A stretch of DNA of 64,000 nt, from contig NZ_AP022596.1 in assembly GCF_010731895.1 (NCBI RefSeq), positions 4,278,001-4,342,000 of the forward strand. Reading direction: 5' to 3'. The DNA comes from Mycolicibacterium helvum (lineage in GTDB: Bacteria; Actinomycetota; Actinomycetes; Mycobacteriales; Mycobacteriaceae). The position numbers and the translations under genes are program-made. The notes beneath the pieces are model-generated. The model worked only from the letters and a program-made list of their open reading frames with translations. It searched no databases and was not told where the DNA came from. Each line of letters begins with the position of its first letter. Positions within the stretch are counted from its first letter, which is position 1. Below are positions 1 through 64,000 of the stretch, one piece after another.

Positions 1-541
1 CGTCTGCCCGCGCAGCGGTCAGGTGTTGGTTCTGGGTCTCGAAAAGCGCTCTCAGGGAATCGAATTGCTTCTTTCCAGCCTCGACATTTGCCGTGCTCAC
101 CACGCTGGGCGCTCCGGGCGTGACGCCGGCGATCAGCGGCTGCGCATACTGGCTACGCCACGCGCCCGCGGCTCGTTCGATGGCGTCCAGATCGGCGATC
201 AGCTCGGGGCGGCCGTCGAGGAGCTTCCGAATTGTTTGTGCAGCACTCTGTTCGGTGCGTTGTCCGTCGTAGTACGGCGTTAGGAACTGCGGGTCGGTGG
301 CGATGACGTAGCCGCGCACGGCGGTCTCTTGGTCGGTCAACGCGGCCTGAAGCCGGTAGGCGGCGACGCGGGCGGGCTGGATGTGGTCGACCAGCTGGCG
401 GCTCGTCTCGTCGGTGCGATTGAGCAGCACCGAACCGGTGAATGCGCCGCCGAGCACCAACACGCCCACCACCAACAGCACGAGGTTGAGCCAGCCCCGC
501 ACCGTCATGCGAGACAGCCGGGAGCCGGCCACCTCCCTCAT
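1..541 (-). CDS. Sensor protein with CHASE3 domain (probable histidine kinase), C-terminus outside window
   Basis: The gene reads off the left edge, so only the first ~180 residues are seen. ATG at 541 overlaps the stop of the upstream response-regulator gene (ATGA), which fixes the start and implies translational coupling. A membrane segment (about residues 17-37, LNLVLLVVGVLVLGGAF) is followed by an extracytoplasmic helical domain with the CHASE3-type stretch ALTDQETAVRGYV and a second helical part. CHASE3 receptors usually continue into HAMP, HisKA/HATPase or GGDEF parts; which of these follows cannot be seen. With its PP2C-type partner it probably forms a signalling pair. Family call is firm, kinase identity is inferred. 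Confidence 0.75.
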   Translation of the reverse strand, partial: MREVAGSRLSRMTVRGWLNLVLLVVGVLVLGGAFTGSVLLNRTDETSRQLVDHIQPARVAAYRLQAALTDQETAVRGYVIATDPQFLTPYYDGQRTEQSAAQTIRKLLDGRPELIADLDAIERAAGAWRSQYAQPLIAGVTPGAPSVVSTANVEAGKKQFDSLRALFETQNQHLTAARAD

Positions 542-1749
542 TGGCCCGTCCGCTCCACGCGTAGCACCGCGATGTCGTCGCTGATCCCGCCGTGCGACTG
601 GGCGCAGGCCTCGGCGCTTTCGATGAGGGATGCGATGAACTGGGGGCCCGGCAGCGTCGCGATCGAACGAGCCAGTTCCAGCAGGCCGTCCTCGCCCAGA
701 CGCTGGTTGCCGATCCCGGAATACCCTTCGAACAGACCGTCGGTCAGCAGCACCAGCCCATGGCCGTCGGGCAGCTCCAACTCGCTCTGCGGCCACTGCT
801 GTGCGCCCAGGCCCAGTGCCGGTCCGGCGGGCGGTTCGAGCCATTCGACAGTGCCCGGGCCATGCAGCAGCATCCCCGGGTGTCCGGCACGGACCGCGGT
901 GAAAACCTGCCCGTCGGGCCACAGCGCCACGCTGAGCACTGTCGCGAAGATGCCAGGCCCGGCTCGCTCGGCCCGCAGGATCTGCTCGAGACGCCGCATC
1001 CGCTCGTTGCCGCGAAGTCCCGCGAAGGTGAAGGCGCGCCACGCAATTCGCAACGCCGCGCCTAGCGCCGCTTCGTCGGGGCCGTGCCCGGCCACGTCGC
1101 CGACCATGACGTGCACGGTTCCGTCCGGTGTCTGGACCATGTCGTAGAAGTCACCGCCGAGCAGGGCGTTCTCCCGGCTGGGCCGGTACTGGGTGACGAT
1201 CTCAACGCCGGGGTTCTCGTCGAGCAGCGGTAACGGCAGCAGCGCCCGCTCCAGCCGGGCGTTTTCCTGAGCTCTCGCCTGGCTGGTGTGCAGGTCGACA
1301 GTGATCAGCTCGGTGCGCTTGCGTTCGATGGCATACAACAGTGAGCGGTGCAACGTCTCGGGTTCGACGTGTCCCTTGACGTGGTAGTCCTGGGCGCCGG
1401 AGGCCATCGCCGAGATGCCGAAGTGTTCGTCGTTGAGGCCGGTGAGCACCACGATCGGCAGCGTGGCATCGAGTTTCGTGACGCGGTCGACAGCCGAGAT
1501 GCCGTTTGCGTCGGGCAGGTTGAGATCCAGCAGGACGCAATCGGGCCGGTGGATCGACAGTTTCTCTGCGGCAATCGCGAGCGATGACGCCCACTCCACC
1601 GTGATCTCGGCGCCGGCCTCGTCGATCAGCTCCTCGACCAGTATGGCGTCGCCCCGATCGTCCTCGATCAACAGCAGCGAAATCGGTCGGTTGCTGGCTC
1701 CGGCAAATCCGGCGGGGTTCAGCCCCCGCGGGTCATGGGGTGCGCGCAT
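538..1749 (-). CDS. Response regulator fused to PP2C/SpoIIE-type serine phosphatase
   Basis: 403 residues. Residues ~23-140 form a receiver domain: acidic pocket IEDD near residue 29, phospho-acceptor Asp75 in VLLDLNLP and a conserved Lys in YHVKGH. Residues ~180-400 are a SpoIIE/RsbU-like phosphatase with metal-binding motifs GGDFYD, GDVAGHG and the C-terminal SDDIAVLRV. Such proteins dephosphorylate anti-sigma antagonists or related partners in response to phosphorelay input. The stop overlaps the start of the CHASE3 sensor gene by four bases, so the two are probably an operon and cognate partners. No anti-sigma or STAS gene lies next to it. Start at ATG 1749; a nearby second ATG is out of frame. 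Confidence 0.88.
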   Translation of the reverse strand: MRAPHDPRGLNPAGFAGASNRPISLLLIEDDRGDAILVEELIDEAGAEITVEWASSLAIAAEKLSIHRPDCVLLDLNLPDANGISAVDRVTKLDATLPIVVLTGLNDEHFGISAMASGAQDYHVKGHVEPETLHRSLLYAIERKRTELITVDLHTSQARAQENARLERALLPLPLLDENPGVEIVTQYRPSRENALLGGDFYDMVQTPDGTVHVMVGDVAGHGPDEAALGAALRIAWRAFTFAGLRGNERMRRLEQILRAERAGPGIFATVLSVALWPDGQVFTAVRAGHPGMLLHGPGTVEWLEPPAGPALGLGAQQWPQSELELPDGHGLVLLTDGLFEGYSGIGNQRLGEDGLLELARSIATLPGPQFIASLIESAEACAQSHGGISDDIAVLRVERTGQ

Positions 1750-1857
1750 GGGCCATCCAAATCCTTATGTTCAGATCGGCCGCGCTTTGACCTTGGAATT
1801 CCTCAGACAACATACAAACCTTACCGGCTGGAATTATGAGGCCCAACCCGAAGTGCA

Positions 1858-2367
1858 TCAGCGGCGCGCCGAACCGGTCAGCGGCTTGCCGTCGGCGCCC
1901 TGCAATAGGCAGATCACCGTACTCGGGTAGGGGTTGTCGGATGTGCGGTCCTGGTCGGAGTCGATCAGGTATGTGGTGGTGTACGTGTCCGCTGCTGGTG
2001 CGGCGCCGGTGTACTGCTGAAAGCCGGTCGCGCAGTCGCTGGTGGCGACGCCGGCCAGGGCAGCATTGACCGGGATCGGAGCACGCAGATATGCCTCCGC
2101 TCGATGCGGTTGTCCACAGTCGACGACGCTGACCGTGACCACCGCGGGATCGGCCGGCGGTGGGGCGGCCAGACAATCACCGGCTTTCAAGTCCACCCAC
2201 TTCACCGTCCGGGGCGGCGGGACCAATGCGGCAGCCACCGTGCTGGTTGTGGTCCTCGTGTTTGTGCTCGTCAGCGTGGGCGTGGTGTGGCTGCTCTCGC
2301 TGCAGCCTGTCAACGCGATGACCGCAAGTCCGACCACCGCGCACCACCCCGTTTTGCGCATCTCCAT
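1858..2367 (-). CDS. Lipoprotein with septum-formation-like domain
   Basis: 169 residues. The N-terminus is a lipoprotein signal: positive MEMRKTGW, hydrophobic core, then lipobox LTGC with the lipidated Cys near residue 22. A Thr/Ser-rich linker (residues ~25-50) leads to a domain with paired cysteines (GDC, VDC, SDC, VIC) and the pattern VDLKAGDC...VDCGQPHRAEAY, which is the signature of the actinobacterial 'septum formation' domain. It should sit on the outer face of the membrane. Substrate or partner is unknown. An alternative start is the Met at codon 3. It is transcribed alone, convergent with nothing obvious. Confidence 0.72.
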   Translation of the reverse strand: MEMRKTGWCAVVGLAVIALTGCSESSHTTPTLTSTNTRTTTSTVAAALVPPPRTVKWVDLKAGDCLAAPPPADPAVVTVSVVDCGQPHRAEAYLRAPIPVNAALAGVATSDCATGFQQYTGAAPAADTYTTTYLIDSDQDRTSDNPYPSTVICLLQGADGKPLTGSARR

Positions 2368-2429
2368 GTGTTTACCGGACGTCGTCGGCCGGTGTGGGAC
2401 GTCTGGTGGAACAGCGGCCGCATCCAGCT

Positions 2430-2621
2430 CTAAAAGCTGCCGTCGCGATCCCGCACGAACTGCAACAGCGTCGGGTCGGCTGAGGTGAACCGGTCGACCT
2501 CTTCGCCACCGTCACAGCGATACAGGCCGACGGTGACCGATTCGGCGTGACGAGCGATCACCGCCCAGTGCGCGCCGGCATCCTCCCACCGTTGCAGCGT
2601 CGCCACCGGGTCATCGCTCAT
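2430..2621 (-). CDS. Small conserved hypothetical protein (63 aa)
   Basis: The frame MSDDPVATLQRWEDAGAHW to the stop at 2430 is a compact soluble protein of 63 residues, rich in Trp/Asp/Glu, with no membrane segment or signal peptide. The pattern (short helix with WEDAG, then HWAVI...VTVGLYRCDGGEEVDRF) resembles short mycobacterial proteins that carry a small alpha/beta fold. ATG at 2621 is chosen because upstream in-frame Met codons would add a low-complexity Arg/Pro-rich extension that does not look like protein. It lies 62 bp downstream of the lipoprotein gene's start region on the same strand, so a shared promoter is possible. Function unknown. Confidence 0.6.
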   Translation of the reverse strand: MSDDPVATLQRWEDAGAHWAVIARHAESVTVGLYRCDGGEEVDRFTSADPTLLQFVRDRDGSF

Positions 2622-2800
2622 GGCGACCATCATGACGCGTGCGATGATGCGCGGTATGCGCCTCGGGTGGCACGCTTTGGGGATCGGTGCCGGCGCCGAG
2701 TCCGCGGTGATCAAGGCGGTGGCTGTCGCCGCCGGAGGACCCGGCGCAGGCCGGTGATTGGGTAGCCGAACTCGCCACGGGTTGGCAGTAAGGAGACGTG

Positions 2801-3235
2801 GTGGCGCACTGGACGGCGGTCGCGGTGGCGGCGTTGTTCGTCTGGCTGGGCATGGTGCTGGCGATCTCCTTCCTCGAGGCGCCGCTGAAGTTCCGCGCTC
2901 CCGGTGTCACTATCGCGCTCGGGTTGGGAATCGGCCGACTCGTCTTCCGTGCGCTCAACACCTGCGAAGCCGTGCTGGCGGCGGTCATCGTCGTCGCCTT
3001 GGTGATTGGCACACCCAGCACCGGTGTCGTCGCGGCGGTCCTGGTGGCCGTCGCTGCACTGTTGATCCAGTTGATCGCTGTGCGCCCGGCGTTGACACGG
3101 CGCTCCGATGCGGTGCTCGCCGACGCGCGCCAGGGCGAGGCGGGGCGATCACAGGCGCACTACGCCTACGTCGTCGTCGAAGTTGTCAAGGTGGTGGCGC
3201 TGCTCGTGGGTGGCGTTCTGCTGCTTAATTTTTGA
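2801..3235 (+). CDS. Small integral membrane protein, unknown function
   Basis: 144 residues with four hydrophobic segments (near residues 5-25, 40-60, 65-95 and 120-140) and few charged residues between them. No catalytic motif is visible. Two GTG codons stand in tandem (2798, 2801); AAGGAG at 2790-2795 is correctly spaced only for 2801. It is followed after 15 bp by a cupin gene on the same strand, probably one transcript. This size and topology match uncharacterised actinobacterial membrane proteins; I do not recognise a named family. Confidence 0.7.
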   Translation: MAHWTAVAVAALFVWLGMVLAISFLEAPLKFRAPGVTIALGLGIGRLVFRALNTCEAVLAAVIVVALVIGTPSTGVVAAVLVAVAALLIQLIAVRPALTRRSDAVLADARQGEAGRSQAHYAYVVVEVVKVVALLVGGVLLLNF

Positions 3236-3250
3236 GAACTGGAGGATGTT

Positions 3251-3583
3251 ATGGAATCGGTTTCGCTGTCCCAGCTCGCCGATGAACAGCTTGCCAAGGC
3301 CCGCTCGTCGAACAGTGGCCGCGCAGCACACACCGTGCATGGTGGTCACGATCACCAGCTGCGCCAGACGTTGATCGCCTTGGCCGGTGGTCGGGACCTT
3401 AGCGACCACCACAGCCCGGGGGAGACCACGCTGCAGGTGCTGCGCGGCAATGTCCGCCTGACCACCGCTGACGATGCCTGGGAGGGTCGCGAAGGTGATC
3501 TGCTGGTGGTGCCGCGGGAACGGCACGGCCTGCACGCGGTCGACGACTCGGTGATCCTGCTGACGGTCCTTGCCGACAGCTGA
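3251..3583 (+). CDS. Cupin-fold protein
   Basis: 110 residues forming a single conserved beta-barrel. The cupin motif 1 region is SDHHSPGETTLQVLRGNVRL and motif 2 is GDLLVVPRERHGLHAV, with His residues placed as metal ligands. A good ribosome site (GGAGG) lies 6-10 bases before ATG 3251. Small stand-alone cupins of this kind are usually sensory or stress-related, sometimes labelled LuxR-like or quercetinase-like, and no substrate can be told from sequence. It probably shares a transcript with the small membrane protein just upstream. It converges on the DUF190 gene, with only four bases between the stops. Confidence 0.75.
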   Translation: MESVSLSQLADEQLAKARSSNSGRAAHTVHGGHDHQLRQTLIALAGGRDLSDHHSPGETTLQVLRGNVRLTTADDAWEGREGDLLVVPRERHGLHAVDDSVILLTVLADS

Positions 3584-3587
3584 TCAC

Positions 3588-4649
3588 TTAGTACCGATAG
3601 TCAGCCAGATCGGTTCCGCCCGCGCGCACGTCGCCGTCGAGCATCAGCTGGGCGGGCACCATCTCGGAGGTGACCAGCCCGTGGCGGCCGGTCACTTCGT
3701 CGATGATGTCGAAGGACTGCGCAATGACATCGGGGGTGTCGACGACGATGGTGGTCACCGGCACCTGGCGCCCGTATTGAATCAGCTTGTCGCCGTGCGG
3801 TTTATGGTCACCGTGGAAGCCCCAGATGCCGCGCAGCACGGTGGCGCCGCTGACCGTCTGCGACTCCCACAACCGCCGTACCAGTGCGCGGTGGATGGGC
3901 GCCCCGTCGTGGTGCGTCGATTCGTCGGTATGGATTGTCAGCTTCTGGCGCAGTTCGCGGCCGTGCGCGTCCACGGCGGGCAGCGCGGGCGGGCGCACCA
4001 GCAGCTGGCCGTCGCGCTTGCACACCTGAACGCGCTCCACCGTCACCAGCGGCTCGTTCATCATCGCTTCGAGTTCGGGCACCGCGCGGTGTGCCTGCTC
4101 GGCGGTGCCGATCGCGATGATCATGATCGGCACGTCGACATTGCTGCTGAAGAAGCGGGCACGACGCCGTCGACCGTGTGCGGTGCCGTCCACGCCGAGG
4201 AACACCGTCGCTCCTGCGAACTCGTGACGGTGCAATAGATCGCACACTGCGTAGAAGGCGGCTGCGCCGTTGATCCGGCGCCGGCGGCCGACGTAGATGG
4301 TGAGTTTGACCGCGTCGTTGCCCTCGGGCACCCCATCGCGGTAGAGCCGGGCCCGTTCCAGGGTGATCAAGCCGTGGGTGGTGATGCCGACGACGTCGTC
4401 GATCAGTCCGCCGATCGTTGCCGCGGTGTCGACGGCGGCGATCGCGATCGGCGGATCCTCGGACAGTGTCAGGGACTGATCGCTGCGGATGACGTGGCGC
4501 GGGCCAAAGCTGGCGATGCCGCGCAGCATCACACTGTTGGCCACCTCGTGTTGGGCATAGAGGTCGAGCATCGCCTCGGCCAGGAAGCGGGACCCGTCGC
4601 GCTGGCGCTCACCGAAGAATGCGGTCAACTTCAGGTATGTGTCGTTCAC
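3588..4649 (-). CDS. DUF190 (COG1993) family protein linked to fluoride channels
   Basis: 353 residues with about three repeated units of the DUF190 alpha/beta fold: LKLTAFFGERQRDGSRF..., KLTIYVGRRRRINGAA... and QKLTIHTDESTHHDGAP..., each followed by a GATVLRGI/ASVMLRGI-like segment. GTG 4649 is chosen because it overlaps the crcB stop (GTGA) and starts exactly at the first unit; an open frame further upstream only runs antiframe through crcB. DUF190 genes are commonly found beside crcB, and in this window it is the third cistron of the fluoride-channel operon. Function is not established; a regulatory or ligand-binding role in halide or metal stress is an inference. Confidence 0.85.
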   Translation of the reverse strand: MNDTYLKLTAFFGERQRDGSRFLAEAMLDLYAQHEVANSVMLRGIASFGPRHVIRSDQSLTLSEDPPIAIAAVDTAATIGGLIDDVVGITTHGLITLERARLYRDGVPEGNDAVKLTIYVGRRRRINGAAAFYAVCDLLHRHEFAGATVFLGVDGTAHGRRRRARFFSSNVDVPIMIIAIGTAEQAHRAVPELEAMMNEPLVTVERVQVCKRDGQLLVRPPALPAVDAHGRELRQKLTIHTDESTHHDGAPIHRALVRRLWESQTVSGATVLRGIWGFHGDHKPHGDKLIQYGRQVPVTTIVVDTPDVIAQSFDIIDEVTGRHGLVTSEMVPAQLMLDGDVRAGGTDLADYRY

Positions 4650-5011
4650 AGCAGGCTCGCAATCCATTGGCCGAGCATCGCGGCGGCGACGCCAAGGACG
4701 ACACTGACGACGAGATTGGTCACCGCGGGCCAGATCTGGCGCTCCTCGGTCAGCCGCTGCGTTTCCAGCATCCAGGTCGAGAAGGTGGTGTAGGCGCCGA
4801 CGAAGGCGGTGCCGGCCAACAGTGCGGCATGGTGGCTCAACGTCAGACCGCTGACGAACCCGAGCAGCACCGCGCCACTGATGTTGACGGCCAGGGTGCC
4901 GAACGGGAAGGACCGCGCGACCCGGCGGGCTACCGCCCGGTCGACCATGTAACGGGCCACCGACCCCAGCCCGCCGATGATCATCACGCCGGCCCACACC
5001 GCAAGGGTCAT
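4646..5011 (-). CDS. crcB: Fluoride ion channel CrcB/Fluc, second copy
   Basis: 121 residues with four predicted membrane helices. The Fluc hallmarks are present: [10 protein letters not shown] in the second helix and [12 protein letters not shown] in the third, carrying the Phe/Thr/Ser residues of the fluoride pore. The protein exports fluoride as a dual-topology dimer. Start ATG 5011 overlaps the upstream crcB stop (ATGA) and its stop overlaps the DUF190 start (GTGA). Tandem crcB genes usually give a heterodimer in which each subunit has a fixed, opposite orientation; this pair fits that arrangement. Confidence 0.93.
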
Positions 5012-5406
5012 GCGCGGATCCTGACTCGGCGCACCAGCGCCGTCGCCACGTACACCGCCAGCAGACCCGCGGCGACGCTGACCACGGTGTAAGCGGCCGC
5101 CAGTTCGTAGTGGTGGTGCTCGATCATCTTCAGCGTCTCGACCTGCATGGTGGAGAACGTCGTCAGCCCGCCGCACAACCCGGTACCCAGCAGGGGGCGG
5201 CGGTAGCTTGACAGCGGCAGACGTTCGAGCAGGCGGGTGGTGAAGTAACCCAGCAGGAACGCGCCCACGATGTTGACGCCGAAGGTCGCCCATGGCCAGC
5301 GTGCGGGGTCGTCGGCGAACACCGTCGCCAGGACCGCGCGCGCGAGGGTTCCCACCGCACCGCCGACGAACACGGCCGCCAGTTCCCGGTTGTCGTGGCC
5401 GAACAT
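5008..5406 (-). CDS. crcB: Fluoride ion channel CrcB/Fluc, first copy
   Basis: 132 residues, four membrane helices. Signature segments are [10 protein letters not shown] and [15 protein letters not shown], with the conserved Asn and the TTFST pore motif. First cistron of the three-gene operon crcB-crcB-DUF190. The C-terminus ends in a positively charged tail (RRVRIRA), opposite in charge balance to the partner, as expected for paired oriented subunits. The 68 bp to the divergent phosphoglucomutase gene were checked for a fluoride riboswitch; the conserved downstream part of that motif was not found, so control is unknown. Confidence 0.93.
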
Positions 5407-5474
5407 GGGCTACCCCCTGAACCGTGGATGAATCCGCGAGCAAGTATCGCCCCTAGGAAGGCAGAATTGGCACC

Positions 5475-7105
<1,631 letters not shown>

Positions 7106-7109
<4 letters not shown>

Positions 7110-8368
7110 GTTCTGTCGCGGAGGGTGACTGTCCCTCGCAAGCGCAGGCCAAGCTTCCGCGGGAAGTCTGGGTTCTGATCGCGGCCAACGCGGTCATCGC
7201 CCTCGGCTACGGCGTGGTGGCGCCGGTGCTGCCGCAGTTCGCGCGCAACTTCGGGGTCAGCATCAGCGCCGCGACGTTCGTCGTCACCGCCTTCGCGGTG
7301 ATGCGGCTGTGCTTCGCCCCGGCGTCGGGCATGTTGGTGCAGCGGCTGGGGGAGCGGCGCATCTATGTCAGCGGCCTGATCATCGTCGCGTTGTCGACGG
7401 GGGCCTGCGCGTTCGCCCATACCTACTGGCAGCTGCTGGTGTTCCGGTCGCTGGGCGGGATCGGCTCGACGATGTTCTTCGTCTCGGCGCTGGGGCTGAT
7501 GATCCGGATCAGTCCGAACGACGCCCGCGGTCGGGTGGCGGGCATGTTCTCCAGCGCGTTTCTGGTCGGCTCGGTGGCCGGCCCGCTGATGGGCAGCCTG
7601 ACCGCCGGGCTCGGCCTGGCCGCGCCGTTCCTCATCTACGGCGTGGCGTTGCTGATTGCCGCGGCGGTGGTGTTCATCAGCCTGCGGCATTCTCATCTGG
7701 CGGCGCCCGCTCCGGCCGACGAGCTGACCGTGACGCTGCGGGTGGCGCTGCGCCATCGGGCCTATCGGGCGGCGCTGCTGTCCAACTTCGCCACCGGATG
7801 GTCGGCGTTTGGGCTTCGGGTCGCGCTGGTTCCGCTGTTCGTCACCGAGGCTTTGCACCGCGGGCCTGGGGTCGCGGGTGCCGCGCTGGCGACGTTCGCG
7901 GCCGGCAACGTCGCGGCGGTGATTCCGTCGGGGCGGCTGTCTGACCGGACGGGGCGGCGGCCGCTGCTGATTGCCGGCCTGGCGGCTTCCGGGCTGACGA
8001 CCGCGGTGGTCGGGGCGGCGACGTCACTGCCGGTTTTCCTGGTGGGTGCGTTCATCGCCGGAGCGGGTACCGGGGTGTTCACCGCGCCGCAGCAGGCAGC
8101 GGTGGCCGACATCATCGGTAAGGCCCGCGGCGGGACGGCGGTGGCGACGTTCCAGATGATGTCGGATCTGGGGTCGATCGTGGGGTCGCTCGGGGTCGGT
8201 GAGATCGCCCAGCACTTGTCGTTCGAGACGGCGTTCGCGATGAGCGGCGCGATCCTGGTCCTGGCCTCGATCGGGTGGCTGCTGGCGCCGGAAACGCGCG
8301 ATGCCCCGCCGTTGGAACACACCCCGGCCCGGCCACTGGGCCCGGAGGCCGCCGGCGAGCTACCCTGA
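7106..8368 (+). CDS. MFS (DHA1-type) efflux transporter
   Basis: 420 residues with twelve hydrophobic segments. The N-half has the MFS motif A variant [13 protein letters not shown] between helices 2 and 3 and a repeated version [13 protein letters not shown] in the C-half. Helix 5 carries [14 protein letters not shown], resembling the drug:H+ antiporter motif C, so export is more likely than uptake. GTG 7106 overlaps the pgm stop. The coupling to phosphoglucomutase could suggest a sugar-related substrate, but sequence alone points to a general small-molecule exporter. Substrate unknown. Confidence 0.88.
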
Positions 8369-8377
8369 CCAGCGATT

Positions 8378-8406
8378 TTGAAGCGCGCCCGCCGGTGGTG
8401 TAACTT
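8378..8406 (+). promoter_or_regulatory. Probable SigA-type promoter of tRNA-Ala
   Basis: TTGAAG at 8378-8383 and TAACTT at 8401-8406 are separated by 17 bp and sit 15 bp before the tRNA 5' end. This is a good match to a housekeeping mycobacterial promoter. Confidence 0.55.
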
Positions 8407-8420
8407 CGGTGAGCACGCTT

Positions 8421-8493
8421 GGGGCTATGGCGCAGTTGGTAGCGCACCACACTGGCAGTGTGGGGGTCAGGGGTTCGAATCCCCTTAGCTCCA
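8421..8493 (+). tRNA. tRNA-Ala (anticodon GGC)
   Basis: All four arms fold. The acceptor stem is GGGGCTA paired with TAGCTCC (one G-T pair), the D stem is GCGC/GCGC around AGTTGGTA, the anticodon stem is CCACA/TGTGG with loop CTGGCAG giving anticodon GGC, and the T arm is AGGGG-TTCGAAT-CCCCT. Discriminator base is A and CCA is not encoded. Length is 73 bases. The 3' half is duplicated at 10227-10271. Confidence 0.96.
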
Positions 8494-8496
8494 CTT
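8452..8496 (+). repeat. Left attachment-like repeat (3' half of tRNA-Ala)
   Basis: The 45 bases from the anticodon loop to three bases past the tRNA end recur at 10227-10271 with 40 of 45 identical. The repeat begins exactly at the anticodon loop, a usual crossover place for tyrosine integrases using tRNA genes. Confidence 0.7.
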
Positions 8497-8501
8497 TTGG
8501 A

Positions 8502-8533
8502 AAACCCGCTCCGACTTAGGTCGGGGCGGGTTT
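8502..8533 (+). terminator. Rho-independent terminator after tRNA-Ala
   Basis: A stem of AAACCCGC plus CCGAC pairs across the loop TTAG with GTCGG plus GCGGGTTT, with one opposed bulge, and is followed by TCTTGGTTTT. It begins nine bases after the tRNA end. Confidence 0.8.
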
Positions 8534-8752
8534 CTTGGTTTTGCTGTCGGGCTCAGGCTGGTCGACGGTTTGACGACAACCGTGGTCTTCTTGATGAACT
8601 GCGTGATCGTGGGTGTACCCACCGGAGGTGCCGGGACATCGTGCCGTGCAGGCAGCCTGGAGCAGCGACGTTCAGCGCTGTCTTCACTTCGGAGGTTCAC
8701 GTGCTGATCCCCGAGCTGGTCCGACGATCTGCGTATGGGTGAGCGACGGTAA

Positions 8753-8816
8753 TGCTAATTGACTGATTCAGTTCCTGCTATATGACTGATTCAAGCTGTG
8801 CTAATTGTATGATGAG
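8753..8816 (+). repeat. Three direct repeats with 23-bp period before the ATPase gene
   Basis: Units start at 8753, 8776 and 8799. The first two read TGCTAATTGACTGATTCA and TGCTATATGACTGATTCA; the third keeps TGCTAATTG and then diverges (TATGATGAG). Five-base linkers separate them. The AT-rich array ends four bases before the ATG of the ATPase gene, so a protein bound here would block or control its transcription or translation. Regulatory role is inferred from position and regular spacing. Confidence 0.6.
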
Positions 8817-8819
8817 CCC

Positions 8820-10091
8820 ATGCGGTACGCCAGACGCATCATCGACGACGAACTGGATGAGATCTTCGGACAGATACCGGCGATCGCGATCGACGGCCCG
8901 AAGGCAGTTGGGAAGACGACGACAGCCGAGCAGCGAGTGGTCGGCCTGCTGAGGCTCGATGCAAAGCCCAACCTTGAGGCGGTGCATGCCGACCCGGGTC
9001 TGCTGTTGAGCCGACCGCGGCCCCTGCTCATCGACGAGTGGCAGAAGGTTCCAGAGGTTTGGGATGTCGTGCGGCGCGCTGTCGACGACGATCCGATGGG
9101 CGGCCAGTTTCTCCTTGCCGGGAGCGCTTCACCCCGCCATAGAGCGACGGCGCACTCCGGTGCGGGGCGTATTGGGCGGTTGCGCATGCGTCCCATGACG
9201 TTGTCGGAGCGAGGGATCGCGTCACCGACGGTCAGTCTCGGCGAATTGCTCACTGGGAGCAGGCTGTCGCTCGACGGGGTGACGGACGTTCGGTTGGCCG
9301 ATTACGCGCATGAGATCGTGACTTCGGGTTTCCCGGGCATGCGGACTCTCGGTGCGCGGGCATTGAAGTTTCAGCTTGATTCGTATCTGCGCAACGCCGT
9401 TGATCGAGACGTGCCCGAGCAAGGGCTCGCCGTTCGTAAGCCTGATGCGATGTTGGGGTGGTTGCGTGCCTACGCTGCAGCCACATCCACGACAGCTAGC
9501 TACACCGCAGTGCTCGACGCGGCCACAGCCGGGGTCAGTGGCAAGCCGGCGCGTTCAACGACTGTCGCGTACCGAGATGCGCTCACTCAGCTATGGCTGC
9601 TGGACCCGCTGCCTGCCTGGGGGCCCGCGGGAAACCCGTTGGCGCGCTTGGCTCAATCGCCGAAGCATCACCTGGCCGATCCAGCGTTGGCGGCGCGTCT
9701 ACTTGGCCTGTCCGTGGATGCGCTTCTCAGTGGTGAAGGCAGGCCGATTGGGCCTCAGGCTGGCGGCATGCTCGGGCATCTCTTCGAATCCTTGGTCACG
9801 CTTTGTGTACGGGTTGCTGCGCAGGCCGCCGAGGCCACTGTCGGCCACCTCCGGACACGCAATGGCGACCACGAAATAGATCTGGTGGTGGTGCGCGACG
9901 ACGGGAAAGTGCTCGCGATCGAGGTGAAACTGGCCGCTGCGGTCGAAGATCGAGATGGCGCGCACTTGCGCTGGCTGGCCGACCACCTCCGCGGGGACCT
10001 GCTCGACGCGGTCATCATCAATACCGGGCCCAACGCGTACCGTCGCCGCGACGGCATCGGCGTGGTCCCGCTGGCGCTGCTGGGTCCGTGA
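8820..10091 (+). CDS. AAA-family ATPase with DUF4143 C-terminal domain
   Basis: 423 residues. The N-terminal part has Walker A GPKAVGKTTT (~residues 23-32), Walker B PLLIDEWQ and the sensor-like LLAGSASP, as in AAA_14 ATPases. The C-terminal DUF4143 region ends with HEIDLVVVRDDGKVLAIEVKLA, an Asp...Glu-x-Lys arrangement like PD-(D/E)xK nuclease-fold domains. Members are widespread, often in accessory DNA, and poorly understood; defence or toxin-related roles have been proposed but are not shown here. ATG 8820 is preferred; an in-frame TTG at 8805 lies inside the upstream repeat array. The gene sits alone in the tRNA-bounded insertion. Confidence 0.88.
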   Translation: MRYARRIIDDELDEIFGQIPAIAIDGPKAVGKTTTAEQRVVGLLRLDAKPNLEAVHADPGLLLSRPRPLLIDEWQKVPEVWDVVRRAVDDDPMGGQFLLAGSASPRHRATAHSGAGRIGRLRMRPMTLSERGIASPTVSLGELLTGSRLSLDGVTDVRLADYAHEIVTSGFPGMRTLGARALKFQLDSYLRNAVDRDVPEQGLAVRKPDAMLGWLRAYAAATSTTASYTAVLDAATAGVSGKPARSTTVAYRDALTQLWLLDPLPAWGPAGNPLARLAQSPKHHLADPALAARLLGLSVDALLSGEGRPIGPQAGGMLGHLFESLVTLCVRVAAQAAEATVGHLRTRNGDHEIDLVVVRDDGKVLAIEVKLAAAVEDRDGAHLRWLADHLRGDLLDAVIINTGPNAYRRRDGIGVVPLALLGP

Positions 10092-10226
10092 TGCGTCGAA
10101 CATGACGTCTTCGGTTGAGATGAGTCCAAGCGACGCAAGGACAGGCGATCGTTCTTTGCTGGACCAACGAAGCTAGCTATACGTCGAATCGGTCGTTAAT
10201 GGCCTGTTCACGGCATCTGCCCGGTC

Positions 10227-10271
10227 CTGGCGCTGTGGGCGTCAGAGGTTCGAATTCCCTTAGCTCCACTT
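10227..10271 (+). repeat. Right attachment-like repeat (imperfect copy of tRNA-Ala 3' half)
   Basis: Matches 8452-8496 at 40 of 45 positions. No D arm or 5' acceptor strand precedes it, so it is not a second tRNA. It marks the right end of the insertion. Confidence 0.7.
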
Positions 10272-10550
10272 GAAAAACCCTAAGTCAGATGATTTCGGGA
10301 CACCGCACCCACCGTCAGTGCGGTGGCGACACCAAGAGCGCAATCCGATCGATGAGCTGCTATCCACATCGCCGCGACGGTATCCAGATTTTCTCAGGTT
10401 TCGCAGGCCGCGTGAGCTGATCTGACGTCCCAGCGCTTCGTAACCCCCTCCGACGCGGCCCGTCACCCCTACGTGCCCGCTACCGCAGGGTCGCGTAGGT
10501 TCTTGGAGAACCACATCCAAGAATCAACGCAGCATTCAACGAAAGCCATC
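10272..10550. other. Non-coding stretch between insertion and DUF3297 gene
   Basis: About 280 bases with no frame that looks like protein on either strand. Short open frames here are Arg/Gly/Ser-rich shadows. It presumably contains the promoter of the 85-residue gene that follows; no clear -10/-35 pair was picked out. Confidence 0.4.
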
Positions 10551-10808
10551 ATGCCCGAGGACCAGAACGCAGACGTTCCGCCCAATCACCTCTCCATTGA
10601 TCCGCGCAGCGCCTTCTATAGCGAAGAGGTGCTCAGCCGCGACGTGGGTATTCGCTTCAATGGTGTCGAGAAAACCAATGTTCACGAATACAACGTGGCC
10701 GAGGGTTGGGTGCGTGTCGAGGTCTCTACCGCGAAGGACCGCCGCGGAAATCCTATGGTCGTCAAGCTCAGCGGCACGGTCGAACCTTACTTCCGCCTAG
10801 CAAAATAG
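10551..10808 (+). CDS. DUF3297 family protein
   Basis: 85 residues. The segments HLSIDPRSAFYSEEVLSRDV, GIRFNGVEKTNVHEYNVAEG and GNPMVVKLSGTVEPYF are the full DUF3297 signature. The fold is a small soluble beta-rich domain of unknown role. The family is best known from Proteobacteria, so presence next to a tRNA insertion in an actinobacterium may reflect transfer, although I cannot test its spread in mycobacteria. ATG 10551 is chosen since homologous sequence begins a few residues later; an upstream frame extension has no family character. The ribosome site is weak (GAAAG). Confidence 0.8.
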   Translation: MPEDQNADVPPNHLSIDPRSAFYSEEVLSRDVGIRFNGVEKTNVHEYNVAEGWVRVEVSTAKDRRGNPMVVKLSGTVEPYFRLAK

Positions 10809-10850
10809 CGGACGCCTTCGAATCCCCAGCTCACTCTTCACGGCGCGCTG

Positions 10851-11249
10851 TCAGTCACGGTCGTGGTGACAGACGGCTTCGAGCATCAAACCGAATGGGT
10901 CGAGCCAGAAGGTCGCGAAGTAGGGCGGCGGGTATTGCGGAAAGAACTGCGGCTCATGCACTACGTCCCCGCCGAGTCGTTGCACGAGACGATGGACTTC
11001 GTTGACCGCTGATCGTGATTTGACCATGAAAGCCAGGTGCTGCAGTCCGGTGCTCTCGCGCGCATAGCGACCGGGATCGGTGGCCGGGTAGAAGAACAGG
11101 TACGTCCCGGGCTTGCCTGCTGCGGGACGAAAGGCGAACTGGTCACCGTCGTCGAGGAACGGTTCAAACCCGAGAAGGGGCATCAGCGTTGTGTAGTAGA
11201 TCCGGGCTGTCGCTAGATCGGTGACGTTGATCCCCAGGTGTCCAAGCAT
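10851..11249 (-). CDS. VOC (glyoxalase/dioxygenase superfamily) protein
   Basis: 132 residues with two beta-alpha-beta-beta-beta units. Candidate metal ligands are His4 (LGHLGINVTDL), the His of LQHLAFMV and the Glu of MLEAVCHH near the C-terminus. Substrate-facing residues do not identify the reaction; the family includes glyoxalase I, fosfomycin resistance enzymes and extradiol dioxygenases. The C-terminal DPFGLMLEAV pattern is typical of small uncharacterised VOC proteins in actinobacteria. It is transcribed away from the glycosidase gene, sharing the ~170 bp between them. Confidence 0.82.
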   Translation of the reverse strand: MLGHLGINVTDLATARIYYTTLMPLLGFEPFLDDGDQFAFRPAAGKPGTYLFFYPATDPGRYARESTGLQHLAFMVKSRSAVNEVHRLVQRLGGDVVHEPQFFPQYPPPYFATFWLDPFGLMLEAVCHHDRD

Positions 11250-11417
11250 GAGCTATCGTGCAATCCGCCGCGATGGTGGTGCAACTGGCTAATAGCGCGT
11301 AGTTGCCCGCTTGGTCGAGGCTGCGCCTTCAGCCACCCCCGGTGCGACCGGGAAGACGGCGGTGCCGATGTGCGGAAACCACCTATGCAGCAGGTCGGGT
11401 CCCGTATACACAAATCT

Positions 11418-13940
11418 ATGAACGCGTCCGCTCATATCGGTCGGGTAGGTGGGTTGGCCGTTGCGCTGGGCATTGGCGTGGCTTTGGCTTCGGCAAGCGC
11501 GGTGGCGTGGGCAGACGCCGATGACTCTGGCGCTGGTCACTCAACCGCCACATCGGCCCGCAGCCATGCGGGAAGCGCAGCGGGCTCGCAAGGGCCGAAG
11601 GCAACGGCCAACCGAAAGCCGAAGCTCTCGACCCCGGCGCAGAAGGTGACGGCGCGGCCCGCGACGGCATCGGCGAGCGCTGCTCCCGCCGATCCGGTGA
11701 ACGCCGCCGAGGCCGCGGTCTCGACCGTGCTCGCGGCATTGGAAACCTCGTATACACGCGGCAAGTCGGGGAGTGGTGCGGCGTCGACGCCAAGGGCCGC
11801 CGCCGTTGCGGTGACCACGGACACCACACCAGCGACCGCGAGCGCGACCGCTGCGCGGATATCGCTGCCGGCCAACCTGACCGGGCTGTTCCAGCAGGTC
11901 GTCTACACCCCGCTGCACGCCGTGGTGCAGGCCTGGATCGTCAGCGAGGTCGGTCGCCAGGTCGACGATTTCATCAACGCCGTGGCGGGTTCCTATGTGA
12001 TCGGCAACGGTGCGGCCGGGACTGAAGATCACCGCAATGGTGGCGCTGGTGGGTGGCTTCTCGGCGACGGCGGTGCCGGCTGGGGCAGCGACGTGGACGG
12101 TGTTGTCGGTGGCAATGGCGGAGCGGCCGGAGTGTTGGGCAACGGCGGAGCTGGTGGAGCCGGTGGCGCTGGTGCGGCCGGCGGTGCGGGCGGTGCGGGC
12201 GGTTCGTTGATGGGCATTGGCGGCACCGGCGGTGCGGGTGGCACCGGCGCGGCGGGTGCCGTCGGCGGGGCTGGTGGAGCCGGTGGCGACGGGGCAGGCC
12301 TGGTGTTCGGCATCGGTGGCCGCGGCGGTGCCGGTGGTGACGGCTCCGATGGTGGCCGAGGCGGTAACGGTGGCAACGGCGCCGCGTTCTTGGGCACTGG
12401 TGGCGACGGCGGCAATGCCGGCAAGAGCGGTGTTGGTGGTGTCGCCACCGGGCTACCGGCGCTCGGTGGCGCTGGTGGGACGGCGGGCTGGCTCGGCAAT
12501 CATGGTGCGGTCGGCGATTCCGGCGCCTCAGCGGTCGCGACCACACCCAGCGGTTCGTTGCCGCCACTGTCGACCAGTGGCACATGGGTGACCACGAGCG
12601 ACGGACAGGTTGTCATCCTGCACGGCGTCAACGAGGTGTACAAGCTGGCGCCCTACGAACCATCGGCCAGCGGCTTCAATGAAGCCGACGCACAGTTCTT
12701 GGCGGACAACGGTTTCAACGTTGTGCGGTTGGGTGTGATCTGGGCCGGCATCGAGCCCCAACCGGGGGTGATCGACACCGCCTATCTGGACTCGATCCAG
12801 CAGACCGTGCAGATGTTGGCCGACCACGGTATCTACACCATCATCGATATGCACCAGGACCTCTACAGCAGCACCTTCTACGGTGAAGGCGCGCCCGACT
12901 GGGCATCAGACGGTGGCGGCCGACCCAACAAGAACTCGGGCTTCCCGGGGAACTACTACGTCAACGCTGCGATGAACCACGCCTGGGACGCATTCTGGGG
13001 CAACGCCGATTCGCCGAATGGCATTGGCTTGCAGGACAATTACGCGTTGGTGTGGCAGCATGTCGCGAGCTACTTCAGTGGCAACTCGGCCGTTATCGGC
13101 TACGACATCATGAATGAGCCCTTCCCGGGCTCGAACTATCCGGTCGCAATGCTTGGCGGTTCGTTCTTCGCTGTGCAGCAGTTGACACCCATGTATCAAC
13201 AGGTGGCTGCCGCCATCCGTTCCGTCGACGCGACCACCGCGCTCTACCTGGAACCGCCGAACCCCGCGGTGACAGAGGTTCCCACTCTTCTGGGTCTTCC
13301 GGTGGCGCTGCTGGGGCAAATCACTGACCCGAGTGTTGTTCTAGCGTTCCACAATTACTGCGGGCCCATCGGCGGTGTCCTGTGCACCAAGATCGCCAAC
13401 ACGCTTGCCGCACAGGCGCAAAGCTACTCGAAGCGCCACAACGTCCCGGCGGTGATGAACGAGTTCGGCGCCACCAGCGACGCTTCGACACTGACCAAGG
13501 AGATGTCGTCGGGCGACCGGTACCTGATGGGCTGGACGGAGTGGGCATACACCGGTGTGGGTGACATCACCGGATCGCCGAACACGGAGGGCCTGGTGTA
13601 CGACCCTGCGCTCCCGCCGGTTGGCGACAACGTGAACACCGGCAATTTGGCGATACTGTCCGCGCCGTACCCGCAGATAGTGTCTGGCACCCCGAGCGCC
13701 TGGTCGGTCAAGAACGGCATTTTTAACTTCAGCTATTCGACGGCGAAGGTCGACGGCTCCGGCACCTTCGCTGAGGGATCGCTGAGCACGATCTCAGTGC
13801 CCGCGGTGCAGTACCCGAACGGCTATCAGGTGACGGTCAGCGGGGGACACGTCGTCTCGGCGCCCAACGCCGCTCAACTTGTCATCGCGTCAGACCAGGG
13901 CGCAAGCACCATCAGCGTCGTCGTGAGCCCGACCGTCTAG
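11418..13940 (+). CDS. Secreted PGRS-repeat protein with GH5 (endoglycoceramidase/cellulase-like) domain
   Basis: 840 residues. Residues 1-33 are a Sec signal peptide ending near AVAWADA. An Ala/Ser/Thr/Pro-rich linker follows to ~residue 150, a short helical part to ~204, then a Gly-Gly-Ala/Asn-Gly repeat region (about 205-360) like mycobacterial PGRS tracts but without the N-terminal PE domain. Residues ~372-840 form a glycoside hydrolase family 5 barrel: HGVNEVYK, NVVRLGVIWAGIEP, DMHQDLYS, acid/base Glu567 in MNEP and nucleophile Glu682 in MNEFG. Closest in style to endoglycoceramidases and cellulases; the natural substrate is unknown. ATG 11418 is chosen because the signal peptide starts there. 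Confidence 0.88.
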   Translation: MNASAHIGRVGGLAVALGIGVALASASAVAWADADDSGAGHSTATSARSHAGSAAGSQGPKATANRKPKLSTPAQKVTARPATASASAAPADPVNAAEAAVSTVLAALETSYTRGKSGSGAASTPRAAAVAVTTDTTPATASATAARISLPANLTGLFQQVVYTPLHAVVQAWIVSEVGRQVDDFINAVAGSYVIGNGAAGTEDHRNGGAGGWLLGDGGAGWGSDVDGVVGGNGGAAGVLGNGGAGGAGGAGAAGGAGGAGGSLMGIGGTGGAGGTGAAGAVGGAGGAGGDGAGLVFGIGGRGGAGGDGSDGGRGGNGGNGAAFLGTGGDGGNAGKSGVGGVATGLPALGGAGGTAGWLGNHGAVGDSGASAVATTPSGSLPPLSTSGTWVTTSDGQVVILHGVNEVYKLAPYEPSASGFNEADAQFLADNGFNVVRLGVIWAGIEPQPGVIDTAYLDSIQQTVQMLADHGIYTIIDMHQDLYSSTFYGEGAPDWASDGGGRPNKNSGFPGNYYVNAAMNHAWDAFWGNADSPNGIGLQDNYALVWQHVASYFSGNSAVIGYDIMNEPFPGSNYPVAMLGGSFFAVQQLTPMYQQVAAAIRSVDATTALYLEPPNPAVTEVPTLLGLPVALLGQITDPSVVLAFHNYCGPIGGVLCTKIANTLAAQAQSYSKRHNVPAVMNEFGATSDASTLTKEMSSGDRYLMGWTEWAYTGVGDITGSPNTEGLVYDPALPPVGDNVNTGNLAILSAPYPQIVSGTPSAWSVKNGIFNFSYSTAKVDGSGTFAEGSLSTISVPAVQYPNGYQVTVSGGHVVSAPNAAQLVIASDQGASTISVVVSPTV
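12031..12500 (+). repeat. PGRS-type glycine-rich coding repeats
   Basis: Degenerate in-frame repeats of GGN GGN GCN/AAY GGN codons encode GGAGGxGG-like runs within the glycosidase. On the opposite strand they create long spurious Pro-rich frames. Confidence 0.8.
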
Positions 13941-14029
13941 CTAGCGTTGCCAGCTGGTTCCAGCAGCAATTCGGCCACCCGAGGCATATCGAAAGCTGTT
14001 TCGGTGAAGCCGGTTTCGTAGTCGTCCGA

Positions 14030-14665
14030 CTACGGGCGGTCCGCCTTTGCTATCGCTTCATTGACGACGGCAAGCGCCTCAACCGGGGGCAGGCCCAACG
14101 CTGTGAGCACGTACTGTGCGAACGCTCTTTCGGCGTGCGGGCCGTGTTGTCCGTCGAGGATCTCCCGGATCAAGGCGAACGTCCCGCCGATCACCGACGT
14201 CAGCAGGACACCGATGTCGGGCACCACGAATCGGCGGCTGGCGATTCCGCGCTCTACGGCGATCCGGGCGTGTGGATGTACGGCTGCGCCGAACAGGGCT
14301 TCGGAGTGGCCGATGTTGACAATGAGTCGCGCGAAATCCGGCTCGTCGTAGGCGAGTTTGATGACCTGCAGGGTGGCGCTGGCCACCACGATCGCGGGAT
14401 CGGTGTCCTCGTCGATATTGCTGATGGTGGTCGACGTCAAGTCGGACAGGCTTTCGGTGATGACGGCTTCGAGAAACGTCTCCTTGGAGGAGAAGTAGTT
14501 GTAGAACGAGCCCAACGCGATGTCGGCTTGCTCGGTGACTTCTTGGATGCGCAGGCCGGGCACACCCTTCGTCGCGATCAGGGTGCGACCCGCGTCGAGC
14601 AGCAATCGACGAGTGCGCTGCTGCTGACGTGTGGTTCGCGTCGTCGGTTTCTCGTTGGTGGACAC
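14030..14665 (-). CDS. TetR-family transcriptional repressor (copy 1)
   Basis: 211 residues. The helix-turn-helix lies at ~20-65 with GLRIQEVTEQADIALGSFYN YF-type recognition helix, very typical of TetR proteins. GTG 14665 is preferred because it starts in register with the paralogue at 15839-16486; further upstream codons give no family similarity. The C-terminal ligand domain is about half identical by eye to that paralogue (HSEALFG, DIGVLLTSVIGG, FALIREILDG), so both probably sense related ligands. It is divergent from the membrane protein gene at 14919 and inverted repeats at 14771-14811 are its likely operator. Confidence 0.88.
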   Translation of the reverse strand: MSTNEKPTTRTTRQQQRTRRLLLDAGRTLIATKGVPGLRIQEVTEQADIALGSFYNYFSSKETFLEAVITESLSDLTSTTISNIDEDTDPAIVVASATLQVIKLAYDEPDFARLIVNIGHSEALFGAAVHPHARIAVERGIASRRFVVPDIGVLLTSVIGGTFALIREILDGQHGPHAERAFAQYVLTALGLPPVEALAVVNEAIAKADRP

Positions 14666-14770
14666 GTCACAGATTGTCCAATACGGGCGCCGGCTAGCGC
14701 CGATGCCCCGCGAAGTAATGGTGTTCGCGTTCCACGCACCCTTGCCGGTGACCGATGCGCCACCACCCAC

Positions 14771-14811
14771 CTGAGTGATTGACTATTCACTATTGAAAAG
14801 TGATTCAGTCA
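14771..14811. promoter_or_regulatory. Overlapping inverted repeats, probable TetR operator
   Basis: Between the divergent TetR and membrane protein genes are alternating half-sites AGTGA/TCACT at 14775-14779, 14787-14791 and 14799-14803, framed by TGACT at 14780-14784 and AGTCA at 14807-14811. This arrangement could take two repressor dimers. Function is inferred from position. Confidence 0.5.
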
Positions 14812-14918
14812 CGGTTACGCTCCGACCGACGGCCTCGCCGGGCTTCAACCGGAGGGTGTCCACGGGGCTTCTGGCCCGGCGGTCAGTGATATTCAGCGAC
14901 ATGCTGTGAAGGAGCGAT

Positions 14919-15782
14919 GTGTCAGGACAGGAAATCTTGCTGGCGGCGCCGGCGATCCCCGCGCACCCCACGACGCCGATGCCGTTCGTGCCGGAGGTGG
15001 TCTTCACCATCTTCCTCGGCATACCTGTGCTGGTGATGGTTTTCTTCGCCGTCAAACACCTGGTGACCGGGCGCGGACCGCTGCTGACCTATTGCCTCAT
15101 CGGCGGCGGCATCGCGTGCCTGTTCGAACCGATCGTTGACACGTTGGGCTTGTGCTACATCCGCCAGGGCGCGGTGACGACGACTTTCTCGTCGATGGGC
15201 CGCGACTTCCCGCTGTTCATCAACTTCGTCTACATCTGGTACGTCGGCGGCCTTGCCTTCCTTGCCTATCGCATCTTCAGCACTGGGATAACCCGAAAAG
15301 CGGTGTTCCAGCTGTATCTCATCGACGTCTTCATCAACATCTGGCTCGAAAGCCCGGGGGTGTTGATGGGTGCCTACGAGTACTACGGCCCTCAGCCGCT
15401 GAACTTCTGGGGATTGCCGTTGTGGTGGGTGTGCGTCAACCCGCTGATGCCGCTTACTGCCGGTGCATTGATCTACCGCATGCGCCCGCATCTGCCCGGA
15501 TGGCGGCTGGCGCTTGTCATCGCATTCATCCCGATGGCTGACGGGATCGGCAATGGCGCAGCGGCGTGGCCGGTCTGGACAGCGCTGAATCGCGATTCGT
15601 CATTGCTGGTCAGTCACCTGGCCTGGCTGGTGACGCTCGGCCTGGCGCTGACATTCGTCTGGGTGCTGTCCTTCGTGGTCGCGAGGCCCGACGACGAGGT
15701 GTTGATCAAGTCGAAAATCGGGGTACTCAAGGCTGCGCTATTCGGAACCGGCGACTCTGCCAAGGTGCCGGCACCGGTCTGA
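14919..15782 (+). CDS. Multi-pass membrane protein, unknown function
   Basis: 287 residues with about seven hydrophobic helices and conserved-looking loops (CLFEPIVDTLGLCYIR, GVLMGAYEYYGPQPLNFWG, LPLWWVCVNPLMPL). GTG 14919 follows a strong ribosome site GAAGGAG. Aromatic- and Pro-rich membrane loops and the neighbourhood (TetR pair, AveC-like protein, phytoene-dehydrogenase-like enzyme, mce genes) fit a membrane enzyme or carrier acting on a lipid or isoprenoid. It shares general topology with the AveC-like protein at 18832-19824, but I cannot confirm common descent. No named family is recognised. Confidence 0.75.
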   Translation: MSGQEILLAAPAIPAHPTTPMPFVPEVVFTIFLGIPVLVMVFFAVKHLVTGRGPLLTYCLIGGGIACLFEPIVDTLGLCYIRQGAVTTTFSSMGRDFPLFINFVYIWYVGGLAFLAYRIFSTGITRKAVFQLYLIDVFINIWLESPGVLMGAYEYYGPQPLNFWGLPLWWVCVNPLMPLTAGALIYRMRPHLPGWRLALVIAFIPMADGIGNGAAAWPVWTALNRDSSLLVSHLAWLVTLGLALTFVWVLSFVVARPDDEVLIKSKIGVLKAALFGTGDSAKVPAPV

Positions 15783-15838
15783 GCGCGCGCGCCGGCCGGG
15801 CGGACAGCGTTCGCTCGGCCGGCCCATTTCCTCTGCGG

Positions 15839-16486
15839 TTAATCTCGTTCCGAAGAAACGACTTTGGCGACGACGGTAGCGGCAGCGGCTGGGGGAAGCC
15901 CCAGGGACGCGAGCGTGTGGCGGGCGAATGCCTCTTCTGCGCCGGGGCCGTGGCGCCCGTCGAGGACTTCGCGGATGAGGGCGAACGCCCCGCCGATCAC
16001 CGACGTCAGCAGCACTCCGATGTCAATGACGATAAATCGCCCGCCGGCGATGCCGCGCGCCACGGCCTCCTCGGCGAAAGGATGCAGAGCGCGCCCGAAC
16101 AGAGCCTCTGAATGGCTGATGTTGGCGATGAGCCGGGCGAACTCCGGTTCGGTATAGGCGATCTGGATCACCCGTAGGCTGGCCAGTGCCACGATTTCCG
16201 CCGGATCGGTTATGTCCTCGGGTGCGCCCACCGTCGTGGCGGCCAGCTCCGAGAGGCTCTCGGTGATGATCGCCTCGAGGAACTCCTCTTTGGACTCGAA
16301 GTAGTTGTAGAACGAGCCCAGCGCAACATCAGCGGTGTCGGTGACCTCTTGGATGCGCAGGCCCGCAACACCTTTCGCCGCAACTACTGATCGACCAGCG
16401 TCCAGTAGTCGCCGGCGGACCCGTTGACGTTGACGTTCGGTCCGCGAAGCCGGCTTGTCGTTGAGCGGCGCGCCGGAATTCTCCAA
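15839..16486 (-). CDS. TetR-family transcriptional repressor (copy 2)
   Basis: 215 residues and a paralogue of the repressor at 14030-14665: both share GLRIQEVT-x-xADxALGSFYNYF, HSEALFG and DIGVLLTSVIGG. The start is TTG 16486; no ATG or GTG is available upstream of the helix-turn-helix, and GGAG eight bases before it serves as ribosome site. An inverted repeat (16487-16504) overlaps this site, which suggests autorepression. It is divergent from the CrtC/AttH-like gene at 16581 and so probably controls the long plus-strand lipid locus. Ligand unknown. Confidence 0.88.
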   Translation of the reverse strand: MENSGAPLNDKPASRTERQRQRVRRRLLDAGRSVVAAKGVAGLRIQEVTDTADVALGSFYNYFESKEEFLEAIITESLSELAATTVGAPEDITDPAEIVALASLRVIQIAYTEPEFARLIANISHSEALFGRALHPFAEEAVARGIAGGRFIVIDIGVLLTSVIGGAFALIREVLDGRHGPGAEEAFARHTLASLGLPPAAAATVVAKVVSSERD

Positions 16487-16521
16487 TATGAATCTCCATT
16501 CATACTTGATAGATCATTCAT
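16487..16521. promoter_or_regulatory. Inverted repeat at TetR copy 2 start, probable operator
   Basis: TATGAAT-CTCC-ATTCATA (16487-16504) is a perfect 7-bp inverted repeat; a further half-site ATTCAT lies at 16516-16521. On the minus strand the 4-base spacer is GGAG, the ribosome site of the TetR gene. Confidence 0.6.
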
Positions 16522-16580
16522 GGGAGGTTATGTTAGCCGCAGCCAGCGGTGAGCTGGATCACGATTGAAAGAAGCGGCTT

Positions 16581-17738
16581 GTGACGTCCAACGCAGTGCC
16601 CACCGACCTGCACACTCACCCGGGAGAGACCGACCTGCTGATCCCGTTGCCCGAAGCCGGGGAGAGTTGGGATCCGCACCTCATCCACACGCACTATTTC
16701 GGGTTCTCGGTCCCCGAAGCGGCGATCGGTGCTTTCCTGTATGTCCGGTACCAACCCGCATTCCCGCTGTCGCAGGGCGGCGTGTGCGTCTTCCAGGGCA
16801 ACGACAACGTCGAATACACCGACATGGCCTACCTCGACTACGAGATCACCATGCCGTGGCCGAAGATCGACAACAACACCATCACCACCGATAACGGGCT
16901 CACGATCGAATTCACCGATCCCGGCCGCTCGGCCCGTCTGCGCTATGCGGCGGGTGACGGTCGCATCACACTGGACCTCATCGCCGAGGCGGTCACCCCG
17001 CTCCTGGCGCGGGGGCACATCATGCCAGGCGAAGAAGAACACCATCATCTGGCTGATCTGGCTGATCTGGCTGATCTGGCTGATCTGGCTGATCTGGCTG
17101 ATCTGGCCCGAAGGCCCGGTGGCAGTGAGCAATTCATGCACGTTACCGGTCAGCTTGTGCTGGACGGCAGGTCATATGACGTCGACTGCTTCGCTCCGCG
17201 GGATCGGTCCTGGGGCCAGGTCCGCGTGGAGCGCAGGGGCGCGGTGCCGATGCCGCCGATCGGATGGTCGCCGATGTACTTCGGCCCCGACCTGATCTTC
17301 AACCAGATCAGTTTCGAACCCCTCGACACCAAGCCGCGGTGGGCTGGTCTCTACGACGTGGGAGATCGGCCTTCGCACCACTACGCATGGGTGCAGCGCG
17401 GGGATGAAACCCGCGCGATCACCTCGGTGCGTCGCGACGTGCTCGAGTATCACCCCCGGCTCCACATGGCCACGCGTCAGGAGCTCACCGCCGAGGACGA
17501 TCGCGGCGAGGTCTATCGCTTCCGTGGCGAAGCCATAGCCAGCGCCTCGATCCCGGCATGGCCCAACGCCTCGTTCCGCGACAGCGTCTACCGCTGGGAG
17601 GACGAGCAGGGGCGGATCAGTCACGCCACCTATCAGGAGATCTGGTTCGACACCTATCAGCGGGCGATGGCCGGCGGCCGGTCCTCGCTCAAGCTGACCA
17701 ACCCGACGACGAAAGAAGCTCAAGAACAATGGCGCTGA
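16581..17738 (+). CDS. CrtC/AttH-like (hydroxyneurosporene-synthase-related) protein with (LAD)6 insert
   Basis: 385 residues, soluble, no signal peptide. The segments LDGRSYDVDCFAPRDRSWGQ, MYFGPDLIFNQISFEP and the C-terminal YRWEDEQGRISHATYQEIW resemble the lipocalin-like family once labelled hydroxyneurosporene synthase (carotenoid 1,2-hydratase, CrtC) and now in part a DUF. The related gene at 32346-33311 shares GRSxDVDxxxxRDxSWG. Residues 157-174 are six perfect Leu-Ala-Asp repeats encoded by a 9-bp minisatellite just before the conserved core. GTG 16581 has GAAAGAAG upstream. The 3' end overlaps the kinase-like gene by ten bases. A hydration-type reaction on a lipid is possible, not shown. 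Confidence 0.72.
   Translation: MTSNAVPTDLHTHPGETDLLIPLPEAGESWDPHLIHTHYFGFSVPEAAIGAFLYVRYQPAFPLSQGGVCVFQGNDNVEYTDMAYLDYEITMPWPKIDNNTITTDNGLTIEFTDPGRSARLRYAAGDGRITLDLIAEAVTPLLARGHIMPGEEEHHHLADLADLADLADLADLADLARRPGGSEQFMHVTGQLVLDGRSYDVDCFAPRDRSWGQVRVERRGAVPMPPIGWSPMYFGPDLIFNQISFEPLDTKPRWAGLYDVGDRPSHHYAWVQRGDETRAITSVRRDVLEYHPRLHMATRQELTAEDDRGEVYRFRGEAIASASIPAWPNASFRDSVYRWEDEQGRISHATYQEIWFDTYQRAMAGGRSSLKLTNPTTKEAQEQWR
17049..17107 (+). repeat. 9-bp in-frame minisatellite (CTGGCTGAT)6
   Basis: Six perfect tandem copies at 17049-17102 plus a partial CTGGC. The unit is a multiple of three, so copy-number change keeps the frame and only alters the number of LAD triplets. Confidence 0.95.
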
Positions 17739-18835
17739 AGAACACGATCGACACGCAGGAGGCGGCCGCCAGGCTGGCTCGTTGGTTGACGTCCAGGACC
17801 GGCGGCGCACAACCGGTACGGGTGACCGATCTCGTGGTCCCGGAGTCGGCGGGTATGTCCAACGAAACCGTGCTGTTCACTGCCGAATGGCCGGAAGACG
17901 GACAGGACCGCCGCAGTGCCCTGGTGGCACGGGTACAGCCCGACGGACCCGGGGTTTTCCCGGCCTACGACCTCAGCAAGGAAGCCAGGGTGCTGCAGGC
18001 GCTCGGATCGCACACCGATGTCCCGGTACCCACGGTCCACTTCTATGAGCAGGCCCCGGATGTCTTCGGTTCACCATTTCTGGTGATGGAACGGGTCGAC
18101 GGGCAGGTGCCGTCCGACGACCCGCCCTTCACGGCCGGGGGATGGGTGCTGGATCTCACGGCAAGTCAACGGAAAAAGATGTGGCACAACAGCATTGACG
18201 TGTTAGGCAGCATCCATGCCGTCGACTGGCAGGCGTTGGGCCTGCAATTCCTGGATGACGCCGATGACGCCGTCCGCCGGCAGATCGACGACTGGCGAGG
18301 CACCTTCGCTTGGGCGGCCGAAGGTGAGGCCAACCCGACGATCGAACACGCACTGGAATGGCTCGCCGACCACGTCCCCACCCCGGCTGGGCCCAAGGTG
18401 CTCAACTGGGGCGACGCTCGGGTCGGGAACATCATCTTCGCCGCGGACCTGACGCCGGCCGCGGTTCTCGACTGGGAGATGGTCACCGTCGCCCCGCGCG
18501 AGGTCGACCTGGGGTGGTGGCTGTTCCTGATGCGCCATCACACCGACGGGATCGGATTGCCACTGCCGGAAGGCATCCCGACACGCGCGGAGACGGTGGC
18601 CCACTACCAAGCCGGCACCGGCTTCACCCCGGCCGATCTGGACTATTACGAAGTGCTGGCTGCGACGAAACTGTCGATCATCATGGTGCGCGCCGCGCAC
18701 ATGATGATCGCAATGGGCCTGCTGCCGCAGGACTCGCCGATGGCCTTGAGTAACCCGGCGAGCCAACTTCTGGCCCAACTCCTCGAGTTGCCCGCCCCGA
18801 ACGGACTGTCCACCTCCTTCATCGGCAATAGGTGA
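17729..18835 (+). CDS. Phosphotransferase (APH/ACAD11-type kinase fold), copy 1
   Basis: 368 residues. The kinase-like N-lobe (VPESAGMSNETVLF, ...SKEARVLQALGSH...) and C-lobe are as in the aminoglycoside phosphotransferase-like family found in mycobacteria and in ACAD10/ACAD11. The catalytic loop reads LNWGDARVGNIIF (Trp where His is usual, catalytic Asp and Asn kept) and the metal-binding motif is VLDWEM. ACAD11-type domains phosphorylate 4-hydroxyacyl-CoAs, so a hydroxylated lipid is a reasonable substrate guess, not antibiotic resistance. ATG 17729 overlaps the preceding gene and its stop overlaps the AveC-like gene (GTGA). A close paralogue is at 33308-34441. Confidence 0.86.
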   Translation: MALKNTIDTQEAAARLARWLTSRTGGAQPVRVTDLVVPESAGMSNETVLFTAEWPEDGQDRRSALVARVQPDGPGVFPAYDLSKEARVLQALGSHTDVPVPTVHFYEQAPDVFGSPFLVMERVDGQVPSDDPPFTAGGWVLDLTASQRKKMWHNSIDVLGSIHAVDWQALGLQFLDDADDAVRRQIDDWRGTFAWAAEGEANPTIEHALEWLADHVPTPAGPKVLNWGDARVGNIIFAADLTPAAVLDWEMVTVAPREVDLGWWLFLMRHHTDGIGLPLPEGIPTRAETVAHYQAGTGFTPADLDYYEVLAATKLSIIMVRAAHMMIAMGLLPQDSPMALSNPASQLLAQLLELPAPNGLSTSFIGNR

Positions 18836-19824
18836 CCATGAGCACGAGACATTCCGCACCACATGTGGCGTCGCCGGAGCCCGGTGCCTCCGCTGCCTCC
18901 GGGCGAGGTGGCAGTGTGTCGATGTGGGCAGTTCTGGGGGTCGCATGGATCCTGTTCGTCGGGCAGGCATGGACCCGCTGGATCACCTCAGACAGTCAGT
19001 TCACCCCCGCGCCGATCCACGGTCCCGACACCTTTTCCGGCACCGCCCTGTTGATCCTGCGGGTCATCGAGGTGCTGAGCCTGCTCATTGCGGCGGCCAC
19101 CATCTGGACGTTCCTGATTCGCCCGTTGCGGCGTGAAGGACGTCTGACTCTTGACGGCATGATCGTCATCGGGTCGCTTCTCGCATCGGGGATCGACCCG
19201 CTGATCAACTACTTCCATTACACGTTCGCCTGGAACGCTCACGCGCTGAATGCTGGTTCCTGGCTGGCGTTCTTCCCGCTTCACCAGGGGCCGACCCGCT
19301 ACGCCGAGGGCCTCGCCTGGTTCGTCCCGCAATACCTGTACTTGGGGATCGGACTGGCGGCCATCGAGTGCAGGATCATCCTCGCGCTGCGACGCCGTCA
19401 TCCCGGAATCGCCAACATTCGATCGTTCAGCATCGCGTTCGTGGCGATTCTGTTCGTAGACATCGTCATCGAGCAACTGTTCTTGCGTACCCAGGTGTAT
19501 GCGTTCCCGCGCACCTGGGAGGCATTCACCGTATTCGCCGGCACTCCCTACCAATTCCCCGTCTACGAGAGCGTGTTCGTCGCCGCGTACGCGGCGGGTT
19601 TCACGTACCTGAGAATGTCGGCCCATGACAGCCCGGACGGGCTGCCATGGCTGCACCGAGGGATTCAGCGGTGGTCGCCGCGGCTGCACACGGCCGTCAA
19701 ACTTCTCGCCGTCATCGGCTTCTGCGCGGTGTGGGCCGCGCTGAGCTACTTCCTCCCGTGGAGCTGGATGTCGGTGAACCCGGACTCGATCATCTCCCCG
19801 CCCAGTTTCATGATGCCCGGCTGA
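18832..19824 (+). CDS. AveC-like (spirocyclase family) multi-pass membrane protein
   Basis: 330 residues with about seven membrane helices. The motifs WILFVGQAWTRWITSD, SGIDPLINYFHYTFAWNAHA, GSWLAFFPLHQGP and YAEGLAWFVPQYL match what I recall of mycobacterial AveC-like proteins; AveC itself forms the spiroketal of avermectin. Start is GTG 18832 overlapping the kinase stop, or ATG 18838. The reaction in mycobacteria is unknown, but it is presumably a membrane enzyme acting on a hydrophobic polyketide, lipid or isoprenoid. It stands between the kinase and the flavoprotein genes in the same run. Confidence 0.65.
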   Translation: MTMSTRHSAPHVASPEPGASAASGRGGSVSMWAVLGVAWILFVGQAWTRWITSDSQFTPAPIHGPDTFSGTALLILRVIEVLSLLIAAATIWTFLIRPLRREGRLTLDGMIVIGSLLASGIDPLINYFHYTFAWNAHALNAGSWLAFFPLHQGPTRYAEGLAWFVPQYLYLGIGLAAIECRIILALRRRHPGIANIRSFSIAFVAILFVDIVIEQLFLRTQVYAFPRTWEAFTVFAGTPYQFPVYESVFVAAYAAGFTYLRMSAHDSPDGLPWLHRGIQRWSPRLHTAVKLLAVIGFCAVWAALSYFLPWSWMSVNPDSIISPPSFMMPG

Positions 19825-19882
19825 CCGACGTATCCCCTGCAGTTCCATCACCAGCCGTCCAAGCCCGACCGACCCTACGAAA

Positions 19883-21505
19883 GTGATCTGCACAGTGGCT
19901 GCACCCTCAAGGCAAACTCAATCCCCGCCCCGCGAAGCCGATTTCGTCATCATCGGCGCCGGCCACAACGGCCTGACGGCGGGCTGCTATCTGGCCAAGG
20001 CGGGCCACTCGGTGGCCGTGATCGAGGCGTCTCCGACCGTCGGGGGCATGACCTCGACCAATGCCACTCTGCCCGAAGCGCCGGGACACCTGTTCAACGA
20101 AGGGGCAATTCAGCTCACCGGGATTTTCCGGCTCTCCGGTGTCGCGGAAGAACTCGAACTGCACAAGTACGGCCTACGGCAGATCTCGGTCGATCCCGCA
20201 CACGTGCAGCTCTCGCCCGACGGTAGTTCGCTGGCGATCTGGAAGGATGCCAGTCGAACCGCCGACGAGTTGCGTCGGTTCTCGCCGAAAGACGCCCGCG
20301 TCTGGCTCGACCTCGCCAATGCCCTTGATCCGGCCATGGACGTCGTCGTCGCCTATATGAAGTCCCATCCACTGCGACCGTGGAACGCCGAAATGGGCAA
20401 AGCGGTCGCCCGTGCGGCCCGCCATCCGAAGCGGTTGTGGTCGTTGCGGCAGATGGCCACGGCATCGCACACCGAGTTCCTGGAAGAGAACTTCGAATCC
20501 GAGCTGCCGAAGGGAGCGCTGGCCGCCATGGCCGCGTTCTCGCAGATGCGCCTCGATATGACCGCCTGGGCGATGATCTATCTCGGCGTCGTGCAGAAGG
20601 TCGCCAACGCCATGCCGGTAGGTGGCACTGGAGCTTTGCCCGCGGCGCTTCATCGCTGCCTGCTCGCACACGGCGGGACGGTTCACACCGACTGCCGCGT
20701 CAGCGAATTGGTCATGAGCCAAGACCGCGTCACCGGCGTACAGCTCGAGAGCGGCCAGGTGATCAAGGCGCGCAAAGCCGTCATCACCACGTGCAATCCC
20801 GTCGTGACCCTCAATGAGCTGCTACCGGCAGGGGTGCTCGATTCCAGGTTGTCCGCGCGAGCCCGCGACATTCCGATCCGCAAGACACATGCGACATCGC
20901 TGAAGATCAACGTCGCGATCGACGGCGAGGTGTCGATGCAACGCCACGAGAAGTGGCGAGGCGACGGACTGGACCTGCGCAAGTACCTGATCGCTTGGCA
21001 CACGTTGAAAGAGCAGGACGCGGGCTGGAATTCATTGGTGCGAGGGGAGTGGCCCGACCCCGTGCCCGTCAGTTGCGCGATCATCCCGTCGGCTGTCGAT
21101 CCCACGCAGGCGCCCCCCGGACGGAGCAATCTGTGGCTGTGGTCCGGCGTTATCCCGGTGACGCCCGCTGAGCCGTGGGAAGACGTGCGCGACAAGATCG
21201 GCGACTCGGTGCTGCGCGACAGCGCGCTCTACTACGAGGGTCTCGACAACCTCGAGATCGGTCGCACAGTACTTGGCGGGCCCGACATCGAGGGCCGCTT
21301 CAACGCGCCCGCAGGCAACGTCTACCACGTCGACCCGCTGATCACCCGCTTCGGACCCCTCAAGCCCGCGGCCGGTTTCGGCGGCTACCGAACCCCCGTG
21401 CCAGGGCTCTACCTCAGCGGGGCCGGAACTCATCCGGTCGGCGGTGTGTGCGCACTGCCGGGAAAGCTGGCCGCGCAAACGGTTCTGCGCGATACGACGG
21501 GCTAG
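19883..21505 (+). CDS. FAD-dependent phytoene-dehydrogenase-like oxidoreductase
   Basis: 540 residues. The FAD-binding Rossmann motif IIGAGHNGLTAGCYLA is at ~24-40, followed by EASPTVGGMTS; the C-terminal FAD motif is GLYLSGAGTHPVGGVCALPG. This is the CrtI/PDRE2-type family that desaturates or isomerises isoprenoids and retinoids, with substrate unknown here. GTG 19883 is used; GTG 19895 is an alternative. It lies 59 bases after the AveC-like gene and ~150 bases before yrbE, completing an enzyme set in front of the mce operon. Confidence 0.88.
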   Translation: MICTVAAPSRQTQSPPREADFVIIGAGHNGLTAGCYLAKAGHSVAVIEASPTVGGMTSTNATLPEAPGHLFNEGAIQLTGIFRLSGVAEELELHKYGLRQISVDPAHVQLSPDGSSLAIWKDASRTADELRRFSPKDARVWLDLANALDPAMDVVVAYMKSHPLRPWNAEMGKAVARAARHPKRLWSLRQMATASHTEFLEENFESELPKGALAAMAAFSQMRLDMTAWAMIYLGVVQKVANAMPVGGTGALPAALHRCLLAHGGTVHTDCRVSELVMSQDRVTGVQLESGQVIKARKAVITTCNPVVTLNELLPAGVLDSRLSARARDIPIRKTHATSLKINVAIDGEVSMQRHEKWRGDGLDLRKYLIAWHTLKEQDAGWNSLVRGEWPDPVPVSCAIIPSAVDPTQAPPGRSNLWLWSGVIPVTPAEPWEDVRDKIGDSVLRDSALYYEGLDNLEIGRTVLGGPDIEGRFNAPAGNVYHVDPLITRFGPLKPAAGFGGYRTPVPGLYLSGAGTHPVGGVCALPGKLAAQTVLRDTTG

Positions 21506-21659
21506 CCGGAGAATCGATGAGGAGCGCATCAGCACGGCCGGTGACTCGGGCGCCGTCTTGGACGTCACCATGCTGTCGGATGTCGAGCAGCGCGGCACTC
21601 TGTTCAGCGAATTTACGCACCGTTAGAAAATTGATCCGTACTCCGCGAAAGGGACGTTT

Positions 21660-22631
21660 GTGACACGTCGCCTGGAGGCCGAATTGACTGAATTGACCAC
21701 GCCGGACGGCTGTGGTGGCGTCGTGAGGACTGCTGAGAATCCGGAACGCCCCGCAACCAGTCCGGTCGCCGGCGCTCGCGAAAGGTCCCCGCACGGCGCG
21801 GGGAACCCGACTGCCGGCGCTGTGATCGGCAAGGCGGGGCGACGGATTGTCGACATCCCGGTGCGCAGTGCGGGAACGACGGGCCGCGGTGTTCTGCTCG
21901 CAGCCGCGGTGTTGCGCTACGCGGTGATCGACACCCTCACCCTGCGGCTGCCGTTCGGCGAACTCATCATTCAGGCCTGGACCTTGTTGAAGGTGACCGC
22001 CTTGCCGGCGGTGTTGATGGCGATTCCGTTCGGCGCGATGGTGGCGGTGCAACTTTCGGGTCTGGTGAACGAGGTGGGGGCCAATTCCCTGGTCGGGTCG
22101 GCGACGGGTGTCGCGGTGTTGCGGCAGGGAGCGCCGGTGACGGCCGGGTTATTGATGGGTGGTGCGGCCGCTTCGGCGATTGCGTCGGACTTCGGTGCTC
22201 GTGCGATTCGGGAGGAACTCGACGCGTTGCGCACGTTGGGAATTGATCCAGTGCGACGACTGGTCGTGCCGCGCTTCCTGGCGTTGCAGTTGATCACGCC
22301 GATCCTGGTGGTGATCGTCATTGCGATGGGGGTGGGTGCGGCGTTCGTGATCGCCACGGTGGTCAACGGTGTCACGCCGGGTAGTTTCTGGTTGTCCTTC
22401 GGTTCGTTCGCGAAGATGGTGGATGTCTGGTTCACCATGGGTAAGGGATTCTGCTTCGCCGCGATCGTCGCGGTCATCTCCTGTCAACGTGGCATGGAAG
22501 CCAAGGGCGGTCCGCGGGGAGTCGCCGATGCGGTCAACGCGTCGGTGGTCCTCAACGTCTTGTTGATCGTGGCGGTCAATCTGGCGCTCACCCAACTGCA
22601 AACGATGTTCTTCCCGATGGCGGTGGCATAG
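21660..22631 (+). CDS. yrbEA: YrbEA (MlaE-type) permease subunit of Mce transporter
   Basis: 323 residues. After a ~60-residue hydrophilic N-terminal extension the MlaE fold appears, with six membrane helices and signatures MAIPFGAMVAVQLSGLVNEVGA, GPVTAG-like APVTAGLLMGGAAASAIASD and the EELDALRTLGIDPVRRLVVPR loop that contacts the ATPase (MceG, not in this window). Pairs with YrbEB to make the inner-membrane channel of an Mce lipid importer. GTG 21660; its stop overlaps the YrbEB start by one base. Confidence 0.94.
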   Translation: MTRRLEAELTELTTPDGCGGVVRTAENPERPATSPVAGARERSPHGAGNPTAGAVIGKAGRRIVDIPVRSAGTTGRGVLLAAAVLRYAVIDTLTLRLPFGELIIQAWTLLKVTALPAVLMAIPFGAMVAVQLSGLVNEVGANSLVGSATGVAVLRQGAPVTAGLLMGGAAASAIASDFGARAIREELDALRTLGIDPVRRLVVPRFLALQLITPILVVIVIAMGVGAAFVIATVVNGVTPGSFWLSFGSFAKMVDVWFTMGKGFCFAAIVAVISCQRGMEAKGGPRGVADAVNASVVLNVLLIVAVNLALTQLQTMFFPMAVA

Positions 22632-23503
22632 TGGCGGCCCCGGCGACGCACCGTGCTTCCGTCCCGTCGGCCTTGTTCGGGTTCTGGCGCTACACGGGCA
22701 GAAGTGTGCAGAGTCCATTGGTGTCAGCGGGACAATGGGTGACATTCATCGCGCAGACGGTGTGGTTGCTGCCTATCACGATCCGTCGCTACCGGCGCGA
22801 AACCCTTCAGGTGATGAACAATCTGGCCTGGGGGCGAGGGTCGGTCATCGTTGACGGCGGCGTGATCAGCGTGCTCGCCATCCTCGGTGTCACCGTCGGG
22901 GCCATTGTCGCCATCGAGGCTTTCGCGACGTTGAACCTCATCGGGCTGGGAGCGCTGGCCGGGGTCATCGGTGGCTGGGGAAACGTTCGGGAGATGGCGC
23001 CGTTGGTGGCCGGCGTGGCGTTCGCCTCGCAGGCGGGGTGTCGGATGACCGCCGAGATCGGTTCGATGCGCATTGCCGAGGAGATCGATGCGGTCGAGGC
23101 GATGGGTCTGCGGTCGGTGCCCTACGTGGTGGGGACCCGGGTCATCGGCGGGTTGATGTGTGTCATACCGGGTTTCCTGTTGGCCCTGAGCGTCAGCTTC
23201 GTGTCCTGCGACATCATCATTCGCGTCTTCTACGGTCAGCCGGGCGGTACGTACCAGCACTACTTCGTTGAGTTTCTCACCCCGGCTGATATCGCCGCGT
23301 CGCTGTTGAAGGCCGTGGTGTACTGCACGGCCGTGACGTTGATCCATTGCTACTACGGGTTTTTCGCCTCCGGCGGTCCGGTGGGGGTGGGCCAAGCCTC
23401 CGGGCGGGCCATCCGTTCGAGTTTGGTGACGATCATGGTTCTGGATCTTGCGACCACCATCATGCTGTGGGGTTTGCGTCCGCAGTTCGTGTTCAAAGGT
23501 TAA
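22631..23503 (+). CDS. yrbEB: YrbEB (MlaE-type) permease subunit of Mce transporter
   Basis: 290 residues, six membrane helices. Family features: GAIVAIEAFATLNLIGLGALAG, APLVAGVAFASQAGCRMTAEIGSM and EEIDAVEAMGLRSVPYVVGTR, the coupling loop for the ATPase. It forms a heterodimer with YrbEA. Start GTG 22631 overlaps the previous stop. Ten bases separate it from the probable TTG start of mceA. Confidence 0.94.
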   Translation: MAAPATHRASVPSALFGFWRYTGRSVQSPLVSAGQWVTFIAQTVWLLPITIRRYRRETLQVMNNLAWGRGSVIVDGGVISVLAILGVTVGAIVAIEAFATLNLIGLGALAGVIGGWGNVREMAPLVAGVAFASQAGCRMTAEIGSMRIAEEIDAVEAMGLRSVPYVVGTRVIGGLMCVIPGFLLALSVSFVSCDIIIRVFYGQPGGTYQHYFVEFLTPADIAASLLKAVVYCTAVTLIHCYYGFFASGGPVGVGQASGRAIRSSLVTIMVLDLATTIMLWGLRPQFVFKG

Positions 23504-23513
23504 GGGGCCCACT

Positions 23514-24602
23514 TTGTTGTTTCGTATGTCGGCAGACGCCGAGAGGCGAAGGTTGACGATCATCGGCCTGGTAATGCTGCTGTGCGCCGGCGTAGTTGGC
23601 GTCCTTCTGGTGTTCAACCCGTTTGACCAGCGCGACGCGGATCGGATCTCGGTGGTGTTGGAGCTGCCGTACGTCGGGCAGGGAATCGCCGCGGGCTCGC
23701 CGCTGGTGTTGCATGGTGTGACGGTTGGCAAGGTCACCGAGGTGTCGAGTCTGCCCAGCGGCACTGTGCGGCTCAACGCTTATCTGGAGTCGGCCCCGGC
23801 TGCGGATCTGACCGACACGGTTGGTGTCGACTTCCGGCCGGCGAACTATTTCGGTGTGACGGCTGTCAATCTGGTGGCGGCTCAGGGTGGCCAGCGGTTG
23901 CGTGACGGCGCGCAGATCACCACGGTTCCGGTAGGCAATTTCACCCTGCAGGCATTGCTGTCGCGAATGGGCGAGATCACCAACGGCGTCGTGACACCGC
24001 AGCTGGTGGACGTGATGAACCGGGCCACGCGCTATACCGATGGCCTGAACCCGTTGATCGAGTCGATGGTCACCGCGGCGGAGTCGGTGACCGCGGTACA
24101 GACGGTCAGCACCGAGCGGCTGCTGCGTAACGCCACCGGAATCAGCGTCGCCTTCCCGGGATTCGCCGACGCAGCCACCGCCGCCGGCTACGGCTTCAAC
24201 CAGGAGTCGGGCTTCGTCACCTTCAACGTCTCCGGTCAGGACGCACTGCCTGGGCAGGATGTTGTTGCCGTTCCCGGCCAGCAGCAAACCGAGCAATACT
24301 GGCAGCAACACTCGAAAGCGACGCTGAACGTGATCGCGAACTCGTTGTTCGGTGCGATCGGAAAGTTGTTGTCTTCCCATCCCAGTGATCTGTTGCCGGT
24401 GGTCAACGCGGTGCAGTCGATCACCGATACGGTGCCGGGACTGATTGCGCCGGTGGGGCTCAACGAGATGGTGGTGGAGCTGCGGACGCGTTTCGAGAAG
24501 CTGTATGCCGGTTCACCGGAGCAGCGGGCGTTGCAGGTGCACATCGTGCTCGACCAGATTCCTGGTGTGCAGGCTGCGGTCAATGCGGTGGGGGGACCGT
24601 GA
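23514..24602 (+). CDS. mceA: MceA-type substrate-binding protein
   Basis: 362 residues from TTG 23514, which has AAGGGG six bases upstream; ATG 23526 is an alternative but lies 18 bases away. One N-terminal membrane helix (~residues 16-36) is followed by the MCE/MlaD domain (LELPYVGQGIAAGSPLVLHGVTVGKV...) at ~45-120 and a long helical region. MceA-F proteins form a heterohexameric tunnel carrying lipid through the periplasm to YrbE. First of six mce genes. Confidence 0.92.
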   Translation: MLFRMSADAERRRLTIIGLVMLLCAGVVGVLLVFNPFDQRDADRISVVLELPYVGQGIAAGSPLVLHGVTVGKVTEVSSLPSGTVRLNAYLESAPAADLTDTVGVDFRPANYFGVTAVNLVAAQGGQRLRDGAQITTVPVGNFTLQALLSRMGEITNGVVTPQLVDVMNRATRYTDGLNPLIESMVTAAESVTAVQTVSTERLLRNATGISVAFPGFADAATAAGYGFNQESGFVTFNVSGQDALPGQDVVAVPGQQQTEQYWQQHSKATLNVIANSLFGAIGKLLSSHPSDLLPVVNAVQSITDTVPGLIAPVGLNEMVVELRTRFEKLYAGSPEQRALQVHIVLDQIPGVQAAVNAVGGP

Positions 24603-25606
24603 TCACGCCGCGGGCCGCGTTGTGGCGGTTCATGGTTGCCGCCGCGTTGGCAGGCGTGGTGTTCGTCTTGATCGTCAATGTGCTCCGGCAACCGGTGTCG
24701 GTCGAAACGCGCTCTTACACAGCTGAGTTCACGGATGCATCGGGTTTGCATGCCGACGCCGATGTGCGGGTGCGGGGGGTGCGGGTCGGCAAGGTCACAG
24801 ATATGCGGCTGGTGCGCAGGGCGGGTCAGAGCATCGCCGAGGTGGATCTGAGTGTGGACCGACGTTACGCGATCGTTCCGACGACCCGGTTGGCGATCAA
24901 GTATCAAGCGTTGACCGGTCTGCGGTATCTGAACGTGGCCGATCCTTCCGAGCAGACTTCGGGGGTGAACGTGGTGAGCCGGGTTCCGTTGAGCATGACG
25001 TCGCCGTCGTTCGACATCACGACATTGTTCAACGGTTTGCAACCGGTGCTGGCCACCGTGAGTCCCAGTGATATCGATACCTTCACCGATAACGCAGCGA
25101 ATTTCCTGCAGGGCGATGGTGGCGGTCTCGGGCCGATGCTCGACAGCATCCACACTCTGACCCAGTTCGTAGCCGACCGCCAGCAGGTGATCGCGGCGAT
25201 GATGAGCAATCTCAGTGCCATCGCCGATGAACTGGGCGGTCATTCCAAAGATCTCGTGCAGGTGCTGGAATGGGTGAACCGGCCGATCGATGCTGCGTTG
25301 TCGGTGCTCGACGAGTTCCGTAAGTCCGAGTTGTACGGGCCGGGTTTCACCGCTGCGGCGGTGCGTCTCCTCGAGAATGCTGGGTTCAGCCCGGGTAAGG
25401 CGGATATCGACAAGGGCTTGGATCGGGCGATCACGGTGTTCGATGACTACAGCGACGCTTTCAAGCGGGTGCCGGTGATCTGGGACAACGTGGGGCCTGC
25501 GGCCGAGCCGGATCAGCCGCTGCCGTGTTCGCGGGGCCAAGCGCAACTACCCGACTCGATGGATGTGCTGCTCAACGGACAGCGGGTGATCGTGTGCAAC
25601 CGATGA
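24599..25606 (+). CDS. mceB: MceB-type substrate-binding protein
   Basis: 335 residues with an N-terminal helix (~9-27), MCE domain (SYTAEFTDASGLHADADVRV, RGVRVGKVTDM) and helical C-terminus. Unlike MceA it has the conserved Cys pair near the end (PCSRG...VIVCNR) seen in B-type proteins. GTG 24599 overlaps the mceA stop (GTGA). Component of the same heterohexamer. Confidence 0.92.
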   Translation: MITPRAALWRFMVAAALAGVVFVLIVNVLRQPVSVETRSYTAEFTDASGLHADADVRVRGVRVGKVTDMRLVRRAGQSIAEVDLSVDRRYAIVPTTRLAIKYQALTGLRYLNVADPSEQTSGVNVVSRVPLSMTSPSFDITTLFNGLQPVLATVSPSDIDTFTDNAANFLQGDGGGLGPMLDSIHTLTQFVADRQQVIAAMMSNLSAIADELGGHSKDLVQVLEWVNRPIDAALSVLDEFRKSELYGPGFTAAAVRLLENAGFSPGKADIDKGLDRAITVFDDYSDAFKRVPVIWDNVGPAAEPDQPLPCSRGQAQLPDSMDVLLNGQRVIVCNR

Positions 25607-26565
25607 CGAGGTGGACCAACCCGATGCTGTGGGGTGTGACCGCACTGGTCATGGTCGCCGTGTTGGCGGTCACGGCCGCTGCCGTCTATATCAGCCCACC
25701 CAATCAGCGGACGGTGGTGTTTTACACCGACGACGCGGCCGCGGTCCGTCCTGGTGACAGTGTGCGCATCGCGGGCATCACCGTCGGGAAGGTCGAGGAT
25801 ATGTCGATCGAGCCGAACCAGGTCAAGGTACGTGCGACCGTGGACAAGAGCGCTTTCGTGGGTGATCAGTCCCAGATTCAGGTGCGCATGCTGACCGTCG
25901 TCGGTGGCTACTATGTGAACCTGGTGTCGCTCGGCGACAAACCGTTGGGGCAGAGGCCGATTCCGGTGCAGCGGGTGACGATGCCCTACAACCTGATGAC
26001 GGCACTGGCCGACTCGTCGAAAATTACCGAGCGTGTCGATCCGAGGCCGATTCGTGAGTCGCTCGACCAGATCCAGGCCGGGCTGGCCGGGACCAATGTC
26101 GACACCCTGACCGCGGTCGTCGACGCCGGCACGGCACTGACCGACACCATCGATCGGCAGCGTGGTCAGATCTCCCAGATCCTGGACCTGTCCGACGAAT
26201 ACCTCGAATCGTTGGCCAACTACCGGGGCAAGCTCGCAGAGCTGATCTCCAAGATCTCCATCCTCGAACAGACACTCGTCTTGTACGGCGAGGGCTTCGC
26301 GGCCGCGCTGAAGGGCATGGGGGACATCGGCGATGCGTTCCTGACGCCGTTCGGCAAGTTCTGGGTCAACCACCGTGAGGAGTTCATCCAGAAGGTTCGC
26401 CAGTGGCAGGACCGGGTCCGTCGGTGGGTAGATGACAACAGCCGCATCGTGCCCCGGCTGCGCCGGGTGCGCGACAAGATCGAACGGGTTTTGGACGCTC
26501 AGAACGCCCGTCCCGACCACCTGGCCACTGACTGGTGTATTCCGATTCCGGGGAGTTCCTGCTGA
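25603..26565 (+). CDS. mceC: MceC-type substrate-binding protein
   Basis: 320 residues. Membrane helix ~9-29, MCE domain with VVFYTDDAAAVRPGDSVRIA and GITVGKVEDM, then a predicted coiled-coil helical stretch rich in Asp/Glu/Gln. It ends in a short Cys-containing tail (DWCIPIPGSSC). ATG 25603 overlaps the mceB stop (ATGA). C-type members in some operons have long Pro-rich tails; this one is short. Confidence 0.92.
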   Translation: MTRWTNPMLWGVTALVMVAVLAVTAAAVYISPPNQRTVVFYTDDAAAVRPGDSVRIAGITVGKVEDMSIEPNQVKVRATVDKSAFVGDQSQIQVRMLTVVGGYYVNLVSLGDKPLGQRPIPVQRVTMPYNLMTALADSSKITERVDPRPIRESLDQIQAGLAGTNVDTLTAVVDAGTALTDTIDRQRGQISQILDLSDEYLESLANYRGKLAELISKISILEQTLVLYGEGFAAALKGMGDIGDAFLTPFGKFWVNHREEFIQKVRQWQDRVRRWVDDNSRIVPRLRRVRDKIERVLDAQNARPDHLATDWCIPIPGSSC

Positions 26566-27680
26566 TGATGATCTGGAAGTCCCGAATCTTGCGGGCGGCG
26601 GTGACTGCCGCGGTGGTCGCGTGCGTCGTCGGGGTGAGCTCGTCCTGCGGTCCCGCCGCAGGGCGCCACGATGGCGCGTATTGCGCGTACCTGCCGGACA
26701 CCATCGGCCTGTATGTCGGCAATCCGGTCACCCAGATGGGCTATCCGATCGGGAGGATCACTGCTATCAAGGCCGCTCCCACCCGGGTGCGTGTCGACTT
26801 TTCGGTGACCGAGAACCGTGAGTTGCCCGGTGATGTCAGGGCGGTCATCCGCTCGCCCTCGATCCTGGCCGACCGGTCCCTGGAGCTGGTGGGCAACTAT
26901 GCCGGGGGCCCGCAACTGGTCGCCGGTGGGTGCATCCCGCTGGACCGATCCATGTCACCCAAGTCGCTGTCGGAAGTCATCGGCTCGGCGGACACGTTCG
27001 TCAACGCCATCAACTCCGCCGGCTCTAAGAATGTCGCCGACACCATCCGCGGCGTGGATCAGTTGGCGCACAACAATGGTGCGGGAGTGGGCCACCTGCT
27101 GACGGTGTCCTCGGCGCTGCTGAACAGCCCCGACCAGCAGATCAGCGATATCGGCTCGATCATTCAGAACGTCGCAGAACTCACCACGACGCTGACGGAG
27201 ATCCGCGGGCCGCTCAAGGAGATCCTGACGGATGCACCGCACACCACCCCCGATCTAGCGGTGGCCATCGACGGCGGTGCGCGGCTGGCAGGTCCGGATG
27301 GCTACGGGACACTGGGTCCGCTTGTCGAGACGGTTGCCGTACTGGAGTCCCGGCTGGGCGATGAAACGCAGCTCACTCTGGATTCGGTGAGCGCGGCCTT
27401 GCGGAAGACCAGCCCCCACGCCAACGAACTGGCCAGCCTGTTCAACGGGGTGCCCTGGTGGATCAACACCGCGGCAAATCACTTCAACGCCAAGCAGTTC
27501 GGCACCTTCAACATCGCCTATCGACCGCCGTTGTTTCGGGTCCCCACCCACGACGGACTGGCGCTGTGCGGTGCGATGAACGCCTCAATGCCAGGCAGTT
27601 GCGCCGACGTCAACGGTCAACCGTACGCCGTCGACGTGGCGTTACTTCAGTACGTCCTGCAACAAGCGAGCCACCGGTGA
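26565..27680 (+). CDS. mceD: MceD-type substrate-binding protein
   Basis: 371 residues. N-terminal hydrophobic segment to VVGVSSSCGP gives a possible but poor lipobox (Ser at -3), so it may be membrane-anchored instead. MCE domain: DTIGLYVGNPVTQMGYPIGRIT; helical domain; C-terminal Cys residues (LALCGAMNASMPGSCADV). ATG 26565 shares one base with the mceC stop. Confidence 0.9.
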   Translation: MMIWKSRILRAAVTAAVVACVVGVSSSCGPAAGRHDGAYCAYLPDTIGLYVGNPVTQMGYPIGRITAIKAAPTRVRVDFSVTENRELPGDVRAVIRSPSILADRSLELVGNYAGGPQLVAGGCIPLDRSMSPKSLSEVIGSADTFVNAINSAGSKNVADTIRGVDQLAHNNGAGVGHLLTVSSALLNSPDQQISDIGSIIQNVAELTTTLTEIRGPLKEILTDAPHTTPDLAVAIDGGARLAGPDGYGTLGPLVETVAVLESRLGDETQLTLDSVSAALRKTSPHANELASLFNGVPWWINTAANHFNAKQFGTFNIAYRPPLFRVPTHDGLALCGAMNASMPGSCADVNGQPYAVDVALLQYVLQQASHR

Positions 27681-28669
27681 ACCGCCGAATGTTGGCTACA
27701 GCAGCGGCGGCAGCCAGCACGCTGCTGGTGTCGTCCTGTGCGTCGATCACGGTGAATTCCCTGCCGCAGCCGGGCGGCAACCAAGGTCGTGGCCACGACG
27801 TCGTCATCGAGTTCGCCAACGTGCTGAACCTGCCCGACCGCGCAAAAGTGGTGCAGGACGGCACGACCGTCGGTTTCGTGACGGGCGTCGACCTGAAGAG
27901 CGACCATGTCGACGTGGTTTCCCGGATCGAAGACGGAGTGGTGGTCCCGACCAATATCCGGGCGACGCTGCAGCAGTCGACGGTGTTGGGGGACACCTAC
28001 GTCGCCCTGGAACGCCCGGAGGCCGGCCAAGCGGCGGCGGTGCCACCCGGGGGCCGTATTCCGCTGGCGCAGACCACCTCTCCGCCGCAACTGGAGGACA
28101 CGCTGGCCAACTTGGCGAACTTCGTTGGCAGTGGGGCCATTCAGCGGGCGCAGAACACCATCATCGGGCTCAACCACGTCACGCCGGCGCGGCAGCAGGA
28201 TCTGCGCACCATGGTCAGGCAGGTGACGATCGACCTGTCGAACCTGTCCGACAACCTCGACACCGTCGACAAATGGCTCGACGGGGCCTCGGACACAACC
28301 GAGGTGATGCACCGCAATCTTCCTGTCTACCAATACTGGTTCTCTCCGGCAGGCCTGACTGGATTCGACCGCGCAACTGTGGCCGCCAGCTACATCGGTA
28401 CGGTGGTGCCTTCGGTGGGCAGCATCTACAGCGGTGGCTTCTGGCTGGTGCCAATGCTCAACTCGCTGGGTAACGCGGTCGGTGCGGTACAGCAGAGCAA
28501 GTGGGACTTCGAACGTGAAGCGCCGGCGTGGCGAAAGTTGTTCATCGAGGACTTCTTCCCAGTCGACAAGAACCCGGCGATCAACATCACCTCCATCACC
28601 GGCCCCGACGGCCAGGAAATGATCGGCAATGTCCAGGACGTACTGCGGATCCTGGGAGCCATGCCGTGA
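27677..28669 (+). CDS. mceE: MceE-type lipoprotein (LprK-like)
   Basis: 330 residues. A clear lipoprotein signal with lipobox VSSC (Cys21) replaces the membrane helix, as in the E (LprK) position of other mce operons. The MCE domain covers ~40-110 (IEFANVLNLPDRAKVVQDGT, VGFVTGVDL). GTG 27677 overlaps the mceD stop (GTGA). It should anchor in the outer leaflet of the plasma membrane and complete the hexameric ring. Confidence 0.92.
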   Translation: MNRRMLATAAAAASTLLVSSCASITVNSLPQPGGNQGRGHDVVIEFANVLNLPDRAKVVQDGTTVGFVTGVDLKSDHVDVVSRIEDGVVVPTNIRATLQQSTVLGDTYVALERPEAGQAAAVPPGGRIPLAQTTSPPQLEDTLANLANFVGSGAIQRAQNTIIGLNHVTPARQQDLRTMVRQVTIDLSNLSDNLDTVDKWLDGASDTTEVMHRNLPVYQYWFSPAGLTGFDRATVAASYIGTVVPSVGSIYSGGFWLVPMLNSLGNAVGAVQQSKWDFEREAPAWRKLFIEDFFPVDKNPAINITSITGPDGQEMIGNVQDVLRILGAMP

Positions 28670-29622
28670 GGACCGCTAAGAACGTCGCCTCGTTCGTCGC
28701 GTTCGCGGTGATCGTCGCCGTCACGTCGCTCTACATTGGCTCGTTCGGTCTGCGGCTGGGCCCACCCGAGCATCGCATCAACCTGTCGATGGCGGTGCCC
28801 GACGTGAAAGGTCTTGTGGTGGGTTCCAGCGTGCTGCTGCGTGGCGCGCCGATCGGTCAGATCACCGCGATCTCGGCGTCGGCGAGTGATGCCACCATCG
28901 ACTTCTACATCGATGGCGATCAGCGCATTCCGGTCGACAGCGATGTGCGGTTGGACAATCTGTCCGCGCTGGGCGAGGCCTACGTCGGCTTCATCCCGAG
29001 GGCCGATACCGGACCGATGCTGTCCGACGGACAGCGCATCGCCGCGGAGTCGATCACGGTGCCGCCGTCGATCTCTCAGCTGGCCACCAGCGTGGTCCGA
29101 GTGCTCAACCAGATGGATCCGGTGCAGCTCAAACGGATCCTCAACGAAGCCGACGCCGGCTTGCCGGACCCTGACGAGGTGTTGCCGAACCTGGCCAGGG
29201 CCAGTCTGCTGACCCGAAACATGTTGGTGGGCATGAACGGTAAGGGGCAGCAGGTACTAGCCAACTTCCAGACCTTGCTGCAGAACGCCGACTGGGTCGG
29301 GCCGGTACTGGCCGAGGTGGCGCCGTCGGTGCGGGCGCTGGGACCCAGTAGCTCACGCATCTTCAAAGGAATGATGAACACTGTTGCGTGGAATAACCCG
29401 GAGAACATGCGCCTCTTCCAGATCTTCCTGGCCAGGATCCAGGCATTTCTGGACACCAGGGGATCCGACCTCAAAGTCATCGGTAACGCGTTGCTGCCGC
29501 AGTTCACCGGTATCGGTGGGGCGTTGATGAATTTCGATACCGCGCAGATCCTGTCGAATGCTCTATCGGGCATACCGGAGGAAGGAGCGATCACCCTTCA
29601 TGTCACGATCCCCGATCAGTAG
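28666..29622 (+). CDS. mceF: MceF-type substrate-binding protein
   Basis: 318 residues. N-terminal helix ~5-27, MCE domain NLSMAVPDVKGLVVGSSVLLRG, APIGQI, then long helical region. It is the last mce gene and overlaps the mceE stop (GTGA at 28666). F-type members of some operons carry long C-terminal tails; this one ends shortly after the helical part. No MceG ATPase follows, as usual for mycobacteria where it is encoded elsewhere. Confidence 0.92.
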   Translation: MRTAKNVASFVAFAVIVAVTSLYIGSFGLRLGPPEHRINLSMAVPDVKGLVVGSSVLLRGAPIGQITAISASASDATIDFYIDGDQRIPVDSDVRLDNLSALGEAYVGFIPRADTGPMLSDGQRIAAESITVPPSISQLATSVVRVLNQMDPVQLKRILNEADAGLPDPDEVLPNLARASLLTRNMLVGMNGKGQQVLANFQTLLQNADWVGPVLAEVAPSVRALGPSSSRIFKGMMNTVAWNNPENMRLFQIFLARIQAFLDTRGSDLKVIGNALLPQFTGIGGALMNFDTAQILSNALSGIPEEGAITLHVTIPDQ

Positions 29623-29661
29623 ATCGAGGTCCTTCTCCGACGATCTAGAAGAGGAATTCCA

Positions 29662-30276
29662 ATGTCGTTGACCAACATAGAGATTGAACGGGAGTCGACC
29701 GCTGTCGTCGATAACGACGACGCCGATGCGGTCGCGACCGAGTCGGCGAATGCCCCCCGCCGGATCTCCGTCTCGGTGCGCGCCGTCGTTGTCGCCGCGG
29801 TGATCTGTCTGCTCGCCGGTACCGTGGCGGTGCTGGGCTGGTTGTACGTCGGTGCGGAGCGCACGCTTGACGCTGCTGCGCGGGATGCAAGCAACAGGGC
29901 CCACGCAGAGGAGATCGCCGCTGATTACGCGGTGAACGCGGCGCAGATGGATTACCAGGATTTCAACGCATGGAAAGTCAAGCTGGTCAATGGGACATCA
30001 CCGGAGCTCAAGGACAAGCTGACCAAGGCGGCCGACTCGATGGAGCAGGTGCTGGCACCGTTGCAGTGGAAGTCGACGGCCAAACCGTTGGCGACGAAGG
30101 TCCGCTCGCAGGCCGGCGGCGTCTACACCGTGGATTCGTTCGTCAGCGTTTTGACCAAAACCCTGCAGGCACCCGACGGGCTGCAATCCACGGCCACCTA
30201 CAGCATCACCATCGACAGCAACAACGGTTGGCTGATCACCGATGTCGGTGGTATCGACTCCGCGTTGGGCAAGTAG
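29662..30276 (+). CDS. Mce-associated membrane protein (Mas-type)
   Basis: 204 residues. An acidic cytoplasmic N-terminus (~35 residues, ESTAVVDNDDADAVATES) precedes one membrane helix (~38-58) and an extracytoplasmic domain of the VirB8/NTF2-like type found in Mce-associated proteins (FNAWKVKLVNGTSPELKDK, SITIDSNNGWLITDVGG). ATG 29662 has AGAAGAGG upstream. These proteins support assembly or stability of the Mce complex in other mycobacteria; the exact role is unproven here. Confidence 0.85.
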   Translation: MSLTNIEIERESTAVVDNDDADAVATESANAPRRISVSVRAVVVAAVICLLAGTVAVLGWLYVGAERTLDAAARDASNRAHAEEIAADYAVNAAQMDYQDFNAWKVKLVNGTSPELKDKLTKAADSMEQVLAPLQWKSTAKPLATKVRSQAGGVYTVDSFVSVLTKTLQAPDGLQSTATYSITIDSNNGWLITDVGGIDSALGK

Positions 30277-30279
30277 CCG

Positions 30280-30897
30280 ATGCTGACCCGCTGGAAAAGC
30301 GTGGCGGCAGCCTTGTCTTTCGTTCTCGGTGGGGTCGTATCGGTCACCGGTTTCGCCTGGGCCGATGAGGGCAGTGACTACGATCCGGTGGCGCAATACG
30401 ACCAGCCGCAACGCTTGCCGGTCATCACCGTGCACCCAAGCGAGTGGCAGCCACAGTTCCCGTTTCCGTTCGATCAGACCCAGCGCTACGTCACCCCGGT
30501 TGACATCGAGGCTGAGCGGGAGATGTGTCAGTGGTATGACGCCCAGTTCGACACGATCAAGCATCAGGTGGAGGGTCTCAACGACAATGTGATCCGCCAC
30601 AATGGTGACTTCGGCGCCGATGGGGTCTGGCAGCAGGCCGGCATCGTCATCGCCAACCTGGACCAATCGCTGGACTTTCTGACACCGCGGGCTCAAGCGC
30701 TCACCCAGAGTTACGACCACGCCGGCGACCTGTATTTCCCGATCTATCAGGGTGATGCGTTCTACGGGTTATGGCAGCAGATGTCCAATGTCAGTAACGG
30801 TCTCAAGGCCAGGCAGCCGACGTGGTTCAGCGGGCCGTCGTATCTGCGGATGCTGCACTGGGGCAGCAAGATCCATCGCTCCGACGTGTGTGGCTGA
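30280..30897 (+). CDS. Secreted protein downstream of mce operon, unknown function
   Basis: 205 residues. Signal peptide of ~29 residues ending VTGFAWADE; mature part aromatic-rich with predicted helices (DAQFDTIKHQVEGLNDNVIR, QAGIVIANLDQSLDFL) and a C-terminal Cys. Three bases separate it from the Mas-type gene, so it belongs to the mce transcript. No known family recognised. Confidence 0.72.
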   Translation: MLTRWKSVAAALSFVLGGVVSVTGFAWADEGSDYDPVAQYDQPQRLPVITVHPSEWQPQFPFPFDQTQRYVTPVDIEAEREMCQWYDAQFDTIKHQVEGLNDNVIRHNGDFGADGVWQQAGIVIANLDQSLDFLTPRAQALTQSYDHAGDLYFPIYQGDAFYGLWQQMSNVSNGLKARQPTWFSGPSYLRMLHWGSKIHRSDVCG

Positions 30898-30901
30898 CCC
30901 G

Positions 30902-31378
30902 ATGATGGGGACGATAAAGATGATCAGGTCAGCAGTGGCGCTGGTCGCGGTGTTCGGTGGCGGCAGTGCGGTAGCGCCACCGGCCGGCGCCGACCCCGCA
31001 CCGGCGCTCACACAAGCCCTGTCGGCAGCCCGTGGTGGCGGGGCCTGTGGCTCGCTGAGCTACAACCCCACCGTCGAGCACGCCGCCGACATCGTCAACC
31101 GTTCCACCGTGACCTACCTGGAGCACACTGCCGACAACATTCCAGCCGATCAGGCGCACCCCACCGACATCGTGAAGGATCTCGGGATCACCACCGACAA
31201 GGTCGTCTCATTGCAGGGCGCCGGACACGACGTAGGCGATGCCATCAAGGGACTGCTGTTGCAGGGCCGTGAGGTGGTTCTCGACTGCTCCTACACCGAT
31301 TTCGGTGTCAGCCAACTGTATGACCCCGGATCGGACTACACCCTGGTTGTCGCGGTCCTGGTGGGCAAGCCGACATGA
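30902..31378 (+). CDS. Secreted CAP/SCP-like protein
   Basis: 158 residues with a signal peptide ending PPAGADP. The mature part (ACGSLSYNPTVEHAADIVNR, CSYTDFGVSQLYDPGSDYT, LVVAVLVG) looks like a reduced CAP domain: leading residues resemble the 'RxxxGxxxLxxNxxLxxAAxxH' region but the His/Glu metal site is not obvious, and two Cys could pair. Start ATG 30902 (or 30905). The stop overlaps the next gene (ATGA). Role unknown; part of the mce accessory set. Confidence 0.62.
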   Translation: MMGTIKMIRSAVALVAVFGGGSAVAPPAGADPAPALTQALSAARGGGACGSLSYNPTVEHAADIVNRSTVTYLEHTADNIPADQAHPTDIVKDLGITTDKVVSLQGAGHDVGDAIKGLLLQGREVVLDCSYTDFGVSQLYDPGSDYTLVVAVLVGKPT

Positions 31379-31764
31379 CGCTGAGGCGCACGATCGTTGC
31401 GGTCGCCGGCACGACGGTGCTCAGCGCTGCGGTACTTCATGCTCCGGCCACGGCGTGGGCCGAGGATGTCGTGACCTATGAAGTCGTCTCCGACAGTGTC
31501 GGGATGGCCACCATCGAATACCAGGACACCATCGGACGCATCTCCGTGGACGCCGTGGCGCTGCCCTGGCGTATCGACGCTGCGGTGAGCGCGGTCCGCG
31601 CAGCCCCGCCGCAGGGCAGCCAGGTACGGGCCGACTGGCGCCCGAGCGCCGCTCCGAATCGCTGGGTGAGCGTGCGGATCATCTATCGGGGCAAGGTCAT
31701 CTGCCAGAACACCCTTGATGTGGGCGATGCCGCCTGCTACGGCATCACACCGCGAATTACCTGA
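31375..31764 (+). CDS. Secreted MmpS-like domain protein
   Basis: 129 residues. Signal peptide ends near ATAWAED; the remaining ~100 residues have the beta-sandwich pattern of MmpS proteins: VTYEVVSDSVGMATIEYQD, ...VALPWRIDAAV..., VICQNTLDVGDAACYG with the conserved Cys pair. MmpS proteins assist lipid/siderophore export by MmpL; this one has a cleaved signal rather than an anchored helix and no MmpL partner nearby. ATG 31375 overlaps the previous stop. Confidence 0.65.
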   Translation: MTLRRTIVAVAGTTVLSAAVLHAPATAWAEDVVTYEVVSDSVGMATIEYQDTIGRISVDAVALPWRIDAAVSAVRAAPPQGSQVRADWRPSAAPNRWVSVRIIYRGKVICQNTLDVGDAACYGITPRIT

Positions 31765-31782
31765 CACAACGCAAGGAGATGG

Positions 31783-32334
31783 ATGAAGCGAACGTACTGT
31801 GCGGTGGCGGCGTTGATGATGGCACTCGGCAACGCAGGGCCCGCGCACGCCGATCCTGCCGGCACAGAAAATCCTCCCGACCCGTTCCCCGACATCCGCT
31901 ACTACGATCAGGTCGATACCGGTGGGTTCGTCCAGCCCGGGGGAGTGTGGTTCACCGCGCCGACCGGACAGAACTGCGGAATCTGGGGCTTGGGTAGCTT
32001 CGGCTGCGCCGGCGACATCCCAGGTGCCCCAGCCGGAGTCAGCCATATCGGCTGGATCGACGGCGACCGCGCGGTGCACTACGACTGGTCAATGGCCGTC
32101 CGATTCCCCGCCAGTCAGGCACAACAGCCCCTACCGCCGCGCAGCAAGATCACCCACCAAGGCACCACCTGCGCAGCCACACCCGACGGCCGAACCTACT
32201 GCGAACGCGGCCCGATGCGCTTCATCCTCGCACCCTCCCAAACCTGGCTTTCCGCCCCATGGATGGACCTGAGCTGGATACAACTCGGCCCGGCATCCTG
32301 TGCACCGCCAGACGGCGGCCCCTGCTACAGCTGA
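31783..32334 (+). CDS. Secreted Cys-rich protein, unknown function
   Basis: 183 residues, signal peptide ending GPAHADP. The mature part is rich in Pro, Trp and Gly and has six Cys (NCGIWGLGSFGCAGD, TTCAATPDGRTYCE, SCAPPDGGPC), suggesting disulfides. ATG 31783 has AAGGAG four bases upstream. Last gene of the plus-strand mce transcript; it converges on the minus-strand CrtC/AttH-like gene with 11 bases between stops. Similar secreted proteins occur in mycobacteria without known function. Confidence 0.7.
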   Translation: MKRTYCAVAALMMALGNAGPAHADPAGTENPPDPFPDIRYYDQVDTGGFVQPGGVWFTAPTGQNCGIWGLGSFGCAGDIPGAPAGVSHIGWIDGDRAVHYDWSMAVRFPASQAQQPLPPRSKITHQGTTCAATPDGRTYCERGPMRFILAPSQTWLSAPWMDLSWIQLGPASCAPPDGGPCYS

Positions 32335-32345
32335 GCAAGAGCGAC

Positions 32346-33311
32346 TCAGGCGCGCTTCGTGATTCCCTCGTCGAGAGCAGCATTGATAGCTCGGGCGATC
32401 GGTGCCGTGCCCAGGCGGGCGTTGTTGCTGATCTCGAAGTCGCAGATCCCCCAGCGTTGTGCGTCTGAGGGATGTCGGACATCGCAGATCGAGTCGACGT
32501 AGTACACGTTGTGCAGATGAGCGACGACGGCATCCATGACATCGGCACGCAGCGCGATCACACTCCCATCTGGCATCGACCAGGTGACCTCGCCGCCGCG
32601 GTGGGTCAATCCGTCGGGCTCGAGGTAGGTGATCGCATCGACGTCCTGCGCGTACATAATCTCCCCATCGCGCACCAGGTATCCCACCTTGACCAGCGAG
32701 TCGTCGTCGGCGTGCCACAGGATCGACCCGAAGGACAGGTCCGGACCGAAGCTCCCGGAAATCCACCGGTGACTCTTGAGGGTCATCGTCTTGCGGAGCC
32801 CCCAGGAGTGATCGCGGTGATACATGCCGTCTACGTCGAAGCTGCGGCCGTCGATACGCACGCTGCCTCGGATTCGGCCCGAGGTCTCGTAGTGGTCCTT
32901 GGCGAAGTCCTGCGCCATGCTGCTGCTCGGCGGGAAGAAATCGGTCAGTCCGTAGAAGCGGTCCATCACGAGGTCGACGCTGCACCCCGGCTCATCGATC
33001 ACCAGTCGCGGCGCTCCGCCGTCGACATGCCACTGTGAGCCGCCGGCACGGAACCCCCGCGGAGTGGAGGCGTTGACGAGTGGCAACTGGAAGTCGTTGC
33101 GACGGAACCGAACTCCGTCTGACGTTGCCACAAAGCACTGCAGGGCCGAACACCCGCCTCCTGGACGGTTCGGCTCGTGCCCGATCCTGTTGACCCCTCC
33201 GATGCCGGCGGCGCGGTCGTACCAATGGACGAACACGCTCTCTTGCCAGTCCGGGTCGGCGGTAGCGGGCTCGTGAGTGCCCTCGTCGGCATCGTCATAC
33301 TGCTTGCTCAT
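32346..33311 (-). CDS. CrtC/AttH-like protein (copy 2, no LAD insert)
   Basis: 321 residues, related to the protein at 16581-17738. Shared core: IDGRSFDVDGMYHRDHSWGL and SGSFGPDLSFGSILWH. The stretch before this core (AKDHYETSGRIRG) takes the place of the LAD repeats. Soluble, no signal peptide. Its ATG overlaps the stop of the kinase-like gene (ATGA), so order is kinase then CrtC/AttH-like, reversed from the first pair. Function presumably parallel: modification (possibly hydration) of a lipid handled by the mce locus. Confidence 0.7.
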   Translation of the reverse strand: MSKQYDDADEGTHEPATADPDWQESVFVHWYDRAAGIGGVNRIGHEPNRPGGGCSALQCFVATSDGVRFRRNDFQLPLVNASTPRGFRAGGSQWHVDGGAPRLVIDEPGCSVDLVMDRFYGLTDFFPPSSSMAQDFAKDHYETSGRIRGSVRIDGRSFDVDGMYHRDHSWGLRKTMTLKSHRWISGSFGPDLSFGSILWHADDDSLVKVGYLVRDGEIMYAQDVDAITYLEPDGLTHRGGEVTWSMPDGSVIALRADVMDAVVAHLHNVYYVDSICDVRHPSDAQRWGICDFEISNNARLGTAPIARAINAALDEGITKRA

Positions 33312-34441
33312 TGCGCGCTCACCCCGCGGTTGCCGGCGAAACTCGTCGACGTACCTTCAGGCGCGGGCAGGTCCAGAAGCCTGGCCAGCAGGTTGCTTGC
33401 TGGATTGCTCTGAGACATCGGCGCATCCGATGGGAGGAGTCCGGCCGCAATCATCATGTGCGCGGCGCGAACCATCAGGATCGACAAGCGGGTGGCCGCG
33501 AATGTCTCGTAGTAGTCGATGTCGCCCAGGGTTTGGCCGGTCGCCTGTTCGTAGTAGCGCAGCGTTTCATCGCGGTCGGGGATGCCGGCCGGCAGAGCCT
33601 GGCCGATTCCCTCCGTGTAGTACCGCATGATGAACAGCCACCAGCCGAGATCCTGTTCACGGTGGGCCAACTCCACCATTTCCCAGTCCAATACCGCGGC
33701 AGGGGACCGGTCGTCTCCATAGATGATGTTGCCCACCCGGGCATCGCCCCAGTTGAGTACGAGTGGCGCTGTCGCGCCGTCGGGTTTGTTGTGCTCCAGC
33801 CAGTCCAATGCTGCCTCGATGGTGGGATTCGGCTCCCCGTCTGCTGCCCATGCGAAGGTTCGTCTCCAGAAGCTCATGCAGGCCTCGAGACCGCTGTGAT
33901 TGTCTGCAGTGTCGAGGAATTCGAGCCCCGCGGTGCGCCAGTCCACCGCGTGGATGGCGGCAAGAGTATCGATGCTCTGCTGCCATAGCCGCCGGCGTTC
34001 GTCTGGGCTCAGATCATCGAGAATCCACCCGGCGGCGGTGAAGGGTGGGTCGTCGGCGGGCACCCGTCCGTCCACCTTGTCCATGACCAGAAAGGGTGCG
34101 CCGAAGATGGATGGATCCTGCTCGAGGAACCGGACCTGGGGGACTGGTACCGACGAATGCTGGGCAAGGGCGGAGAGCACTCGGGCTTCCTTGCTCAGGT
34201 CGTACTGGGGAAACACGCCGGGGCTGGACGGCTGGACACGAGCCACCAGGTTGCGGATGGTGCGCGTACCGCCCTGGGACCACGCGGCGGTGAACATGAC
34301 GGTCTCGTTGGACAGACCGCCGGCGCTCGGCACGCGGACATCGGTGACCGCCGGCTCCTGGGCGCCGTGCACCTTCTGGCTCAACCATTCGGTGAGGCGT
34401 TTGGCCGCCAGTTCGGTGTCGACGGTGTTCTTCAAGGCCAC
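33308..34441 (-). CDS. Phosphotransferase (APH/ACAD11-type kinase fold), copy 2
   Basis: 377 residues and clearly paralogous to 17729-18835 (both begin ALKNT-x-DT and end with PA-x-x-G-x-STSF-x-GNR). GTG 34441 is chosen: GAGGAGGG lies eight bases before it and the paralogue starts at the same residue. Catalytic loop LNWGDARVGNIIYGDD again has Trp for His; DWEM metal motif is present. Probable lipid-hydroxyl kinase by analogy with ACAD11, unproven. Coupled to the CrtC/AttH-like gene. Confidence 0.86.
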   Translation of the reverse strand: MALKNTVDTELAAKRLTEWLSQKVHGAQEPAVTDVRVPSAGGLSNETVMFTAAWSQGGTRTIRNLVARVQPSSPGVFPQYDLSKEARVLSALAQHSSVPVPQVRFLEQDPSIFGAPFLVMDKVDGRVPADDPPFTAAGWILDDLSPDERRRLWQQSIDTLAAIHAVDWRTAGLEFLDTADNHSGLEACMSFWRRTFAWAADGEPNPTIEAALDWLEHNKPDGATAPLVLNWGDARVGNIIYGDDRSPAAVLDWEMVELAHREQDLGWWLFIMRYYTEGIGQALPAGIPDRDETLRYYEQATGQTLGDIDYYETFAATRLSILMVRAAHMMIAAGLLPSDAPMSQSNPASNLLARLLDLPAPEGTSTSFAGNRGVSAQ

Positions 34442-34844
34442 TGCTGTCGCCCTCCTCGCATCAAACTTCCGGGTGATCCAGGTCACCCGGACTGTATCTG
34501 AGCGATGAGCAGAGTTTCAACTATGAAAATACATTCACCAGGCTGTGGCATCCCAGAATTGGGCAATCGCTCCCGGCGCGGGGGTATCTGCTCTGGTTGC
34601 AGGTCTGCCTACAGATTCTAATATCGATTAGAAAATGTGTCGCTACCGCCGCGGCCTGAGGCAAGCCAACGAACCGGGTGCCGAAACCCCTTGGGTGTGG
34701 GCGCGCAGTCGCGGGTCACGATATGACCGGTCGGCCGTCGAGACGGCCGACCGGCGCCTTCCACCATGGTGGCTTCGGACCCGGCATCACCGGCCGGAAG
34801 GAATCCCGCGGGCCTGCCGCCCCGACATGGGCTGAATGCTAGTG
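34442..34844. other. Non-coding stretch between kinase and F420-type genes
   Basis: About 400 bases. It should hold the promoter of the minus-strand kinase gene (34442-34620, AT-richer around ATGAAAATACATTCACC) and the hairpin at 34727-34754. Open frames here on the minus strand are Arg-rich shadows of the F420-type gene. Confidence 0.45.
34727..34754 (-). terminator. Strong GC-rich hairpin downstream of F420-type gene
   Basis: Perfect inverted repeat CCGGTCGGCCGTC-GA-GACGGCCGACCGG, effectively an 11-bp stem with a six-base loop, about 90 bases past the stop of the minus-strand gene. No T-tract follows, so it would be the T-less terminator type proposed for mycobacteria. Confidence 0.5.
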
Positions 34845-35267
34845 CTACTCCAGGACGAAAACCGGGATCAACCGCGAAGTCTTGGTCTGGTACTCGGCGT
34901 ACGGCGGGTAGGCCGCGACGGCCAGCTCCCACCAGTGCTCCCGCTCTTCGCCAGAGACCTCGCGAGCGGTCAATGTCACGACCTTGTCGCCGTCCTGGGC
35001 GGTCACGGTGGGGTTGGCCTTGACGTTGAAGTACCACGACGGGTGCGCCGGGTCGCCGCCCTTGGAGGCGACCATGGCGTAGCGGCCGTTCTCCTCGACC
35101 CGCATCAGCGGCACGTAGCGCTTCTTGCCGGATTTCGCTCCGGTGGTGGTGAACAGGACGACCGGACGGTCCAGGATCTCGACCCCGTCGGTGGTGCCCT
35201 GCTTCAGAATCTTTTCGGTCTGCTCGCGCACCCAATCGGTGGGGCTCAACTCGGCATGTTCAGTCAC
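34845..35267 (-). CDS. Deazaflavin (F420)-dependent nitroreductase-family protein (Ddn-like)
   Basis: 140 residues. The split-barrel family motifs are present: VVLFTTTGAKSGKKRYVPLM, then VASKGGDPAHPSWYFNVKANP and a C-terminal YQTKTSRLIPVFVLE. Members bind F420H2 and reduce quinones or nitroaromatic drugs; Ddn activates pretomanid. Substrate here is unknown. Single gene, convergent with nothing; start ATG 35267 fits the family length. Confidence 0.88.
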   Translation of the reverse strand: MTEHAELSPTDWVREQTEKILKQGTTDGVEILDRPVVLFTTTGAKSGKKRYVPLMRVEENGRYAMVASKGGDPAHPSWYFNVKANPTVTAQDGDKVVTLTAREVSGEEREHWWELAVAAYPPYAEYQTKTSRLIPVFVLE

Positions 35268-35359
35268 GGACTCGACAACACCTTCGACCGCGGGGCTATT
35301 CCCACTCTGCTGGGTTACGTCTGGCGTGAGGAAATTTCACGACGTATGGATCAGGCTGC

Positions 35360-36064
35360 TCATTTCGCGCGATCTTCGATCAGGCGGGGAGAACCGACCG
35401 CGGACGTGGACTGCTGCTCGACATTGCGCTTGAGCACTTCCAGCATGCGCGCCTGCATGATCCACACCACCGGCGGAAAGACCCAGTCGTACATCAACCG
35501 CTCAAAGTATCGGGGTCGGGCAGCTTGGTAGCCACCGATCACCAGCCGGGTGCTTCCGCCAGGCAACTCGCGCAAGCAGAAGCCCCAGAGCCCCTCCAGG
35601 TAGGCACGCGGTCGGGGCTGGCGTGGATCAAGCAGTCGCCCTCGGAGATCGGTCAGTGAATAGAGGCCGAGAAAGTGGTTCGGTTCAAGGGTTGCAATCG
35701 CATAAGACGGAAGCCCGAGGCACTTCAGACGATCACCGACGCCGACGTCCTGCCACTCCGGGTGAACCTGCCGGGCGCTGGGCCGGCCGGCGTTGTCGAG
35801 CAGGTCCCAAGAATAGAAACCTCCCCGGTCCCAGCCCATCTGAACGAGCCAGGGCCAAACCCGCTCGGGTGTCGCCGCGATGGTGATGGCCATGGTTGCT
35901 CCGCGCTCACCCCCGGGGACGAGGTCTTCACCGGGGAAGGGGCCGTCCACCTCGTCGACCGTCGTTCCCCATATCATCAGCACGGGCACTAGGAAGCGGC
36001 GGTAGGCTGCTGCAGCCGCCACCCCCGCTGCTGCGGCAGCGATGAATTTTCGTGGGCCGGCCAT
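35360..36064 (-). CDS. SRPBCC-fold protein with N-terminal membrane segment
   Basis: 234 residues. Residues ~6-28 are hydrophobic and Ala-rich (FIAAAAAGVAAAAAYR), then MAITIAATPERVWPWLVQMGWDRGGFYSWDLLDN gives the start of a START/SRPBCC ligand-binding domain, with RLVIGGYQAARPRYFERLMYDWVF near the end. Such proteins bind hydrophobic ligands. ATG 36064 is preferred over 36106, which adds a basic stretch. It is divergent from the isochorismatase-like gene, 90 bases apart. Confidence 0.75.
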   Translation of the reverse strand: MAGPRKFIAAAAAGVAAAAAYRRFLVPVLMIWGTTVDEVDGPFPGEDLVPGGERGATMAITIAATPERVWPWLVQMGWDRGGFYSWDLLDNAGRPSARQVHPEWQDVGVGDRLKCLGLPSYAIATLEPNHFLGLYSLTDLRGRLLDPRQPRPRAYLEGLWGFCLRELPGGSTRLVIGGYQAARPRYFERLMYDWVFPPVVWIMQARMLEVLKRNVEQQSTSAVGSPRLIEDRAK

Positions 36065-36154
36065 ATGACGAACATGTAGCACTGTGCGGGGCGGCACTAG
36101 GGCCAAATGTCATGCCGTTACATGAGTGGCCCAAAACCCGATTAGCCTGCGGAC

Positions 36155-36760
36155 ATGACCATTGATCCCAAGAGCACTGCCGTGGTGTTGATCGAATACC
36201 AGAACGACTTCACCACCTACGGTGGCGTCCTGCACGATGCGGTGTCGGAAGTGATGGCAAGGACGGGCATGCTCGCGCATACCCGCAACGTGGTGGCCGC
36301 GGCTCGCAGCACGGGGGTAGTGGTCATGCATGCCCCGATCACCTTCGCTGAGGGCTACGGCGAGATCACCAACCACCCCTATGGGATTCTGAAGGGAGTG
36401 GTCGACGGCAACGCCTTCGTCAAAGGGTCATGGGGTGCGGCGATCGTCGAGGATCTGACGCCGGCCGCCGGTGACATCGTCATCGAAGGAAAGCGCGGCC
36501 TGGACACGTTCGCCAGCACCAACTTGGACTTCATCCTGCGCAGCAAGGGCATCAGCACCATCGCGCTGGCTGGGTTCCTGACCAACTGTTGCGTGGAATC
36601 GACGATGCGCAGTGGCTACGAGAACGGTTATCAGGTCATCACATTGAGCGATTGTGTCGCGGCGACCTCGGTTGAGGAGCACGAGAACGCGCTCAAGTAC
36701 GACTACCCGATGTTTTCTCGGCCGATGACCGCCGACGAGTTCATCGGGCAGCTCGCGTGA
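36155..36760 (+). CDS. Isochorismatase-like cysteine hydrolase
   Basis: 201 residues with the Cys-hydrolase alpha/beta fold. Nucleophile Cys is in GFLTNCCVESTMR, the Lys in VIEGKRGLD, and the acid is Glu14 of IEYQNDF where Asp is more usual; this variant occurs in some family members. Substrates in the family include isochorismate, nicotinamide and carbamoyl compounds; none can be assigned. Its stop overlaps the D-2-hydroxyacid dehydrogenase start (GTGA), so they work in one pathway. Confidence 0.85.
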   Translation: MTIDPKSTAVVLIEYQNDFTTYGGVLHDAVSEVMARTGMLAHTRNVVAAARSTGVVVMHAPITFAEGYGEITNHPYGILKGVVDGNAFVKGSWGAAIVEDLTPAAGDIVIEGKRGLDTFASTNLDFILRSKGISTIALAGFLTNCCVESTMRSGYENGYQVITLSDCVAATSVEEHENALKYDYPMFSRPMTADEFIGQLA

Positions 36761-37695
36761 CGCGCGTGCAGGTCGCAGTCCTCGATGATTACCAGAACGT
36801 CGCCCTCGAGTTGGCCGACTGGGCGACGGTGGCCGATCGTGCCGACATCACGGTCTTCAACGACCACATCTTCGACCCCGACGAACTCGTCGCACGGCTG
36901 GCTCCCTTCGACGTGATCTTCGTGATGCGTGAGCGAACCCCGCTGCCGCGCAGCATCATCGAACGACTGCCGAAGCTGAAGATGATCGCCTCCACCGGCC
37001 CGTTCAACGCCTCCATCGACATGGCGGCTGCCGAGGAACACGGTATCCACGTCGGGACCACCGGCGGCACCGTGGCGTCGACGGTGGAGCTGACCTGGGC
37101 GCTGATCCTGGCCGGGGCTCGCAATCTCGTCGCCGAAAGCACTTCGGTCCGCGACGGCGGCTGGCAGGTATCGGTGGGACGCGAACTGTCCGGGCGGGTG
37201 CTGGGCGTTCTGGGCTTGGGCCGCATCGGTGCTCGCGTCGCCCGAATTGGTGAGGCATTTGGTATGCACGTGATCGCCTGGAGCCAGAACCTGACCCCGG
37301 AGACCGCCGCCGGAGCGGGGGCGACCCACGTCGGCAAGGAGGAGCTGTTCGCCCGCTCCGATGTGCTGACCGTCCACATGAAGCTCAGCGAACGGTCCAC
37401 GGGTCTGATCGGCGCTGCCGAACTGGCGTTAATGAAGCCAACTGCGCTGCTGGTCAACACCTCTCGCGGGCCGCTCATCGACGAGGCTGCCCTGGTCGCG
37501 GCCCTGGAAGCCAAGACCATTCGGGCCGCTGCGCTGGACGTCTTCGACACCGAGCCGCTTCCGGCCGGGCACCGCCTGCGCACCCTCGACAACGTGATTG
37601 CCACACCGCATATCGGTTATGTCGCCGACCGTCCCTATCGCATCTTCTTTTCCGATGCCGTCGCCGCTATCGCGCAGTGGCTTGACCGGCAGTGA
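36757..37695 (+). CDS. D-2-hydroxyacid dehydrogenase (NAD-dependent)
   Basis: 312 residues. Rossmann motif LGLGRIGARVARIGEAFGM (~150-168), catalytic Arg in LLVNTSRGPLIDE, Glu in DVFDTEPLP and His in TPHIGYV are all in place. The family includes glycerate and hydroxypyruvate reductases and 3-phosphoglycerate dehydrogenase-like enzymes. GTG 36757 overlaps the hydrolase stop. It converges on the amidohydrolase gene with adjacent stops. Likely part of an organic-acid degradation group; exact substrate unknown. Confidence 0.88.
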   Translation: MTRVQVAVLDDYQNVALELADWATVADRADITVFNDHIFDPDELVARLAPFDVIFVMRERTPLPRSIIERLPKLKMIASTGPFNASIDMAAAEEHGIHVGTTGGTVASTVELTWALILAGARNLVAESTSVRDGGWQVSVGRELSGRVLGVLGLGRIGARVARIGEAFGMHVIAWSQNLTPETAAGAGATHVGKEELFARSDVLTVHMKLSERSTGLIGAAELALMKPTALLVNTSRGPLIDEAALVAALEAKTIRAAALDVFDTEPLPAGHRLRTLDNVIATPHIGYVADRPYRIFFSDAVAAIAQWLDRQ

Positions 37696-38964
37696 TCAGT
37701 AGGCGTCCGGGTTCTGCTGGACGGCCTCCGGGACCGGATGCTGGTAGAGCCGTGAAGCGTTCTCCCAGGTCACTTTCCGGATGATGTCGTCAGGCAGTCC
37801 GTTGATCTGCTCGCGGATGGTGCGCTGGGTGTGCGGCCAGGTCGAATCGCAGTGCGGGTAGTCGGCTTCGAGCAGGATGTTGTCGGCGCCAATCCGCTCG
37901 TACTGGATGAACGACGACTGATCCTCGACCGCGCAGAACCAGAAGTTGCGGGTGAACACCTCGGCCGGGGTCAGGGTCTCGCCGAGCGCCTTCCACGTCC
38001 CGTACATCTCGTGGTAGCTCAACATGTGGTCCAGGCGGTCGAGAAGCCCTGCCACCCAGCCGATTCCGCCCTCGGATAGGCAGATCTTCAGGTCCGGATA
38101 GCGGCTGCACACGCCGGAGTACAACCAGTCGACCGCCGCGCTGATGGCGTAGGCAAAGAACAGCACGCCGGGCACATCAGGCGGGGCGTCGTCGGTGGTC
38201 GACGGGGAGGTTCCCGACGAGCCGATGTGCAGGTTGACCACCGTCCCGGTCTCCGCGCAGGCGGCCATCATCGGCTCCCAGTAGCCGGAGTGGATGGTCG
38301 GCAGCCCCAGCATGGCCGGGTTCTCGCTGAACGTCACCGCGTGGAAGCCGCGTTCGGCGTTCTCGTAGATCATCTTTGCGCCGACCTCGGGATCCAGCAG
38401 CCACGGCAGCTGGCAGGGAATGATCCGGCCCGGGTACGTTCCGGCCCAGGAGTCGATATGCCAGTCGTTCCAGGCCCTGACCGACGCCATCGCCAGGTCC
38501 CGGTCGGTGGTCACCTGCTGCAGCCGCTGACCGGCGAAGCCAGGCAGGAATGACGGGAAGTTCAGCGAGGCGTACACACCGTTGAGGTCCATGTCCGCCA
38601 CGCGGGCATGGATATCCCAGGCGCCGCGGCGCATTTCATCGAACCGGGCCGGTTCGAACCCGTACTCCGACACCGGCCGGCCGACGACGGCGTTGAATCC
38701 GACGTTCGGTAGCGACTGGCCGTCATACATCCAGGTCTGCCCGCCGTCCTCAGTATCGACCACCCGCGGCGCCCGGTCGGCGAACTTGGCCGGCACCCGT
38801 CCCTCGAACGTGTCGGGTGGCTCGACGATGTGATCGTCGACGGAGATGACGGTGTAGTAGCGCTTCGCGCGTTCGGGTTCGGGGAGGAAGGTCACGGTCC
38901 GGTCGGCGCCGGTCTTGGCGGTGGTGAAGTTCAGATTCGACTGCAACTCGTCGATGGAAGCCAT
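37696..38964 (-). CDS. Amidohydrolase-2 family protein (decarboxylase-like)
   Basis: 422 residues. Metal-site segments are VISVDDHIVEPPDTFEGR, NLHIGSSGTSPS, and LLEADYPHCDSTWPHTQ with the Asp/His pair typical of ACMSD-type amidohydrolases. Mycobacteria have many paralogues in lipid and aromatic catabolism. ATG 38964 is used; 16 bases separate it from the aldolase gene, so the synthetase-aldolase-amidohydrolase order is one minus-strand transcript under a GntR regulator. Confidence 0.87.
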   Translation of the reverse strand: MASIDELQSNLNFTTAKTGADRTVTFLPEPERAKRYYTVISVDDHIVEPPDTFEGRVPAKFADRAPRVVDTEDGGQTWMYDGQSLPNVGFNAVVGRPVSEYGFEPARFDEMRRGAWDIHARVADMDLNGVYASLNFPSFLPGFAGQRLQQVTTDRDLAMASVRAWNDWHIDSWAGTYPGRIIPCQLPWLLDPEVGAKMIYENAERGFHAVTFSENPAMLGLPTIHSGYWEPMMAACAETGTVVNLHIGSSGTSPSTTDDAPPDVPGVLFFAYAISAAVDWLYSGVCSRYPDLKICLSEGGIGWVAGLLDRLDHMLSYHEMYGTWKALGETLTPAEVFTRNFWFCAVEDQSSFIQYERIGADNILLEADYPHCDSTWPHTQRTIREQINGLPDDIIRKVTWENASRLYQHPVPEAVQQNPDAY

Positions 38965-38980
38965 GGCTCAAGTCTCCTTG

Positions 38981-39787
38981 TCAGTCCAGCACGCTGGGGT
39001 CGGCCTTGATGGTCATGCGCGCAGCGCCGGCCCAGTACACGTCGGCGGCGCGTTCGATCAGCGAGGCCTGCATGCCGATCATGTCGCCGCGGTTCATCGT
39101 CTTTGGTGTGCGGCCGGTGACCATCACGTCGTAGGCCAGCCGGCACACCCGCTCGATGGACACCGCCCGATACACCGCCGCGGCCAGATCATGTCCGGTG
39201 GCGATCACCCCGTGGTTGGCCAGGATCACCAGATTGGCCGAACCGATCTGACCAGCGAGTTCCGCTGCACGCCAAGGGGTATCGATCTCACCGTCGTACT
39301 TCTCGACCAGATACATGTCATCGAGGAACAACGCGCCGGTCTGGTGGACGAGGTCGGGCAACACTCCCAACGCGGCGATCAGGCTGACGTAGTAGGGGTG
39401 ATTGTGGATCACCACCCTGGCATCAGGACGCTGCCGGTGGATCTCGGTGTGCAGGTGGATCGCCGGTGTGACGTCCCAGCGGCCGCGGACCACATGCGCG
39501 TCCTCATCGACCACGCAGATGTCGGATGCGGACAGTTCCTGCCACCACAGTCCCCACGGGTTGACGAACATGTCGGAGCGAGGCTTGCCCGAGCGACTGT
39601 CCACCTCGGTCTGTCCCTCGGGCTGCCAGGTGATGTGCCCGGCCATGTTCTCGGCGAAGCCGATATCGGCGAGGTGACGGAACGCCACCGCCATCTTCTG
39701 CTCGTCGGTCAGTTCGATGCCGATCGGTGGCGTCTTCGACGGCGCCCATACGCCGAGGCCGCCCCGACGCACTTCTGGTGTGGTCAT
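38981..39787 (-). CDS. Class II aldolase/adducin-family protein
   Basis: 268 residues. Zn-binding His residues are in VVIHNHPYYVS and VILANHGVIATG, with a catalytic Glu/Asp region in ASDICVVDED. Family members are fuculose-phosphate aldolase-like or act as decarboxylases/aldolases on acids. ATG 39787 overlaps the synthetase stop (ATGA), so an upstream-extended frame through the synthetase gene is rejected. Confidence 0.87.
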   Translation of the reverse strand: MTTPEVRRGGLGVWAPSKTPPIGIELTDEQKMAVAFRHLADIGFAENMAGHITWQPEGQTEVDSRSGKPRSDMFVNPWGLWWQELSASDICVVDEDAHVVRGRWDVTPAIHLHTEIHRQRPDARVVIHNHPYYVSLIAALGVLPDLVHQTGALFLDDMYLVEKYDGEIDTPWRAAELAGQIGSANLVILANHGVIATGHDLAAAVYRAVSIERVCRLAYDVMVTGRTPKTMNRGDMIGMQASLIERAADVYWAGAARMTIKADPSVLD

Positions 39788-41394
39788 GATCGCTCCAGTA
39801 TTGATCGGATCTCTTCGCGGAGTTGCCCTTTGGCGATCTTGCCGCCGGAGGAGCGCGGAAGCTCGGCTAGCACCTCGAGGCGTTCGGGCAGCAGTTCCTT
39901 CGAGACGCCGTGGGCCAGCAGGTGGTCGATGAGGGCAGGCAGCTCGAGTGTGTCGCCGGGATTGACGAGCTCGGCGAAGACACAGACCCGCTCCCCGAAG
40001 AGGGGATCGGGCATGGCCACCGCGGCGGCCACCGCGACGGCGGGGTGGGTGTCCACGACTTCCTCGACGGCGACCGCACTGATGTTCTTGCCGCCGCGCA
40101 GGATGAAGTCGGAGGTTCGCCCGGCCAGCACCAGATAGCCATCGCTGTCCAGCTCGCAGATATCGCCCATCCGCATCCAGCCGTCCTCGGTGTACAGCTT
40201 GTCGTGATCGGTGCCGCCCAGGTAGCCGAGGCTGGTCGCCGGTCCGCGGCAAACCGGCTGTCCACGACCGGATTTCGTGACGTCGTCGGCACCGTCGAAC
40301 AGGCGCACCTGCATCTCGGGGACGATCTGCCCGGCGGTTCGCAGCCGGTGGTGCAGCGAATCCTTGACGGTGGTCGCACTGAGCATGCCGGTTTCGTTGG
40401 AGCCGTAGAACTGGAGGATCGTGACCCCGGTCAGCTCTTCGAACTGTGCGGCCTGTGCGTAGGGCAAGGGCTCGCCGCCGGTGAACACGATGCGCAGGCT
40501 GGAGAGGTCGTACTCCCGGGAGGCGGTGTTGGCCAGAATCATCATCAATTGGGTACTCACACAGCACAACACCGTGGCGCGGTGGCGCTCGATGGCGGCG
40601 CAGGTCGCGACCGGGTCGAACCGCTCGATGCGCACGGTTGTCGCGCCGAGATAGATCGGGGTGGTGTGTGAGGTCCAGATTCCGAAGCCGAACGGGGTCG
40701 GGATGACCGGAAGGAAGACGTCGGTGGCGTTCAGTTCGCCGTTGGCGACTGCCTTTTGGTGAAAGTAGTGCCAGCGGTTCTGGGTGTGCACTACGCATTT
40801 GGGTAGCCCCGTGGTGCCCGAGGTCGAGTTGATGAGGAAGGGGTCATCGGGCCCCACTGGCGACAGCCCGACCGCAGCGTCCGGTGCGGCTGCGGTGGTG
40901 TCGATGGTGAGCCCGCCGGGGCCGAGCACCACGGCACGCAATGACAGGTCGGCGGCCACCTCGGCTGCCTGCGGGCCCCGTGCGGTGTCGCTGACCAACA
41001 GTGACGGCTGTGCGGTCCGCATGATCTGCGCGGCCTCCCGCACCCCAGCGCGCGCCCCGAGCCCCACGCTCACCGCGCCGCAGCGCTCGATGGCCACCAA
41101 CAGGACGTGGATGGTGACGGTGTCGCCGTGCCAGATGGCCACCCGATCGCCCGGCGCCACGCCGAGGCGCCGCAGCTGTACCGCGAGGTTGGTGGCGGCG
41201 TTGTCGAACTCCGACCAGGTCAGCGCCCAATCCGGCCCGCCGAAGGTGAAGCCGACGTATGCGGCTTTACCGGGTGCGGACTTGGCATTGCGGCGAACGC
41301 AGTCGGACAGGGTGGTGTCCGTCCACCACCCGGCGGCCCGGTAATGCGCCGCTTCGGCGCTGGTCGTGACGGCAGCGTCGACAGCCATCACCAA
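39784..41394 (-). CDS. AMP-dependent acyl-CoA synthetase/ligase
   Basis: 536 residues, typical for ANL enzymes. The phosphate loop is INSTSGTTGLPKCVVH, the A5 motif FYGSNETGM, A7 DGWMRMGDICELDSDGYLVLAGR, and the catalytic Lys is in SSGGKIAKGQLREEI. It activates a carboxylic acid to its CoA thioester. ATG 41394 or 41388. First gene after the GntR regulator gene on the same strand (24-base gap), followed by aldolase and amidohydrolase, suggesting catabolism of an aromatic or branched acid. Confidence 0.9.
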   Translation of the reverse strand: MVMAVDAAVTTSAEAAHYRAAGWWTDTTLSDCVRRNAKSAPGKAAYVGFTFGGPDWALTWSEFDNAATNLAVQLRRLGVAPGDRVAIWHGDTVTIHVLLVAIERCGAVSVGLGARAGVREAAQIMRTAQPSLLVSDTARGPQAAEVAADLSLRAVVLGPGGLTIDTTAAAPDAAVGLSPVGPDDPFLINSTSGTTGLPKCVVHTQNRWHYFHQKAVANGELNATDVFLPVIPTPFGFGIWTSHTTPIYLGATTVRIERFDPVATCAAIERHRATVLCCVSTQLMMILANTASREYDLSSLRIVFTGGEPLPYAQAAQFEELTGVTILQFYGSNETGMLSATTVKDSLHHRLRTAGQIVPEMQVRLFDGADDVTKSGRGQPVCRGPATSLGYLGGTDHDKLYTEDGWMRMGDICELDSDGYLVLAGRTSDFILRGGKNISAVAVEEVVDTHPAVAVAAAVAMPDPLFGERVCVFAELVNPGDTLELPALIDHLLAHGVSKELLPERLEVLAELPRSSGGKIAKGQLREEIRSILERS

Positions 41395-41418
41395 ATCATA
41401 TGAAAATAAGGAGCCGCG

Positions 41419-42183
41419 TCAATGGTCCCAGTGCCGCACCATGGTGGGGTTCACCATTCCCGCTGATCCCGGGTAATGCTGCGCCTTGACCAGGTGGGCC
41501 GCGGCGAGGTCATGGGCCAGGCGGGAATCACCGGCCTCGATGGCGTCGATCACCTGACGGTGTTCCTCCAGGACCGCCAGCCGCTCGTCGACCGGCACGA
41601 TGCTGTGGTCACTCACCTGGGTTGACCAGCTTTGCTCGTGTGCCGACCAGAGGGTCTCGAGTGCGCCGGCCAGCATGATCATCGTCTGGTTGCCGCAGTG
41701 GGCGACCAGCGCCTCGTGATAGCGCCGGCTCGCGGAGATGGCGCTCTGAAAATCGTCGGCGGCATCGACCGCCTCGGCGTGCAGCTGGCGAAGCGCCGGA
41801 ACGACCGTGCGCTTGCGGTCCGCTCGCTCGGCGCACAGCGCCGCGCACGCCGGCTCCATCTGTCTCAACGCGCCGCCCACATCGGACAGGCTCACGTCCT
41901 GGGAGCCGAGTACCAGGCCGATCGTGTAGGCCACGTTCGCGGCATTGGGCCGACGGACCACCGCGCCACCGAGCTTGCCGCGCCGCACTCGCAGCAGCCC
42001 TTCAGCTTCCAGGATCCGCATAGCCTCGCGAAGCGACGGTTTGCTCACCGGGAACTCGCGCAGCAGTTCGTCCTCTTTGGGGAGGATGCTGCCATCGGCG
42101 AGCTCGCCCAGCAGGATGCGCCGCCGCAGTTGGTCGGCAACCTGCTCGGCAAGGCGGCGGAATTGAACGGTTGGCTCTGACAC
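41419..42183 (-). CDS. GntR-family (FadR/FCD-type) transcriptional regulator
   Basis: 254 residues. Winged helix at ~8-75 (LAEQVADQLRRRILLGELAD, LPKEDELLREFPVSKPSLRE, LRVRRGKLGGAVV) followed by an all-helical FCD ligand domain with candidate metal His residues (RRYHEALVAHCGN, AHDLAAAHL). GTG 42183 gives a normal family length. It leads the acyl-CoA synthetase-aldolase-amidohydrolase transcript and probably senses a pathway acid. A possible operator TGTGCATCGTACA lies at 42214-42226. Confidence 0.88.
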   Translation of the reverse strand: MSEPTVQFRRLAEQVADQLRRRILLGELADGSILPKEDELLREFPVSKPSLREAMRILEAEGLLRVRRGKLGGAVVRRPNAANVAYTIGLVLGSQDVSLSDVGGALRQMEPACAALCAERADRKRTVVPALRQLHAEAVDAADDFQSAISASRRYHEALVAHCGNQTMIMLAGALETLWSAHEQSWSTQVSDHSIVPVDERLAVLEEHRQVIDAIEAGDSRLAHDLAAAHLVKAQHYPGSAGMVNPTMVRHWDH

Positions 42184-42599
42184 GGACCGGTTTTCTCGTG
42201 GGCTTCCAAATAGTGTGCATCGTACAAGCGCGAACTTGACGATTGGGTTGGACGCCGAGCAGCGTAGGGTTGGTATTCGCGAAGGCCCGACGAGGGGCCG
42301 ATTTTCGCCTCCGACTCCCGTACGAATGCCGGCGTGGACAAGTCGCCAAGTTTTGCGGGTGCATGGCCGCGACGCTGCCGACATCGCGCTGGACAATACG
42401 TTCGGCCCCAACACATTTACGCGCTTTTGGGACCGACGAGGTGCATCCGGGGTCCAAAGCCTCTGTTGGGCGACACCATTAGCGCCGATGCTGGAGCATG
42501 CGGATTGGAAACCACGGAGACACCGTGTCCGGGTTCCAGTCGCAGCAGGCCGGTTCCTCTGATGGCGCCCGCCTGCAGTCAACACTTAGGAGCGCGACG
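42184..42599. other. Divergent non-coding region
   Basis: About 415 bases between the GntR gene and the phasin-like gene. It holds an imperfect TGTGC...GTACA dyad (42214-42226), a possible GntR site, and a ribosome site just before 42600. Short frames here lack protein character. Confidence 0.4.
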
Positions 42600-42932
42600 A
42601 TGACTCAGCACACTGAGACGACCAAGAACGGCAAGAAGAGCGAGACCGCCGCAAAGACCGTGGACGTGCTGCCCCGAGCGGTAGACCTATCCGATGAGGT
42701 GCTGGAATCGGTCAAATCCGGACAGCAAGCGGCGCTCGAGGCCGTACGTAAGTTCGTCGACACCGTCGACAAGGCGCTTCCTGAGGCTGTTCATCCGCTT
42801 CGCAAGACTGTGGTCGACGGTGCCCTTGAATTGGCGGACCAGCTCGTCACGACGCAGTACGAGTTCTTGCGCAGCATCGTGCGCAGTGCAGACCGGACGC
42901 TGAACAAGCCACACGACGACGCAAAGAACTGA
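42600..42932 (+). CDS. Phasin-like small helical protein
   Basis: 110 residues, no signal peptide. After a Lys-rich N-terminus the protein is a single amphipathic helical region (VDLSDEVLESVKSGQQAALE, AVRKFVDTVDKALPEAV, LADQLVTTQYEFLRSIVRSA), as in phasins and related granule- or membrane-surface proteins; mycobacterial relatives resemble short HbhA-like sequences. ATG 42600 has AGGAGCG upstream. It may coat lipid or polyester inclusions, an inference from the helical pattern only. Confidence 0.65.
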   Translation: MTQHTETTKNGKKSETAAKTVDVLPRAVDLSDEVLESVKSGQQAALEAVRKFVDTVDKALPEAVHPLRKTVVDGALELADQLVTTQYEFLRSIVRSADRTLNKPHDDAKN

Positions 42933-43056
42933 CCGACGGGCCTGGCCCCGCCAACCACCAAGGCTGGTAGGGCGAGCGCCTGTTGCGCCGCGGCTTGATG
43001 CACTCGAAATCGCTGCGACACAACGATCAACGTCGACGGTGTGTTACCACTGAGCT

Positions 43057-44073
43057 ATGGACAGCAAGGCCAGCGGACCGCCGCCAGAACCGGTCATCGC
43101 CGCTGGTCGTAGATCGTTTGACTTATTCCCCGTAGCCGGAAGCGAGCGTAGGTCGGCGAGCACCACCACCGTGCTGGTGGCGTTCCTGATGAACGTGCTC
43201 GTTGCGGTCGCCAAATCCGTCGCGGCTGCGCTCACCGGGTCGGCTTCGATGCTGGCGGAGGCGGCGCATTCATGGGCCGACTGCGGCAACGAGATCTTTC
43301 TCATGACCGCCAACCGGCGCTCGCGGCGCCCGCCCGACGCCAAGCATCCGATCGGCAGTGGGAAAGAGGCGTACGTCTGGTCGCTGATCGCGGCACTTGG
43401 ACTACTTGCCGCCGGCGGCGCAGTTTCGATCATGCGTGGTGTTCAGGAGTTGTTGGAGCCGGCCGCCGGCGGTGACTTCCTTGTCGCGTATGTGGTGCTG
43501 GCGGTGTCGTTTGTTCTGGAGTCGGTCTCGTTCGCGCAGTCCATTCGGCAGTCCAAACCGGAGGCCGAGTCGATGCATCGGGATTTGATCGAGCATGTGC
43601 TCGTCACGTCCGACCCCACCCTGCGTGCTGTCGTGGCCGAGGATGCCGCCGCGCTGATTGGTCTGCTTCTGGCGGCCGGCGGTCTGGCGGCAAGTGAGCT
43701 GACGGGTTCGACGACGCCAGACGCCATCGCGTCGATCCTGATCGGTGTGCTGCTCGGAGCGGTCGCAGTCGTTCTGATCAACCTCAACCGACGGTTCCTG
43801 GTCGGAGAGGAGGTCGACCCCCGGGTGCGGGCCGCCGCCTTGCGGGAACTCCTCGCCATGCCGGAGGTGGCGCGCGTTACTTATCTGCGCCTGGAGGTCG
43901 TGGGGCCCCGTTCGGTGCTGATCGTCGGCGATGTCGACCTGGTTGGTGACGACGTCGAATCGCTTCTGTCGGTTCGATTACGGACGCTTGAGGCGAAGAT
44001 CCGCGATTCGCCCGCTGTTGCGGGCGCAGTGCTGAGCTTGTCTGCACCGGATGAGCCGTCACTGTCGGTCTGA
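43057..44073 (+). CDS. Cation diffusion facilitator (CDF, ZnT9-like) metal transporter
   Basis: 338 residues with six membrane helices and a C-terminal ferredoxin-like cytoplasmic domain (~250-338). The helix-2 metal site HxxxD is present in AEAAHSWADCGNE. Helix 5 reads VVAEDAAALIG: Asp is kept but the usual His four residues before is Val, with Glu next to Asp, as in SLC30A9-like CDFs. Metal specificity cannot be given; Zn, Mn or Fe are possible. It converges on pntB. Confidence 0.87.
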   Translation: MDSKASGPPPEPVIAAGRRSFDLFPVAGSERRSASTTTVLVAFLMNVLVAVAKSVAAALTGSASMLAEAAHSWADCGNEIFLMTANRRSRRPPDAKHPIGSGKEAYVWSLIAALGLLAAGGAVSIMRGVQELLEPAAGGDFLVAYVVLAVSFVLESVSFAQSIRQSKPEAESMHRDLIEHVLVTSDPTLRAVVAEDAAALIGLLLAAGGLAASELTGSTTPDAIASILIGVLLGAVAVVLINLNRRFLVGEEVDPRVRAAALRELLAMPEVARVTYLRLEVVGPRSVLIVGDVDLVGDDVESLLSVRLRTLEAKIRDSPAVAGAVLSLSAPDEPSLSV

Positions 44074-44157
44074 GCCGCCGACGAGGATGTTGCCTCGTGG
44101 CTCGGTGTTGACGATCCCGAGGAGTTCAAACATGGTGCTGTGCACGATGACTCGGCG

Positions 44158-45582
44158 TCAGCGGACGTACGCGTCCAGACCGGTGAGGAGCGCGGCGAGG
44201 CCCGCTTTGGCGTCGCTGAACAGCATGGCCGTCTTGGGGTTCGTATAGAGCTCATTGTCCACTCCGGCGTAGCCGTGGCCGAGGGAGCGTTTGATGACGA
44301 TCACGCTCTTGGCCGCATCGACGTCAAGGATGGGCATGCCGGAGACGGGGTTGCCGGGCCTGCGAGCCGCGGGGTTGGTGACGTCATTGGCGCCGACGAC
44401 CAAGACGACGTCGGTGCGGGCGAACTCGGGGTTGATCTCCTCGAGGTCTTTCATCTGCTCGTAGGGGGCGTTCGCTTCGGCGAGTAAGACATTCATCTGT
44501 CCGGGCATCCGCCCAGCGACCGGGTGGATGCCGTAGGTGACATCGACTCCGTGTTTAGTCAGTGCGGCTGCGAGTTCGACGACTTCGTGTTGGGCTTGCG
44601 CGGCGGCCAAGCCGTAGCCGGGCACGATCACAACCTTGCCGGCGTAGGCCAGTTGCAGGGCGGCATCGTCGACGGCGACCTCACGCACCGTCCCGGTCAC
44701 CGATACGGGCTGGCTGCCGGCGTCGTTGTCGCCGGTGCCGAATCCGCCGGCAATGATGCTGAGCAGGGGCCGGTTCATGGCATCGGCCATCAGCTTGGTG
44801 AGAATGCCGCCGGCAGCACCGACTAGAGCGCCGGCGATGATCAACGGTGTGCTGTCGATGACGAAGCCGGCCATCGCGACGGCGGTACCGGTGCAGGCGT
44901 TCAGCAGTGAGATGACAACCGGCATATCGGCGCCGCCGATGGGCAGGGTGAGAAGTACCCCCAGACCGAGCGCGGCCGCGGCGAGCGCGCACAACACCGC
45001 CACGCCGCCGTAGCCGCAGGTATAGGCGAGTCCGCTGGCCAGCGCCGCGGCGGCCAGCAGCAGATTGAGCGCGCGACCGCCGGGAAAGGTCAGTGGCTTG
45101 CCGGGAATGAGGCCGGCGAGCTTACCTCCGGCGATCAGCGAACCGGAGAAGGTGATACCGCCGATGAGCACGCCCAGAAATGTCGTCAGGGTGGTGTTGA
45201 CCGGCAATTGACTCAGCGGCAGCGATCCGGCGTGCTTGATCGCGTCACCGAATGCGACCAGCGCGGCCGCGCCGCCGCCGACTGCGTTGAACAGGCTGAC
45301 GAGTTGCGGCATCGCGGTCATCTTCACCCGACGTGCGGTGAGCAGCCCGGTCAGCCCGCCGCCGAGCAGCCCGCCGGACAGCACGAGCGCGGCGGTCGCG
45401 TTGATGACGTGGTCATCGGCGAGAACCGCGATCGTGGTTACGAAAGCGACGGCCATCCCGACCGCGGAGAGCTGGTTTCCGCGACGCGCCGAGGCCGGTG
45501 AGGTCATCAGGTGCAGACCGAGGATGAAGCAGGCCGCGGCAAGTAGGTACAGGACGTGGATCAGGGTGTGGAAGGTACTCAT
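44158..45582 (-). CDS. pntB: NAD(P) transhydrogenase beta subunit
   Basis: 474 residues. The N-terminal two-thirds are membrane helices (dII) and the C-terminal ~180 residues the NADP-binding dIII: VIVPGYGLAAAQAQHEV, GIHPVAGRMPGQMNVLLAEA, GANDVTNPAAR and IKRSLGHGYAGVDNELY. With PntAA and PntAB it couples proton flow to hydride transfer between NADH and NADP+. ATG 45582 overlaps the pntAB stop (ATGA). In this context it can balance NADH and NADPH when respiration is limited. Confidence 0.96.
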   Translation of the reverse strand: MSTFHTLIHVLYLLAAACFILGLHLMTSPASARRGNQLSAVGMAVAFVTTIAVLADDHVINATAALVLSGGLLGGGLTGLLTARRVKMTAMPQLVSLFNAVGGGAAALVAFGDAIKHAGSLPLSQLPVNTTLTTFLGVLIGGITFSGSLIAGGKLAGLIPGKPLTFPGGRALNLLLAAAALASGLAYTCGYGGVAVLCALAAAALGLGVLLTLPIGGADMPVVISLLNACTGTAVAMAGFVIDSTPLIIAGALVGAAGGILTKLMADAMNRPLLSIIAGGFGTGDNDAGSQPVSVTGTVREVAVDDAALQLAYAGKVVIVPGYGLAAAQAQHEVVELAAALTKHGVDVTYGIHPVAGRMPGQMNVLLAEANAPYEQMKDLEEINPEFARTDVVLVVGANDVTNPAARRPGNPVSGMPILDVDAAKSVIVIKRSLGHGYAGVDNELYTNPKTAMLFSDAKAGLAALLTGLDAYVR

Positions 45583-45893
45583 GACGTTTGGCTCGCAGTG
45601 GGCTTCGGCGCGCGACGGGGCCGGAACATCTGGAGCATGCGGTCGGTGACGACGTAACCGCCGACCACGTTCAACGCGGCGAACGCCGCCGACACCCCCA
45701 GTAGTAGGTAGCCGAGCGGGGTGTTGACCGTCGCGGCGAGCACCATCACACCGACAACGACGACGCCGTGGATCGCATTCGACCCCGACATGAGCGGCGT
45801 ATGCAGGGTGGCCGGAACCTTGCTGATCACCTCGAACCCGACAAATAGGCTCAGAACGAAGATCGTGATGTCGGCGAACAGTAGGGCTGTCAT
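45579..45893 (-). CDS. pntAB: NAD(P) transhydrogenase alpha-2 (membrane) subunit
   Basis: 104 residues with three helices (LFADITIFVLSLFVGFEVI, SNAIHGVVVVGVMVLAATV, YLLLGVSAAFAALNVVGGY). The TPLMSGSNAIHG segment is the family hallmark. Overlaps pntAA and pntB by four bases each, so the three are translationally coupled. Confidence 0.95.
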   Translation of the reverse strand: MTALLFADITIFVLSLFVGFEVISKVPATLHTPLMSGSNAIHGVVVVGVMVLAATVNTPLGYLLLGVSAAFAALNVVGGYVVTDRMLQMFRPRRAPKPTASQTS

Positions 45894-47059
45894 GCGCCCG
45901 CTCCTTCCGCGGTGGGTGGTTCGACCAACGCGCGTACCGCCGGGTGGATAACGTTGCCGTCGTGGGTGATGAGCACACCGGCAGTGATCGGGTCGGTGGG
46001 ATCTAGCGTGAGCCCGTCGTCGCCAACGAGGTGCGTCAGCAGTGCAACGATGTTGCGGGAGTAGGCCGTTGAGGCGGCTTTGGGCACGCCGGAGGGCAGG
46101 TTGCCGGCACCGATCACGGTGACACCGTTGTCGGTGATCATTGTCGTCTCGGGCAACGCGCCTTCGACATTGCCGCCGAACTCGTTCGCGGCGAGGTCGA
46201 CCACCACCGAACCGGGTCGCATTGCGCCAAGGGCGGCCGCGGAGACGAGCACCGGGGCGGCCCGGCCGGGTACCTGTGCGGTGGTGATCACGATGTCGAA
46301 CCCGGCGATTGCCGCGGCGAGGGCGAGCTGCTGAGCGTCCCGCTCGTCCTCGGTCAGCGCACGGGCGTAGCCCCCGTCGCCCGCCGCCGACACCGGGGCG
46401 GCGATATCAAGGAAGTTCGCACCAGTGGAGGCGACGTCGGCGCGAGCTGCGTCGCGGACGTCGTAGCCGGTGACGACCGCGCCGAGCCGGCGGGTGGTAC
46501 TGATCGCCTGCAACCCCGCGACCCCGGCGCCGATCACCAGGACCTGCGCGGGGCGAGTCGTGCCGGCGGCTGTCATGAACATCGGTAGATAGCCGCCGTA
46601 TGTGTCGGCCGCGACCAGGGCCGCCTTGTAGCCGGCGACATTGGCCTGTGAACTGAGCACGTCCATCGACTGTGCAGCGCTCAGCGTGCGAGGAAGACCG
46701 TCGAGGCTGATTGCGGTCACCTTGGCCTGAGCCAGACTGCGCGCCAGATCCGGGTTGAGGACAGGCGCCAGCAGCCCGATCAAGACTTGACCCGGACGCA
46801 GCAGGCCGACGGCGTCGGCGGCCGGCGGGTGGATGCAGACGATGATATCGGCCTGTGCGTACACCTCGTCCCGGGCGAGCGCGCGGGCGCCGGCCTCGGT
46901 GTAGTCGGAATCGGTGAACCACGCCGCGTTTCCGGCACCAGTCTCGACGATCACCTGGTGCCCGGCGGCGCGCAACCGGGCTGCGCCATCGGGGCTGAGC
47001 GCGACGCGCCGTTCCCCCGGGGCCGTCTCGGCGACGGCGCCCACGGTGTGCTCGGTCAT
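45890..47059 (-). CDS. pntAA: NAD(P) transhydrogenase alpha-1 (NAD-binding) subunit
   Basis: 389 residues, the soluble dI domain homologous to alanine dehydrogenase. Seen are the N-terminal AETAPGERRVALSPDGAARL, RAQSMD-like LSAAQSMDVLSSQANVAGYKA, Rossmann VLVIGAGVAGLQAISTTRRLGA and the DGG loop SAAGDGGYA. ATG 47059 is the family start; the open frame further upstream is not protein-like. A DosR-like candidate motif lies ~67-86 bases upstream. Confidence 0.95.
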   Translation of the reverse strand: MTEHTVGAVAETAPGERRVALSPDGAARLRAAGHQVIVETGAGNAAWFTDSDYTEAGARALARDEVYAQADIIVCIHPPAADAVGLLRPGQVLIGLLAPVLNPDLARSLAQAKVTAISLDGLPRTLSAAQSMDVLSSQANVAGYKAALVAADTYGGYLPMFMTAAGTTRPAQVLVIGAGVAGLQAISTTRRLGAVVTGYDVRDAARADVASTGANFLDIAAPVSAAGDGGYARALTEDERDAQQLALAAAIAGFDIVITTAQVPGRAAPVLVSAAALGAMRPGSVVVDLAANEFGGNVEGALPETTMITDNGVTVIGAGNLPSGVPKAASTAYSRNIVALLTHLVGDDGLTLDPTDPITAGVLITHDGNVIHPAVRALVEPPTAEGAGA

Positions 47060-47125
47060 CTCATCGGCTCCCGGGACCAGTTCGGAACTGGAAGCCTTGA
47101 CTAAACGCCGTCGTCGACCGCGGGG

Positions 47126-47145
47126 TAAGGGCCGAAGGGCCTTTA
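47126..47145 (-). promoter_or_regulatory. Candidate DosR/DevR-like box upstream of pntAA
   Basis: On the minus strand the site reads TAAAGGCCCTTCGGCCCTTA, a near-palindrome close to the DosR pattern GGGACTTTCGGCCCT (11-14 bases agree depending on the consensus used). It sits between the DHOD-like stop and pntAA. A weak call without scoring. Confidence 0.3.
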
Positions 47146-47150
47146 ACGGG

Positions 47151-48160
47151 TCACCAGGGACCGTAGGCGGCGGTGTCCGCGCTCTGGATCGTGCTGACGT
47201 AATCCGCGCGTTCGCGCGCCGTTCCGTCGATGTCCGCGGGGACGGCAAGCATCCCGCGCAGTTCGTCGACAGTCGTGAATCCCTTACGCCCCATCCATTC
47301 CCGCAGTCCATCGAGCAGGACGGCGGCGTACTCCGGGCTGTGGCGCAGCAGGGCGGACGCGGTCATCACCACATCGGCTCCGGCCAGTAGGTACTTGATC
47401 ACCTCAGTCGCACTCTCGACGCCGGTGGTCGCGGCGAGTGACGCGCCAACTTGGCTGCGCAGCAGTGCAATCCATGTGAGCGGCAGCCGACATTCCGCCG
47501 CGGTGGACAACGACGGCGTGCGTACCATGGTGAGGGTCTCCGGGTCGACGTCGGGCTGCAGGAACCGGTTGAACAGCACCAGCCCCTCGGCGCCGGCCGC
47601 GTCGAGGCGCCGCGCCATCTCGCCGGTCGCGCTGAAGTACGGGCTCAGCTTCACCGCCACAGGTACGGTCACCGAGTCCTTGACCCACGCCAGGATGTCG
47701 AGGTGTCGTTGTTCTACGTCGCGGCCGGTGGCGTGCGGATCGCCGGGCAGGGAGTAGATATTCAACTCGATCGCGGCCGCACCGGCATCCTGCATCGAGC
47801 GTGCGTAGCGGGCCCAGCTGCCGGGCGTAATGCCGTTGAGGCTGCCGATCACCGGAATCGTGACTGCGGCAGCTGCACGTTCGAGCAGGCTCAGATACCG
47901 GCGCGGGCCGTGGTCCTGCTCGGCGGTGCGCGGAAAGTAGGTCAGGGATTCGGCGAAGCTTTCAGTGCCAGCCTCGGCCAGTTGCGCGTTCTGCTCCGCC
48001 TCGCGCTGCAGCTGCTCTTCGAACAACGAATAGAGCACCACCGCGCCGACACCGCAATCAGCGAGCCGGCGCACGCCGTCGACAGTCTGCGACAGCGGCG
48101 AGGCCGAGGCGACCAGCGGATTGTTCAGGGTGATTCCGAGATAACGCGTCGACAGTTCCA

Positions 48161-48161
<1 letters not shown>
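47151..48161 (-). CDS. Dihydroorotate dehydrogenase-like flavoprotein
   Basis: 336 residues, FMN-type TIM barrel: LGITLNNPLVASASPLSQTV, IPVIGSLNGITPGSW, IELNIYSLPGDPHATGRD, VAVKLSPYFS and the phosphate loop ATTGVESATEVIKYLLAGAD. The Ser/Cys base region of true PyrD is not conserved; this is the DHOD-like class often found beside nifJ and GltD-like genes. ATG 48161 shares one base with the nifJ stop. It probably takes part in electron transfer rather than pyrimidine synthesis (inference from neighbours). Confidence 0.85.
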
Positions 48162-51738
<3,577 letters not shown>

Positions 51739-51742
<4 letters not shown>

Positions 51743-53418
51743 GTCGGTTCCGGGAACATGTCGATGGCGTGGACCGGGCATTGATCGAAGCAGACGGCAC
51801 AGCCCGTGCACTTGTCGTAGTCGAACCGGTACCCGTGCCCGACTCCGAGTTTGATCACCGCGTCCTCGGGGCATGCGCCGAGGCAGCCATCGCATTCGAA
51901 GCAGTTGCCGCACGAGAGGCAACGCCCCGCCTCGTAGGTCGCCTCCGCGGCCGACAAGCCGCCGACCACTTCCCGGAAACCCTTAACGGCGTCCACCGGT
52001 TCCAGTTCGGGCTGTTGACGTCGCTCGGAGTCGCCGAAGAACCACAGGTGCAGCATGTCGAACGTCGCCGTCGGGTGCTTGTCCGGGCGCGCGTCAGGAG
52101 CGCCGCGCAGCCAGGCATCGATGTGGTGGGCTGCCTTCTTCCCGTGTCCGACGCCGACGGTCACCGTCCGTTCACAGGGCACCATGTCGCCGCCGGCGAA
52201 TACCCCCGGGCAACCGGTCATCAGCGATTCCGAGACTCGCACGGTGCCATCGTGTTCGACCACCACGCCGGGCAGTGCCCGCATGAAGGCCGACTCGGTC
52301 TCCTGACCCAGCGCCATGATCAGGGTGTCGGCGGCCAGCGTCTCGAACCGCCCGGTCGGCCGCGGGTAACCCGAATCATCGAGTTCCATTGCCTCGACTT
52401 GCAATTCGGGGCCCTCGAAGGCGGTGATCGTCCGCAGCCAGTTGATCCGCACGCCTTCACGTTCGGCTTCCTCGGCCTCCTCCTCGTGAGCCGGCATCTG
52501 CTCCCGCGTGCGGCGGTAGACGATGACGGCGTCGTCGGCACCGAGCCGACGCGCCACGCGGGCAGCGTCCATCGCCGTGTTGCCGGCACCGTAGACCGCG
52601 ACATGCCTTCCGATCGAGGGCTTTTCGCCGGATGCGACGCTGCGCAGAAATGAGACCGCGTCGATCATGGTGCCGGCGTCAGTAGCCGGGATGTCGACAC
52701 GTTTGGCCAGGTGCGCGCCGACCGCGACGAACACCGCGTCGAAGTGGCCCTCGTCGCGCTCGGCGGCGAGGTCCTCGACCCGGTGCCCGCAGGTGAGCTG
52801 GACGCCCAGTGCGGCGATGCGGTCGAGCTCAACTTCGAGCACGTCGCGGGGCAGTCGGTAGTTCGGGATGCCGTAACGCATCATCCCACCGGGCACGGCG
52901 CCCGCGTCGCGGATCTCGACTTCGTGGCCGAGGCGTGCCAAATGGTAGGCCGCGGACAGCCCACTCGGTCCGGCGCCGACGATCAACACCCGCCGGCCGC
53001 TGCGCATCGGCGGCGGATCGAACATCCAGCCTTGCTCCCGCGCGAGGTCGCCGAGGAAACGCTCCACCGAATGAATCGATACTGCGCCGTCGAGATGTGC
53101 TCGGTTACAAACGGTTTCACATGGGTGATAGCAGACGCGTCCGTGGATTGCGGCAAAGGGATTGTCCGCGACGAGCAGACGCCAGGCCTGTTCGTGCCGA
53201 CCGGCCCTAGCATGGGCCAGCCAAGCCTGGATGTTCTCCCCGGCGGGGCAACCGGAGTTGCAGGGCGGCATCAAATCGACGTAGACGGGGCGGCGCGTGC
53301 GCACCGGTCCCGCCCGGGGACGACCATCCGTCAAGTCCGAGAGTCGCGTGACATCCTGCGGCGGGTCGGCAGTGTCTCGACCGGCACCAGTGCTTCTGGC
53401 GGTCTCGTCACCACTCAT
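51739..53418 (-). CDS. GltD-like FAD/NAD(P) oxidoreductase with C-terminal ferredoxin domain
   Basis: 559 residues. N-terminal Cys cluster (MPPCNSGCPAGENIQ, VCYHPCETVCNR) binds 4Fe-4S as in glutamate synthase small subunit and NfnB. FAD motif VLIVGAGPSGLSAAYHLARLG (~140), NAD(P) motif VAVYGAGNTAMDAARVARRLGA (~275) and FAD closing GVFAGGDMV. Extra C-terminal Cys clusters CLSCGNCFECDGCLGACP and CTGCAVCFDQCP bind two more Fe-S centres. It likely moves electrons between ferredoxin (reduced by NifJ) and NAD(P). First gene of the coupled GltD-nifJ-DHOD series. Confidence 0.92.
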
Positions 53419-53494
53419 TTCCTCACGATAGGCGCAGCAAGCGAATTCGGTGTGACTACGCTGTTTCAGGGGATACCGAAGCCCGGCTGTGAGC

Positions 53495-54298
53495 TCAGGT
53501 GGGGTTGTTCCGGGCGCGGGCGCGGCGCACGGCCTCGTCGACGATGCGTTGGGCCACCTCCGTCAGCTTGCGGTGTTCGGATTGGCTGATCGCCCGCAGC
53601 TGTGAGAACGCCTCATCGGCGCTGCGCCCGGACCGACCTCGGATCAGGCCGATCGCCTGATCGATCACCGCTCGCGACGACAGGGCAGTCTGCAGTTGGC
53701 CGGCCAGCGCCACCGCCTGCGCGAGAACCTGGGCGTTGTGTACCGCGACGGCGGCAGGTCTGGCGAACAGTTCGCCGAGTTCGGCGGCATGCGCGTCGAA
53801 GACGTCTTTGCCGTGGGCGTAAACGTTGATCGCCCCGACAACCTGACCGGGCAGCAGCAGGGGCAGCGATAACGCGCTGTGCACTCCAAGGCGGCCCACG
53901 CGAGGGCCGAACCGAGGCCACATCATCTCCCCACCCAACGACCCGGAGCGCACGGTGCGCCGTTCCAACGCCGCGGTGATACACGGTCCTTCTCGAACTG
54001 TCACATACTGGATTTCGTCGATCTCGGCGACAAAGGGAGCGCTCGCCGCCAACGCCTCCACCATGTTGTCGACCCGGTCGACCCGCAACAAGGTCACCCC
54101 GGCACCTTCGGCACCTGGTATCGCGTGAACAGCAAAAGCCGCAACAGCGGCCAGCAGTTCGGGCAATCCCAGGCTCCCCGCAACCAGACCCGCGAGATCG
54201 TCGATCCCGGACCGCAGGTCGGCGGCGTCCGCGCTGGCCTGCTCCGGAGTCAGCGACCCGCTCGATGAGCCGGGGCCGTCCTCGGTCAACTTGGTCAT
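53495..54298 (-). CDS. GAF-ANTAR domain regulator
   Basis: 267 residues. GAF sensor at ~50-185 (AGVTLLRVDRVDNM, YVTVREGPCITAALERRTV, SALSLPLLLPGQVVGAINVYA) and ANTAR RNA-binding domain at ~200-257 (LSSRAVIDQAIGLIRGRSGRSADEAFSQLRAIS). ANTAR proteins act by antitermination at paired RNA hairpins. It sits between the anaerobic operon and the STAS/arcD genes, so either could be a target. Downstream is the GltD-like gene, 76 bases away, possibly the same transcript. Confidence 0.92.
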   Translation of the reverse strand: MTKLTEDGPGSSSGSLTPEQASADAADLRSGIDDLAGLVAGSLGLPELLAAVAAFAVHAIPGAEGAGVTLLRVDRVDNMVEALAASAPFVAEIDEIQYVTVREGPCITAALERRTVRSGSLGGEMMWPRFGPRVGRLGVHSALSLPLLLPGQVVGAINVYAHGKDVFDAHAAELGELFARPAAVAVHNAQVLAQAVALAGQLQTALSSRAVIDQAIGLIRGRSGRSADEAFSQLRAISQSEHRKLTEVAQRIVDEAVRRARARNNPT

Positions 54299-54609
54299 GG
54301 GCGGTACCTGTGCTCACATCCTGCCGGCGCCCGCAAGCGGACCGGGGCCGTGCGATCTACCCGCGGCGTCCCGCCACGTGACAGTCGCCATCTTAGGCCG
54401 GTCGAGTCGACCGAGATGCGCCGATCGCCTTCGGGAAGTCACGGTAATTCCCTGGTTGGCGAACCAGCCATCACAACGACCGTTCGGAACGGTCGATCGG
54501 GGTGTAGCGTCATCGGTGGCTGAGAATTGCAGCTGGTCCGGGATGAGTTCGGCTGTCCGCCGCGGAACTCGAGGAGCGTCAGCTCCGAACCCCACGCGCC
54601 GGTGATCGT
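54299..54609. other. Divergent regulatory region with tandem hairpins
   Basis: Around 310 bases between the GAF-ANTAR and STAS genes. Two dyads follow each other: CTGGTT-GGCG-AACCAG (54452-54467) and CGACCGTT-CGG-AACGGTCG (54477-54495). If transcribed toward the STAS gene they make adjacent hairpins. No protein-like frame is seen. Confidence 0.5.
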
Positions 54610-55113
54610 GTGCACGTCTGGATCACCATGACCCCTTCTCGTGTCCACCCCGCTCAGACATCCGGGGTCACTCCCTTGTCCATGGCCTCGCTGAGTGGCC
54701 ATCGAAATGGTCACCGCGCCCGGTTGGCATGCCGCTGGCCGACGTCGTCGGTTGCCGTTATCAGCGCCCACGGCGAACTCGACGCCTGGAACGTCGGCAG
54801 CCTGACCGACCACGCGGTTGCGCACGCGACACGTGGCCACGGGCTTGTCCTGGATCTGAGCGACTTGGAATTCTTTGGCACCGAGGGCTTCTCGGCGCTG
54901 CACCGGGTGTCGGTGTCGTGCGCGAGGGTTGGAGCAGCCTGGGCAATGGTGGCTGGTGTCGCCGCCACCCGAGTGCTGCGGATCTGCGACCCGCAGTGCT
55001 TGCTGCCTGCCGCCCGCACCGTCGATGCGGCGATGGCCACTTTCCCCAGACCACCATCACATCGACTCCAACTCATTGCGAAGACACCGCAACGGTCGCC
55101 GGACCCAACCTAA
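54610..55113 (+). CDS. STAS-domain (anti-sigma antagonist-like) protein
   Basis: 167 residues with start uncertain (GTG 54610; ATG 54628 or 54682 are alternatives). The STAS core runs from ~50 to 150: SVAVISAHGELDAWNVGSL, LVLDLSDLEFFGTEGFSALH (phospho-site region; Thr in place of the usual Ser) and a helix-strand C-terminus. Such proteins relieve anti-sigma inhibition or act as stress modules. It sits 16 bases before arcD. Partner unknown; the PP2C protein at 538-1749 is too distant to assume. Confidence 0.8.
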   Translation: MHVWITMTPSRVHPAQTSGVTPLSMASLSGHRNGHRARLACRWPTSSVAVISAHGELDAWNVGSLTDHAVAHATRGHGLVLDLSDLEFFGTEGFSALHRVSVSCARVGAAWAMVAGVAATRVLRICDPQCLLPAARTVDAAMATFPRPPSHRLQLIAKTPQRSPDPT

Positions 55114-55129
55114 ATCGAAGGTGAGCCAG

Positions 55130-56665
55130 ATGAACCAGTTAGTGGGGGCTGAGCCGAGGCCGAACGTTAATGGGGCGGGTGAGTCACCTCCGACGGCGGC
55201 GAGCTCGCCGCGCGACCAAGACAAATCCCGCGCCCTGGGTTTGACGTCGGCGACCGGGCTCGTCGTGGGCAGCATTGTCGGCACCGGGGTTTTCACCATG
55301 CCGGCGGTGCTTGCCGGTGCAGGCACGATGGGCATCTTTGTGTTGGCCGTGATCGCGGTGGGCGCAATGCTGTTAGCGGTCTTGTTCGGCCAGCTCACCC
55401 GCCGAGTGCCCAACAGCGACGGTGGTTTGTATGCCTATGCCCGTCACGAGTTCGGCGACTTCGCCGGCTACCTTGTGGGCTGGTGCTACTGGATCCAGAC
55501 CTGGGCCGGTAATGCGGCCATCGTGGCGTCCTGGGTGTTCTACGTTGATGCCCTCTTCGGCCTCGACAACCCCGGCGGACTGGCGAACTGGGGGATCGCA
55601 CTGGTCGGCTTGTGGGTCCCCGCGATCGTGAACCTGACCGGGGCTCGCCAGATGGCCTGGTTCCAGAACATCACTGTAGTGCTGAAGTTCCTGCCACTGC
55701 TGTTCATCGGCGTCATCGGCTGGTTCTTCGTCGAGAAGGCCAACTTCGGGGCCTTCAACGCCTCCGGGGGCAGCCTGTACAGCGCCATCGGCATCGCCGC
55801 CGGGGTGGCGCTGTTCTCTTTCATCGGCGTGGAGGCGGCGGCGATTACGGCCAAGCGAGTGAAGAACCCGCGCGTGAACGTCGGTCGCGCGTCGTTGATC
55901 GGTACCGCGGCCAGTGCCCTGCTGTACGTGCTGGTGACGGCGGCGGTGATGGGACTGGTGCCGCACGACACCCTGACCGCCACCGGGGCTCCGTTCGTGG
56001 ACGCGTTCCAGGCGATGTTCTCCCAGAACGGGTGGGCGGGAAAGTTCATCGCCGCGATCGCGGTGATCTCGGGGATCGGTGCGCTCAACGGCTGGACCCT
56101 GATCGTCACCGAAACCTCGCGTGCCATCGCTCAAGACGACCTGTTCCCGCGGCCCTTCACCTGGACCGACCGCAACGGGACCGCCTGGTTCGGCATCGTG
56201 GTGGGCACCGTGTTGCCCTCGCTGCTCATGCTGTGGCGTTACACGTCCAGCTCTGGCCTGACAGTCTTCACCTATTTGGTCGACCTGACCGTGGTGACGG
56301 TGGCGATTCCCTACTTCTTCTCCGCGATCGCCCAGCTCACCTACCTGCTGTCTCGTCGGCGCCGGGTCGAAGGCTGGCGGCTGGCCCGCGATCTCACCGT
56401 CGCGGGGGTGAGCATCCTGTTCTCGATGTGGGTGACCTTCGCCGCCGGCTACCAGGTCGTCTATCAGGCCTTGGTGGTCATCCTTGCCGGGCTCGTGCTG
56501 TACGCATTCTTGAATGCCCGTCGACAGCGTGCCGGCGAGGCTGCCGAGCCGGTCGATCTTCCCAGCGACCAGCGCGCGGAGCGACCCTTCCGCGTCGAGG
56601 CGACCGGCAAGAGTCGGAAGTTCGGCACCGACATCAACGCCATCAAAGAGAAGGAACGGCTGTGA
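55130..56665 (+). CDS. arcD: APC-family arginine/ornithine antiporter (ArcD-like)
   Basis: 511 residues with twelve helices. The APC entry motif [21 protein letters not shown] (helix 1) and helix 6 [21 protein letters not shown] are typical of basic amino acid/polyamine antiporters. ATG 55130 follows GAAGG at good spacing; GTG 55121 in frame is an alternative. The stop overlaps arcA (GTGA), strongly supporting arginine/ornithine exchange for the arginine deiminase route, which needs no energy for uptake. Confidence 0.9.
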
Positions 56666-57882
56666 CGTTCGCTGTGAACTCTGAGATCGGCCAGCTTCGC
56701 CAGGCCGTCCTCCACCGCCCTGGCCTTGAGCTGGCCAGGCTCACCCCGGAGAACATCGGGGCGCTGTTGTTCGACGACATCGTCTGGGCATCCAAGGCCA
56801 AGGAGGAGCACGACGCCTTCGCTCAGGCGTTGCGCGACAAAGGTGTTCAGGTCCACTACTTCGGTGAACTGCTGGCCCAGACGCTCGAGCTCAGCGAGGG
56901 CCGCGATTTCGTGCTCGACCGGCTGTGCACCCCGCAGCTTCTTGGTCCCTCTCTTGCCGGCCCGGTGCGTCGGCTCTTCGAGGACCTCGACGGCCCTAAC
57001 TTGGCCGAGTTCCTCGTGGGCGGGGTACTGAAGGCCGACCTGCACCCGCAGCGACCGCAGAGCCTGACCTGGGACATGCTCAAGGCCGACGACTTCGTCC
57101 TGACTCCGCTGCCCAATCACCTTTTCCAGCGGGACAATTCGAGCTGGATTTACGGCGGCGTGACCATCAATCCGATGGCGAAACCCGCCCGCCAACGAGA
57201 GTCGCTGCATACTCGGGCGATCTATCGCTTCCACCCGCTGTTCGCCGACGCCGACTTCGTGACGTACTACGGCGCTGAAGACTGCAACTATCAGCCGGCG
57301 ACTCTGGAAGGCGGAGACATCCACGTGATCGGCCACGGGGCAGTCCTGATCGGCATGGGAGAGCGGACGACTCCGATGGCCATCGAGACGCTCGCGCACG
57401 CCATGTTCGACGCGGGGCAGGCGACAACTGTGGTAGCCATTGAACTGCCGCACAGCCACGCCTTTATGCACCTCGACACAGTCATGTCGATGGTCGACAA
57501 GGACACCTTCGTGCTCTACCCCTACTTCGATCGCCACCTGCGGAGCTGGACCATGACGGCCGCCGACGAACCCGGCCGGCTCAGCGTGACCCGCAATCAC
57601 AGCCTGTGGGACACCCTCGCCGAGATCCTCGAGGTTGACGAGATCGCGGTCCTCACCACCGACGAGGACATCCGCGCCGCTGAACGCGAGCAATGGGACG
57701 ACGGCACAAACTATTTGGCCGTCGCACCCGGGGTGGTGATGGGCTACGAGCGCAATGTGGCCACCAACACCATGTTGCGCAAACACGGCATCGAGGTCGT
57801 GACAATCGCCGGCAGCGAGCTCGGTCGCGGCCGTGGCGGACCGCGGTGCATGACGTGCCCGATCGTCCGTGATGCTGGCTAG
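56662..57882 (+). CDS. arcA: Arginine deiminase
   Basis: 406 residues, normal for ADI. It converts arginine to citrulline and ammonia. Key parts are [37 protein letters not shown] (substrate Asp/Arg region), [12 protein letters not shown] with the catalytic Glu, [18 protein letters not shown] with catalytic His, and nucleophile Cys396 in [16 protein letters not shown] 56662 overlaps the arcD stop. The 3' end overlaps the start of the sensor kinase gene. With OTC and carbamate kinase on the other arm the route yields ATP from arginine without respiration. Confidence 0.96.
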
Positions 57883-59668
57883 CCAGCAGGTCCCGCGTTG
57901 CCGCGATCCGGTCGTGGTTCGGCGGGGTGAGAAATATTGCGGCAACGGGGGCTTCTCGGCGGTAGCCGGGCTCCCCGTCTGCTGCCTGGGCGCCGGCACG
58001 GCCGAAAATCGCGGCTTCGCCAGCACACAGCGATGCGACGCGCCGCACGTCGTGCCGTCTCACGAACAACCCGACGAATTGACGGCAGCCCGCGCCCCAA
58101 TGGAGCGACGCCTCAGCGTCATCGTCGATATCGGCTCCGATCTCGATCTCGATGCCACCCTGCACCGGGTGGTGACAGCGGCGATGGAGCTCACCCGAGC
58201 CGGCCGTGGCACGCTCGGGGTCTGCGGTCCAGATGGCACCACAATCTCGTTTCGGCAACTGCCGGCCGGCAAAGGTTCTATCGGTGCGCCCGGGAACCCG
58301 CCTGAGTCGTTGAGCCGCGACCAATTGAGTGAAGACCGGGCTGCGGCGGGCATCTCCGATCATCATCCACTGATGCGCACCGTCCTCAGTGTTCCGATCA
58401 TGATTCGGAAAACCAGATTCGCCACGCTGTACTTGACCGAGAATCAGTCCGGATGCGGGTTCACGGAGTTCGATGAAATCGATGCTCGGGCAGTGGCTTC
58501 CGCGGCAGCGGTGGCTATCGATAATGCCCAACTGTTCGACCGCGCGACCGTGAGAGCCGCGTGGATCGAAGCCGGCCTCGCCATCACCACCGCCATCTTG
58601 TCGAGCGTGGAACCTCACCCGCGGCCGCTGCAACTGATCGCCGACCGCGCCTGCGCGTTGACCGACGCCGAGCAGGCCATCGTGCTCGTCCCCGACGACG
58701 CCGACCGCATCGCGCAACAGGTCGACAGCTTGGTCGTGTCCACTGCGGTTGGCCGACATGCAGGCGACCTGATCGGTCAGCTAGTTCCGGTAGCACAGTC
58801 GACCACTGGTGAAGTGTTCCGCTCCGGCGCAGCGGTGATCACCGAAACGTTTCGGCACCCGATCCAGGCATTCACCGATGTCGGTCGACGCCCCGCGATC
58901 GTCATGCCATTGCGTTGTCAGGACACGGTTATCGGTGTCGTCGTCGTGGCACGCAGCCCGGATCAACCGGTCTTCGACGCTCGTGACCTCGAGCTGATGA
59001 GCGACTTCGCCGGCCATGCTGCGGCCGCGCTGACGCTGGCAGACGCCCGTGCGCTGGCGGTCCTCACCGATCGCGAGCGGATCGCGCACAACCTGCACGA
59101 CCTCGTCATCCAGCGGGTGTTCGCCGTTGGGATGGACGTGCAGGGCACCGTTGCCCGCTCGCACTCGCCCGAGGTGACCGACCGGCTCAACCGGACGCTC
59201 TCAGAGCTCCAGGCCATCATCGAAGACATCCGAACCGCGATCTTCGGCCTTCTTCAGTCTCCGGTCGGGCAGACCAGCTCGTTTCGTCAACGGATACAGC
59301 AATTGGTAGCTGCCATGACCGACAACCGGGACATCACAACAACTTTGCAGATATCCGGACCACTCACTGTCATCGCTGACGTCGTGGCCGAACATGCCGA
59401 AGCGGTCATCATGGAAGCCATCAGCAATGCCATCCGTCACTCTGGTGCGTCGGGCCTGATCGTGAAGGTTGCCGTTGGCGATGAGCTCGCGATCGACATC
59501 ACCGACAACGGCAACGGCATCCCGGCCGACAATCGACGCCACAGCGGTCTGGCGAACATGCGCCGACGCGCCGAACAGGTCGGCGGACACTGCACGATCG
59601 GGTCGGCACTTGCAGGTGGCACTCACCTTCACTGGACAGCACCCATGGCTGACCCGCCCGGCCGCTGA
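57872..59668 (+). CDS. DevS/DosT-like GAF-GAF histidine kinase
   Basis: 598 residues from ATG 57872 (GTG 57869, GTG 58052 and ATG 58099 are alternatives; the first ~75 residues are Cys-rich and unlike DevS). Two GAF domains (~85-220, ~235-400) align by eye with Dev[17 protein letters not shown] and [28 protein letters not shown], where the HP-x-MRT His is the haem ligand position in DevS/DosT. Then HisKA_3 [22 protein letters not shown] with the phospho-His, N-box [11 protein letters not shown]-box [10 protein letters not shown]. Likely a redox or gas (O2/NO/CO) sensor. No partner regulator gene is adjacent. Confidence 0.88.
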
Positions 59669-59873
59669 AGCGTTCACCGCTCGACGCGGTGCACGTGATC
59701 GCGCGCGGTCCACACTGAAGAAGACCTCTGGGCGGCGTCCCGATAAATCCGCCGTCCCCGTGAGAGCCGACGACCAGCAGGTCTTCTGCACTGACGCTGT
59801 CGAGCAGTACCTGGGCGGCTTTCCCTTTAACTGTCTCCTGCGTGATTCGGACCGGATCCGCGGCGTAGACGGT
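59669..59873 (-). pseudogene. Universal stress protein C-terminal remnant
   Basis: Directly after the gap stop, and in the same minus-strand frame, the sequence reads TVYAADPVRITQETVKGKAA then QVLLDSVSAEDLLVVGSHGD and GGFIG, the C-terminal USP pattern (ADLLVVGSxGxGGF). The following nucleotide-binding tail is degraded. No N-terminal half, start codon or ribosome site is present. Reads as a truncated USP gene, the kind common in DosR-controlled regions. Confidence 0.6.
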
Positions 59874-60914
<1,041 letters not shown>

Positions 60915-61024
60915 CTATCAAGCAAATCGGCACTTTCGTCGCGCGTGTCTGTCGCGCGCGCCCTCTCAATTCTCACCGCCCGGGACGCCGGGTAGTAGAG
61001 GACAACGTCCCCGGACATCCAGGG

Positions 61025-61339
61025 GGCGGTACCACGGCCGAGGGTATCCACCTCGCGGCGATCGCCGGCAGCGTCGACCTGATGCAGCGCTGCTTCACCG
61101 GGCTGGAAACCCGTTCCGGCCGGATCATTCTGTCCCCGCACTGGCCAGAAAAACTGGGTGTGTTGGCAGTTCCGATTCACTATCGCGGCCTACATCTGCA
61201 CCTTCGGGTGCACCTTCGGGTCAGCGGCAAGGGTGTGATCATCAGCGTGGATCCGCGCGAGACCGGCGGAGCTGGGATTCGGCACGTTGCAAGTCGACAC
61301 CTTGTCGCGGTGTGCCGGTCAGTAGTGGCGTGTACTTAG
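61025..61339 (+). pseudogene. Glycoside hydrolase family 65 C-terminal remnant
   Basis: The plus-strand frame GGTTAEGIHLAAIAGSVDLM QRCFTGLETRSG, then RIILSPHWPEKL and IHYRGLHLHLRVHLRVSGKG, matches the C-terminus of GH65 (kojibiose/maltose/trehalose phosphorylase-like) proteins. No start or catalytic domain precedes it. A 12-base tandem duplication (CACCTTCGGGTG/C) doubles the HLRV strand. The frame closes at TAG 61337-61339, overlapping the arcC stop. A relic of a larger gene now replaced or deleted. Confidence 0.65.
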
Positions 61340-62274
61340 TTGCGATTGCGGGACGGCTCCCGTCTTAGACGAATGGTGGTGCCGGCGGTGCCCGCGAACA
61401 AGGCTGGCGCGTCATCCAGAGCCCCGATTGTTGCCGGCTTTCCGGTCGCGGAGACGAAGCGGCGGCAGGCCTCGGTCTTGGGCCCCATCGACCCGGCCGG
61501 GAACTGCATGTTGGCCAGCTCGTGCAGATCGACCTCTGTCAGTTGCGCGGATTGTGGCGTGCCGTAATTGATCATGACGCCCGCGACGTCGGTCAGGACC
61601 ATCAGGCGCTGAGCGCCGACGGCGATGCCAAGCAATGCCGCGACGTAATCCTTGTCCACAACCGCTTCGACACCTCTTAGCGCACCGGCGGTGTCTTCGG
61701 CCACGGGGGCGCCGCCACCGCCGCCGGCAATCACCACAATTCCGCTGTCGAGCAGTGCGGTGATGGAGTGTTGCTCGATGATGCGGTGCGGTTCGGGTGA
61801 GGCCACGACCCGGCGCCACCGACCGCCGTCGGCGGCGATCGTCCAGCCGTGCACGTCGGCCAACTCCCGGGCCCGCTCCCGCGGATAACCGGGGCCGACA
61901 AACTTGGTCGGAGCGCTGAACGCCGGGTCGGCTGAATCGACCAGCGTTTGGGTGACCATGGCCACGATCGGCTTGCCCACCCCCGCATTGCGCAGGGCCT
62001 GCGCGAGCCAGTAGCCGATCATTCCCTGGGTCTGCGCGACGAGGTCATCCAGCGGGTAGGGGCAGTTCAGGGCAGGGTCGGTTTCGCTTTCCAACGCCAG
62101 CAAGCCGACCTGGGGGCCGTTGCCGTGGCAGATGAGTACATCGTGGCTGGCCGCCAACGGCGCAATCGCCTCGGCGGCGACGCGCACGTGTTTGAGCTGG
62201 ATGCCGGCGTCCGGGCTCTCCCCGCGCGCAAGCAGAGCGTTGCCCCCCAACGCGATGACGATTCGCACCGTCAC
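61336..62274 (-). CDS. arcC: Carbamate kinase
   Basis: 312 residues, normal for the family. It makes ATP from carbamoyl phosphate and ADP, the energy-yielding last step of arginine deiminase fermentation. Motifs: [10 protein letters not shown] near the start, [37 protein letters not shown] and the C-terminal [19 protein letters not shown] 62274 overlaps the OTC stop (GTGA); GTG 62268 is an alternative. Confidence 0.95.
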
Positions 62275-63281
62275 GCACCGAATGCGTGGGTCATGACCGC
62301 CTTGATGGTGGGCATCCGGTTCGCCGCCTGGTCGAACACGATCGAGGTGGGCGATTCGAAGACGTCCTGGGTGACCTCTGCACCAACGAGTTGGAATTGG
62401 TCGCGCAGTCGGCGCCCGAGATCGGTATCGGCGTTGTGAATCGACGGCAGGCAATGCATGAACTTCGTGTCGGACCGTCCTGTTGCCTGCATGAGCTGCT
62501 CGGTCACCCGATACGGCAGCAACAGCGGTACTCGTCTGGCCCACTCCTCGGTGGACTCGCCCATACTGACCCAGACGTCGGTGTAGACGAAATCGACACC
62601 GCCAACCCCAGTCTCGACGTCGTCGGTGACCAACAGGCGGGCACCGCTGCCGGCGGCCAGCCGGTGGGCGACGTCAACGACGTCGCGAGGTGGCCACAGC
62701 TCCCGCGGTGCGGCGATCCGAACATCCAGCCCGAGCAACGCGCCGGTGACCAATAACGAGCGGGCGACATTATTGCGGCCGTCGCCAAGGAAGCAGTACG
62801 CGATCTGCTCCAGCGGTCCTCGATGATGCTCGGTCATCGTCATGATGTCGGCGAGCATCTGAGTGGGGTGCCACTCGTTGGTGAGCCCGTTCCACACCGG
62901 CACCCCAGCGTCGTCGGCAAGCTCTTCGACAGAGGCCTGGGTGAAGCCGCGGAACGCGATACCGTCGAACATCCGACCCAACACCCGGCCAGTGTCGGTG
63001 ATGGACTCCTCCTTGCCGATGTGGGAGCCGTCGGGTCCGAGGTACGTCACGTGCGCCCCCTGATCATGGGCGGCGACCTCGAATGCGCATCGCGTGCGGG
63101 TGGAAGCCTTTTCGAAGATCAACGCGAAATTCCTGCCCGTGAGTCTCGGGACCTCTGACCCGCTCTGTTTATCGCGTTTGAGCTCGGCCGCCAGGTCGAG
63201 CAAGTCGAGGAACGCGCGCTTGTCCAGATCCAGCTCCTTCAGTAGGGAGCCGGGGTGTCGGCTTGTCGTCAGTGCTGTCAT
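62271..63281 (-). CDS. arcB: Ornithine carbamoyltransferase (probably catabolic)
   Basis: 336 residues. Carbamoyl phosphate loop [25 protein letters not shown], and the ornithine motif [10 protein letters not shown] are intact. The length and context with carbamate kinase match catabolic (arcB) enzymes that phosphorolyse citrulline, rather than the biosynthetic argF normally found in the arg operon. Translationally coupled to arcC. Confidence 0.92.
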
Positions 63282-63644
63282 ACCGGGAATGCCTCAGGGT
63301 TGGGGTGGGCACGCGATCTCACCGGAAAGTCCAGTACGGCTTGGCTATTGGCGGTGGACGGCCAAGATGAGATTTGATACCCGAATGTGTCCTGGGCGGT
63401 GAGCGCATCGCTCCCGGGGCCGGGGCGCACCGCGCGCAATCGAACCCGTTCCAAGCCGGCTGGTTTCAGCACCTCTTAGCCAACTCCCTTGCGTGCCAAT
63501 AGTCAACCGAGGCGGCGCCAGCCGGCAGACCTACGGAGGGTTCTGCGGTCACGCCAGAGAAACCGCAGCTGCGAGCGATCCCGCTGGTAGCGTCGAGTCC
63601 AGAGATGGCGGTGGGCTCACGACATCCGTGCTGAAGGAGCTCTT
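63282..63644. other. Divergent promoter region of arcB and enolase genes
   Basis: About 360 bases. A weak DosR-like half site (minus strand TGGACTTTCCGG, 63322-63333) is ~45 bases before the arcB start. A ribosome site GAAGGAG (63632-63638) serves the enolase gene. No protein-like frame. Confidence 0.4.
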
Positions 63645-64000
63645 ATGTCTCTGTGTATTTCGTCGATGGTGGCGATCGAGATCCTCGATTCCCGCGGCCG
63701 TCCAACCCTTCGTGTGCATGCGACGTTGGCTGACGGGCGCAGCGTGGCATCGGGGGTGCCCTCTGGGGCGTCAACCGGGAGCCGAGAGGCGCTCGAGCTG
63801 CGCGACCACGATGAGAACCGGTATTCGGGACTCGGTGTGCAGCAGGCGGTCGCGCACGTCAACGGGCCGATTGCGGATGCGGTGACGGGTCGTCCGTTCG
63901 CCTCGCTCGACGAGGTCGACGACACCCTTCGCGGGCTGGACGGCACTGCGGACAAGTCGCGGTTGGGCGCCAACGCGATAGTGGGCGCGTCGATGGCCGC
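63645..64000 (+). CDS. eno: Enolase, N-terminal part (runs off window)
   Basis: 118 codons are visible. The N-terminal capping domain reads AIEILDSRGRPTLRVHATLA, SGVPSGASTGSREALELRD, RYSGLGVQQAVAHVNGPIAD and LDGTADKSRLGANAIVGASM, all standard for enolase. GAAGGAG precedes ATG 63645. The first residues (MSLCISSMVA) are unlike the usual mycobacterial start, suggesting a second enolase in addition to the housekeeping one. It makes phosphoenolpyruvate, the step that feeds the pyruvate used by NifJ. Confidence 0.93.
   Translation, partial: MSLCISSMVAIEILDSRGRPTLRVHATLADGRSVASGVPSGASTGSREALELRDHDENRYSGLGVQQAVAHVNGPIADAVTGRPFASLDEVDDTLRGLDGTADKSRLGANAIVGASMA

Follow-up and report, generated by a model that had tools for sequence, protein, structure and literature searches.

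A pyruvate:ferredoxin oxidoreductase cassette and an arginine deiminase module adjoin each other beside a DevS-like kinase gene in Mycolicibacterium helvum

Results

Gene content of the region

In this study, we analysed a window of 64,000 nt from Mycolicibacterium helvum (assembly GCF_010731895.1, contig NZ_AP022596.1, positions 4,278,001-4,342,000 of the forward strand); the region studied covers window positions 44158..64000 plus extended coordinates past the window end. The genes named in the original prediction are all present and open there, with intact profiles and motifs wherever these were checked, although the enolase gene lies only partly in the window and overruns its end by 0.9 kb. 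Three further neighbours had not been listed: a GAF-ANTAR regulator, a STAS-domain protein and a type IIIA H+ P-type ATPase, the last lying beside the arginine deiminase (ADI) island just past the window end.

The minus strand carries a cassette of three genes, for a NifJ-type pyruvate:ferredoxin oxidoreductase (PFOR; 48161..51922), a GltD-like iron-sulphur flavoprotein (51739..53418) and a DHOD-like FMN-type protein (47151..48164). The likely PFOR start at 51742 overlaps the GltD-like stop, and the DHOD-like gene abuts the PFOR stop. PFOR scores 1643 bits against TIGR02176 (cut-off 911) over residues 64-1238 in the full-length single-chain domain order, and the solved PFORs 6cin, 7plm and 1b0p match it over residues 62-1240. 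Its translation carries CIQCGNCSFVCP, CTGCGLCVEACP, CAGCGETPYLK and GDGWAYDIG, which we take to be the ligands of three [4Fe-4S] clusters and the TPP site. The GltD-like protein (NF009410, 765 bits, cut-off 516; Fer4_20, Pyr_redox_2 and Fer4 matches) is a predicted ferredoxin:NAD(P)+ link, and its DHOD-like partner scores 456 bits against NF005741 (cut-off 303).

Following the cassette on the same strand are the transhydrogenase genes pntAa (45890..47311, likely start near 47050), pntAb (45579..45893) and pntB (44158..45588). PntB passes PF02233 (559 bits, cut-off 31.7) and reaches only 399 bits against NF006974 (cut-off 689); it is the second copy in the genome, 50% identical to the one at 2157982. 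PntAa falls below the NF006942 cut-off (356 bits versus 383), with AlaDh_PNT_N and _C passing theirs, while pntAb, a 104-aa open reading frame that lies between pntAa and pntB and overlaps both, was assigned as the small membrane subunit by position and length.

On the other side of the cassette lie the GAF-ANTAR gene (53495..54298, minus strand; PF03861 and GAF_2) and, on the plus strand, the STAS gene (54610..55113; PF01740), an APC transporter gene (55130..56665) and arcA, encoding ADI (56662..57882). ADI scores 515 bits against NF002381 (cut-off 414) and 461 against TIGR01078, below its cut-off of 489; it carries the RDN, EGGD, HLDT and CMTC motifs, and the solved ADI 1rxx aligns along its whole length. 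Further on, in the minus orientation, are arcC for carbamate kinase (61336..62265) and arcB for ornithine carbamoyltransferase (OTC; 62271..63281). Carbamate kinase passes NF009008 (389 bits, cut-off 361) and stays below TIGR00746 (328 bits, cut-off 358). OTC, which carries the STRTR and HCLP motifs, passes TIGR00658 (378 bits, cut-off 281); its top raw scores are to NF003286 and NF002470, both below their own cut-offs and presumably models of the catabolic enzyme, so that a catabolic type is likely. Thus, of the four arginine deiminase functions predicted, the three enzymes pass at least one curated cut-off, whereas the transporter stays below the listed antiporter cut-offs (best TIGR00905, 279 bits versus 409), and its arginine/ornithine substrate, i.e. 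the ArcD role, is one that we infer.

Two genes for lower-glycolytic enzymes complete the region. GAPDH (59874..60890, minus strand; TIGR01534, 417 bits, cut-off 367) is of a PFOR-associated type, being 83-90% identical to GAPDHs near PFOR in five other genomes (G165, G160, G067, G342 and G090). Enolase (63645..64000 and on to 64919 in extended coordinates, plus strand; TIGR01060, 511 bits, cut-off 300) is a second isoform, 54.5% identical to the genome's other enolase. The GC content of the blocks is 64.6-67.7%, and the three blocks are not bounded by 12-base direct repeats; neither composition nor flanking repeats support recent acquisition of foreign DNA.

The DevS-like kinase and the search for DosR boxes

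The antiporter-ADI run ends with a gene for a DevS/DosT-like histidine kinase (57869..59668, plus strand). The protein has the GAF-GAF-HisKA_3-HATPase architecture, with the GAF-A histidine and distal tyrosine; the second GAF, HisKA_3 and HATPase domains were found by profile and the first GAF only by its match to solved DevS and DosT domains. The HH pair and tyrosine of the GAF-A haem site (presumably H147 and Y169) align with DosT 2vzw across an alignment with a gap of about 13 residues, and the sequence carries HHPLMRT, LYLTE and an LHD phospho-acceptor motif. The kinase is therefore predicted to be a haem sensor. Of the open reading frames scanned near it, none encodes a recognisable response regulator.

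The hypoxic control of the locus assumed in the original prediction found no sequence support. In the window, the DosR box occurred once at 3 mismatches (3.3 expected) and a loose core pattern 21 times (46 expected), its sole exact match lying inside the OTC gene. None of six window promoter regions held a DosR-like box clearly above 200 permuted motifs; the best, upstream of GAPDH, was equalled by 29 of the 200. Genome-wide, 14 boxes at no more than 2 mismatches compare with 25 for the reversed control. A simple core matched 29 times in the PFOR stretches of 34 loci from other genomes (8 for the reversed control), and a weighted 20-base motif at score 18.5 matched 38 times in these loci and the window together (12 permuted motifs averaged 76). 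Under a strict-rule promoter test with 200 permuted motifs, the 11 promoters between divergent WS/DGAT and GltD genes in relatives had a mean best score of 17.5 versus 15.69 for permuted motifs, of which 3/200 reached 17.5, a figure that overstates the evidence because these sites share ancestry and represent only a few kinds; the other 23 PFOR loci did not differ from controls (59/200). A single DosR-controlled regulon is thus unsupported for the window. Apart from one tRNA, no Rfam family matched at gathering score, so that no ANTAR target RNA emerged among the families in that database.

Distribution of the two modules in the genus

Among 396 genomes of the genus, M. helvum (G000) included, 44 carry PFOR and six a close ADI relative (at least 62% identity). 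Both are present only in M. helvum and in G159, the latter carrying them on separate contigs. An rpoB tree of 23 chosen genomes has the topology ((G000,G024),G241), both joins supported at 100/99. G024 and G241, the nearest rpoB relatives tested, keep the ADI module, neither is among the PFOR carriers, and both are without PntAB, GAPDH and enolase at the island site; by parsimony, these genes and PFOR were added in the M. helvum lineage. In G241 (ADI 94% and STAS protein 72% identical), the island order is kept without the PFOR-Pnt block, GAPDH and enolase. The GAF-ANTAR gene is an anchor common to both modules in relatives: it lies near the ADI module in G241, G024 and G159 and adjoins GltD in G054, where the neighbours of PFOR are GAF-ANTAR and band7 and the stretch read contains no ADI. 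As G054 shares the GAF-ANTAR-GltD-PFOR adjacency, the polarity of the gain is not watertight.

The single island proposed originally therefore holds for M. helvum, where the genes are adjacent, but not as one conserved cluster, since almost none of the relatives examined has the PFOR and ADI modules side by side. Scattering in all relatives, which had been named as grounds for abandoning that proposal, is nearly what we found for the PFOR-ADI pairing; the one independent exception is G336, where an ADI operon from another ADI branch lies 3 kb from PFOR. One such case in 34 other PFOR loci is, against chance, only suggestive.

The three-gene cassette was found in 33 of the 34 other PFOR loci, the last of which stops at a contig end. 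Beside it are a PEP synthase (28/34), an OtsB1-like trehalose phosphatase/GH65 (21/34), WS/DGAT acyltransferases (17/34) and the large subunit of a NiFe hydrogenase (8/34). PntAB appeared in none of these 34 stretches as read, and the DevS-like kinase was absent from all of them. The window open reading frames scanned included no recognisable hydrogenase or PEP synthase; several of the usual partners lie 3.8 Mb away in M. helvum, at 0.49-0.51 Mb, the one PEP synthase found there being 43% identical to a probe from another species. Around ADI, a relative of the antiporter (27-91% identity) was near in 20 of 21 loci, and the stretches read contained a P-type ATPase in seven and a DevS-like kinase in four. 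In the four closest ADI genomes, the kinase is in the island only in M. helvum and G241. The M. helvum genome has two more ADI genes, with no OTC or carbamate kinase matches within the surrounding 20 kb.

Discussion

PFOR and ADI are fermentative, oxygen-limited systems, and mycobacteria are usually called obligate aerobes; by what means they survive anoxia and whether some can live by fermentation are old questions. The fermentative reading first given to this locus survives in that the enzymes are of fermentative type and intact, but not as a property of one conserved cluster. Its association with oxygen limitation is supported by the partners that adjoin the PFOR cassette elsewhere, of which PEP synthase and NiFe hydrogenase are induced by hypoxia in M. 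smegmatis (PMC2799521), and by the kinase gene that ends the antiporter-ADI unit.

We consider it somewhat probable, judging from sequence, that two hypoxia-type modules have been joined beside the DevS-like kinase into an anoxia programme, in which arginine would supply ATP and the electrons of pyruvate would be collected as reduced ferredoxin and NAD(P)H. This reading starts from the gene content, the intact motifs, the mostly separate distribution of the modules and the lack of PFOR in the two closest rpoB relatives tested. PFOR-PntAB, GAPDH and enolase would have entered an older ADI/GAF-ANTAR island, each at a separate site. The haem kinase would sense low O2 (or NO/CO); the antiporter would swap arginine for ornithine; and ADI, OTC and carbamate kinase would convert each arginine to ornithine, CO2 and NH3 with the gain of one ATP, which the H+ P-type ATPase next to the island may use for the proton gradient or pH. 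PFOR would oxidise pyruvate, fed in by the putative second GAPDH and second enolase, yielding acetyl-CoA and reduced ferredoxin; from there the GltD-like protein, together with the DHOD-like one, would hand electrons on to NAD(P), and NADH and NADPH would be balanced by the additional PntAB. A hypoxia cluster of M. smegmatis that holds a NiFe hydrogenase, a P-type ATPase and PEP synthase (PMC2799521) was counted in favour of such a programme, and the reversibility of PFOR, GAPDH and enolase against it.

The neighbourhood in a single genome says little on its own, and the modules may be coincidental neighbours, the band7/GAF-ANTAR region being an insertion hotspot for independently useful accessory operons that are neither co-regulated nor co-used. 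We regard this as doubtful but a serious contender: in almost every relative examined the modules do not adjoin, G054 has PFOR there with no ADI in the stretch read, and G241, G024 and G159 have ADI there with no adjoining PFOR; yet three separate additions to one island, all of central metabolism or redox, a GAPDH of the PFOR-associated type and the proximity of ADI and PFOR in G336 count against it. It is rather unlikely, in our view, that PFOR works as a pyruvate synthase, turning acetyl-CoA from fatty acids, CO2 and ferredoxin reduced by H2 or NADPH into pyruvate, then through PEP synthase into PEP, and into sugars or trehalose by reversed enolase and GAPDH. No part of the sequence evidence points to one direction of the reaction, and the recurrent PEP synthase, trehalose phosphatase and hydrogenase neighbours as well as the reversible GAPDH and enolase isoforms fit such a route, but pyruvate oxidation is the better-known use of NifJ-type enzymes, and the one PEP synthase found in M. 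helvum is distant from the locus and only 43% identical to the probe.

For the ADI part, a role in acid resistance or in arginine nitrogen and carbon use, rather than in anoxic ATP formation, appears more unlikely still. The adjoining H+ P-type ATPase and the two other ADI genes without nearby OTC or carbamate kinase are in its favour, as is an ADI of another bacterium that is described as answering acid stress (PMC11172107). Nevertheless, ATP would be formed, given the carbamate kinase and likely catabolic OTC in the island, and a DevS-like sensor gene lies within the antiporter-ADI run. We think it improbable that the island is a self-contained fermentation unit under haem-sensor control, in which ATP from arginine, ferredoxin reduced by PFOR, a transhydrogenase and a lower-glycolysis branch of its own give energy and perhaps growth without oxygen, and that PFOR cassettes with PEP synthase, some with hydrogenase, mark an anaerobic way of life that recurs, so far overlooked, in roughly one of nine mycobacterial species.

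With the PFOR cassette and its usual partners present in about 11% of sampled species, and with G024 and G241 as relatives that lack what M. helvum has, the question of mycobacterial life without oxygen becomes testable in culture. The kinase gene sharing a run with arcA suggests that gas sensing is wired directly to the use of arginine.

Several known systems resemble parts of the locus. Antiporter, ADI, OTC and carbamate kinase are all encoded in arcDABC operons, as in Pseudomonas aeruginosa, but here the putative antiporter and the three enzymes are split into two opposed units, with the kinase gene after arcA and GAPDH downstream of carbamate kinase. The GltD-like half of the cassette resembles Nfn-type chains and dihydropyrimidine dehydrogenase (DPD), relatives of which are among its matching solved chains, and the DHOD-like half weakly resembles DPD/DHOD chains; unlike in NfnAB and DPD, the C-terminal [4Fe-4S] domain sits on the GltD-like protein, and no PyrK-like partner was recognised among the open reading frames scanned. 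No report of NifJ-type PFOR with ADI in mycobacteria appeared in the literature searched by title or abstract start. A further parallel is the DevR/DosR-type hypoxia cluster msmeg_3926-3955 of M. smegmatis, which lies near DevR/DevS and in which PEP synthase, a cation P-type ATPase and NiFe hydrogenase are described as induced by hypoxia; the main text of that report does not contain the word arginine (PMC2799521). The pyruvate/ketoglutarate:ferredoxin enzyme named there is encoded by the gene pair msmeg_4645-4646, whereas the window has a NifJ-type PFOR together with ADI; what the M. helvum island would share with the M. smegmatis cluster is ferredoxin-dependent metabolism under hypoxia (PMC2799521).

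Results

The window lies on a single 6.4-Mb contig, and its locus at 44158..64000 consists of two sets of genes facing opposite ways. The minus-strand set encodes, from the first gene transcribed to the last, a GAF-ANTAR regulator, a GltD-like flavoprotein, a NifJ-type PFOR, a DHOD-like protein, and PntAa, PntAb and PntB. On the plus strand are a STAS protein, an antiporter, arginine deiminase (ADI) and a DevS-like kinase; beyond the kinase come OTC, carbamate kinase and GAPDH (minus strand, in transcription order), then enolase (plus strand) and, just outside the window, a type IIIA H+ P-type ATPase. Given the likely starts, coordinates and translation place four-base overlaps at GltD-like/PFOR and antiporter/ADI, which speaks for co-translation within each pair. 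Outside the locus, the window also encodes a PE_PGRS-type protein, in keeping with a mycobacterium, a GH5 cellulase domain joined to a PGRS repeat region (11238-13940, plus strand) and a long same-strand, mce operon-like run with MlaE and MlaD domain proteins (21660-29622, plus strand).

The translations retain the ferredoxin-type and TPP motifs of PFOR, the catalytic motifs of ADI, STRTR and HCLP in OTC, and SCTTNC in GAPDH. In the profile search, OTC, probably of the catabolic type, had its top scores with models of catabolic OTC, though under the cut-offs of those models, and the antiporter, whose substrate is presumed, scored under all antiporter cut-offs listed. The kinase, a putative sensor, matches solved DevS and DosT domains; in its GAF-A domain an HH aligns with DosT, with an aligned Tyr 22 residues past the second His, the residues that DosT uses at haem. 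Elsewhere in the genome there are a second PntB (50% identical to the window copy), a second enolase (54.5%), two further ADI genes (41% and 45%) and a weak fourth ADI-family match (1297000, E 2.7e-4). No OTC or carbamate kinase match was found in the 20 kb around each of the two further ADI genes, so that among the ADI places found only the window's has the full enzyme set alongside.

PFOR was found in 21 of 198 genomes of the genus and in 44 of a larger set of 396 (own genome included in both). Some ADI homologue (E <= 1e-30) occurs in 176/198 genomes, of which three carry a close one of at least 88% identity. At 62% identity or more, ADI has six carriers among the 396: the own genome, G241 (94%), G159 (90%), G024 (88%), G355 and G366 (62% each). 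Only the own genome and G159 also carry PFOR, and in G159 the two are on separate contigs. Named PFOR relatives among the best 80 matches in GTDB r220 include Ca. M. methanotrophicum (88%) and M. attenuatum (75%). A few genomes have a divergent second PFOR that shares 53-57% identity with that of the window, on G165:C8 (L077), G091:C50 (L078) and G230:C1 near 1.04 Mb; the stretches L077 and L078 contain PFOR and DHOD with no GltD match and were excluded from the counts below.

Stretches of 20 kb (shorter at some contig ends) were read around PFOR in 34 of the 43 other PFOR genomes, and genes were counted by tblastn. The single anaerobic island of the original prediction did not recur as a conserved unit: the PFOR cassette itself is constant, with GltD and PFOR in 34/34 loci and DHOD in 33/34 (the remaining locus stops at a contig end), and ADI lies near PFOR in only one. 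Frequent neighbours were PEP synthase (28), OtsB1-like trehalose phosphatase/GH65 (21), WS/DGAT (17) and hydrogenase subunits (8 each); rare ones were GAPDH (5), GAF-ANTAR (2, one at 32% identity), ADI (1) and carbamate kinase (1), and Pnt, enolase and DevS-like matches were absent from all 34. GAPDH was 83-90% identical to the window copy in L061, L062, L067 and L197 and 68% in L076; in G090 it lies about 10 kb further out from PFOR (88%), with ADI 56 kb from PFOR. The single ADI case is G336 (L200), in which OTC, ADI of a different branch (45%) and antiporter are separated from the DHOD-like gene by about 3 kb. As roughly 0.1 cases would be expected by chance (34 stretches of 20 kb in genomes of 6 Mb, each with one arc operon), it is suggestive only. 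The lone carbamate kinase (50%; L063:1061-1996) lies about 6 kb from the cassette in G044, a genome with no ADI match. Just beyond the counted stretch of Ca. M. methanotrophicum (L104), a DevS-like protein (36%) is encoded some 8 kb ahead of GltD.

Several other arrangements were seen around PFOR. In L061, L193 and L195, same-strand HoxEF-, HoxU- and hydrogenase small-/large-subunit-like genes follow the cassette, an apparent pyruvate-to-hydrogen operon in mycobacteria. Six loci (L069, L070, L071, L201, L203 and L204) have MerR, Hsp20 and a PAS-ANTAR regulator as neighbours, the last a different protein from the window's GAF-ANTAR. Three proteins of 562-571 aa (P0026, P0076, P0119) combine PF02775, a TPP domain of the type present in PFOR, with the DHOD-like protein; they are possibly a natural fusion, which would support a PFOR-DHOD partnership, or possibly an assembly artefact.

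Twenty-one ADI loci were read, a non-random sample of 18 from the best matches in the 198 genomes plus G241, G355 and G366. All four arc functions were found in 18; no antiporter match was found in the G159 stretch (L079), and OTC and carbamate kinase were absent from L091 and L093. A DevS-like kinase was present in four stretches (G037, G082, G241, G366). Seven had a P-type ATPase, which in five was a distant one (27-33%).

Discussion

The distribution of the two units suggests that the island is composite. G241 shares with the window the order band7, H+-ATPase, OTC, carbamate kinase, DevS-like (74%), ADI, antiporter, STAS, GAF-ANTAR, CDF, with alignable DNA upstream of OTC (249/337 bases) and from STAS to GAF-ANTAR (282/360 bases). 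In G241 the stretch from carbamate kinase to the kinase contains additional ORFs not shared with the window, and a STAS match falls between the kinase and ADI. Between GAF-ANTAR and CDF it has no PFOR-PntAB block, a 204-aa ORF occupying that place; at the island site, to which these absences refer, no GAPDH lies between carbamate kinase and the kinase, nor any enolase between the ATPase and OTC. Past CDF the two genomes diverge, some window genes of that side being on the opposite side in G241. In G024, contig C106 (all 20.1 kb read) carries band7, GAF-ANTAR, OTC, carbamate kinase, ADI and antiporter, with no PFOR, Pnt, GAPDH, enolase, DevS-like or H+-ATPase match. An rpoB tree built from 23 chosen genomes makes the own genome and G024 sisters (100/99), joined by G241 (100/99). 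Given this tree and the PFOR-less islands of both relatives, the most parsimonious reading is that the window's lineage acquired the PFOR block later. What counts against a simple addition is G054, in which GAF-ANTAR immediately precedes GltD-PFOR-DHOD (85/92/89/88%), with band7 adjoining; the stretch examined around this PFOR shows no ADI. The PFOR part may therefore have entered by recombination at the shared GAF-ANTAR anchor, or parts may have been lost in some lineages. The G159 island contains band7, GAF-ANTAR, H+-ATPase, OTC, carbamate kinase and ADI, with no DevS-like match; on G159:C2 (L250 and L079, 18-33 kb) a Pnt copy lies 12 kb from ADI, and its 60% identity makes it the closest relative of the window's PntB among the 198 genomes. 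PntAB may thus be part of the ADI island and not of the PFOR unit.

DosR control of the window's cassette is unsupported. With the DosR consensus, the window gave one match at three mismatches (3.3 expected). With up to two mismatches allowed, the genome had 14 matches and the reversed control 25; a DevS paralogue at 3.30 Mb lies some 0.7 kb from one of the two best genomic matches. Two tests over the PFOR loci conflict: a simple core gave 29 versus 8 for its reversed control in the 34 loci, and a weighted motif 38 versus a mean of 76 for permuted motifs in these plus the window. At 11 diverging WS/DGAT-GltD promoters the best scores exceeded 197/200 permuted motifs, whereas the other 23 loci showed no excess (59/200 permuted motifs as good) and the window's six promoter regions no outstanding score. 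Some relatives may thus use DosR for the cassette; at the window, the candidates for local control are its GAF-ANTAR protein and its DevS-like kinase. A likely DosR-type cluster of the own genome lies at 0.49-0.51 Mb (L210, L211), with WS/DGAT (55%), P-type ATPase (30%), PEP synthase (40-43%), DevS-like kinase (39-42%) and OtsB1-like (62%) genes, so several usual partners of PFOR are in the genome, but away from it.

From the observed genes, motifs, distributions, gene orders and tree, we infer hypoxic use and benefit of the island, in which PFOR would run in a presumed direction and electrons would pass via the GltD-like and DHOD-like proteins. Each enzyme is of a known kind. In the open-licence literature we found no description of a mycobacterial locus with NifJ-type PFOR and ADI, nor of this enzyme combination, its modular origin or the PFOR-PEP synthase-OtsB1-hydrogenase neighbourhood. 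In an account of the M. avium DosR set, 'arginine' and 'transhydrogenase' are unmentioned and 'ferredoxin' appears in one reference title only (PMC11876180). A study of M. smegmatis reports a cluster close to DevR/DevS in which NiFe hydrogenase, P-type ATPase and PEP synthase genes are induced by hypoxia, together with a shift to ferredoxin-dependent enzymes that include a gene pair putatively encoding POR or KOR (PMC2799521).
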